39,571 bases of DNA, taken from Snodgrassella alvi SCGC AB-598-O02 (lineage in GTDB: Bacteria > Pseudomonadota > Gammaproteobacteria > Burkholderiales > Neisseriaceae). Positions within the stretch are counted from its first letter, which is position 1, and each line of letters begins with the position of its first letter. The position numbers and the translations under genes are program-made. Under the pieces are notes generated by a model. That model ran no database searches. It worked only from the letters and a program-made list of their open reading frames with translations, and was not told where the DNA came from. Of this stretch, positions 1 through 39,571 are shown in pieces. The DNA lies in contig JAIL01000250.1 of the NCBI GenBank assembly GCA_000725195.1, positions 1-39,571 on the forward strand. The letters run 5' to 3'.

Positions 1-17
1 TTTAGCTAGTAAACAGG

Positions 18-47
18 TTGATATATAGATTTATCGTCAATTACAAT
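18..47 (+). promoter_or_regulatory. Putative sigma70-type promoter of the macAB operon
   Basis: TTGATA at 18-23 and TACAAT at 42-47 are separated by 18 bp, about 70 bases before the macA start. The match to the -35/-10 consensus is good, but the surroundings are AT-rich, so chance matches are possible. No operator is evident. Confidence 0.45.
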
Positions 48-118
48 CCGCTTTTATTTTGCCGTGACAGATTAATGCCGGCAGACCGTTCGCTGTTATA
101 TTTTGGATATTGAAGCAA

Positions 119-1303
119 ATGAAGAAGAAATGGATAAAAAGGACAATTTGGCTGTTATTGGCAGTGGTGCTGATAGCAGTACTTTGGGCAATATTTCGCC
201 CTAAAGAAGAAGTGAATTATATTACGGATGAAGTACAGCGCAGTAATTTGAATCAGATTGTGAATGCTACCGGTGAAATTTCTGCTGCGCAATTGGTTGA
301 TGTCGGCGCACAGGCTTCAGGTCAGATTAAAAAATTATATGTGAAACTGGGACAGCAAGTTAAGAAAGGCGATCTGATTGCCAGTATTGATTCGACAACA
401 CAATTGAATACGCTTAATACAAATAAAGCCAGACTGGACACTTATCGTGCTCAGTTGGTATCTGCGCAGGTGGCCTTAAGAGTAAAACAAAGGGCTTTTG
501 ATCGTGAACGGGCATTATTGGTACAGGATGCAACTTCGAAGGCCGACTGGGAAAATGCGCAAGACGCTCTGGCTGCCGCCAAAGCGAATGTAGCTGAACT
601 TAGATCACAAATTCGCCAAACTCAGATTGCCATTAATACTTCAGAAGCAGATCTGGGCTATACCCGAATTACTGCACCTATGGATGGAACGGTTGTATCT
701 ATACCTGTCGAAGAAGGGCAAACGGTGAATGCCAGCCAGAATACACCGACTATTGTACAGCTGGCAGATTTAAGCAAAATGTTGAATAAGATGCAGATTG
801 CAGAAGGGGATATGAGCAAGGTTAAGGCAGGCATGTCACTGACATTTACAACACTGGCTGATAATACAAAAAAACGACATGCGAAACTAGATGTGGTTGA
901 CCCCGGTCTGACTACGATGTCTCAAGGTAGTTACAATACCAGTACCGATACTACAGACACAGCTATTTACTATTACGCCCGTGCTCTGGTGCCAAATGAT
1001 GACGGCGCATTGCATATTGGTATGACGACGCAGAATAATATCCTGGTCAAGTCAGTTAAGGGAGTTTTAACTGTTTCGAATCAGGCCATTAAACATCGTC
1101 AAGGTAAGAAGATAGTGATGGTGCTGGATAATAATCAGCAGGTTCACCCTGTGCAGGTTGAGACAGGTATTACCGATGGTATGCGTACTGAGATTGTGAA
1201 AGGATTGAAAGAAGGCGATAAGGTGGTGGTGTCTTCTATGAACAATGCTGAAGCAAAAAAAAGACAATCTAAAAATGCCAAAATGCCCGGACCGAGAATG
1301 TAA
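119..1303 (+). CDS. macA: MacA-like periplasmic adaptor (membrane fusion protein) of an ABC efflux pump
   Basis: HlyD/RND-type membrane fusion protein of 394 aa, the normal MacA size. It has an inner-membrane anchor at about residues 9-26, a biotinyl-lipoyl half-motif near the N-terminus (VDVGAQASGQI), a long alpha-helical hairpin rich in Ala, Gln and Arg, the second lipoyl half (YTRITAPMDGTVV) and a C-terminal beta-barrel / membrane-proximal region. The adaptor bridges the MacB ATPase to an outer membrane channel. An in-frame TTG at 110 would add three residues; ATG 119 is preferred because it starts the basic stretch before the anchor. It lies 3 bp before macB. Known homologues export macrolides, lipopeptides or lipid-like substrates; the substrate here cannot be read from sequence. 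Confidence 0.9.
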   Translation: MKKKWIKRTIWLLLAVVLIAVLWAIFRPKEEVNYITDEVQRSNLNQIVNATGEISAAQLVDVGAQASGQIKKLYVKLGQQVKKGDLIASIDSTTQLNTLNTNKARLDTYRAQLVSAQVALRVKQRAFDRERALLVQDATSKADWENAQDALAAAKANVAELRSQIRQTQIAINTSEADLGYTRITAPMDGTVVSIPVEEGQTVNASQNTPTIVQLADLSKMLNKMQIAEGDMSKVKAGMSLTFTTLADNTKKRHAKLDVVDPGLTTMSQGSYNTSTDTTDTAIYYYARALVPNDDGALHIGMTTQNNILVKSVKGVLTVSNQAIKHRQGKKIVMVLDNNQQVHPVQVETGITDGMRTEIVKGLKEGDKVVVSSMNNAEAKKRQSKNAKMPGPRM

Positions 1304-1306
1304 ACC

Positions 1307-3244
1307 ATGAGTCTATTGGAAATTAAGGGTGTTAATCGCTGGTTTGGGCATGGTGAAAGCCGTGTACATGTGCTTAAAGATATTAATCTGAGCATTGAAA
1401 AAGGCGATTTTGTGGCTATTATTGGTCAGTCTGGATCTGGTAAGTCGACACTGATGAATATTATTGGTTGTTTGGACGTACCATCTAGTGGCTCATATAA
1501 GATTGATAGTGTGGAAACCGCTGCGATGAGTGGCGATCAGCAGGCTGCGCTACGTCGTAAGAGTTTTGGTTTTATTTTTCAGCGCTATAATCTGTTAGGA
1601 TCGTTAACTGCACGCGAAAATGTGGCTTTGCCGGCAGTCTATGCCGGTATGGATTTATCTGAACGGCAACAACGAGCTCAGGAATTATTAGACCAGCTGG
1701 GTTTATCGGGTAAGGAAAATAATAAACCCAGTGAATTATCCGGTGGACAACAGCAACGTGTCAGTATTGCTCGCGCCTTAATGAATGGCGGGGAAATTAT
1801 ACTGGCCGATGAGCCGACTGGTGCGTTGGATACTGCCAGTGGCAAAAATGTAATGGAGATTTTGCACGGCTTACATGAGGCTGGACACACTATTGTTATG
1901 GTCACTCATGATCCCGGGATTGCTGCCAATGCAAATCGGGTAATTGAAATCCGTGACGGACGGATTATTGCTGATCACAGTAAGTCTTTGGATATTGCGC
2001 CCAGCAATATAACCAGTATTGAGGAAAAAAATTCTTGGCTTTTTTATAAAGATCAGTTGTTTGAATCTTTTAAGATGTCTGTTCAGGCAATTAAAGCACA
2101 TAAGATGCGTTCTTTTCTGACTATGCTGGGCATTATTATCGGGATTGCTTCGGTCATTTCGGTAGTGGCTTTAGGGCGAGGTTCACAAGAAAAAATTCTG
2201 AAAGATATTAATGCTATCGGGACGAATACGATTTCTGTTTATCCCGGTAAAGGCTATGGCGATCGGCGATCAAGCAGAATTAAAACGTTGACTGTTGCTG
2301 ATGCAAATTCTCTGAAAGAGCAGCCCTATGTCGATAGTGTTACTCCCGGTGTGGGTATGAAAGGAACACTGACTTTTGCAAATCAGTCACTTTCTGCTCA
2401 GTTGAATGGAGTGGGTGATCAATATTTTGACGTACGTGGTATCAAACTGGCTTATGGTCGTTTGTTCGATGAAGATGATGTCACACAAAATAGTCAGATT
2501 GTAGTCATTGATGACAATACCAAAAATAAGCTATTTTCTGATGGTACTAATCCGATTGGTCAGGTTATTTTATTCAATAAAAGGCCTTTACAGGTGATTG
2601 GTGTCGCCCAGCCTAATAATACTGGTTTCGGTGATACAGACAGTTTGCAGATGTATACGCCGTATACGACTTTGATGAACCGTATTTCAGGTACAAAATA
2701 CATTACTTCGGTAACAGTTAAGATTAAGGATAATGTCAATTCGCAGACAGCAGAAAAAGGTATTATTGAGTTGTTGAAAGCTCGTCATGGTACTGAAGAT
2801 TTCTTCACTCGTAATAGCGACACTATTAAGCAGACGATCGAAAGTACAACAGGGACAATGACGTTGTTAATTTCCTGTATTGCATTGATTTCTCTGGTGG
2901 TTGGCGGTATTGGGGTAATGAATATTATGCTGGTATCGGTAACAGAACGGGTTAAAGAGATTGGTATTCGTATGGCTATTGGTGCCAGACAACATAATAT
3001 TCTGGAACAGTTTTTGATAGAAGCTGTCTTGATCTGTCTGATCGGCGGTCTGGTAGGGGTATTATTTTCCTTTGGCATTAGTGTGCTGTTTAATTTATTT
3101 GCAAAGGATTTTGCAATGTCCTTTTCGACGATTTCTATAATTATGGCGGTCTTGTGTTCCACTATAATTGGTGTAGTGTTTGGGTTTATGCCGGCCAAAC
3201 GAGCTTCGCAGTTAAATCCGATTGATGCTTTATCGCGTGATTAA
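1307..3244 (+). CDS. macB: MacB-like ABC transporter, fused ATPase and permease
   Basis: 645-aa inner-membrane protein with an N-terminal nucleotide-binding domain and a C-terminal MacB/FtsX permease. Walker A GQSGSGKST is at residues 40-48, the signature LSGGQQQ at 144-150, Walker B IILADEP at 164-170 and the H-loop His at 201. The first membrane helix follows MRSFLTMLGIIIGIASVIS (about 267-285), then comes a large periplasmic domain (about 290-520) and three more helices near the end (LLISCIALISLVVGGIGVMN and beyond). MacB works as a dimer that drives MacA and the outer membrane channel mechanically. Only 3 bp separate it from macA, so the two are almost certainly cotranscribed. All catalytic motifs are intact. 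Confidence 0.95.
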   Translation: MSLLEIKGVNRWFGHGESRVHVLKDINLSIEKGDFVAIIGQSGSGKSTLMNIIGCLDVPSSGSYKIDSVETAAMSGDQQAALRRKSFGFIFQRYNLLGSLTARENVALPAVYAGMDLSERQQRAQELLDQLGLSGKENNKPSELSGGQQQRVSIARALMNGGEIILADEPTGALDTASGKNVMEILHGLHEAGHTIVMVTHDPGIAANANRVIEIRDGRIIADHSKSLDIAPSNITSIEEKNSWLFYKDQLFESFKMSVQAIKAHKMRSFLTMLGIIIGIASVISVVALGRGSQEKILKDINAIGTNTISVYPGKGYGDRRSSRIKTLTVADANSLKEQPYVDSVTPGVGMKGTLTFANQSLSAQLNGVGDQYFDVRGIKLAYGRLFDEDDVTQNSQIVVIDDNTKNKLFSDGTNPIGQVILFNKRPLQVIGVAQPNNTGFGDTDSLQMYTPYTTLMNRISGTKYITSVTVKIKDNVNSQTAEKGIIELLKARHGTEDFFTRNSDTIKQTIESTTGTMTLLISCIALISLVVGGIGVMNIMLVSVTERVKEIGIRMAIGARQHNILEQFLIEAVLICLIGGLVGVLFSFGISVLFNLFAKDFAMSFSTISIIMAVLCSTIIGVVFGFMPAKRASQLNPIDALSRD

Positions 3245-3344
3245 ATAATGTAATATTGGAAAATGTTGGAATTAAGACATTGGATTTTTAATGTTTGTCA
3301 GCAAAGTTAATATAAACAGTCTGAGATAATATTAAGTATTGATC

Positions 3345-4736
3345 ATGAAAATTTTAACCGCAGCAAGACGTTATACTAGTTTATCCTTGATGGTGACGGG
3401 GCTATTATGTGCGTGTACAACGTCAACACTATACCCGAATCATAGTTTACAAAAAGCAGGTATGTTGAGCAGTACCGACATTGCTGCCATGTATCATGTT
3501 GATACAAACTGGTGGGAAAATTATCAGGATCCGCTACTCAATGAACTGGTCGAAACAGCACTAAGTAACAATATTGATTTGCGTCAGGCTGCACTGACAG
3601 CTGAAAAAGCTCGTTATAATGCGCGACTTGCTGAAGTGGCATTATTTCCAACTGCTAGTGGTTCACTTGGAGCCAGCAGTTCTAAGGATCTGAAACAGGG
3701 TGGTGCTTCCAGTCGTAATTTCAATGGGCAAATTGGGCTGAGTTATGAGGTTGACCTGTGGCAAAAATTACGTGCCACTACCGATGCATCAATCTGGAAA
3801 TATCATGCCAGTGAACAGGATTTACAAAGTAGTCGTTTATCTCTGATCAATAGTGTTGTTGATGGCTATTTCCATTTAGCTTATGTTGATGGTGCGATTG
3901 AGCTGACTCAGCAAAGTATCACTAAATATCAGAAAATTGCCCACATTGCTCAGGCTCAGTATCAGTCTGGTAAGGTGAGCAGTATTAATGCCATGAATGC
4001 TAAACACTCGTTGTTGAGTGCTGAAAATACGCTCACTTCTCTACAGCAAAATCGGGTTGAAATTTTGCAAAATTTGCATAATTTATTGAATCAGCGTCCT
4101 AATGAGGTAGGTAATATTCGGCCAACTGCATTGGGAAAAATACATTTTAATTCTGTTAATCTGGATGTACCTCTATCTGTATTGGCGAATCGTCCAGACC
4201 TGCGGGCAGCAGAGTATAGACTGCAATCTGCCTATGCCAGTCAGCAGGCTACCCGACGCAGCTGGTACCCAAGTATCAGTCTGAATACTGCTGTTAATTC
4301 TCGTTCCAGTGATTCGGCATACGCATTACGATTTCCGGTTGGTACGGCTTCTGTCAGTATCAATTTGCCATTTCTGGATTGGCAGACACTGCATTGGCAG
4401 AATAAGCAGGCTAAAGCAGAATTTGACAGCGCGATATTAAGTTTTGAACAGTCGCTGACTACAGCGCTGAATGAGGTGGATCGCTATTACCGCCAATATA
4501 ATTTAAGTAAGAATAATTTAGCGAATACGCAGAAGAAATATCAGTTTGATCAGAAAAACAGTCGGTATTATCAGGCACGTTATCAATACGGCGCTAATCC
4601 GTTAAGCGATTGGCTGGATGCATTGAATAAAGAATACTCATCTGCTCAGAATGTATTAAATAATCGCTACGTGGTATTGCAGAATGAGAATTTAATTTAT
4701 CAGGCTATGGCGGGACGCTATCAAGCTAAACAATGA
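3345..4736 (+). CDS. Outer membrane efflux lipoprotein, NodT/OprM type
   Basis: 463-aa outer membrane factor of the TolC superfamily, NodT branch. The N-terminus is a lipoprotein signal with a lipobox-like Leu-Cys-Ala-Cys, so Cys24 (or Cys22) is the likely lipidated residue. Two repeated OEP domains follow, with the hallmarks VDLWQKL in the first half and LANRPDLRAAEYRL then LPFLDW in the second. An upstream in-frame TTG at 3339 would add two residues, but ATG 3345 is the better start. It follows macB by about 100 bp with no terminator between, so it probably supplies a dedicated channel for this pump. Generic TolC serves MacAB in E. coli; a private channel in the operon is the inference here. 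Confidence 0.9.
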   Translation: MKILTAARRYTSLSLMVTGLLCACTTSTLYPNHSLQKAGMLSSTDIAAMYHVDTNWWENYQDPLLNELVETALSNNIDLRQAALTAEKARYNARLAEVALFPTASGSLGASSSKDLKQGGASSRNFNGQIGLSYEVDLWQKLRATTDASIWKYHASEQDLQSSRLSLINSVVDGYFHLAYVDGAIELTQQSITKYQKIAHIAQAQYQSGKVSSINAMNAKHSLLSAENTLTSLQQNRVEILQNLHNLLNQRPNEVGNIRPTALGKIHFNSVNLDVPLSVLANRPDLRAAEYRLQSAYASQQATRRSWYPSISLNTAVNSRSSDSAYALRFPVGTASVSINLPFLDWQTLHWQNKQAKAEFDSAILSFEQSLTTALNEVDRYYRQYNLSKNNLANTQKKYQFDQKNSRYYQARYQYGANPLSDWLDALNKEYSSAQNVLNNRYVVLQNENLIYQAMAGRYQAKQ

Positions 4737-4774
4737 CAGATTGATTCTGTTTAATAATATCAGGTCTTATATAT

Positions 4775-4812
4775 AAACAGTAATAATTTAGAAATTATTA
4801 CTGTTTATTTTT
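4775..4812 (+). terminator. Rho-independent terminator of the efflux operon
   Basis: A perfect 15-bp stem (4775-4789 with 4792-4806, arm begins AAACAGTAATAA) around a very short loop is followed by a T-rich tract. It lies 39 bp after the stop of the outer membrane gene. Confidence 0.85.
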
Positions 4813-4813
4813 G

Positions 4814-4881
4814 TGAGCGAAGAATAAAAAAACGCCCCTAAAAAGGGGCGTAAAAGGAACACAAACCACTACCAATAAAAC
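4814..4881. repeat. Dispersed repeat, copy 1, with a GC-rich hairpin inside
   Basis: TGAGCGAAGA (4814-4823) and AAACCACTACCAATAAAA (4863-4880) recur almost unchanged at 24525-24534 and 24542-24560 behind another terminator. In this copy a hairpin ACGCCCCT / AGGGGCGT (4832-4839 with 4844-4851) sits between the two blocks. A run of A on its left would make it a terminator only for minus-strand transcripts, yet no minus-strand gene is nearby. Confidence 0.5.
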
Positions 4882-5334
4882 TTTGAGGAAAAATCAATAT
4901 TCGAAACTATAAGAAGAATGCAATGATATGAAGCTCTGAATATGTTTATGATCTGATTGAATTTCTCATCTCTCTGATCATGTAAGCTATAGTAATCAAA
5001 ATTAATTCTTATTGCAAATGATATTTATTATTATTTGTATCAAAATTAACAGATTTTTATTATCATGCTGATTTTAATAAAAATTTAATTTTGCTCAATT
5101 TGCTTAAAGCTGATTTATTAAACGAATATGAATGTATAATAATGTTGGCTTATTTTCTAAACTATATGGTTATATGAAAATGTGTACTCTTTTGTCTGTA
5201 AACAATCTTTATTAATGAATGGATAATTTAATTCCAATTTATCTGCCCATGTCTGATAGCTGGTATGCTTAGCATGTCTTTTTTAGTATGATTAAGCTTT
5301 TGGTTCGGCGGTTATCCGCTACAAAGTGCCATAT
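4882..5334. other. AT-rich spacer before dnaQ
   Basis: No supported gene. It holds an imperfect inverted repeat CAAATGATA / TATTATTTG (5015-5023 with 5029-5037) that loosely resembles a Fur-type operator, and a TATAAT at 5135-5140 that could be the -10 of a dnaQ promoter. Both are weak in such AT-rich DNA. Confidence 0.35.
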
Positions 5335-6060
5335 ATGCGTCAAATAATTTTAGATACTGAAACTACTGGGCTTTCTACCCAGAATGGTGACCGCTTAATT
5401 GAATTTGCTGGTGTGGAAATGATAGATAGGCGTTTGACTGGGAATAATCTGCATTTATTTATAGATCCTGAACGCGATATTCCTGAGGAAGCAATTGCCA
5501 TTCATGGTATTACTCCTGAAATACTCCAAGAGAAAAACGCACCTGTATTTTCTGTAGTGGCACAACAAATTGCTGAATATATCCGTGATTCAGAATTGGT
5601 TATTCATAATGCAGGCTTTGATATCGGTTTTCTGAATATGGAGTTTAATCGTTTGGGTATGCCAAATGTAGAGAGTATTACCAAAAATCAAATTGATACT
5701 TTACAAATGGCAAGAGAAAGGTATCCCGGACAAAAAAATTCTCTGGATGCTTTATGTACGCGTTTGGAAGTAGATCGCAGCAAACGCGTTTTACATGGTG
5801 CCCTGATAGACTGTGAATTATTGGCTGAGGTGTATCTGGCTATGACTCGCAGTCAGTTTAGTTTGGTTGATGAATTGACTTCACCACTTATGCAAAGCCA
5901 GACGCAGACGATAGCGACCAAATATCAGATTGATCATGAGCAACTGCGGGTAATTGCAGCAGATGAGAATGAACTAGCAGAACATGAAGCTTATCTCCTG
6001 TCTTTAGATAAGATCGTGGACGGTGATTGTCTGTGGCGTAAATGGGATAAATCAGTATGA
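5335..6060 (+). CDS. dnaQ: DNA polymerase III epsilon subunit (3'-5' proofreading exonuclease)
   Basis: 241-aa DEDDh exonuclease. Exo I is DTETTG (Asp7, Glu9), Exo II is HNAGFDIGFLN (Asp96) and Exo III has His154 and Asp159 in HGALIDCELL, matching the E. coli epsilon catalytic set. It proofreads in the replicative core with the alpha and theta subunits. A GTG at 5326 in frame would add three residues; ATG 5335 is chosen because family members start directly with the first beta-strand (MRQIILDTETTG). The last bases overlap ispD in an ATGA arrangement, so translation is coupled. Confidence 0.93.
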   Translation: MRQIILDTETTGLSTQNGDRLIEFAGVEMIDRRLTGNNLHLFIDPERDIPEEAIAIHGITPEILQEKNAPVFSVVAQQIAEYIRDSELVIHNAGFDIGFLNMEFNRLGMPNVESITKNQIDTLQMARERYPGQKNSLDALCTRLEVDRSKRVLHGALIDCELLAEVYLAMTRSQFSLVDELTSPLMQSQTQTIATKYQIDHEQLRVIAADENELAEHEAYLLSLDKIVDGDCLWRKWDKSV

Positions 6061-6764
6061 GTCGTAATATTGCATTGGTGCCTGCGGCAGGTGTCGGGCA
6101 AAGATTTGGTGCACCATGCCCGAAACAGTATGTTGATTTAGCCGGACAGACAGTTTTACAACATACGATAAACCGTTTATTGTCGATACCCGAAATTGAT
6201 TTATTATTGATAGTGGTTTCACCGGAAGATGCTTATATCGATGATGTATATCCGTTAGCTAAAACTCCGGAACGGGTGCATATTTTGCGCTGTGGCGGTG
6301 CTAGCCGGGCATTGACAGTTAAAAATGGTATCGCTGCTGCTCGAAATCAGTTTGCTGTGCAGGAAGATGATTGGATATTGGTGCATGATGCTGCACGTTG
6401 TTGCGTGAAACCTGAATCTGTACAATCGTTGATCGTGGCAGTACAAGATGATGCTGTTGGTGGTTTATTGGCTTTGCCAGTCAGCGATACGTTAAAACGT
6501 GCTAATGCGCAAGGACGAGTGAGTCAAACTGTTGACCGAGCCAAAATGTGGCAGGCTCAAACACCTCAAATGTTTCGTTGCGGTATGCTGTATAGGGCAC
6601 TTGAGGCTGCGGATTTAACACAGGTGACAGATGAAGCTTCTGCTGTTGAAGGGCAAGGTTTTGCACCATTGCTGGTAACAGGCAATGTGCAAAATCTGAA
6701 AATAACCACTCCACAAGATCTTGCTCTGGCAAGATTTTTTCTATTTGAGGAACAAGCGATATGA
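6057..6764 (+). CDS. ispD: 2-C-methyl-D-erythritol 4-phosphate cytidylyltransferase
   Basis: 235 aa, the usual IspD length. It joins CTP to MEP in the third step of the non-mevalonate isoprenoid pathway. The nucleotide-binding loop [10 protein letters not shown] is at residues 8-17 with PKQY just after, followed by VHDAARC and a C-terminal [13 protein letters not shown]. It starts inside the dnaQ stop (4-bp overlap) and overlaps ispF by 4 bp, so dnaQ, ispD and ispF form one translationally coupled unit. Confidence 0.95.
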
Positions 6765-7243
6765 CGGCAATGCGTATCGGTCAGGGATATGATGTTCATC
6801 AGTTGGTCAGTGGGCGACCGTTAATACTAGGAGGTGTCAATATACCTTATAACAAAGGGCTACAGGGTCATTCTGATGCTGATGCTTTGCTGCATGCAAT
6901 TACTGATGCATTATTAGGTGCTGTGGCTTTTGGAGATATTGGAAAATTGTATCCTGACACTGATGGCATTAATAAAGATGCTGATAGCAGAATATTACTG
7001 CGTGGAGCTTATCAGCTCGTGCAGAATAGCGGCTGGCAGATAGTTAATGTGGACAGTACGATTATTGCGCAACAGCCTAAACTTCGACCGTATATTGATC
7101 AGATGCGTTACAATATAGCCAGTGATTTAAATGTGCCAATTGATATGGTAAATGTCAAGGGTAAGACTAATGAAAAGCTAGGTTACCTAGGCAGGGAAGA
7201 AGCAATTGAAGCTCAGGCAATTGTGTTGTTGATGGCTATTTAG
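6761..7243 (+). CDS. ispF: 2-C-methyl-D-erythritol 2,4-cyclodiphosphate synthase
   Basis: 160-aa homotrimeric zinc enzyme that cyclises CDP-ME 2-phosphate to MEcPP. The metal-binding Asp11-x-His13 in GQGYDVHQL, the [18 protein letters not shown] helix and the C-terminal [20 protein letters not shown] block are all present. It overlaps ispD by 4 bp. A second in-frame ATG three codons in (6770) is an alternative start. Confidence 0.95.
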
Positions 7244-7324
7244 TCATCAACAGGCTAAAACGATAGTTTGTATTATTGAGTGTGTTTAATGCCCTATGGT
7301 TTAACAAAAGAGAGAGAAAACAAT

Positions 7325-7993
7325 ATGGCCTCACAGGATGAATTAAAGTCTTTGGCAGCTCGAAAAGCATTAGAGTATGTGCAGGAAAATGAATATCTAG
7401 GTATTGGTACTGGTTCTACTGTACGTTTTTTTATTGAGGCTTTGGCGGAAAGTGGCATTAAAATTAAAGGTGCCGTATCCACTTCTTCACAAACCAGTGA
7501 GTTAATGAAAAAATTTGGTATACCTGAAGTTATGCTAAATGAAGTCAATGGTTTGCCAGTGTATATTGATGGTGCTGATGAAGTTAATCATTTATTGCAA
7601 ATGATTAAAGGTGGCGGTGGTGCTTTGCTGAATGAGAAAATTGTTGCCAGTGCAGCTGATCAATTTATATGTATTGCTGATGAAAGTAAATTTGTTAGTC
7701 GTCTGGGTCATGTTCCATTACCTGTGGAAGTGACACCAAATGCTCGCTCTCTGGTGGCGCGCAGGTTGCTAAAGTTGGGTGGTGAACCCAATCTGCGTTT
7801 AGGTTTTACTACGGATCATGGTAATCTGATTTTAGATGTGACTAATTTAAATCTGAATGAGCCGATGAAAATGGAAAATACCATTAATAATTTGCCCGGT
7901 GTCGTGGACAACGGGTTATTCACTAGTCGTCCAGCAGATTTACTTATTCTAGCGTGTCAGGATGGTGTGAAGGTATTAACACCACATAGTTAA
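7325..7993 (+). CDS. rpiA: Ribose-5-phosphate isomerase A
   Basis: 222 aa, close to E. coli RpiA. It interconverts ribose-5-phosphate and ribulose-5-phosphate in the pentose phosphate pathway. Visible motifs are GIGTGSTV, IDGADEVN (Asp82, Asp85), KGGGGALLNEKIV (Lys95, Glu104) and a C-terminal TSRPADLLILA. An in-frame GTG at 7280 would add 15 unconserved residues. ATG 7325 is preceded by a purine-rich AGAGAGA ribosome-binding region and gives the conserved N-terminus MASQDELK. It lies 81 bp after ispF and ends at a clear terminator. Confidence 0.94.
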   Translation: MASQDELKSLAARKALEYVQENEYLGIGTGSTVRFFIEALAESGIKIKGAVSTSSQTSELMKKFGIPEVMLNEVNGLPVYIDGADEVNHLLQMIKGGGGALLNEKIVASAADQFICIADESKFVSRLGHVPLPVEVTPNARSLVARRLLKLGGEPNLRLGFTTDHGNLILDVTNLNLNEPMKMENTINNLPGVVDNGLFTSRPADLLILACQDGVKVLTPHS

Positions 7994-8020
7994 TTTTGTT
8001 GCGGGTTGCAGAAATAATGT

Positions 8021-8047
8021 AAAGGCGGTATTTCCGCCTTTTGTTTT
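8021..8047 (+). terminator. Rho-independent terminator after rpiA
   Basis: Stem AAAGGCGG / CCGCCTTT (8021-8028 with 8034-8041) with a 5-nt loop, followed by a T-rich run, 28 bp after the rpiA stop. Confidence 0.9.
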
Positions 8048-8500
8048 TGGCTGTTCACTTCAAAGATGAAAATATTTATTGATCTATTTAATTATCATGA
8101 TATTCAGTCATTAACTCCGCAAAACAATTTTATTCCATGTTGTTATTGTTCTAGTATTGTTAATAGTTTTATGTAACTTCAATATTTTATTTTTGTTGAA
8201 ATACACGCATTGCTATTCTTCAGTAACATATTTAGTTTTGTTAATCTGTATATTAAAATTACAAGATTTTGGAAATTATTAGCTGATTAATTTTCCCATT
8301 CGTACCTGTTTCCTGAAACAGCCTAAGAATGCAATAAGGATTAACCATAATTTAATTAACATATCTTATAATATTATTAAATATAAACTAATTTAATTAA
8401 TAATTATTGTGTTAAATTTAAATTCATTAATATTTGCTGTTGTTGTAAACCAAACTAAGCTTGAGATCATTTATCCAGCTATTGTTTGGTCGGAAGAAGT
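8048..8500. other. AT-rich spacer between rpiA and the nuclease gene
   Basis: No gene seen. A small perfect hairpin CTGTTTC / GAAACAG lies at 8306-8321 without a T tract. The last 150 bases are very AT-rich and probably hold the nuclease promoter, but no element stands out. A GGAAG ribosome-binding site sits just before the next ATG. Confidence 0.4.
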
Positions 8501-9151
8501 ATGAAAATTCAAAAAAGTTTGTATAAGTGGCGTAATGCCATAATGTGGGTGACTTTTTTTCTCACGGTTTTAAAAATTTGGTTTTCCCCCCATCTGATGG
8601 CTCCTATTGAACAATGGGTGCATAAAGCAGATACCATCGTCCGCAATGTTAATAACTTACTGACTGGTAAACCACCTGTACGTGGCAGTAAAAAATGGGC
8701 TGAGGCAAGTAAAGGTACTTATCACGGTACTGTACAGCAAGTCCATGATGGTGATACTGTGCATATATTTGATACGAATGGACATATTCATAAAGTACGG
8801 CTGGCTAATATTGATGCACCTGAATTAAAACAAGCGTTTGGTGTGGCCAGTCGCGATGCTTTAAAGAAACGCATTGAGCAACAACAAGTGGATGTTAATG
8901 TTGTGACTATTGATCAGTATCGGCGGGAAGTAGGGCAGATAATATTGAATAATGTCGACGTTAATTTATGGATGGTAGCACAAGGATATGCCTGGCACTA
9001 TGATTCTATCGCAAAAAAACAGCAAAACAAATTAGATTTTAGTCGCTACCAGCAAGCACAGATTCAGGCGCAACAAAACCGGTTAGGATTGTGGCACAAA
9101 GCCCGTGCCGTTGCCCCATGGCAATTTCGTCAGCAACAAAAGATTCGTTAA
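8501..9151 (+). CDS. Membrane-anchored staphylococcal-nuclease-type thermonuclease
   Basis: 216 aa. One hydrophobic N-terminal segment (AIMWVTFFLTVLKIWF, about 13-28) suggests a signal anchor, so the enzyme is probably held on the outer face of the inner membrane or exported. The SNase domain starts near residue 73 and keeps the catalytic set: Asp83 and Asp85 in HDGDTV, Arg100, Asp105 and Glu108 in VRLANIDAPEL, and Arg141 in YRREVGQI. The family cuts DNA and RNA with calcium. ATG 8501 has a GGAAG site just upstream; an in-frame TTG at 8486 is less likely. Neisseria Nuc of the same type attacks extracellular DNA; that role here is inference. nth follows after 11 bp. Confidence 0.85.
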   Translation: MKIQKSLYKWRNAIMWVTFFLTVLKIWFSPHLMAPIEQWVHKADTIVRNVNNLLTGKPPVRGSKKWAEASKGTYHGTVQQVHDGDTVHIFDTNGHIHKVRLANIDAPELKQAFGVASRDALKKRIEQQQVDVNVVTIDQYRREVGQIILNNVDVNLWMVAQGYAWHYDSIAKKQQNKLDFSRYQQAQIQAQQNRLGLWHKARAVAPWQFRQQQKIR

Positions 9152-9162
9152 TGGTTTAAGTT

Positions 9163-9804
9163 ATGAATGCTCAAAAACGTATTGAGATTTTTACCCGTCT
9201 GCAAGCAGCCTGTCCGCAGCCAACAACTGAACTGATTTATCACACCCCTTTTGAGCTACTTATTGCGGTGATGTTATCCGCTCAAGCTACTGATGTTTCG
9301 GTTAATAAATGTACTGTTCATCTTTTTAAATTGGCACCAAATGCTCAAGCAATGCTGGATTTAGGGTTAGAGAAGTTGATGAGTTGTATCCGCACGATTG
9401 GGTTGTACCGCACCAAAGCCAAACATGTATTGGAAACCTGCCAAATTCTGGTGCAGCAGTATGAAGGTATGGTGCCACAAACTCGTGAAGGGCTGGAAAA
9501 ATTACCGGGTGTGGGGCGAAAAACTGCTAATGTAGTATTGAATACGGCTTTTGGTCAGCCGACTATTGCCGTTGATACGCATATTTTTCGGGTGTGTAAT
9601 CGCACCGGTCTTGCCCGCGGGAAAGATGTTCGTGCTGTAGAAGATAAACTGGTGAAGCTAGTGCCTAAACAATTTTTACTGAATGCTCATCATTGGCTTA
9701 TTCTGCATGGACGGTATGTGTGTAAGGCTCGAAAGCCTTTGTGTGAGCAGTGCATTATCAATGATTTATGTGAGTATCCGGCTAAGACAACTTTAACAGT
9801 CTGA
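9163..9804 (+). CDS. nth: Endonuclease III (DNA glycosylase / AP lyase)
   Basis: 213 aa. It removes oxidised pyrimidines in base excision repair. The helix-hairpin-helix LPGVGRKTANVVL carries Lys120, and Asp138 is in AVDTHIFRV, the same positions as in E. coli. The [4Fe-4S] ligands Cys187, Cys194, Cys197 and Cys203 keep the C-x6-C-x2-C-x5-C spacing. It lies 11 bp after the nuclease gene, which suggests cotranscription, and about 80 bp before the Do-type protease. Confidence 0.96.
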   Translation: MNAQKRIEIFTRLQAACPQPTTELIYHTPFELLIAVMLSAQATDVSVNKCTVHLFKLAPNAQAMLDLGLEKLMSCIRTIGLYRTKAKHVLETCQILVQQYEGMVPQTREGLEKLPGVGRKTANVVLNTAFGQPTIAVDTHIFRVCNRTGLARGKDVRAVEDKLVKLVPKQFLLNAHHWLILHGRYVCKARKPLCEQCIINDLCEYPAKTTLTV

Positions 9805-9885
9805 TTGCTATATTTTAATAACTGTTTTCGTTACAATGTGTTTTAAAACCACTTGTGTAATCAACCATTCAGGATAGGGAATTTG

Positions 9886-11370
9886 ATGCGGATAAATCGC
9901 AGTTGTATGTTGACGGCACTTTTGGCAGTGATTTTGATGACTGCTGGTTGCGACAAAGTACAGCAATGGTCTGGAAAGAATCAAAAGGAACAAGTTTTTG
10001 TGAAAGAAATACCAGCTGATGACAAAAGAAATACTCATCAGGTGGATATGCTATTGCCCGATTTTACTAAGCTAGTGGAACAGCAAGGACCTGCTGTGGT
10101 GAACATTCAAGCAACGCGCAAGAATATCAATATTGATGATGAGTTTGCTGGTGAAAATGGGTCAGGATCTATACCTGAAAATGATCCATTCTACCAGTAT
10201 TTTAGACGCTTACTGCCAAATGTCCCACAAACACCGCAGGCCAATGATGATGAATATAATTTTGGTTCCGGCTTTATTATTAGTCAGGATGGTTATATTC
10301 TGACTAATGCTCATGTCGTCAATGGTATGAATACCATCAAGGTTTTACTGAACGACAAACATGAATTTCAAGCTAAACTGATTGGTGCTGATTCTCAGTC
10401 AGATGTGGCCTTGCTGAAAATAAATGCCAGTGACTTGCCTCAAGTGCAACTGGGTAATCCTAAAGATTTGAAAGTTGGTGAGTGGGTTGCGGCCATCGGA
10501 GCGCCTTTTGGTTTTGATAATAGTGTGACGGCAGGCATTGTATCTGCTAAAGGGCGAAGTTTACCGAATGAGAATTACACCCCATTTATTCAGACCGATG
10601 TCGCTATCAATCCGGGTAATTCCGGTGGTCCATTATTCAATTTGAAAGGACAGGTTATCGGCATGAATTCGCAGATTTATAGCCGTAGTGGCGGCTTTAT
10701 GGGGATATCATTTGCCATTCCGATTGATGTGGCTATGAATGTTGCCGATCAGCTAAAAAAAGCCGGTAAAGTGCAGCGTGGACGGCTGGGCGTAGTTATT
10801 CAGGAAATGAATTATAATCTGGCTAAATCTTTTGGTTTGAGTGCTGCCAGCGGTGCCCTTATTACTCAGGTGATTCCAAACGGAGCTGCCGATAAAGCTG
10901 GATTGCAAATAGGTGATATTGTTTTAAGTGTTAATGGTGAAACCGTTACTAATTCTAGTGATTTACCGGTTATGGTAGGTCTGTTACCCCCGGGAAAACA
11001 AGTAATATTAGGTATCTGGAGGAAAGGTAAAAAACAGGAAGCCAAGGTTGTACTGGATAATATGGTGAGTAATTCTTTAGCAGCATCTACAAATAATAAT
11101 CCAGTTTTACCCACTGAAATTGAACGGTCAGCTAATCGAAATATTGGTATTAATCTGCGTGAAACCCCCAAAGGGCTGATTGTTGAAGATATTGGTGGTT
11201 GGGCTGTGCAGTCTGATATTCAACGTGGCGATGTCATACTGGCTGTCGGTCAGATATTGGTATATGATCAGGCTCAGTTTGATAAAGCAGTCGCTGAAAA
11301 TGGTAAGCATGTACCCTTATTAATTAAACGCGGCAACAATACTTTATTTGTAGCACTGAATTTACCATAA
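9886..11370 (+). CDS. degQ: Do-type periplasmic serine protease (DegQ/MucD-like lipoprotein)
   Basis: 494-aa HtrA-family envelope quality-control protease and chaperone. The signal peptide ends in a lipobox-like Thr-Ala-Gly-Cys22, so it is probably lipid-anchored. The trypsin-like domain has His143 (TNAHVV), Asp173 (SDVALLK) and Ser246 (NPGNSGGPL). Two PDZ domains follow, at roughly 298-390 and 418-490. AGGATAGGG just before ATG 9886 is a good ribosome-binding site and excludes the upstream TTG at 9853. A strong terminator follows. The symbol is a family-level choice; degP or mucD are equally used names for such proteins. Confidence 0.9.
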   Translation: MRINRSCMLTALLAVILMTAGCDKVQQWSGKNQKEQVFVKEIPADDKRNTHQVDMLLPDFTKLVEQQGPAVVNIQATRKNINIDDEFAGENGSGSIPENDPFYQYFRRLLPNVPQTPQANDDEYNFGSGFIISQDGYILTNAHVVNGMNTIKVLLNDKHEFQAKLIGADSQSDVALLKINASDLPQVQLGNPKDLKVGEWVAAIGAPFGFDNSVTAGIVSAKGRSLPNENYTPFIQTDVAINPGNSGGPLFNLKGQVIGMNSQIYSRSGGFMGISFAIPIDVAMNVADQLKKAGKVQRGRLGVVIQEMNYNLAKSFGLSAASGALITQVIPNGAADKAGLQIGDIVLSVNGETVTNSSDLPVMVGLLPPGKQVILGIWRKGKKQEAKVVLDNMVSNSLAASTNNNPVLPTEIERSANRNIGINLRETPKGLIVEDIGGWAVQSDIQRGDVILAVGQILVYDQAQFDKAVAENGKHVPLLIKRGNNTLFVALNLP

Positions 11371-11415
11371 AACGCTGTTAGTGTGTTATCGGATAATTTC
11401 TTGTTTTATATATTG

Positions 11416-11446
11416 CTGACCTGTTAATAACAGGTCAGTTTGTTTT
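11416..11446 (+). terminator. Rho-independent terminator after the Do-type protease
   Basis: Perfect 11-bp inverted repeat CTGACCTGTTA / TAACAGGTCAG (11416-11426 with 11428-11438) followed by TTTGTTTT. The single-base spacer means the inner pairs open to form the loop. Confidence 0.88.
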
Positions 11447-11553
11447 AGAATGCAGCAAATATTTAACCAATTTATGCTATGCTGACATTTTTTATTCATC
11501 ATCTGCGATTGGTGCAGATAATTAGATTTGAAATTGATTGGATTGAGTAAACT

Positions 11554-12654
11554 ATGTCTTCTGTTGTACAGCCTGAAAAACTGCCACGCGGACCCATCAT
11601 GGCAGACGTTGCTGCCTTTTCTCTGACACAAACTGAGCGCCAGCGACTACTTCATCCGGCAATTGGCGGAGTAATTTTGTTTCGGCGTAATTACCAGTCA
11701 CGTGCCCAATTAATCCAGCTGGTAACAGAAATTAAAGCATTACGTTCGCCGGAATTGATTGTTGCTGTTGACCATGAGGGTGGGCGAGTTCAGCGTTTTA
11801 TTTCAGAGTTTACTCCTTTGCCAGCTATGCGCAAACTTGGGTGTTGCTGGGACCGGCACGGTGCGATTGTAGCTGAAAAAATGGCACAAACTATTGGCTG
11901 GGTACTTGCTACTGAATTGCGTGCCTGTGGCATTGATTTGTCGTTTACGCCAATACTGGATCTGGATTGGGGAGAATGTGCAGTCATTGGTAATCGGAGT
12001 TTTCATGCACAGCCAGCTGTAGTCAGCGCTTTGGCTATTGCTTTGCAAAACGGTCTTAAGATGGGCGGTATGGCAAGTTGTGGTAAACATTTTCCCGGGC
12101 ATGGTGCTGCTAGTGGCGATAGCCATGTGATGATGCCGAAAGATAAACGTAGCTGGATACAGTTATGGGAAGATGATATTCTGCCTTTCAATGATTTGAT
12201 TCATCAAGGTATGGCCGCGGTGATGCCAGCTCATGTCGTTTACCCACAAGTTGATCCAGACGAACCGGCTGGTTTCTCATCTATCTGGTTGAAACAAATT
12301 TTACGTGACAAGTTGCAATTTTCTGGTGTGATCTTTTCTGATGATTTAACCATGGAAGGAGCCAGCATGGCAGGAGATATCCGTGCTCGGACTGAAAATG
12401 CGTTTAGCGCTGGATGTGATATCGCATTGATTTGTAATAAACCGGATTGGGTTGACCGTGTTCTAGAAGATTTTATCTGGCCTGAAAACCAGTATTTGGC
12501 GCAGCGTTGGGAAATGATAGCTGGACAGGGAGAGGTAGCAGAATTTAGAGCAATGCTGCAAAAACCAGAATTTCAATCAGCCCAGAAACTGGTCGCAAAT
12601 TTGGCTTCTGCAGAAGATGATTTGCAGGGTGTACCGGTTGGTGAGGCATATTAA
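11554..12654 (+). CDS. nagZ: Beta-N-acetylhexosaminidase (family GH3)
   Basis: 366-aa cytoplasmic enzyme that removes GlcNAc from 1,6-anhydro-muropeptides in cell-wall recycling. AVDHEGGRVQRF (71-82), GKHFPGHG (177-184), the catalytic Asp189-Ser-His191 loop and the nucleophile Asp263 in FSDDLTMEGAS are all present. It sits between two terminator-bounded units and is probably transcribed alone. Mpl, another recycling enzyme, lies about 5 kb downstream. Confidence 0.95.
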   Translation: MSSVVQPEKLPRGPIMADVAAFSLTQTERQRLLHPAIGGVILFRRNYQSRAQLIQLVTEIKALRSPELIVAVDHEGGRVQRFISEFTPLPAMRKLGCCWDRHGAIVAEKMAQTIGWVLATELRACGIDLSFTPILDLDWGECAVIGNRSFHAQPAVVSALAIALQNGLKMGGMASCGKHFPGHGAASGDSHVMMPKDKRSWIQLWEDDILPFNDLIHQGMAAVMPAHVVYPQVDPDEPAGFSSIWLKQILRDKLQFSGVIFSDDLTMEGASMAGDIRARTENAFSAGCDIALICNKPDWVDRVLEDFIWPENQYLAQRWEMIAGQGEVAEFRAMLQKPEFQSAQKLVANLASAEDDLQGVPVGEAY

Positions 12655-12783
12655 TCAATTTTACTTATCTATATACTGGTTCAAAAGTAAGCCATAGTTA
12701 ATTTGTGGCTTAATTTAGCTGCTAAACTCTCAGATTTTTGGGCTATTTTCACGTCAGATTGCGCAAAATTACATGGTAAAGCA

Positions 12784-12792
12784 TGTTATGAT
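12784..12792 (+). promoter_or_regulatory. Extended -10 element before truB
   Basis: TGTTATGAT matches an extended -10 (TGn plus TATAAT-like) 45 bp before the truB start. No -35 at a normal distance is convincing. Confidence 0.3.
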
Positions 12793-12837
12793 GCGCACCA
12801 TTTTGTTCTTGATCATTGTTTTTTGTTCTTATCTATC

Positions 12838-13761
12838 ATGACTAACCAGATTACCCGTCGTAAACGAACTCTAAATGGAGTGCTGCTACTTGATAAAGAT
12901 TCGGGCATGAGTAGTAATAGTGCTTTGCAACGTGCCCGTTTTCTTTATGGAGCAGCCAAAGCAGGGCATACTGGTGTGCTAGATCCATTGGCTACTGGTT
13001 TATTACCAGTATGTTTTGGTGAGGCCACTAAATTTGCGCAATATTTGCTGGATGCGGATAAAGCTTACACGGCAACTTTGCGACTGGGTGAAGCCACCAC
13101 GACTGGAGACGCCGAGGGAGAAAAAATTGCCAGCGGTACTACTGATATAACCTTGAGACAGGTTAATGAAGCGATAGCATTTTTTAGCGGTCAAATCACA
13201 CAGACTCCGCCCATGTACTCAGCCATTAAACATAATGGAAAACCTTTGTATGAGTATGCCCGGGCTGGTATCACTATCGAACGAAAAACACGGCAGGTTA
13301 CCATTTATCAGATTGAGGTTATAGAGTTCCAATCACCCAACCTGATACTACAGGTACGGTGCAGTAAAGGAACCTATATTCGCACTCTAGCAGAAGATCT
13401 TGCTAAATATATGGGTACTGTTGCCCATTTGACCGCTTTACGTCGTACTGCCACTGCTGGATTTCAGATTGAACAAACTCAATCACTGGCGGTAATAAGC
13501 TCAGTTGATGAACAGAGCAGAGATGAGTGGTTATTGCCTTGTGACGTGTTGGTGCAGCATTTCCCGGCGTTGACGTTGTCTGATCAGGATATTTTGCAAT
13601 TACAGCATGGTATAAACGTGCAAACCAACGAAAAATATGGCACAATACACCCCTTACGTATTTATGCCACTGATGGACGTTTTATTGGATTAGTACAATA
13701 TCAGCCTGTAACAAACAGCTTGAAAGTACTGCGCCTGATGAGTACCGCATCAGCAAAATAA
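12838..13761 (+). CDS. truB: tRNA pseudouridine(55) synthase
   Basis: 307 aa. It converts U55 to pseudouridine in the T-loop of tRNAs. The catalytic Asp49 lies in GHTGVLDPLATGLLPV, followed by the conserved KAYTATLRLGEATTTGD and CSKGTYIRTLAEDL blocks. The frame is open back to 12703, but the extra 45 residues are unlike the family, while ATG 12838 gives the usual basic N-terminus and a length matching Neisseria TruB. No strong ribosome-binding site is visible. In many bacteria truB follows rbfA; here it stands upstream of rpsO, as in the common truB-rpsO-pnp order. Confidence 0.94.
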   Translation: MTNQITRRKRTLNGVLLLDKDSGMSSNSALQRARFLYGAAKAGHTGVLDPLATGLLPVCFGEATKFAQYLLDADKAYTATLRLGEATTTGDAEGEKIASGTTDITLRQVNEAIAFFSGQITQTPPMYSAIKHNGKPLYEYARAGITIERKTRQVTIYQIEVIEFQSPNLILQVRCSKGTYIRTLAEDLAKYMGTVAHLTALRRTATAGFQIEQTQSLAVISSVDEQSRDEWLLPCDVLVQHFPALTLSDQDILQLQHGINVQTNEKYGTIHPLRIYATDGRFIGLVQYQPVTNSLKVLRLMSTASAK

Positions 13762-13805
13762 ATACGTATTTGGAGTTGGTATTTGTCAGCCATATTATGG
13801 TGAGC

Positions 13806-13835
13806 TTGGCTAACTTGTCTGCCGCAAGGTATAAT
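13806..13835 (+). promoter_or_regulatory. Putative rpsO promoter
   Basis: TTGGCT at 13806-13811 and a perfect TATAAT at 13830-13835 are separated by 18 bp and end 17 bp before the rpsO ATG. Confidence 0.55.
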
Positions 13836-13852
13836 TTGAATGAGAAAATAAT

Positions 13853-14119
13853 ATGTTATCTGTTGAACAAAAAGCGCAAATCGTTAAAGATTTTCAACGT
13901 ACTGAAGCTGATACTGGTTCTTCTGAAGTACAAATCGCATTATTGACTTTCCGTATTAATGACTTGACTGGTCACTTCAAAGCCAATCCAAAAGATCACC
14001 ACAGCCGTCGTGGTCTATTGAAAATGGTTAGTGCACGTCGTCGTCTGTTGGCTTATATTCGTCGTACTAAACCGGAAACTTATCGCGAATTGATCAGCCG
14101 TCTAGGCTTGCGTAAATAA
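13853..14119 (+). CDS. rpsO: 30S ribosomal protein S15
   Basis: 88 aa, essentially full length for S15. It is a primary 16S rRNA binder in the platform of the small subunit. [20 protein letters not shown], the HHSRRGLL helix and the C-terminal [12 protein letters not shown] are characteristic. It has its own likely promoter and terminator and is followed by pnp after 670 bp, a wider gap than usual for this pair. Autoregulation through an mRNA pseudoknot is known in E. coli, but no such fold was traced here. Confidence 0.97.
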
Positions 14120-14137
14120 TTTTCCTAGGAAAATCAG

Positions 14138-14176
14138 AAATATCGCCTGTATCATTTTAACAGGCGATATTTTTTA
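14138..14176 (+). terminator. Rho-independent terminator after rpsO
   Basis: Perfect 13-bp stem AAATATCGCCTGT / ACAGGCGATATTT (14138-14150 with 14160-14172) with a 9-nt loop and a T run, 19 bp after the rpsO stop. Confidence 0.92.
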
Positions 14177-14647
14177 TTTATATTGATTTGGCAGTAACTT
14201 TAATAGCTAATTATCAACGATTTAGTGGCTTAAATTTATGCAAAATCTTTGTTTAATCCCCCTAACAAATTATTGACAGATTTTTTGGTTGACTTCGATA
14301 TTAGCCAGGCATTGATTATGGCTAACATTATCCGGTTGCAATGCAGAATTACCCAGACTGCTGAAACAGATTGAATTTGAATATTTTGGTAATTTATTAT
14401 TGCGTGAAAAGCAAATAAATTCCTATAATATTAATAATTGAATTAAATTTCTATTAATTAAATGGTTATTATTCATGATTAATGAAATGGCATGAATTTA
14501 AGCCAGTTCTGTATCTTAGCTTGATTGTTTTAAAGATATGATAGTATCAAGATATATCAGTTGAACATGAGATTGAGATAAGACCAAAAATATATGTTAG
14601 AATTTAATTCAGGATACCTTAAGTATCATTAACAGCCAGAAATAAAC
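14177..14647. other. AT-rich spacer between rpsO and pnp
   Basis: No gene recognised. A short palindrome TGATAGTATCA lies at 14539-14549. The rest is low-complexity AT-rich sequence. Confidence 0.4.
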
Positions 14648-14741
14648 TGGTATAAATTATTATATTAATTTTTGCAAGACTTCAGTCGGCCAGAAACCCT
14701 ACTCATGCATAAAAAATAAAGTGTGCATTGGTAGGTTTTTT
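14648..14741 (+). promoter_or_regulatory. pnp leader: extended -10 and an imperfect hairpin with a U run
   Basis: TGGTATAAA at 14648-14656 resembles an extended -10. Downstream, the arms 14694-14709 and 14724-14738 pair imperfectly (AAACC, TAC and ATGCA match) and are followed by TTTTTT, 47 bp before pnp. In E. coli the pnp leader carries an RNase III-cut hairpin used for autoregulation. This hairpin could play that role or act as an attenuator; both are inference. Confidence 0.4.
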
Positions 14742-14788
14742 AGCAGACTAAGTATCTTGCTAATAGCGAAATAGAAAGTAAAATTTTA

Positions 14789-16909
14789 ATGTTTAATAAG
14801 CATGTAAAAACATTTCAGTACGGTAATCAAACCGTCACTCTGGAAACCGGAGAAATTGCTCGCCAGGCAGCTGGTGCTGTAAAAATCTCAATGGGAGATA
14901 CAGTTGTCTTAGTTGCTGTTACCACAGCAAAAGAAGTGAAACCCGGTCAAGACTTTTTCCCGTTGACTGTTGATTATCTGGAACGCACTTATGCAGCCGG
15001 TAAGATTCCCGGCGGATTCTTTAAACGTGAGGGTAAACAAAGTGAAAAGGAAATTCTGACTAGTCGTCTGATCGATCGTCCGATTCGTCCATTATTTCCT
15101 GAAGGTTTTTACCATGATATCCAGATCGTAGCGATGGTGGTCTCTTCAGATCCGGAAATTGACTCTGATATAGCTGCTATGCTGGGTGCATCAGCCGCAT
15201 TATTATTGACAGGAGTACCGTTCGCAGGTCCCATAGGTGCAGCCCGAGTAGGTTATGTTGATGGTGAATACGTTCTTAATCCGACTAAAACCCAATTAGA
15301 AAATTCCCAGCTTGATCTGGTGGTGGCCGGTACAGAAAAAGCAGTATTAATGGTGGAATCAGAGGCAGATGTTCTGACTGAAGAAACTATGCTGGGTGCT
15401 GTCGTTTATGGTCATGAGCAAATGCAGGCCGCTATTCAAGCCATCAATGAATTTGCAGATGAAGTTAATCCTGAAATGTGGGATTGGCAACCACCGGCAG
15501 TAGATGAGCAATTATTAGCCCAAGTGCGTGAGCTGGCCGGAGCAGATATTGATGCCGCTTTCAAAATCAAACAAAAACAGGCACGTACAGCTAAACTGGA
15601 TGAAGCATGGGCAGCTGTTGAAAATGCTTTGATTACTGAAGAAACAGATACATTACAGGCTAACCAAATTCGCAATATCTTCAAAGATCTGGAAAAAGAA
15701 GTGGTGCGTGGTCAGATTTTGCAGGGACATCCACGTATTGATGGACGCGACACTCGTACCGTACGACCGATCAATATTCAGACCAGCGTACTGCCTCGTA
15801 CCCATGGTTCTGCACTATTTACCCGTGGTGAAACACAATCTCTGGCAACAGCCACATTGGGTACACAGCGTGATGAGCAGATTATTGATGCACTGAGTGG
15901 TGAATATACTGATCGCTTCATGCTGCATTACAACTTCCCTCCCTATTCCACCGGTGAAGTTGGACGTATGGGCGCGCCAAAACGTCGTGAGATTGGTCAT
16001 GGTCGTTTGGCTAAACGTGCTCTGGTGGCGGTGCTGCCATCAGTGGACGATTTCAGCTATACCATGCGCGTTGTCTCAGAAATTACCGAGTCTAATGGTT
16101 CCTCTTCTATGGCTAGTGTTTGTGCGGGTTGTCTGAGCTTGCTTAACGCCGGTGTACCTCTGAAGAGTCATGTTGCCGGTATTGCCATGGGGCTGATTCT
16201 AGAAGGCAATAAATTTGCAGTGTTAACTGATATTCTAGGCGATGAAGATCATCTGGGTGATATGGACTTTAAAGTAGCCGGTACCACCACTGGTGTGACT
16301 GCATTGCAGATGGATATCAAAATTCAGGGTATTACCAAAGAAATCATGCAGATTGCTCTGGCACAGGCTAAAGAAGCTCGTCTGAAAATCCTGACGCAAA
16401 TGCAAGAAGCTGTCGAAGGTCCACAAGAATTGTCTGCGCATGCACCCCGTTTATTTACCATGAAAATTCATCAAGATAAAATTCGTGATGTTATTGGTAA
16501 AGGCGGTGAAACCATACGCACACTGACGGCTGAAACGGGAACTGATATCAATATTGCTGAAGATGGCACCATTACCATTGCCGCCAGCACCAGTGAGGCT
16601 GGAGAAGCAGCCAAACGTCGTATCGAAGAGATTACTGCTGAAGTGGAAGTTGGTAAAGTTTACGAAGGTACTGTTATTAAAATTCTGGATAATAATGTCG
16701 GCGCCATCGTTTCTGTTATTCCGGGCAAAGACGGCCTGGTACACATCAGTCAGATTTCACATGATCGAGTAAAAAATGTCAGTGATTATCTGCAAGTTGG
16801 TCAACAGGTTAAAGTAAAAGCACTGGAAGTAGATGATCGTGGTCGCGTACGCTTATCTATTAAAGCGTTATTAGAAAAAGCTCCTCAGGAAGCTAAACCG
16901 GCTGAATAA
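14789..16909 (+). CDS. pnp: Polyribonucleotide nucleotidyltransferase (PNPase)
   Basis: 706-aa trimeric 3'-5' phosphorolytic exoribonuclease of mRNA decay. Two RNase PH-like domains are separated by an alpha-helical linker. The second includes [18 protein letters not shown] and the phosphate / metal site region [13 protein letters not shown] and [21 protein letters not shown] domain with [11 protein letters not shown] (about 569-580) and a C-terminal S1 domain ([13 protein letters not shown] onward, about 618-690) follow. The start has AGAAAG upstream. It ends at a strong terminator. Confidence 0.97.
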
Positions 16910-16930
16910 AACCCATATCCGTTGTAATTG

Positions 16931-16968
16931 AACAGGCTGCCAGAATTTAAGGCAGCCTGTTTTGTTTA
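16931..16968 (+). terminator. Rho-independent terminator after pnp
   Basis: Perfect 11-bp stem AACAGGCTGCC / GGCAGCCTGTT (16931-16941 with 16951-16961) with a 9-nt loop, then a T-rich tail. The arm AGGCAGCCTGTT shares ten of twelve bases with one known Neisseriaceae DNA-uptake dialect, but no other copies were seen. Confidence 0.9.
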
Positions 16969-17846
16969 CAGTACCATTATTCTCGGATTTTGTTTTTTGT
17001 TGGATAGTTTAAATATTTTGAACAAAGAGTGTTAAACTTAAACGACTACACAATAACTAGATTTCAAATCTTCTCTGGCTAAAAATCATTTATTTTTCTA
17101 CTTATCGTCTTACAGATATCAATCTATTCATTAGAATCTCTGATGAACAAAAGCGTTTATTTTAAATATTTAGTAGAGTCGAATAGTGAACTGATTAAAA
17201 ACTAGGCAATTAAAAATAATGTATATAAATCAATATTATATATTGATTATCCACAGCTTATATGCAGTAACATTCCCGTAATAACAGGAATAATCTGGAA
17301 TTATTAATAGCACACTTACTGCTAACGTTTTGCAAGAATAAAAAAGAACTAAATATGTGCAAATTTTCTATTGGATTAAGTTTTAAACACAGAATTGATC
17401 AGAACATTAATAATAATTTGTGAATAATTATTGTTTTCCACATTTAATTACCAAAGATTAATTCTGAACTGTACAGAGTATGTGAATAAGCTGACTGCTA
17501 AAATTTGCTATTTTAAAAAATTATCATAGCAATCAGATTTTTAATAAAAAGATATGTACTTTTGAATTTTGAAGGTGACGTTAAAATCTTTCTTCGACTG
17601 ATAATGTGATTTTTTTGTGTATTAATTAATAACACTGTTGTCAGTTAGGCGAGTATATTAAGAAACATAATATTATTCATTAGTATATGTTTAATATAAA
17701 TGATTCAGAAGGATTATTTTTATCTATTAAAGAACAAATACTCTACGCCTCTTACTTTAAAATCGAACTGAATATTAAACAGGTTATGTAGAAAAGATAA
17801 TAAAAGTCTATAATGCTCGTTTTTAGCAAGATAAGTCAGAATTAAT
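16969..17846. other. Gene-free AT-rich region with a DnaA-box cluster (origin-like)
   Basis: No gene in almost 880 bp. It contains three perfect DnaA boxes: TTATCCACA at 17247-17255 (+), and the complement of TTATTCACA (TGTGAATAA) at 17419-17427 and 17481-17489 (-). There is also a near-box TTTTCCACA at 17434-17442 and a one-mismatch TTAAACACA at 17383-17391. A 9-bp AT-only-style palindrome AATCAATAT / ATATTGATT (17228-17236 with 17240-17248) abuts the first box. This looks like an origin or a DnaA-titration site, but genes on both flanks run in the same direction, which is unusual at oriC. Confidence 0.45.
17784..17814 (+). promoter_or_regulatory. Putative mpl promoter
   Basis: A perfect TATAAT at 17809-17814 lies 32 bp before the mpl ATG. 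The best upstream hexamer, TTATGT at 17784-17789, is a poor -35 at a 19-bp spacing. Confidence 0.35.
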
Positions 17847-19247
17847 ATGCAGCACATTCACATTATCGGCATTGGCGGAACTTTTATGGGGGGGATAGCT
17901 GCTATTGCCAAGCAGGCAGGTTATCAGGTAACAGGCTGTGATGCCAAAATGTATCCACCTATGAGTACGCAACTAGCCAAGCTGGGCATTGAGGTGGTAG
18001 AAGGTTTTGAAGCAAATCAAATTGATAATTATCCTGCTGATATATATGTGATTGGTAACGTGGCACGCAGGGGAATGCCAGTCGTTGAGGCTATATTGAA
18101 TCGTGGCTTGCCTTATACTTCTGGCCCGCAATGGTTAAGTGAACAAGTTTTGCAACAACATTGGGTATTGGCAGTAGCCGGTACTCACGGCAAAACTACC
18201 ACTGCCAGCATGTTAGCATGGGTATTAGAAGATTGCGGTTTGGCACCCGGTTTTTTGATTGGTGGAGTGCCGGAGAATTTTGCCGTATCTGCACGCTTAT
18301 CACATAAACCTGATCAGTCACAGACTGAGAATAATACAGCCCATCGATCCTATTTTGTCATCGAAGCAGATGAATACGATACTGCGTTTTTTGATAAACG
18401 CAGTAAATTCGTTCACTACCGTCCTCGTACTGCTATTTTGAATAATCTGGAATATGATCATGCTGATATTTTCCCGGATCTGGCCGCTATTCAAACTCAG
18501 TTTCATCATTTAGTGCGCACCATTCCGGCTGAGGGTTTGATTGTGAAAAATGATCAGTCTTTGGCTTTGCAGCAAGTGCTAGAGCAGGGTTGCTGGTCTG
18601 AAGTGGCGGGTTTTGGTGCCAATCAGGACTGGCAGATTGGCACAGTCAATGCAGACGGTGGTTTTGATGTGCTCTACCAACAGCAACTAATGGGTCATGT
18701 TAACTGGGACCTACTAGGGCAACATAATCGTATGAATGCACTGGCTGTAATTGCCGCAGCCCAACATGTTGGGATAGATGTTCAACAAAGTTGTGCAGCC
18801 TTAAGTCGATTTAAAAATGTTAAACGGCGTATGGAAATTAAAGGCGTGGTACAGGGCGTGACGGTCTATGATGACTTCGCTCATCACCCGACTGCTATTG
18901 CCACTACCATTGATGGACTAAGACAAAAAGTGGGCTCAGCAAGGATTCTGGCAGTGCTGGAACCTCGTTCTAATACCATGAAAATGGGTACCATGAAAGC
19001 TGCTTTGCCGGAAAGTCTGGCTGAAGCAGATTTGGTTTACTGCTATAGTGGTGGGGTAGATTGGGATGTGACGACAGCGTTATGCCCGTTAAAAAATAAA
19101 GTTCAGATTATTAAAAATATGCCGGCGTTAATTGAAACTATTTTAGCCGAAGCTAAAAGTGGAGATCATATATTGATAATGAGTAATGGAGGCTTTGGTG
19201 GTATACATCAGCAATTACTAGAAGGGCTGAAAAAGCATCAATCTTAA
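17847..19247 (+). CDS. mpl: UDP-N-acetylmuramate:L-Ala-gamma-D-Glu-meso-DAP ligase
   Basis: 466-aa Mur-ligase-family enzyme that attaches recycled tripeptide directly to UDP-MurNAc. The N-terminal nucleotide-binding IIGIGGTFMGGIAAIA, the ATP loop GTHGKTT (112-118), EADEYDTAFFDKRSKFVHY and VYDDFAHHPTAI are typical of Mpl rather than MurC. It works in the same recycling route as NagZ, which is also in this window. Transcribed alone, with its own terminator. Confidence 0.95.
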   Translation: MQHIHIIGIGGTFMGGIAAIAKQAGYQVTGCDAKMYPPMSTQLAKLGIEVVEGFEANQIDNYPADIYVIGNVARRGMPVVEAILNRGLPYTSGPQWLSEQVLQQHWVLAVAGTHGKTTTASMLAWVLEDCGLAPGFLIGGVPENFAVSARLSHKPDQSQTENNTAHRSYFVIEADEYDTAFFDKRSKFVHYRPRTAILNNLEYDHADIFPDLAAIQTQFHHLVRTIPAEGLIVKNDQSLALQQVLEQGCWSEVAGFGANQDWQIGTVNADGGFDVLYQQQLMGHVNWDLLGQHNRMNALAVIAAAQHVGIDVQQSCAALSRFKNVKRRMEIKGVVQGVTVYDDFAHHPTAIATTIDGLRQKVGSARILAVLEPRSNTMKMGTMKAALPESLAEADLVYCYSGGVDWDVTTALCPLKNKVQIIKNMPALIETILAEAKSGDHILIMSNGGFGGIHQQLLEGLKKHQS

Positions 19248-19287
19248 ATTTAATGTTGAATAAAATATTTCCTGGCAAACATCAGAA

Positions 19288-19326
19288 TGTCTGGCCATTT
19301 ACTCTAAAAGCTGGTCAGGCATTTTT
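19288..19326 (+). terminator. Rho-independent terminator after mpl
   Basis: Arms TGTCTGGCCA (19288-19297) and TGGTCAGGCA (19312-19321) pair over 10 bp with two G-U wobbles, followed by TTTTT. Confidence 0.75.
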
Positions 19327-19802
19327 ACTTAGATAAGGGGATTACCGCCGAAAAGTTTTATATCGCGTTATAGCAAGTCTTTGTGAAATATCATGTCGCG
19401 CATAAAAATTATGAATGGCTACTCTACAACGCTTTTTGAGCATTATGAGTATTAGCAGCTAAATACCATTCATTATCAACTCATTCAATATTATTTCTTA
19501 TTTCATTTTTGCTAAAGCAGCTAATTATATATAGCTATTCTGAATGTGACTTAGCCGAATTATCGGTAGAATTAGAATAAGCTACATAGCTGAATTTCCT
19601 ACTTTTAATCGCTTAAAATCTGATTTTGTCATTCTTTTTGAATAAAAGAGCTAAATAAAGGATTAAATAATATTTTGTTATTCACCCATATAATATCGAT
19701 TAATTTTAGATGGTCAATAACTTACATCTATTAGTTTTAAATCGTATTTAATATAAAAATTTTCAGGCTAAACTAGTAGGCTACATTTGAAATGAGGGAA
19801 TT
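19327..19802. other. AT-rich spacer before the MFS gene
   Basis: No gene recognised. The hexamer AGGCTA is repeated directly with a 7-bp gap just upstream of the transporter start and could be an operator half-site pair. A GAGGGA ribosome-binding site precedes ATG 19803. Confidence 0.35.
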
Positions 19803-21118
19803 ATGCAGATTGAGCAGATCAAATACATCATTAAAAATCGTAAAATGAATCGGTTCCAAATTCTAGCTGTCTTTATTTGTATTTTAATCAGTATGATTGA
19901 TGGTTATGATGTGATGACGATTGCTTTCGTCGTACCGTCGCTTGCTGAATTATGGCTGTTATCACCAGAGAAAATAGGGATCTTGTTTAGTGCTGGTTTG
20001 ATAGGAATGGTGAGCGGAGCAATTATTATTACTCCTTTTGCCGATAAATATGGTCGACGAGTAATTATTATTGTCTGTTTATTGTTGCTCTCAACTAGTA
20101 CAATAGCTTCAGGTTTTTGCTTAAACCATACGCAATTAATCGTAGCCAGATTTATTTCTGGATTAGCGATTGGCGCTATTATGCCCAGTATTAATACCAT
20201 TATTGCTGAGTTTAGCTCTGATCAATCGAGATCGCTGGCAATAGGTATTATGGCAGCAAGTTATACCACGGGTTCGGTTATTGGTGGTATTTTATGTATT
20301 ACTCTTATCAGTCATCTTGGTTGGCAATATGTTTATTTTCTTGGTGGTGCATTTTCTTGTTTTTTGCTGCCACTGGTGTTTTGGTTATTGCCTGAGTCAT
20401 TAGAATTTATTTTGTTAAATAGGCGTTATCAATCCTTAGCAAAATTGAATCACTTATTGACAAAATTGTCTTTACCCACATTTGCTACTTTTCCTCAATT
20501 AACTTATCAGTCTAGTAAAGAACAAAAACAAGTCAACCTAATCATGACAGCAAATTTTATTAAAACCACATTATTGATGACTGTCAGTGTCTCTACTATG
20601 ATGATATCATTTTATTTTTTAATTAACTGGACTCCTAAAATACTGGTTTATCTTGGTTATACAAAAGAGATGAGTGTGACAGCTTCTTTGGTAATGAATA
20701 TATTTGGTATTATTGGCGGACTATCGATTGGCTGGTTGTCAAAAATATATTCGGTGCAAAAAATTACGTCATTAATGGCATTCATAGCGTTTTATTAGTA
20801 ATGGGCTTTGGGTTAAGCACTGATTTATTGCCAATTGTTTTTTTTCTGATCGCCATGATTGGTTATACCACTTTTGGGGCAATGGCTGGTGTATATGCCA
20901 TTATTCCAGCTATATATCCGTCAACGATACGTGCCACGGGTACGGGTTTTGTTTTCGGTTTCTCTCGTCTGATCGGCACTTTGGGACCTTATCTTGCCGG
21001 CTTATTAATTGCAGCACATTTGTCGGAAAGTTATTGCATTTTTATCATGTCCTTGCCATTATTAGCATCTTCTATTTGTATGATTTTTGTGAAACCATTT
21101 TTAGAACAGTTAGATTAA
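19803..21118 (+). pseudogene. Frameshifted MFS transporter, aromatic acid:H+ symporter type
   Basis: Twelve-helix major facilitator related to PcaK/BenK-type carriers. The first 331 residues run from 19803 to a TAG at 20796-20798. The remaining helices continue in another frame, readable from about 20789 (Val-Leu-Leu-Val then MGFGLSTD) to 21118. The TM1 motif IDGYDVMTIAF and the loop motif ADKYGRR are intact. Joined, the two parts give about 438 aa, the usual family length, so a single-base loss near the TTTT at 20790-20793 is the simplest explanation. The gene sits 9 bp before the MetE-like gene, so the two were probably an operon. A sequencing or assembly slip in the T run is the alternative to real decay. 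Confidence 0.75.
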
Positions 21119-21127
21119 GAAAATATT

Positions 21128-22300
21128 ATGACTTCATTACTTAAACCTCCTTTTCGCGCTGATGTAGTTGGCAGCTATTTAAGACCAGATTATTTAACTG
21201 AGGCAAGAGCAAAATTTGCCAGAGGGGAAATCAATCAAGAGGCTTTAACTGAAATTGAAAACAAAGCCATAACTGATCTGGTACACAAACAAAAAGCGGC
21301 TGGACTGCACGTGATTACCGATGGGGAGTTTCGCCGTAGCTGGTGGCATTTGGATTTTATGTGGGGATTAAACGGAGTAGAGAAAGCTTCACTAAAAGAA
21401 GGTTATAAATTTCAGGGAATCGAATCTCGCCCTGAAACTGCCCGATTGACGGGTAAAATTAGTGGCAAAAACCACCCGTTTATTGAGCATTTCCGTTTTT
21501 TATTACAGTTTGCCGATAATAATGTTATTCCTCGAATCACCATTCCGGCACCAGCACAATTTTTTAAAGAACTTTATCGTCCTGAAAATAAGGCGGTTAC
21601 TGAAAGCATTTACCCATCGCAAACAGATTTGATTGAAGATATTGCCAAAGCTTATCAAACTTTCATTGCTGAAGTTTATGCACTAGGTTGTCGTAATTTA
21701 CAGCTGGATGACTGTACTTGGGGAATGATGGTAGACAGTAAGTATAATAATGCAGGCGTGGCTGAGCAGAAATCACAATGTAATTGTAACTGTTCATCTA
21801 ATACCACCGTAATTACCCAGTCGGTTGAAGACTTGGCAGAAATTTTTGTGCAGATGAATAATGCTGCGATTGAGGGTGCGCCAGAGGATTTAATTCTGAC
21901 TACTCATGTATGCCGTGGTAATTATCGTTCTACATGGGCGGCCAGTGGCGGATATCAACCCGTAGCAGCCTATTTATTTGGTCGTGAAAATGTGCATGCT
22001 TATTATCTGGAATTCGACAGTGAACGTGCCGGCGACTTTTCTCCACTGGCAGAAGTCTCAGGAGATAAACAGGTAGTGCTTGGCCTGATTTCTTCCAAAA
22101 CGAGCGAATTAGAAGATAAACAGACCATCATCAATCGCATTAAAGAAGCTAGCCAATATTTGCCGTTGTCACGTTTGTGCTTAAGTACACAATGCGGCTT
22201 TGCCTCCACTGAAGAGGGCAATGAGCTTACCGAAGAACAGCAATGGGCAAAAATTGCTCTGGTTACCGAAGTGGCCAAAGAAGTTTGGGGTACAGTTTAA
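21128..22300 (+). CDS. MetE-like methyltransferase (cobalamin-independent methionine synthase C-terminal family)
   Basis: 390 aa, a single Meth_synt_2 TIM barrel without the N-terminal half of MetE, like B. subtilis YxjG/YxjH. The zinc ligands of MetE are recognisable as His260 and Cys262 (TTHVCRGN), Glu295 (YYLEFDS) and Cys356 (STQCGFAS). Residues VVGSYLRP and ITDGEFRRSWWHLDF form the N-terminal substrate region. It carries an odd Cys-rich stretch, CNCNC at 218-222, in a loop. Members of this family are thought to transfer a methyl group to homocysteine or a related thiol; the methyl donor here is unknown. It follows a broken transporter gene by 9 bp. Confidence 0.8.
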   Translation: MTSLLKPPFRADVVGSYLRPDYLTEARAKFARGEINQEALTEIENKAITDLVHKQKAAGLHVITDGEFRRSWWHLDFMWGLNGVEKASLKEGYKFQGIESRPETARLTGKISGKNHPFIEHFRFLLQFADNNVIPRITIPAPAQFFKELYRPENKAVTESIYPSQTDLIEDIAKAYQTFIAEVYALGCRNLQLDDCTWGMMVDSKYNNAGVAEQKSQCNCNCSSNTTVITQSVEDLAEIFVQMNNAAIEGAPEDLILTTHVCRGNYRSTWAASGGYQPVAAYLFGRENVHAYYLEFDSERAGDFSPLAEVSGDKQVVLGLISSKTSELEDKQTIINRIKEASQYLPLSRLCLSTQCGFASTEEGNELTEEQQWAKIALVTEVAKEVWGTV

Positions 22301-22322
22301 CCGGCAAATCAATGATTATTTG

Positions 22323-22358
22323 GTAGCTGAAAAGGGTTTCAGCTACTAATAATTTTTT
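22323..22358 (+). terminator. Rho-independent terminator after the MetE-like gene
   Basis: Perfect 10-bp stem GTAGCTGAAA / TTTCAGCTAC (22323-22332 with 22337-22346) with a 4-nt loop, followed by an AT stretch with seven T. Confidence 0.88.
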
Positions 22359-22428
22359 TAATTCTGTTAATTATTTTTATGCAAAACAAAATGGAATAGT
22401 TTTTGTAAAAATTTCGATGATTTTCTAG

Positions 22429-22611
22429 AGCATTAAATTTATCTATGAAAAATGCACTTTTGATAAATCATTTACTGTAATTGTTTATGGATGTGATGGT
22501 TGGGCTATTTGTGGAGTGATAAAAAAACTAATAATCAATGAAGTGATTGGATTATCTAATGCTTATTTAATTGAAGAAGCTCGAGATAAAAATCAATTTT
22601 CAGTTGAATAA
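22429..22611 (+). pseudogene. Possible decayed coding remnant of unknown family
   Basis: Sixty codons are open from just after a TAG at 22426 to the TAA at 22609-22611, with no usable start. The middle reads VIVYGCDGWAICGVIKKL and then GLSNAYLIEEARDK, which looks more protein-like than the neighbouring frames. I do not recognise the family; small immunity-type proteins are one guess. A chance open frame remains possible. Confidence 0.22.
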
Positions 22612-23743
22612 AATACAGTTGATATTCTGCCCATTTATCACTGCTAAATCTCCTTTTCATTTAAAACATCCCTTTAAGCTTATTCTGAATAAGAACAATG
22701 GAATTTTGCGTTATCTTTAGTTCATTTACTGGGCTAAAAGGTGAATACTGTGTTTTCGGCAAAACATTAATTGTATAATCTTTAGATTATCGCGTAAGTT
22801 ATAATAACCAGCACCTTATTAAATAGGCTAGTTGGTGCAGAAAATGGAATCCCGTAATTTTCTTTAATATTTATTTATATAGTTCAGATTGAATAAATTA
22901 AATCTTTGAAGCAGAAGTTATTGAACTGGTGAAAATTTCGGCGACTCTATAGTGTTAAGTGTAGTGGGTTTGAATTGGATTAAACATATAGAATTTAAAT
23001 ATTTGTAGCTGAGTATTTATATACGCCATGAAAGTATTTTTTATTTGATTGTCTGATTAGCAATAAAAATTTATTAGAAAAAAACTAACTGGATGCTAAA
23101 TATTTTCAAACTAGAATAGTTTGCAATCAATAATTAATTTTATCGTATTTAATAATTTTAACATATATTAAAGAAATAATGTTGGTATAAATACTGGTTA
23201 TAATTTCTATTAACTTAGCGTCACGATATTGCTTAAAACGTTGCTAAATGACTGCTAATAAAGGAAGACTTAAATATAATTGAAAATAATATTTGTCATA
23301 ATTTTTATTTAGTTAAAAGTATCATGTTTGCAAGTCTTTCGCCGATATTTAATGAAATTTAATCGCATTAAGATATGAGCAGAATAAAAATAGTTTTCGG
23401 TAGCGTATTATTAATCAATAGTTACAATGTAGTAATGATGTATGTGGGCACTATTGAATCTTTACTGAATAATTTAAACCAACTGGGTATATCCAATATC
23501 TACATATGAGAATAGCAACTTTACGACTATAAGATATTTTCTTTTTTCTCATTCCTTTAAATGCCCATCCAGTAGAGTTATTTGGATCAGATTAAGTAAA
23601 AATGCTTAACTTTAATTATTTTTAATAAATAATTTAGCTAAATCTAATTTTAACAGAAATTTTTTCTAATTAAATTAGTAAAAAAGAAGTTTTTAATTTA
23701 TATGTTATTAATTATTCAAATAATATTCTATTTATAAAAATAT

Positions 23744-23754
23744 AGTATAATACT
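23744..23754. promoter_or_regulatory. Palindrome over the -10 of the S24 repressor gene
   Basis: AGTATAATACT is a perfect 11-bp palindrome containing a TATAAT (23746-23751), 46 bp before the repressor start. An operator overlapping the promoter would suit negative autoregulation. Confidence 0.4.
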
Positions 23755-23799
23755 GAGCAAATATACATCACTTTTTCTAAATTTTCGCGGAATTTATTT

Positions 23800-24477
23800 A
23801 TGCAGACATTTAAAGAGCGTCTGGCTTCACTGTGGCCAGGTGAGCGGCAGGCTAAAATTGCCGCGGATATTGATATGACTATGGCTGGTTTTAGCCGTAT
23901 ATGGCATGACGGTGGTCTGCCTAAAGCAGAAACATTGAAACGGATTAAAGAATTAAAAGGCTGTAGTATTGACTGGTTATTAACTGGTGAAGGTGAACCT
24001 TTTCCTGTCCAAGCTGTTGAACCTGCCCATGATACTTTGGGTAATCCAGTTAATGCTGATGATTTTGTTTATGTGCCACGCTACGCCATCGAAGCTGCGG
24101 CCGGCTATGGCAGTCTGGTAAATAATGAAGAACCTTTATTTACCATGGCATTTCGCAAAGACTGGATTAATTCAATGATCAACCCAGAAGTGCGGGGTTT
24201 GTCAGTCATATCCGTTAAAGGCGACTCGATGGAAGGGGTTTTGAATGATGGCGACACTATTTTAGTTCAGCAAATGAACAATATTCGCCGGGATGGTTTA
24301 TATGTGTTACGGATCAATGATAATCTATTGGTCAAACGCCTTCAATTAATGCCGGGTAATGTGGTCAATGTGATTTCTGCCAATGACGCTTATCCAGCTT
24401 TTCAAATTCAATTAGGTGCTATGGGTGAAGATGGGCAGATTATTGGTAAGGTATTGTGGTTTGGACGTTACTTATAA
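23800..24477 (+). CDS. CI-like repressor: HTH plus S24 (LexA-type) peptidase domain
   Basis: 225 aa. An N-terminal helix-turn-helix (about 15-52, RQAKIAADIDMTMAGFSRI) is followed by the WLLTGEGEPF segment common in phage-type repressors and a C-terminal S24 domain. An Ala101-Gly102 bond (EAAAGYGS) is available for self-cleavage. The Ser-Lys dyad is Ser143 (KGDSMEGVL) and Lys179 (LLVKRL), 36 residues apart as expected, so RecA-stimulated autocleavage is possible. It lacks the winged helix of true LexA. No phage genes surround it, so it is either domesticated or a left-over of a prophage. It converges on clpX across a shared terminator. Confidence 0.85.
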   Translation: MQTFKERLASLWPGERQAKIAADIDMTMAGFSRIWHDGGLPKAETLKRIKELKGCSIDWLLTGEGEPFPVQAVEPAHDTLGNPVNADDFVYVPRYAIEAAAGYGSLVNNEEPLFTMAFRKDWINSMINPEVRGLSVISVKGDSMEGVLNDGDTILVQQMNNIRRDGLYVLRINDNLLVKRLQLMPGNVVNVISANDAYPAFQIQLGAMGEDGQIIGKVLWFGRYL

Positions 24478-24524
24478 TGATAAGCTTTAGCTATATATAA
24501 ATCTGATGTTGGTTTTATTTGTGC

Positions 24525-24560
24525 TGAGCGAAGATAAAATGAAACCTACTATCAATAAAA
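24525..24560. repeat. Dispersed repeat, copy 2
   Basis: TGAGCGAAGA (24525-24534) and AAACCTACTATCAATAAAA (24542-24560) match the blocks at 4814-4823 and 4863-4880 with one indel and one substitution. The flanking TTTATTTGTG-like sequence is also shared. The blocks lie closer together here because the hairpin insert is missing. Confidence 0.5.
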
Positions 24561-24600
24561 AAACACCGCTTAAAATCATTTGTTTAAGCGATGTTTTTTT
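24557..24600. terminator. Bidirectional terminator between the S24 repressor and clpX
   Basis: 18-nt arms 24557-24574 and 24583-24600 (core ACACCGCTTAAA / TTTAAGCGATGT) pair with one C-A mismatch on the plus strand, which is a G-U wobble on the minus strand. A runs on the left and T runs on the right serve both converging genes. Confidence 0.88.
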
Positions 24601-24615
24601 ATCGATTAGGTCTGA

Positions 24616-25887
24616 TCAGGCAGATATTTTGCCGGTATAAATACTACCGTCTTCCAATAGCCATTCAGGTTCAGCGCCTTGATTAATCACATTCTGTGTG
24701 ACAATGACTTTTTTAACATCAGTCAGGTCAGGTAGGGCGTACATGGTATTGAGAAGAGCTTTTTCTACAATTGAGCGTAAACCACGAGCACCGGTTTTAC
24801 GAGCCATGGCGAGTTTGGCAATAGCTCGTAATGCTGAAGGCTGTACCTGTAATTCCACACCCTCCATGGCAAACAAAGCCTGAAACTGTTTGATTAAGGC
24901 ATTTTTGGGTTCAGTCAGAATATTAATTAATGCATCTTCATCTAGTTCAGATAAGGTGGCAATAACGGGCAGACGTCCGATTAACTCTGGAATGAGTCCA
25001 AATTTAATCAAATCTTCCGGTTCAACAGTCTGAAATAGCTCGCTAACATTGGTATTTTCATCTTTACTGTGTACTGCTGCACCAAAACCAATACCGCCTT
25101 TTTCAGTACGTTGACGAATAACTTTTTCCAGACCGGCAAAAGCGCCACCACAGATAAACAAAATGTTAGTGGTGTCAACATTAATAAATTCCTGATTAGG
25201 ATGTTTGCGTCCTCCTTGTGGTGGCACAGAGGCTACAGTTCCTTCAACCAACTTAAGTAAGGCTTGCTGAACACCCTCTCCAGAAACATCCCGGGTGATG
25301 GAAGGATTATCGCTTTTGCGAGAAATTTTATCGATCTCATCGATATAAACAATGCCTTTTTGGGCTTTTTCAACATCAAAGTCGCATTTGGCTAACAGTT
25401 TGGTGATGATTTGTTCAACATCTTCACCAACATATCCGGCTTCGGTCAGGGTAGTGGCATCAGCCATCACAAAGGGCACATCCAATTTGCGTGCCAGTGT
25501 TTGTGCTAGCAAAGTTTTACCGGAACCAGTCGGACCAATCAGTAGAATATTGGATTTGGATAATTCTACCTGTGCTTCATCTTTACCAAGACGTAACCGT
25601 TTATAATGATTGTAAACAGCTACCGCCAAAGATTTTTTTGCTGGTTCTTGACCAATAACGTATTGGTCAAGATTCGCAACAATTTCAGCTGGTGTCGGTA
25701 AGGGTTTATTCTCATCATCGCTAAGGCTGACATTATCTGATGTTTCATGTTCATCAGGGTTATGCAGCATCATACTACAGGTGTCAACGCATTCATTACA
25801 AATTAGCGCGTTTTCGCCTTCAATCAAATTTTTTACATCGTTCTCGGTTTTACCGCAAAACGAACAATAACGGGTATCTTTACTCAT
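24616..25887 (-). CDS. clpX: ATP-dependent Clp protease ATP-binding subunit ClpX
   Basis: 423-aa AAA+ unfoldase that recognises tagged substrates and feeds them to ClpP. The N-terminal zinc-binding domain has Cys8, Cys11, Cys30 and Cys33. Walker A is GPTGSGKT (118-125), Walker B is [10 protein letters not shown], and the pore and sensor regions ([18 protein letters not shown]) are intact. An in-frame GTG two codons upstream (25893) is possible; ATG at 25887 gives the standard [13 protein letters not shown] start. clpP is usually upstream of clpX but is not present here, so the gene stands alone. Confidence 0.95.
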
Positions 25888-26282
25888 AAACACGATTTCA
25901 TTGAGGGAATATGCATAAATTGCAACTCAGAGCTGTTACAATTAATTAGACTGTAGCAGACATTAAGTGACCGATGAGTATATAGTGTTATTGATGTGAT
26001 ATCAAACCGTATACTGTAGTTGTCACCGGAATGTTGCTTCATAGTCAGATATTACATTTTGAGTTAAAATAGTAAATAAGTATATTTTTTTAAATTTCAA
26101 TCAGTTTTATAACTGATTAGCAAAGTATTGAGTATATTATCAATAAAGAGTGATCACTGTAGTGGCTGCGGAATTTGTATTATCATCTAAATACAGATAT
26201 AACATATTAGCTGTATTGCTTATGTAGCTTTGCTAATTAGTGATCATTGATGGCCGGATTGAGAGCCAAAAAGGAAATTATT
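25888..26282. other. Divergent spacer between clpX and the PBP7-like gene
   Basis: No gene. It must hold both promoters. Visible symmetrical elements are AATCAGTT / AACTGATT (26099-26118, 4-nt loop) and the palindrome AGTGATCACT at 26149-26158; AGTGATCA recurs at about 26239. They could be operators, but no regulator is identifiable. Confidence 0.4.
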
Positions 26283-27236
26283 ATGTCACGTTTTTCTTGT
26301 TTTCGTCGCTGGCAGTGTTTAAGCCTCTTAGGTGCAAGTTTAATGATGGCTGTGCCTGTAATGGCAGATGATCTAGACGTACTGGGGCAGTTTATTGAAC
26401 AAAAACAGCAAGCTGATCAGGCTGGATCAGTGAATTCAGTTATTAATCAGTACCCGGATTCTGATCTGGAAGTTCAAGCTCAGCTAGCTGGTCCACTATT
26501 AAGTTCTCAGTCGGCCTTGATTATGAATAATCAAACTGGTGAGATTTTGTATGAAAAAAATATTAATCAGGTGCGCTCAATTGCTTCAATATCCAAACTG
26601 ATGTCCGCAATGGTGGTATTGGATGCCAAGCAAAATATGAATGAGCAAATTACTGTTACACCAGCAGAAATTGATCGATTGAAAAATTCCAGCAGCCGTC
26701 TGTCAATTGGAACAGTGTTGAGCCGTCGCGATATGTTGCATATCGGCTTGATGAGTAGCGAGAACAGAGCGATCCATGCTCTGGCTCGAACTTATCCCGG
26801 TGGTATGCCGTCATTTGTGGCGGCCATGAATCGCAAAGCTGCGGACTTAGGTATGACTAACGCTCGTTTCTTTGAACCAACCGGACTGGATCCGCGAAAT
26901 CAGGCTACTGCCCGTGATCTGGCTTTATTGGTGCGGGGTGCCAGCAAGTATCCGTTAATTCGTCAGTACACCACAGATAATTATGCCGAGGTATATACCA
27001 GTAATGGTAAAGTTGAAAAATACCGTAACTCTAATGCGTTGGTACGTGAAGGTAGCTGGCCAATAGCTTTACAGAAAACTGGTTATATTCGTGAAGCTGG
27101 TAAATCGATGGTGGTACTGACCAGCATTCAAAATCAACCTGTTACTATCGTATTATTGAATTCTTCCAGCTCGTTAAATCGGGTAAACGATGCCCGTACG
27201 CTGCGTTCATGGGCAATAAGACAGCAATCACTGTAA
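26283..27236 (+). CDS. pbpG: D-alanyl-D-alanine endopeptidase, PBP7 type
   Basis: 317-aa low-molecular-weight penicillin-binding protein of the S11 family. The signal peptide ends in VMA before DDLDV (about residue 28). The active-site motifs are Ser102-x-x-Lys105 (SISK), Ser159-Glu-Asn161 and Lys265-Thr-Gly. It cleaves D-Ala-meso-DAP cross-links in the periplasm. AAGGAAA shortly before ATG 26283 decides the start; the upstream ATG 26250 and TTG 26247 would add a stretch that spoils the signal peptide. The length and the absence of a C-terminal amphipathic anchor favour PBP7 over DacA. Confidence 0.88.
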   Translation: MSRFSCFRRWQCLSLLGASLMMAVPVMADDLDVLGQFIEQKQQADQAGSVNSVINQYPDSDLEVQAQLAGPLLSSQSALIMNNQTGEILYEKNINQVRSIASISKLMSAMVVLDAKQNMNEQITVTPAEIDRLKNSSSRLSIGTVLSRRDMLHIGLMSSENRAIHALARTYPGGMPSFVAAMNRKAADLGMTNARFFEPTGLDPRNQATARDLALLVRGASKYPLIRQYTTDNYAEVYTSNGKVEKYRNSNALVREGSWPIALQKTGYIREAGKSMVVLTSIQNQPVTIVLLNSSSSLNRVNDARTLRSWAIRQQSL

Positions 27237-27261
27237 TGCTGTTGTGACTTGAATTGTAAGT

Positions 27262-27308
27262 ACCTATTAGCCATTAACCAGCAATAGGTTTTGATAATAA
27301 GAACCTAT
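27262..27308 (+). promoter_or_regulatory. Mutually exclusive hairpins between pbpG and ydfG
   Basis: ACCTATT (27262-27268) can pair with AATAGGT (27283-27289), while the overlapping ATAGGTT (27284-27290) can pair with AACCTAT (27302-27308). The first hairpin is followed by only a short T run (a weak terminator). This could be an attenuator-like switch or chance. Confidence 0.3.
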
Positions 27309-27444
27309 CTTGATCAGCCGTAAGTTTACAAACTACCGCTTACGCACAGTAAAGAGGACTTTAATGAACTTACCGACTAACTTGGCAAAATAAGTGTATG
27401 GTTGATAATAAGTTAATTAATGATTAAGTAGAACAAGGATAAAT

Positions 27445-28197
27445 ATGTCAATTCTCGTTACAGGTGCTTCAGCTGGCTTTGGTGCCAGTATTTCGCGTAC
27501 TTTGGTGCAAGCAGGTTATCAGGTTATTGGTGCTGCCCGACGTCTGACTAAACTTGAACAGCTTAGTCAGGAGCTTGGCGAGAGTTTTTTGCCATTACAA
27601 ATGGATGTTACCGACAAGCAAAGTGTGGATAAGGCTTTAGCATCTTTATCTAGAGAATGGGCACAGATCGATTTGCTGGTTAATAACGCTGGTTTGGCTT
27701 TGGGGATGGAAACCGCTCAGGAAGCTAATTTTGCTGACTGGGAAACGATGATTCAGACTAATATTCTCGGTCTGACCTATGTTACTCATCAGATATTACC
27801 ACAAATGGTTGCCAGAAACGCCGGTTATATTATCAATCTCGGTTCTACTGCCGGAAGTTGGCCCTATAAAGGTGGCAATGTTTACGGAGCCAGTAAAGCT
27901 TTTGTACGTCAGTTTAGTCTGAATTTACGTACTGATCTAGCCGGCACCAGAATCAGAGTAACCAATATTGCTCCGGGCTTATGCGGTGAAACTGAATTTT
28001 CAAATATTCGGTTTCGGGGCGATGATACTCAGGCTGCTGCGGTCTATGATAAAACCTGTTATTTAAAACCAGAGGATATAGCCAACACGGTATTGTGGCT
28101 GTATCAGACACCAGCTCATATGAATGTTAATCATATTGAAATTATGCCGGTTTCACAAACATTTGCAGGTTTGAGTGTGGCACGTGATCTGGCTTAA
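27445..28197 (+). CDS. ydfG: YdfG-type NADP-dependent 3-hydroxy acid dehydrogenase (SDR)
   Basis: 250-aa classical short-chain dehydrogenase, very like E. coli YdfG, which oxidises L-allo-threonine, serine and 3-hydroxypropionate and reduces malonic semialdehyde. The cofactor loop TGASAGFG (6-13), NNAG (80-83), Ser134, Tyr147 and Lys151 (GGNVYGASKAFVRQFS) are present. ACAAGGAT before the ATG is the likely ribosome-binding site. zur follows after 9 bp, so the two are probably cotranscribed. Confidence 0.92.
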   Translation: MSILVTGASAGFGASISRTLVQAGYQVIGAARRLTKLEQLSQELGESFLPLQMDVTDKQSVDKALASLSREWAQIDLLVNNAGLALGMETAQEANFADWETMIQTNILGLTYVTHQILPQMVARNAGYIINLGSTAGSWPYKGGNVYGASKAFVRQFSLNLRTDLAGTRIRVTNIAPGLCGETEFSNIRFRGDDTQAAAVYDKTCYLKPEDIANTVLWLYQTPAHMNVNHIEIMPVSQTFAGLSVARDLA

Positions 28198-28206
28198 GGT
28201 TGAGTC

Positions 28207-28716
28207 ATGACCGATAAACTTGTATGGTCGACCAGAACCACAGAGAAAACGCGTATATTGGCTCAATGTGAGGCACAGGGTGTAACCATTACTCAATTGC
28301 GTGCACAAGTTTTGGATATCGTGTTGAGTATGAGCGGAGTGATTAAAGCTTATCAGGTCTTGGCTCATATGCAGCAAAGTAGTGGCAACACAATTGCTCC
28401 ACCAACAGCCTATAGGGCATTGGATTTTTGGACAGAACAAGGTATTTTGCATAAAATTCCAGCGATAAATGGCTATATATTATGTCGGCATGCTCAGCAT
28501 GATTGTGGTGAACAATGTCAGCCGGATCATATTCATCACAGTGATTTTGTACTGGTATGTAATCAGTGCGGGGCAGTGGATGAGCAAAGTATGAGCCCAG
28601 AATGGTTAGCTTTGCGGCAAAGGGTAGCTGACAGCGGATTTATACTAAATGACGAACATATTGTTTTGACCGGTATGTGTAGTCAGTGTCGTACCGAAAA
28701 TGAAAATTTACAATAA
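28207..28716 (+). CDS. zur: Fur-family zinc uptake regulator
   Basis: 169-aa metalloregulator. An N-terminal winged helix with PPTAYRALDFWTEQGILHKI (65-84) is followed by a dimerisation domain with two CxxC structural zinc pairs (Cys118/Cys121 and Cys158/Cys161) and a metal-rich loop with Cys93, His95, Cys100, Cys104, His108, His110 and His111. This pattern fits Zur better than Fur or PerR. With zinc bound it would repress zinc uptake genes; no Zur box was found in the window. Confidence 0.85.
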   Translation: MTDKLVWSTRTTEKTRILAQCEAQGVTITQLRAQVLDIVLSMSGVIKAYQVLAHMQQSSGNTIAPPTAYRALDFWTEQGILHKIPAINGYILCRHAQHDCGEQCQPDHIHHSDFVLVCNQCGAVDEQSMSPEWLALRQRVADSGFILNDEHIVLTGMCSQCRTENENLQ

Positions 28717-29137
28717 GTTTTTCATTCAGTTGAAGGGTAAATTTTGAGAACATTATCAATATTATTTATTTGACTTAATCCTATTAAGTCAATAAGCCGT
28801 ATTAATTTTTAATTTATGATTAAATTATTAAAGACAAATTATGAATTGAAATCAGGAGCAGGAAAATAGAGTTTTACGGGAAGATTTACAGGTAGATAAT
28901 AATAAATATACTGAAGAATTATGCATTAATATATCAATGAAACAAGAATATATGTAATTTTTGTCTCCACTGTGTATACAAATAATTATTTTATAAACTA
29001 CTATATTTTTGATTATTAATATAATATATCTATATAACGACTTTTATTTGCAAAAATGGTTTATCATATATTTTATTTACTTTAATGATATTTAATGTTT
29101 AAATAATGTTTGTTTTGGTTAATTTTTAGGTAATGTA
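28717..29137. other. AT-rich spacer before the ketosynthase operon
   Basis: No gene. A perfect 9-bp stem TGACTTAAT / ATTAAGTCA (28771-28779 with 28783-28791) lacks a T tract. The right half is extremely AT-rich with several possible -10 hexamers and must include the promoter of the four-gene operon. AGG at 28128 plus 1000 (29128-29130) is the ribosome-binding site for the GTG start. Confidence 0.4.
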
Positions 29138-30154
29138 GTGCATAATAACCAATTTATTCAACAAGCAAAAAATTTTATTCCCGTTAAAATAATTTCAACA
29201 GGGGCAGCATTACCAGAAGGTAAATTAACCTCTGAAGAGTTAGACAGAAAACTCAACAAACCAAATGGATATTGCCTGAAACGTTCAGGTATCGAATATC
29301 GCTATCATGCGGATTATCAATTAAATCAGGCCGATCTGGCAGCACAAGCGCTTAATGATGCGTTAATCAGAAACGATATATTACCAGAATCTATAGATCT
29401 ACTAATTTGTGCTTCAGCACTGAAAGTTCAAGCTTTGCCTTACACAGCCGCCCATATTCTGGCAGCCAGTACACTACCTGATAAAACAGCTACATTCGAT
29501 GTAAATGTTAGTTGCGTGAGCTTTATTACTGCCTTAAATCTGGCTGCTTGTTTGCTCAATTCAGGCAGTTATAAAAGAATAGCGATAGTGGCAGCTGAAT
29601 TAGCTTCACGTGGTTTGAATTGGGAGGATGAAGAATCTTCACTAATATTTGGTGACGGTGCAGCTTGTGCTATTGTTGAACGAGGAGATGGTCAAAGCGG
29701 TATCCTGTCTTTTTTGCAGGAAACTTATCCGGCAGGGGTGGATTTCTGTCAGATTAAAGCTGGTGGTACCCGACGTAATCTGCGTGCCGGCATGGAAGAT
29801 CACGATTTTCTGTTTCAGATGGATGGTAAGCCCTTATTCAGATTGGCGTCTTCTTTAATAGAAGTATTTATGAGTAAACTGCTGCAATTAAGTGGTTTGC
29901 GACTGGAAGATATTGCTACGGTTGTTCCACATCAGGCCAGTCATCTGTCACTGGAACATATGCGCAAACGTTTAAAAATTGCAAATGAGGCTTTGATTGA
30001 TATATACCGTTTTCGGGGTAATCAAGTGGGTGCTTCTATTCCCAGTGCTTTGCATGAGGCAGTTATTACCAGTCGTTTTCAGGCAAATAATCCGGCAATG
30101 CTTGTTGGGACTGCAGCTGGTTTGACTTTTGCCGGTATGATCGTCCTACCATGA
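29138..30154 (+). CDS. FabH/OleA-like beta-ketoacyl synthase III family enzyme
   Basis: 338-aa thiolase-superfamily condensing enzyme. The catalytic triad is Cys126 (VNVSCVSF), His265 (VVPHQASH) and Asn295 (FRGNQVGAS); the His-Asn spacing of 30 equals FabH. FGDGAACAIVE (171-181) is a family signature. It starts with GTG, with AGG at 29128-29130 as ribosome-binding site; no in-frame ATG competes. Being first in a cluster with an SDR, an MBL hydrolase and an adenylating enzyme, it more likely condenses acyl chains for a specialised product (as OleA does) than initiates fatty acid synthesis. Its substrate is unknown. It overlaps the next gene by 4 bp. Confidence 0.82.
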   Translation: MHNNQFIQQAKNFIPVKIISTGAALPEGKLTSEELDRKLNKPNGYCLKRSGIEYRYHADYQLNQADLAAQALNDALIRNDILPESIDLLICASALKVQALPYTAAHILAASTLPDKTATFDVNVSCVSFITALNLAACLLNSGSYKRIAIVAAELASRGLNWEDEESSLIFGDGAACAIVERGDGQSGILSFLQETYPAGVDFCQIKAGGTRRNLRAGMEDHDFLFQMDGKPLFRLASSLIEVFMSKLLQLSGLRLEDIATVVPHQASHLSLEHMRKRLKIANEALIDIYRFRGNQVGASIPSALHEAVITSRFQANNPAMLVGTAAGLTFAGMIVLP

Positions 30155-31182
30155 AATTTCTGGTAACTGGTGCCACCAGTGGCTTGGGTAGGAATGCAAC
30201 AGAATGGCTATTAAAGGCAGGTTATCAGGTTTGTGCGACTGGACGAAATCTACAGGCCGGTGAAGAGCTGAGTAAACTTGGTGCTCAATTTACTGCCCTT
30301 GATCTGGTCACCGCTTCGGATAAGGCATATCAGCAATTGATGTCTGATTGTGATGTTATTTGGCATTGTGCCGCACTATCCTCACCCTGGGGCAAATATC
30401 AGGATTTTTATCAGGTGAATGTAGTCGTGACTCAACGTTTGGCACAGTTGGCAGGAAAATTGGGAATCAAGCGTTTTGTACATGTTTCTACTCCATCTTT
30501 GTATTTCGATTTTCAGTCGCATCTGAATATTCCGGAACAGCAACTTGCCAAAAGATTTGCTAATAATTATGCCAAAACCAAATATCTGGCAGAAGAAGTC
30601 ATTCGACAAAGTATCAGCTTATATCCGCAAACGATTTATATTATGCTCAGACCACGAGGTATTTTCGGACCGTATGATCGAGTGCTGATTACCCGGGTTC
30701 TGGATTTGATTGCCAGGACCAAAGGAACGCTGCCATTGCCAGGTGCAGGTAAGGCTTTTATTGATCTGACATTCGTTTTGAATGTGGTACATGCTATGTT
30801 TCTGGCTTCTACCAGGCAACAATTACATTCTGGAGAAGTATTTAATATTACTAATCAGCAGCCAAAGCCGTTGCATGAAATGTTAACTATGTTAATAAAA
30901 GAAAAACTACAAATAGATTTTTCGGTTCGAGCTTTGCCATATTTTGTATTATACGGCTTAGCCTTTATTAATGAATGGTTAGCGAAGATAACTCACAAGG
31001 AGCCGGCTTTAACCCGCTATAGTGTCGGTACGCTATATTTTGATATGACGTTAAATCCTGATCTAGCTAGTAAACGGCTTGGATATAAACCAATTTATAG
31101 TCTGGAAGAGGGCATAGATATCACTGCTGAGTGGTTGTTACACAATGGAAATCTGCCGTATGGCAAAACTAACCACATTTGA
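30151..31182 (+). CDS. Extended SDR: NAD-dependent epimerase/dehydratase, OleD-like
   Basis: 343-aa Rossmann enzyme of the 3-beta-HSD / extended SDR group. The cofactor motif is TGATSGLG (6-13), with catalytic Tyr140-x-x-x-Lys144 (NNYAKTK) and Ser/Thr at 113-114 (HVSTPSLYF). LRPRGIFGPYD and the C-terminal LGYKPIYSLEEGI are typical of extended SDRs. By analogy with OleD it may reduce a 2-alkyl-3-ketoacid made by the preceding ketosynthase; this is inference. It overlaps the ketosynthase gene by 4 bp and the next gene by 23 bp. Confidence 0.8.
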   Translation: MKFLVTGATSGLGRNATEWLLKAGYQVCATGRNLQAGEELSKLGAQFTALDLVTASDKAYQQLMSDCDVIWHCAALSSPWGKYQDFYQVNVVVTQRLAQLAGKLGIKRFVHVSTPSLYFDFQSHLNIPEQQLAKRFANNYAKTKYLAEEVIRQSISLYPQTIYIMLRPRGIFGPYDRVLITRVLDLIARTKGTLPLPGAGKAFIDLTFVLNVVHAMFLASTRQQLHSGEVFNITNQQPKPLHEMLTMLIKEKLQIDFSVRALPYFVLYGLAFINEWLAKITHKEPALTRYSVGTLYFDMTLNPDLASKRLGYKPIYSLEEGIDITAEWLLHNGNLPYGKTNHI

Positions 31183-31966
31183 AGCAGGCTATTGTACTCA
31201 TTTAGCTTGTATGGCACAAAAAGGAGCGGGATTCCATATTTGTAAATTTCCAGCGCGGGCATGGCTGATTGAGGTGGGGAATAAACGCTGGCTTTGGGAT
31301 ACGGGCTATGCCGATTATTTTTATCAAAGTACTCAAAGTGGCATATTTAAACTTTATCGTAAATTAACGCCGGTATATTTACAAGAACAGGAAGCACTCA
31401 AAGGACAATTTCTTTCTTTGGGGATCGAATTAAGCAGTATTGATGGTGTTATTCTTTCGCATTTTCATGGTGATCATATTGCCGGTATTCGTGATTTTTC
31501 GTGCAGTCATTTTATCTGTAGTGGTGAGGGCTGGAAGAAATTACGCACACTACGTGGTTTTAAAGCATTGAAGCAAGGGTTTGTACCCGAATTGATGCCT
31601 GAGGATTTTGAAGAACGGCTTATTTTTCTGGAAAGTTTTGAAGAAACACCATTACCTCAGGAGCTGTGGCCCTTTACGGTAGGATATGTTTTACCAGAAA
31701 GTCAAAAACAAGTTTTAATTGTTCCTTTGCCCGGTCATGCCTGTGGTCACATTGGTGCATTCGTGCAAACTGATCATGGCTGGACTTTACTGGCCAGTGA
31801 TGCCGCCTGGACACCGGCCAATTATCTACAACTGCAAGGTCCATCAAAACTCGCTCATTTGGTGATGGAAAGTCCACTTCTTTACTATCAGACATTACAG
31901 AAATTGCATCAATTGGCGCGTAATCCGCAGATAACAATCTGCTTAAGTCATGAAGGCTATTTATGA
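31160..31966 (+). CDS. Metallo-beta-lactamase-fold hydrolase, lactonase type
   Basis: 268 aa. The two-zinc site is complete: His101-x-His103-x-Asp105-His106 (LSHFHGDHIAG), His193 (PLPGHACGHIG), Asp214 (ASDAAW) and a C-terminal His264 (LSHEGYL). The overall order resembles AHL lactonases such as AiiA/AttM. ATG 31160 (MAKLTTFEAGY) is preferred; ATG 31145 would add five residues. It overlaps the SDR gene by 23 bp and the next by 4 bp. Probable cytoplasmic hydrolase of a lactone or thioester intermediate made by its operon partners; quorum quenching is the other option. Confidence 0.8.
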   Translation: MAKLTTFEAGYCTHLACMAQKGAGFHICKFPARAWLIEVGNKRWLWDTGYADYFYQSTQSGIFKLYRKLTPVYLQEQEALKGQFLSLGIELSSIDGVILSHFHGDHIAGIRDFSCSHFICSGEGWKKLRTLRGFKALKQGFVPELMPEDFEERLIFLESFEETPLPQELWPFTVGYVLPESQKQVLIVPLPGHACGHIGAFVQTDHGWTLLASDAAWTPANYLQLQGPSKLAHLVMESPLLYYQTLQKLHQLARNPQITICLSHEGYL

Positions 31967-33252
31967 ATTCACTCAAGGTGCTTTGGCATTACTGGAAAAC
32001 CAAAAGTCTGACATTTGCCAATCGCGATCAGTTACAGCTTTATCAGCAACAGCAAATCAGCAAATTCAGGCATAAAATTCTCAGCCATAGCCCGTATTTT
32101 AAACGTTTTGCCGATCTGCCTTTCGATCAATGGCCCCTAATGAATAAAGAAATTATGATGCGCCATTTTGATGAAATGAATACTGCTCACTTAAAATTGG
32201 AAACCTTATTAGACTGTGCCCGCAAAAGTGAACAATCAAAAGATTTTTCTCCTAAAATAGGTCAATATAGTGTGGGCTTATCATCGGGAACTTCAGGTAG
32301 TCGTGGATTATTTGTGGTGAGCCCTCGAGAACAGCAAATATGGGCTGGAGTAATGCTGGCTAAAATGCTACCGAGGGGTTTGCTGGCGCGCGAACGAGTA
32401 GCGTTATTCTTACGGGCTGATAATCATCTTTATCATAGTGTTGATACTCGATGGCTGAGTCTGAGGTTTTATGGTCTATTTGCAAATTTTCAGCAGCAAC
32501 TGCAGCAACTGCAGGAATTTCAACCAACAATTATTATTGCACCAGCACAGGTTTTATGCGTATTAGCACAGGAAAAACAAAAAGGTATTATCAGGATTAA
32601 CCCAGATCTGGTTATTTCGGCTGCGGAAGTATTAGATCACCATGACCGTTCCCAATTAGAAAAAGTATTTACTGAAGTTGGCGAAGTGTATCAGGCTACT
32701 GAAGGATTTTTGGGTTCTACCTGTTCGCATGGCGTTTTACATCTGAACGAAGAATTTATTTTCGTCGAACCACAATGGCTGGACGAGAATCGCTTTGTGC
32801 CGATTATTACCGATTTTACCCGTGAAACTCAACCCGTTGTACGCTACCGACTGGATGATATTTTGGTGAGACGCAAGGAACCTTGTTTATGTGGTCGACA
32901 AGGTATGGCGATAGCCCGTATTGAAGGGCGGCATGACGATCAGATAATGCTATTAAATCATCTGGGTCAGCCACTAACCATATTTTCTGATTATTGCAGC
33001 CGGATTATTGCCAATCATATACCCCTAAATAGTGATTATCGCTTAATACAGAAAGCTTCAGGAGAATTTGAACTAATAGCCTGCTGTGCTTTATCTGATT
33101 TACAGTCTTGTTGTTTAGCTTTGGAAGAACATTTTTTGCAACAGGGTGCCAATATTGAAGATTTAAAATGGATTCTTAAGCCGGTTGAATCCATTCCATT
33201 ATCTTTTATGCATAAGAAAAGGCGAATTATTCATGAAAAAATGATTAATTAA
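31963..33252 (+). CDS. F390-synthetase-related adenylate-forming enzyme (PaaK-like)
   Basis: 429-aa member of the ANL superfamily in the PaaK / CoF-synthetase branch. The phosphate loop is SSGTSGSRG (107-115), followed by YQATEG (243-248), RYRLDD (294-299), a CxC motif CLCGR and RIEGRHDD (319-326). A Lys/Arg-rich KKRRI near the C-terminus may hold the adenylation Lys. Such enzymes activate a carboxylate as acyl-AMP and pass it to CoA or another acceptor. It ends the operon. OleC, which closes beta-lactones in olefin synthesis, is also an ANL enzyme, but this protein belongs to a different branch, so the parallel is functional only. Confidence 0.75.
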   Translation: MNSLKVLWHYWKTKSLTFANRDQLQLYQQQQISKFRHKILSHSPYFKRFADLPFDQWPLMNKEIMMRHFDEMNTAHLKLETLLDCARKSEQSKDFSPKIGQYSVGLSSGTSGSRGLFVVSPREQQIWAGVMLAKMLPRGLLARERVALFLRADNHLYHSVDTRWLSLRFYGLFANFQQQLQQLQEFQPTIIIAPAQVLCVLAQEKQKGIIRINPDLVISAAEVLDHHDRSQLEKVFTEVGEVYQATEGFLGSTCSHGVLHLNEEFIFVEPQWLDENRFVPIITDFTRETQPVVRYRLDDILVRRKEPCLCGRQGMAIARIEGRHDDQIMLLNHLGQPLTIFSDYCSRIIANHIPLNSDYRLIQKASGEFELIACCALSDLQSCCLALEEHFLQQGANIEDLKWILKPVESIPLSFMHKKRRIIHEKMIN

Positions 33253-33708
33253 ATAACATTATTACCTATACATCCTTATGGGTTTAGTGGTTTAAACTAT
33301 CCATCATAGTATTTTATAATAGTGGATGAAAACCTATAAAAACAAAATTTTATTGTTATAGCAAACATCTTGCTAATGAAAAAAGTTGTGTACAAGCAAT
33401 GATAAAGCAAAACAAATATAGGTTGCATTAGATTGTTGCGTTAGAAATGATTTCCATTATTAATGGTATTAAATCCTGCAATAAGTAATTAGGATTCAGG
33501 ATAATAAGGTTTTATCCGATTATAAGTTAGCTTTTAAAATAATATTCGACCAAGCTTTTTTATGACAAATAAAATTAGAATATTTGATATAGAGTAAAAT
33601 ATCTAATTTTAGTTAAATTAATTTAATTATTTAATTTACTTATTTATTTGTTTATATATTATCATGTAAAAAAATCTAAATATATTAAATTAAGAAAGGA
33701 ATTCAATC
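33253..33708. other. AT-rich spacer between the four-gene operon and the GFA gene
   Basis: No gene. An imperfect hairpin after the operon (about 33298-33327, ATCCA / TGGAT ends) has no T run, so no clear terminator is seen. CCATTA / TAATGG forms a palindrome at 33454-33466. From about 33600 to 33665 the sequence is nearly pure A/T. Confidence 0.4.
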
Positions 33709-34131
33709 ATGATATCAGGCAATTGTTTATGTGGAGAAGTTGTTTATCAGTTAAATAGTGATATTAATACAATTGTGTTCTGTCACTGCTCAAGATGTCG
33801 CAAGCAAACTGGAACAGCATTCAATTCATCCGCAATAATTAAAAAGAAAGATTTCACATTCATTAAAGGCGAAACAAATGTAAAAATCTATGCCAAAGAT
33901 GGCGTTAATCGCCATTTTTGTTCAAATTGTGGCTCACATATTTTTTCTGTTCGGGATAATGATCGTAATACTTACCGCTTACGTATCGGACTTATTAATG
34001 AACCAATTATGACAGAAAATCGTATACATATTTATACCGATTCAAAAGCAAATTGGGATAATATTTGCGATGGATATACTCAATACCCTGACTCTATAAA
34101 CCCGTCTGATTTAACCTCTAATAATAGTTAA
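33709..34131 (+). CDS. GFA (glutathione-dependent formaldehyde-activating) family zinc protein
   Basis: 140-aa small zinc protein. Cysteines are arranged as in the GFA/CENP-V fold: Cys6 and Cys8 (GNCLCGEVVY), Cys25, Cys27 and Cys30 (FCHCSRCRKQTG), Cys71 and Cys74 (HFCSNCGSHIF). Some members bind glutathione-formaldehyde adducts; most have no proven function. AAAGGA is a good ribosome-binding site 10 bp before ATG 33709. A monocistronic gene between two long AT-rich spacers, with more A/T-rich codons than its neighbours, which hints at separate acquisition. Confidence 0.85.
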   Translation: MISGNCLCGEVVYQLNSDINTIVFCHCSRCRKQTGTAFNSSAIIKKKDFTFIKGETNVKIYAKDGVNRHFCSNCGSHIFSVRDNDRNTYRLRIGLINEPIMTENRIHIYTDSKANWDNICDGYTQYPDSINPSDLTSNNS

Positions 34132-34290
34132 GTATCGTTCAAATTTAACTTAGAATTTTGATGAAATTAAAAATGTTAGTTAGTTAAATTGGTGATATTT
34201 TGGCAATCCAATCTCAAAACAGTTACAAATCATTGAATGATCAAAATTGATTTATATATTACACTGCGTTTTTTCAAAAAAAGCATCAAA

Positions 34291-34363
34291 GCCTCCTTAG
34301 CTCAGATGGATGGAGCAACGACCTTCTAATTTTCAAGTCACAGGTTTTAACACTGCAGGAGAT
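34291..34363 (+). pseudogene. Decayed tRNA-Arg (anticodon TCT)
   Basis: The 5' half matches a tRNA-Arg(UCU): acceptor GCCTCCT, TA, D-arm GCTC...GAGC and the anticodon stem-loop ACGAC-CTTCTAA with anticodon TCT. The 3' half is broken: the anticodon stem partner reads TTTTC instead of GTCGT-like, the T-loop reads TTTTAAC instead of TTCGAAT, and the acceptor end no longer pairs fully. It cannot fold as a normal tRNA. tRNA-Arg(UCU) genes are common integration sites, so this may mark a former element or a decayed duplicate. Confidence 0.7.
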
Positions 34364-34951
34364 TCAATTATCAAGTTTAAGAAAGCTCAAATAAATTCTA
34401 TAACTATTATTTAATCTGGTTCTGAACAATCGCTGTATCATGGTGGTTAGCAGGGAATGTAGATTAATTTATAACAGTTAATATTTTACCAATCATGATA
34501 TTAGAAACAAAAAAATACATTAACCCTCCCTATCATCTTTATGTTGGTTAATATTTATGCTGATGAAATATTATTGAAATGAATTTAAAAGCAAAATATT
34601 AATTGGTTTAATATTATCTTCAATTTAAATTCTGGGCATTATGCTTTGTGGTTATTAAGGGGACTAGAAATTTTATATTAAGCCTAAGTTTATCAAAACT
34701 ATAGTTTAAATTTATTTGCTTTAATTCCAGTCTTATATATCTATATTTGTTGTCATTGCCTGAGATTTTTGCTTTTTCTGGCAGCATCGTTTTATGACAT
34801 ATTTTTGTTTTTATAGGCCGTTCATTTAATTCATTATTAGGGTGAAAATTTTAATTTTGCGCATGGACGTTTGTAGCATGCTTTTAATATAACGCTCAAT
34901 TAGCATCTAAAACATAGCTGGCTTGAATATTGGCTGAGCGGATTGAATTAG

Positions 34952-35104
34952 CACTTAACTCATTATTTATATCTGTGTGCTAGTCACCGACATGATTATA
35001 AATTAATTTCTATTGTGGCGGATATAGCACAGCAATTTAAAATTACGTATCAGGCTCTATCCTTAATAGATATGTTTAAACCCCAACAGAAATTTGTGAA
35101 GTAA
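34952..35104 (+). pseudogene. Probable relic of an Rrf2-family (NsrR-like) regulator
   Basis: Fifty codons are open without a start. They read HLTHYLYLCASHRHD, then ISIVADIAQQFKITYQALS, which resembles the N-terminal winged helix of Rrf2 proteins (LTxYTDYxLRxLxYLA... IADIAxxFxISxxHLxKV), with about nine residues lost after LTHY. A later frame (EVNEKQLAGKLVV) stops at 35143-35145. The family call rests on recalled patterns only. Confidence 0.3.
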
Positions 35105-35304
35105 ATGAGAAGCAATTAGCGGGAAAATTAGTGGTAATCTGAGCTGTTAACACTTTCACTCTAACTAAAATAAATTCGCATCTGTCCATGCTTTCAAACA
35201 AGATCAAAAGTTCAGTTAATATTGTGGAAAAGAGAATAATTTGCCAGTCGGCTATGTTACGGTTATAAAGAACATAGTTGAGGATAAAAATTCGGGAATA
35301 ACTG

Positions 35305-36108
35305 ATGCAGGATGTAAAAGTAGCTATAGTGCAAATGGTTTCTGGCACTCAGGTAGCAGAAAATGTACGCACAATGCAACAACTGGTGCAACAGGCAGCT
35401 GCTGAGGGTTCAAAATGGATAATATTGCCTGAATACTGGCCAATCTTAGGACAGAATGATCAAGATAAAGTGGCCGTAGCTGAAAAATTTGGAGATGGAC
35501 CATTACAATCTGTCTTGCGTGAGTTAGCGGCTAATTTAGGTATTGTGCTCTTTGCCGGAACAATACCATTGCAAAGTACGGATCATTCCAAAATATTGAA
35601 TACAATGATGGTTTATGGGCCAAGCGGCGAACTGCTCAGTTTCTATCATAAAATGCATTTATTTGGTTTTAACTCTGGGCAAGAATCTTATGCTGAAGCC
35701 AATACTATTATGCGTGGTCTGGATGTTCCTGAGCTGAAAATTAACCATACCGCTGTGGCTCAGGGTATTTGTTATGATTTACGTTTTCCTGAATTTTTCC
35801 GTGCGCAACTACCTTTTGAAATTATGGTCTTACCCGCAGCTTTTACTTATACCACCGGTAAGGCGCATTGGAATACTTTATTGATTGCTCGTGCTATCGA
35901 AAATCAGTGTTATGTATTGGCAGCAGCTCAGGGCGGTATTCATCAAAATGGCCGACGTACATATGGACATAGCATGATTATCAATCCTTGGGGTGAAATT
36001 CTGCAATGTCTACCTGAAGGTGAGGGCATCATTACGGCAACATTAGATGGTTCGTTACTGGATTCGGTTCGCAGCAAATTACCGGCACTGAATCATCGTA
36101 TTCTGTAG
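35305..36108 (+). CDS. Nitrilase-family amidohydrolase (Nit1 / deaminated-glutathione amidase type)
   Basis: 267-aa carbon-nitrogen hydrolase. The catalytic triad is Glu43 (LPEYW), Lys116 (YHKMHLF) and Cys156 (QGICYDLRFPE), with the Nit1/YbeM-like patterns HLFGF and GHSMIINPWGEI. The closest known role is metabolite repair by hydrolysing deaminated glutathione; omega-amidase (Nit2) activity is the alternative. No strong ribosome-binding site is visible. It stands alone, followed by a weak hairpin TTAGAC / GTCTAA at 36148-36164. Confidence 0.85.
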   Translation: MQDVKVAIVQMVSGTQVAENVRTMQQLVQQAAAEGSKWIILPEYWPILGQNDQDKVAVAEKFGDGPLQSVLRELAANLGIVLFAGTIPLQSTDHSKILNTMMVYGPSGELLSFYHKMHLFGFNSGQESYAEANTIMRGLDVPELKINHTAVAQGICYDLRFPEFFRAQLPFEIMVLPAAFTYTTGKAHWNTLLIARAIENQCYVLAAAQGGIHQNGRRTYGHSMIINPWGEILQCLPEGEGIITATLDGSLLDSVRSKLPALNHRIL

Positions 36109-36318
36109 TCATCAGTACTTCTTCTTATATGAGCAAATTAATTTATTTTAGACTTATTGTCTAATTTATGATTTAAACGACATTTTTTAGACAAAATATA
36201 AATCATTTCTTGTCCATTACAGTAAATCATGGCATGATTGTCAACTTAATTTTAACTTTATAAAGTTTTTACAAATGAATTATTGTAATCAAATCAAAAC
36301 TGGTTATAGGGGGCAACT

Positions 36319-37686
36319 ATGAGTAATAGCGGAACAATGAAAAAATCGCACTCGCAGTGGAGCTCTCGTATGGGCTTTATGCTGGCTGCTGCTGGTTCTG
36401 CAGTCGGTCTGGGTAATATCTGGAAATTTCCTTATATGGCCGGACAAATGGGGGGGTCTGTCTTTGTATTAACTTATCTGGTTTGTATGTTTGTCATCGG
36501 ATTGCCAATTCTGGTAACAGAATGGTTAATTGGCCGGCGTGGACAGAAAAATCCGATTCATACTATGGAAGATGTTGCTCAAGCTGAAGGACATTCCGCA
36601 AACTGGCGATGGGTAGGTATTATTGGCGTGTTGGGTTCTTTTTTGATCCTCTCTTTCTATAGTGTGATAGGTGGCTGGGCAACTGACTATATTTTTCTCG
36701 CCGGTAAAGGTACCTTTCTGGGTATGAATGGTGAGGGTACGAATAGAATATTCAGTGAATTTTTAGGCAGTGTGAACCATTTGCTCATCTGGCATACGGT
36801 GTTTATGTTTGCTACTGCGGTAATCGTTGCCATGGGCGTAAGCGGTGGACTGGAACGCTCTTGTAAAATCATGATGCCGGGTTTAGGTTTGTTGCTTATC
36901 GGACTTGTGGTTTATGCAGCTGTGGTTAGTGGTCCGGCATTTGGACAGGCATTTTCTTTTCTGTTTACGCCTAACTGGTCGGCATTAACCGGTGAAGCAG
37001 TACTGGCTGCATTAGGACATGCGTTTTTCAGTTTGTCGCTGGGTATGGGGATCATGATGGCGTATGGTTCGTATCTGGGAAAAGATGTTAATCTGATTTC
37101 AACAGCACGTACTGTAGTTATCCTGGACGTAATTGTGGCTATTTTATCGGGTTTGGTTATTTTTCCATTGGTTTTCGCTAATGGTTTACAACCAGGTAAA
37201 GGAGCTGGCTTGATTTTTGTTACTCTGCCGATTGCTTTTGGTAATATGACAGGTGGTACCATTCTGGGTGTATTATTCTTCATTTTCCTGACTTTTGCCG
37301 CATTAACATCATCTATATCTTTGCTTGAGCCAACTGTAGAATTGCTTGAAGAAAAAACACCTTTAGGGCGAAAATCAGCAACCTTACTGAGCAGTGTCGT
37401 TATATGGGCGCTGGGTGTTGCTTGCGTATTGTCATTTAATGAATGGCAAAATGTGACCTTGTTCGGTAAAAATATCTTTGATTTGTTGGATTATTTTACC
37501 AGTAAGTTGATGCTGCCATTAACTGGTTTGGGTACGATTATTTTTGCTGGCTGGATGATGCATCAGGAAACCATTCGTCGGGAATTAAATCTAAGCCCGA
37601 CCTTATTTGCCGGCTGGAAATTTTTATGTCGTATTGTCATCCCTATTGCGGTAATATTCATTCTGATCTATGGATTTATGGATTAA
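36319..37686 (+). CDS. Sodium-dependent transporter, NSS (LeuT) family
   Basis: 455-aa inner-membrane symporter with about 11 hydrophobic helices, the number usual for many bacterial NSS proteins. The unwound TM1 region GSAVGLGNIWKFPYMAGQMGG carries the sodium and substrate backbone sites, and TM6-TM8 segments (HAFFSLSLGMGIMMAYGSYL, LTFAALTSSISLLEP) are well conserved. Likely substrates are amino acids such as Trp, Tyr or branched-chain types; which one cannot be read. GGGGG before ATG 36319 is a strong ribosome-binding site. A clear terminator follows. Confidence 0.92.
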   Translation: MSNSGTMKKSHSQWSSRMGFMLAAAGSAVGLGNIWKFPYMAGQMGGSVFVLTYLVCMFVIGLPILVTEWLIGRRGQKNPIHTMEDVAQAEGHSANWRWVGIIGVLGSFLILSFYSVIGGWATDYIFLAGKGTFLGMNGEGTNRIFSEFLGSVNHLLIWHTVFMFATAVIVAMGVSGGLERSCKIMMPGLGLLLIGLVVYAAVVSGPAFGQAFSFLFTPNWSALTGEAVLAALGHAFFSLSLGMGIMMAYGSYLGKDVNLISTARTVVILDVIVAILSGLVIFPLVFANGLQPGKGAGLIFVTLPIAFGNMTGGTILGVLFFIFLTFAALTSSISLLEPTVELLEEKTPLGRKSATLLSSVVIWALGVACVLSFNEWQNVTLFGKNIFDLLDYFTSKLMLPLTGLGTIIFAGWMMHQETIRRELNLSPTLFAGWKFLCRIVIPIAVIFILIYGFMD

Positions 37687-37707
37687 AATTCCATATGGAT
37701 TGTTAAT

Positions 37708-37740
37708 AAAAATAGCACTGATTTGATCAGTGCTATTTTT
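37708..37740. terminator. Bidirectional terminator after the NSS transporter gene
   Basis: Perfect 14-bp stem AAAAATAGCACTGA / TCAGTGCTATTTTT (37708-37721 with 37727-37740) with a 5-nt loop. The A and T flanks let it act for the transporter and for the converging yafJ. Confidence 0.92.
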
Positions 37741-37860
37741 ATTTGGCATTTAAAACAATATTACTTTACAGTAAGGCAAATAAATCCCGCACATGTAAAG
37801 TATATGGTTAGTTATAACAAAAAACTAATTATTTGCCAGACTGTCAGAAATTAAACAAGT

Positions 37861-38703
37861 TTACATTTGTACGCCGGCCTGACGGGCTATGATTAAACCT
37901 TGTTCAATACTCATAAATTGTGCGGGCTTTGTGCAATCACGCATAACAATTTCACCTTGTCTAAACATAACCAGCTCTTTAACGGCCAATTGTTCCCATT
38001 TTTCATTACAGGTTAGAGGCAAAGTTGTAATGACTGCAACACGATCGAATGGTGTGGTAACGGCAGAAAAATCTATGGATACATCTTCATCAACCAAGGC
38101 AGCTTCCCCAAAAGGAGCCTGCCTGATAATGTAAAAAAGTAAAGTGCTAGCGTGTGCTATTAACCAGTCACCATTTGATAGCATATAGTTAAACAACCCA
38201 TATTGACGAAGTTCGTGGGTAATTTCTGTTATTACTGCAAACAATTCTTTATCTTCAGGTTTATAGCGAAAACGCTGACGTAGTTGCTCCAGCAAATAGC
38301 AAAAAGCTGCTTCTGAATCTGTCGTACCGACAGGATTAAAAAATTCACCGCTGTTTATATTAAAATTTCGCAAGTTACCATTATGAGCAAATACCCAGTA
38401 TTCCCCCCAGATTTCCCTGACGAAGGGATGGGTATTAACCAAATGTACTTGTCCCTGTGTTGCTTTACGAATATGAGCAATGACGTTTTCAGATTTAATT
38501 TGATATTTCTGCACCAGATCTGCAACAGGAGAATGGGCGCAAGGCTTATCATCCTGCAATAAACGTACACCGTGCCCCTCAAAAAAGGCAATACCAAAAC
38601 CATCTGCATGACTATCAGTCAAACCACCACGCAAACGAAAACCTTCAAATGAAAATACAATATCGGTTGGGGTATTGCAATTCATGCCTAGCAACTGGCA
38701 CAT
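37861..38703 (-). CDS. yafJ: Class II glutamine amidotransferase, YafJ type
   Basis: 280-aa Ntn-hydrolase-fold protein. The nucleophile is Cys2, exposed after removal of Met1 (MCQLLGMNCNTPTDI). Glutaminase-domain motifs HIRKATQG, NTHPF, FAHNGNL and PVGTTDSEAAFCYLL are intact. It has no partner synthase domain, and YafJ proteins have no established reaction. TATGGAG lies 9 bases before the ATG on the minus strand. It is about 25 residues longer than E. coli YafJ at the C-terminus. Convergent with the NSS gene. Confidence 0.9.
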   Translation of the reverse strand: MCQLLGMNCNTPTDIVFSFEGFRLRGGLTDSHADGFGIAFFEGHGVRLLQDDKPCAHSPVADLVQKYQIKSENVIAHIRKATQGQVHLVNTHPFVREIWGEYWVFAHNGNLRNFNINSGEFFNPVGTTDSEAAFCYLLEQLRQRFRYKPEDKELFAVITEITHELRQYGLFNYMLSNGDWLIAHASTLLFYIIRQAPFGEAALVDEDVSIDFSAVTTPFDRVAVITTLPLTCNEKWEQLAVKELVMFRQGEIVMRDCTKPAQFMSIEQGLIIARQAGVQM

Positions 38704-38984
38704 GTATTAATTCTCCATAGATAATTTAACTATGTAATTTTTCATGTTGTTACAAGTAAAATCATACATCGTAATTATATTAATCCACACTTTATAAGTA
38801 TAAATCCATTTCAAAACGCTAACTATAGTAATATTAGCCTCAATGCTAACAGGGAAAATGTGTTTTACAAAGCTAATGTAAAAATAATTTCTAGAAGTGA
38901 ATAAAAATCATGCAACTATCGTCTAAAATAGTTACAGCAAGAAAGTAGAAAATTCTCTATGATATTTTTAAGGAGAATTTCAAT
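38704..38984. other. Spacer between yafJ and the IS3 relic
   Basis: Upstream region of yafJ (minus strand). A small inverted repeat AACTAT / ATAGTT lies at 38914-38933. No IS terminal inverted repeat could be identified. Confidence 0.3.
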
Positions 38985-39443
38985 ATGAAAAAATATCAAA
39001 CCATCAAATCGTATCGATTTTAAAAGAAACTAAAGCTGGCATACCTTTCAAAGAGCTTTGTCGTAAATATGATATGTTAATTTTTACCATTTTACAAATG
39101 GTGAGATAAATATGGTGGTATGCAATCTTCGAATATTAAACGGTTAAAACAGCAGGAAGCTGACAATCGTAAACTCATACAAATGTATGCCGAATTAAGC
39201 TTAACCTTTCAGCGCCAGCAAAATATAATAAAAAAGCTATAGTACCAGCGCCAGTTCGTGAAAGTTTAGCAAAACCTTATATCACGATACTGTGTAACAA
39301 TTAGAATCAGTTGCACTATTGTAAATTTAAGTTGCTGTGCATACTACAACCAACTTAATTTGGTAGATGACTTTATGATGAATTCATTATTCAAGTCAAT
39401 AACAGATAAGCATTTACGTTGGCGATTTCCTAAGTTTTTTTAT
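38985..39443 (+). pseudogene. Broken IS3-family transposase (orfA and start of orfB)
   Basis: A ribosome-binding site AAGGAG precedes ATG 38985. orfA reads MKK, then in a shifted frame NHQIVSILKETKAGIPFKEL and CRKYDM up to a TAA at 39107, then back in the first frame KYGGMQSSNIKRLKQQEADN and MYAELSL, ending at a TAG at 39240-39242. This is the IS3-type HTH plus leucine-zipper protein. An orfB fragment follows (CCAYYNQLNLVDDF, DKHLRWRFPKFFYR) and then loses similarity. The catalytic DDE part is absent, so the element is dead. The sequence after 39443 is a palindrome rather than transposase. Confidence 0.75.
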
Positions 39444-39484
39444 CGAATTATGATTAATGTAAATAGTCAATTAATCATAATTCG
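39444..39484. repeat. Perfect 15-bp inverted repeat at the IS relic end
   Basis: CGAATTATGATTAAT (39444-39458) and ATTAATCATAATTCG (39470-39484) are exact complements with an 11-nt loop. It starts where transposase similarity ends. No T tract follows. Confidence 0.6.
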
Positions 39485-39500
39485 GTCAAGTTTATGGCAT

Positions 39501-39529
39501 TCAAGCGGTATAAAAATTATACCGCTTGA
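39501..39529. terminator. Palindromic hairpin, possible bidirectional terminator
   Basis: Perfect 13-bp stem TCAAGCGGTATAA / TTATACCGCTTGA (39501-39513 with 39517-39529) with loop AAA, followed by a T-rich stretch (TGATTATTTATT). It might end transcription from either side; the gene to the right is outside the window. Confidence 0.5.
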
Positions 39530-39571
39530 TGATTATTTATTAATAACACTATTATATTGTCTAGTTAAAGA

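Follow-up and report, generated by a model that had tools for sequence, protein, structure and literature searches.

The OleABCD cluster brings together a class III ketosynthase (KS III), the short-chain dehydrogenase (SDR) OleD and an adenylate-forming (ANL) enzyme, OleC, which belongs to the AMP-binding family, and OleD, like sterol-4alpha-carboxylate 3-dehydrogenase, acts on alpha-branched beta-oxy acids. The Pqs operon combines a KS III, an MBL-fold hydrolase and an ANL enzyme (PqsD, PqsE and PqsA, respectively) and has no SDR. The NCBIfam entry TIGR02304, 'F390 synthetase-related protein' (model aden_form_hyp), is a named family for which we know of no tested function. We also know of no SDR-MBL-ANL partner set for MxnB and CorB, the pyrone-forming ketosynthases of myxopyronin and corallopyronin. 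PMC5724707 describes these two as acting last on PKS lines, where they fuse two chains held on carriers.

The window, i.e., the whole stretch of 39,571 nucleotides analysed from Snodgrassella alvi SCGC AB-598-O02, a bacterium of the bee-gut type, contains the following features at and between the two edges of a variable insertion site:

28207..28716, forward strand: zur-like regulator, flanking gene at one edge of the site
29138..30154, forward strand: ketosynthase (KS III, MxnB/CorB-like), GTG start, triad C126-H265-N295
30151..31182, forward strand: extended SDR (OleD / 3beta-HSD-like), S113-Y140-K144
31160..31966, forward strand: MBL-fold hydrolase with the AHL-lactonase/4-pyridoxolactonase fold, full dizinc ligand set, longest ORF from 31145
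31963..33252, forward strand: ANL enzyme, TIGR02304 F390 synthetase-related, PaaK branch
33709..34131, forward strand: GFA-family (PF04828) gene, downstream of the ANL gene and upstream of the remnant
34514..34861, forward strand: start of a fatty-acid hydroxylase ('sterol desaturase') gene, remnant with stops
34844..35125, forward strand: end of an acyl-CoA desaturase gene, remnant with stops
35305..36108, forward strand: nitrilase-family (deaminated glutathione amidase-like) gene, flanking gene at the other edge of the site

The four core frames are open and carry the expected catalytic residues, and family scans assigned them to a FabH-type ketosynthase, an extended SDR, an MBL-fold hydrolase and a PaaK/F390-branch ANL enzyme. 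Since the Met at 31160 (residue 6 of the longest MBL frame) is invariant in 45/45 aligned rows, the window among them, 31160 is a better start than 31145, and with it the core genes overlap by 4, 23 and 4 bp, as the initial annotation had given. That annotation had recognised, in one set, the types of enzyme needed to condense acyl units, reduce, hydrolyse and activate an acid, which was borne out, the set being conserved.

All four core genes were detected in 92 of the 97 loci with enough upstream DNA and in identical order in 91 of them. The genome scan supplied the best 80 of 586 relatives by ANL match, so the counts lean to close kin; a relative here is any tblastn match at E 1e-3 to the ANL query, which does not imply TIGR02304 membership. 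The core genes lie on one strand in the examined loci. A check on whether the four genes are rarely together thus gave the opposite outcome, though in loci picked by ANL similarity, and because the same order recurs in 91/97 loci the arrangement is more than chance. A 4-bp overlap joins KS and SDR in 79 of 90 loci and MBL and ANL in 58 of the 90. Across the four core proteins, pairwise distances correlate (r = 0.91-0.95) with no sign of gene swapping, values that shared ancestry alone also yields. Three loci (L104, L109 and L111) showed no KS match anywhere across ~21 kb, so the ketosynthase may be dispensable or supplied elsewhere. The core set occurs in Pseudomonadota, Bacillota and Fusobacterium, with four phylum-survey matches above the cut-off, L117-L120, viewed with short flanks only; core-type loci include several from Snodgrassella and two from Gilliamella, and plasmid records with a match numbered 59, eight of which were examined. 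The longer locus of E. coli has matches in 672 of the 5,426 complete genomes of that species; the probiotic Nissle 1917 is among them, with seven genes running from KS to desaturase. The best reading of these observations is a conserved, horizontally moving, cross-phylum set. Neither an account of the cluster nor an assay of a core enzyme was found in open-access (PMC) papers, which is weak evidence of absence.

The nearest PDB sequences to the ketosynthase in phmmer were MxnB (8e-45) and CorB (4e-40), followed by Aquifex FabH (2e-39), with only a small margin between CorB (141 bits) and Aquifex FabH (138 bits), while PqsD (2e-18) and OleA (1e-9) were more distant. The fold matches gave TM values of 0.92 for MxnB, 0.90 for CorB, 0.83-0.88 for FabH, 0.85-0.87 for PqsD and 0.81-0.83 for OleA. 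Identity to MxnB/CorB is 30-32% (32% to MxnB), and a Q-A-[VL]-P stretch is common to all three. The triad Cys126, His265 and Asn295, proposed at the outset, is present in the window and conserved in 96/98 rows, with two gaps. The enzyme had been described as FabH/OleA-like; the FabH-type family assignment held, and the OleA likeness did not, given the phmmer and TM values above. The search for the catalytic Glu of OleA found Leu or Ile in 96/96 ungapped rows: L100, placed at the OleA Glu117 / PpyS Glu105 position via MxnB Val94, is Leu in 89, Ile in 7 and a gap in 2 of the 98 rows. An OleA-like ketosynthase was therefore rejected, the catalytic Glu being missing and MxnB/CorB and FabH nearer.

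These affinities bear directly on a one-chain scheme with ordinary FabH chemistry, in which the ketosynthase would condense a single starter unit (acyl, or else branched or aryl) with malonyl-ACP, the SDR would produce a 3-hydroxyacyl group, the MBL enzyme would free the 3-hydroxy acid and the ANL enzyme would re-activate it for a head group. The third-best rank of Aquifex FabH, the alignment of FabH structures, the match of the TIGR00747 fabH model to 45/45 scanned rows and the CHN triad, which suits decarboxylative condensation according to PMC5724707, are all consistent with it. However, the closest relatives are MxnB and CorB, the window ketosynthase falls under the cut-off of every beta-ketoacyl-ACP synthase III model, and in alignments its Leu/Ile corresponds to Phe in the Aquifex and Burkholderia FabHs and to Val in MxnB/CorB. 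We consider the scheme the leading alternative, though unlikely.

The SDR had been called OleD-like, and its top NCBIfam models are indeed OleD types, though far under the cut-off (144 and 142 bits vs 580); among PDB sequences it is closest to a sterol-4alpha-carboxylate 3-dehydrogenase. The MBL-fold assignment likewise agrees with both family scan and fold, the best fold and sequence matches being AHL lactonases and 4-pyridoxolactonase, with 16-21% identity in the first 26 fold matches. The protein lies under all NCBIfam cut-offs (39.8 bits vs 375 for the AiiA model and 55 vs 325 for 4-pyridoxolactonase), and each of the seven dizinc ligands (HxHxDH plus His, Asp, His) is conserved in 100 or 101 of 101 rows, the remainder being a gap. 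Residue 222, which may correspond to the catalytic Tyr (Tyr194) of AiiA, is Trp in 99 rows, Tyr in one and a gap in one of the same 101. The enzyme could act on thioesters instead of lactones. The ANL protein had no Pfam match at E 0.001 and scored 549.8 bits against TIGR02304 (cut-off 251.9), in line with the PaaK/F390 branch first suggested for it. Its operon context is what is added here for this family. Two reports concern similarly named genes, which may or may not belong to this family, and were given no weight: PMC9823363 lists a 'Coenzyme F390 synthetase' insertion in a set of 91 mutants of a kiwifruit pathogen with reduced virulence, and PMC5501837 names an Acinetobacter 'coenzyme F390 synthetase' as a possible participant in the degradation of phenol, a role that would speak for aryl substrates.

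A signal pathway of the Pqs kind, with the ANL enzyme activating an aryl acid, the ketosynthase joining an acyl group and the MBL enzyme acting as a PqsE-like thioesterase, would draw on the same trio of classes as PqsD/PqsE/PqsA, and the presence of PqsD among the fold matches and the weak relationship of the ANL enzyme to phenylacetate-CoA ligases are in its favour. Nevertheless, PqsE lies outside the 50 best MBL fold matches, which lactonases lead, PqsD is further by sequence, Pqs has no SDR, and the common neighbours at these loci are fatty-acid hydroxylase and desaturases, which together make such a pathway quite improbable.

In a majority of the loci examined, the core is accompanied by genes for PAP2, a fatty-acid hydroxylase, a desaturase or a combination of these, and in others by glycosyltransferase or ATP-grasp genes. 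Among the 87 loci with room, genes of the PAP2/hydroxylase/desaturase group were present in 59 (the window counted via its remnant), the same group plus GT21 in three, GT21 without that group in eight and ATP-grasp in eight, while nine harbored none of these types. A motif scan of 104 loci for a dedicated ACP gave three matches, none ACP-like by eye, and a dedicated ACP gene in the locus was rejected on this basis. Kin have extra downstream genes, which the first reading could not have seen, and the window keeps the remains of two of them.

All that the window retains of the hydroxylase and desaturase genes is a remnant with many stops at 34514-35125, in which a deletion of ~1.6 kb at about 34854-34857 has brought the two parts together. 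An assembly artefact was judged unlikely, as the left part of the remnant is diverged (84% DNA identity) and the remnant has in-frame stops apart from the deletion. No intact hydroxylase or desaturase was found by family search elsewhere in the assembly (G000), which is 60.8% complete in 259 contigs, and intact copies may lie elsewhere. The GFA-family gene was not found in the corresponding gap of genome G005 and is not thought to be part of the pathway, and a repeat scan of the flanks revealed nothing useful. The core has dN/dS values of 0.11-0.22 against its nearest relative, G001 (a simple estimate without error bars), which suggests purifying selection; in the comparison with G005, dS is saturated (1.3-2.3). 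The locus might still be decaying baggage that makes nothing in this strain, given the broken hydroxylase and desaturase, the broken core of G008, and G006, which has no TIGR02304 match yet keeps the hydroxylase-desaturase pair at the site. With the dN/dS values against G001, four open frames and core-only loci elsewhere (9/87), we regard this as very unlikely. The window offers a natural experiment, a lineage that lost the tailoring genes while its core is still open. Least probable of all is an OleABCD olefin/beta-lactone variant with the MBL enzyme replacing OleB, for although the SDR is OleD-like and the gene logic similar, the catalytic Glu is missing in 96/98 KS rows (two gaps), the ketosynthase is nearer MxnB/CorB and FabH than OleA, the ANL enzyme has no Pfam match at E 0.001 where OleC is of the AMP-binding family, and no alpha/beta hydrolase was recognised in the conserved core.

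The explanation we favour, tentatively and at somewhat less than an even chance, is that the four genes are the central part of a pathway that moves horizontally, spans several phyla and yields a metabolite or lipid derived from fatty acids. Gene order, tight coupling, congruent divergence, intact catalytic residues, low dN/dS, nearest families and the accessory genes of kin are observed; the chemistry of the core steps is our inference. The ketosynthase would take an acyl chain from the acyl-ACP or acyl-CoA of the cell itself onto C126 and condense it with another acyl thioester, probably a beta-ketoacyl one, as MxnB/CorB do, without an OleA-type Glu base; the SDR would reduce the resulting (2-alkyl-)3-keto group; the dizinc MBL enzyme would hydrolyse a lactone or thioester to the free acid; and the ANL enzyme would adenylate the acid for transfer to CoA or a different acceptor. 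Kin may then decorate the product by means of membrane desaturases, a hydroxylase and a PAP2 phosphatase, of glycosyltransferases or of an ATP-grasp ligase. In the window strain, whose locus has lost hydroxylase and desaturase, the product would carry less decoration. A bolder and unlikely extension is that the core builds a new class of two-chain lipid with a carbon-carbon-joined backbone, in which head-to-head fused acyl chains would be reduced, released and re-activated, with head group and tails varied by lineage via PAP2/hydroxylase/desaturases, GT21 (HpnI-like, of the ceramide-glucosyltransferase type), GT1, ATP-grasp ligases or a neighbouring sulfotransferase, giving a sphingolipid-like amphiphile made without a PLP enzyme, the genes for which would have been transferred between bacteria of the bee gut and elsewhere. 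If this were true, roughly one complete E. coli genome in eight would encode the product. A conserved core sits in the locus matched by those E. coli genomes, Nissle 1917 included, yet its ANL family bears a placeholder name.

Compared with the described systems, the locus resembles OleABCD in holding a KS III, an OleD-like SDR and an ANL enzyme together in one cluster, and differs in the absence of the catalytic Glu, in the ANL branch and in a lactonase-fold MBL enzyme in place of OleB. The initial annotation had proposed an olefin/beta-lactone-like operon with a metallo-hydrolase in the OleB place; the enzyme logic is partly similar and some steps may run as in the Ole pathway, but the MBL enzyme resembles dizinc lactonases and not an alpha/beta hydrolase. 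With no Glu, a ketosynthase nearer MxnB/CorB, a lactonase-like MBL enzyme and an ANL enzyme without a Pfam match, the locus is not a member of that pathway. Malleicyprol was set aside, as chain fusion there proceeds via a condensation domain according to PMC12304814. Relative to PqsABCDE, the SDR and the lipid-tailoring neighbours are found at the locus only. The MBL enzyme shares the lactonase fold and all seven ligands with AHL lactonases and 4-pyridoxolactonase, with Trp222 at what may be the position of the catalytic Tyr of AiiA, and the ANL enzyme is a member of TIGR02304. The closest solved ketosynthases by sequence and fold are MxnB and CorB, which share the CHN triad and have an aliphatic Val where OleA/PpyS have Glu and the locus has Leu/Ile; they work at the end of PKS lines, whereas no PKS was recognised at the locus.

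The four-gene set in the window, whose assembly (G000) measures 1.6 Mb in 259 contigs and is 60.8% complete, is real and conserved. It is composed of four plus-strand ORFs, as listed below.

Features of the operon (window 29138-33252, plus strand, in gene order)
First gene: ketosynthase III (KS; PF08545/PF08541; best NCBIfam model PRK07204, 314.7 bits against a cut-off of 402)
Second gene: extended SDR, by family scan
Third gene: MBL hydrolase, taken to start at its conserved Met at 31160
Fourth gene: adenylate-forming enzyme (ANL; TIGR02304, 549.8 bits against a cut-off of 251.9)

With this MBL start, the overlaps of 4, 23 and 4 bp claimed in the initial annotation were borne out. An ANL alignment searched against one genome per species (tblastn, E 1e-3) returned at least 586 relatives, and the best 80 of them were pooled with three further sources (the window itself, 8 of the 59 plasmid records that matched and 16 stretches from further genomes), giving 105 loci, or 101 after removal of the duplicates L126, L128, L129 and L134. 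A core counted as complete when tblastn at E 1e-5 placed all four genes within 9 kb; loci had to offer at least 3.3 kb upstream of the ANL gene. This comparison of ANL neighbourhoods, which the initial annotation had proposed, found the four genes together in 92 of the 97 loci with enough upstream DNA, close kin being over-represented through the selection of loci on ANL similarity. The order KS-SDR-MBL-ANL was observed in 91 of the 92 complete loci, two of them with an ATP-grasp gene after KS, and the remaining one, Fusobacterium L035, is rearranged to SDR-MBL-ANL-KS. The five exceptions were L104, L109 and L111, where no KS match was found, L034, which contains only ANL and ATP-grasp, and L130, where the core is broken. 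At the place held by KS in kin, L109 and L111 carry a desaturase gene overlapping the SDR gene by 4 bp. Across the 90 loci with four full-length genes, a 4 bp overlap was seen for KS/SDR in 79 and for MBL/ANL in 58. When the four proteins were compared with one another, their pairwise distances gave correlations of 0.91-0.95. The family is patchy phylum-wide, with 7 of 398 genomes above the cut-off, and in the window's genus 5 of 14 genomes are positive (own genome counted in both), plus one broken copy. The latter, from G008 (L130 8048-9491), comprises KS, SDR and ANL fragments with stops, and no MBL was found in it.

Accessory genes were counted in the 87 loci with room downstream. PAP2 (PF14378), fatty-acid hydroxylase (PF04116) and/or acyl-CoA desaturase (PF00487) accompany the core in 62 of these, with all three present in 53, PAP2 with one of the other two in three, PAP2 by itself in four, and hydroxylase plus desaturase without PAP2 in two, one being the window, counted via a remnant. 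An HpnI-like GT21 enzyme was found in 11 of the 87 loci (three also among the 62), with a GT1 enzyme in nine of the 11, and a PRK06849-like ATP-grasp enzyme in eight; nine of the 87 harbor no PAP2, hydroxylase, desaturase, GT21 or ATP-grasp. Proteins of ~180-210 aa without a Pfam match adjoin GT21 in L089 (16191-16733) and L035 (4217-4846), and as they look similar by eye, they may form one family. On two plasmids from Rhodobacterales, genes for TetR and a sulfotransferase lie immediately upstream. The Escherichia coli Nissle 1917 chromosome reads narGHJI, KS-SDR-MBL-ANL-PAP2-hydroxylase-desaturase, tRNA-Tyr, purU, and among 5,426 complete E. coli genomes, 672 contain a match to the seven-gene stretch of strain KE48, with coverage ≥80% in 671 of them.

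In the sister genome G001, the core proteins are 95% (KS), 93% (SDR), 96% (MBL) and 96% (ANL) identical to those of the window, and the hydroxylase and desaturase genes lie on a separate contig, L149. Positions 68-807 of this contig match window 34123-34857 (84% identity) and 2425-6276 match 34854-38703 (94%), while the ~1.6 kb between them is absent from the window. A remnant broken up by stops was observed at window 34514-35125, resembling the hydroxylase start (61% identity over 117 aa) and the desaturase end (71% over 94 aa), and a family search of the 60.8% complete G000 found no PF04116 or PF00487 match. By simple counts without error bars, dN/dS against G001 was 0.15 for KS, 0.22 for SDR, 0.11 for MBL and 0.13 for ANL, close to the values of the two flanks, zur (0.10) and the nitrilase-family gene (0.13). 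With G005, of the same genus, as the reference, the core gave 0.06-0.11, but dS was saturated. Given these low values and the stops in the remnant, the core seems to be maintained even as the tail degenerates. A GFA-family gene lies between ANL and the remnant (33709-34131) and was not found in the corresponding gap of G005; in G001 this stretch coincides with a contig break.

A tree of the four core proteins, built by a quick method with SH-aLRT support only, covers 66 of the 90 loci after 24 near relatives had been set aside. The window, G001 and G005 form one group, whose sister comprises two Gilliamella loci (an isolate and a metagenome bin) and the same-genus G003, both with full support, and the two fall within a mostly Enterobacterales clade. 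G003 nests inside the Gilliamella loci L038/L039 (support 89), its MBL being 94% identical to that of L039, which suggests that the locus has passed between bee-gut bacteria belonging to different classes. The Snodgrassella alvi WF3-3 locus, whose four proteins are identical to those of G009, adjoins Serratia sp. H1w (support 100), apart from the window group, and other Neisseriaceae loci (L115, L133-L135) are placed elsewhere. On a plain reading of the tree, the genus would have acquired the operon several times, with transfer between bee-gut lineages. The window operon lies between zur and the nitrilase-family gene (28717-35304); since their distance ranges from ~0.1 kb (G011) to 7.4 kb (G006) across nine further genomes of this genus, and the operon of G003 and G009 is located elsewhere, this is a variable site with differing insertions. 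By eye, the G006 site (L168 2841-9101) holds tetracycline-efflux-like and TetR-like genes, IS200/IS605-type transposase-like ORFs and an open hydroxylase-desaturase pair; no core gene was among the ORFs listed there, and the genome has no TIGR02304 match.

The ANL enzyme matches solved phenylacetate-CoA ligases weakly; its adenylation motifs are conserved, as are a CxC pair and a Lys near the C-terminus. The best models for the SDR are OleD types, and its top PDB sequence match is sterol-4alpha-carboxylate 3-dehydrogenase. For the MBL model (pLDDT 93), the top fold matches are AHL lactonases and 4-pyridoxolactonase, with the first 26 spanning TM 0.69-0.77; of 101 rows, 100-101 keep each of the seven metal ligands and 99 keep Trp222. 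The KS had been described as FabH/OleA-like, and its likeness to OleA was not supported. Its AlphaFold model (pLDDT 91, 45 aligned rows) is closest to MxnB (TM 0.91-0.92) and CorB (0.90), followed by FabH (0.83-0.88), PqsD (0.85-0.87) and OleA (0.81-0.83), and the sequence matches are MxnB 156 bits, CorB 141, Aquifex FabH 138 and OleA 41. Kresovic et al. 2015 (PMC4578411) give PpyS E105 as the counterpart of OleA E117, and V94 in MxnB and CorB; by alignment, the position is L100 in the window KS, with Leu in 89, Ile in 7 and a gap in 2 of 98 rows. MxnB, as described in PMC5724707, has two tunnels that meet at the catalytic Cys. The strongest rival to a two-chain condensation is one-chain FabH-type chemistry.

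In the proposed two-chain pathway, the KS would condense acyl groups, probably two chains, carried on a carrier protein or CoA that the cell already has; a motif scan of 104 loci found no ACP-like gene. The SDR would then reduce the product, the MBL release it and the ANL enzyme re-activate it, after which the accessory enzymes could optionally decorate it; each chemical step is an inference. No published account of the four-gene cluster was found in the literature searched. For a different lipid gene cluster, the authors of PMC2649909 hypothesize that an 'F390 synthetase' may take part in glycerol attachment. Of four Ole features tested, the operon departs in three, and for the fourth, OleD, the SDR has OleD types as its best models at scores far under their cut-off. 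Though the resemblance to the OleABCD olefin pathway noted in the initial annotation is useful as an analogy, membership was rejected on those three features.
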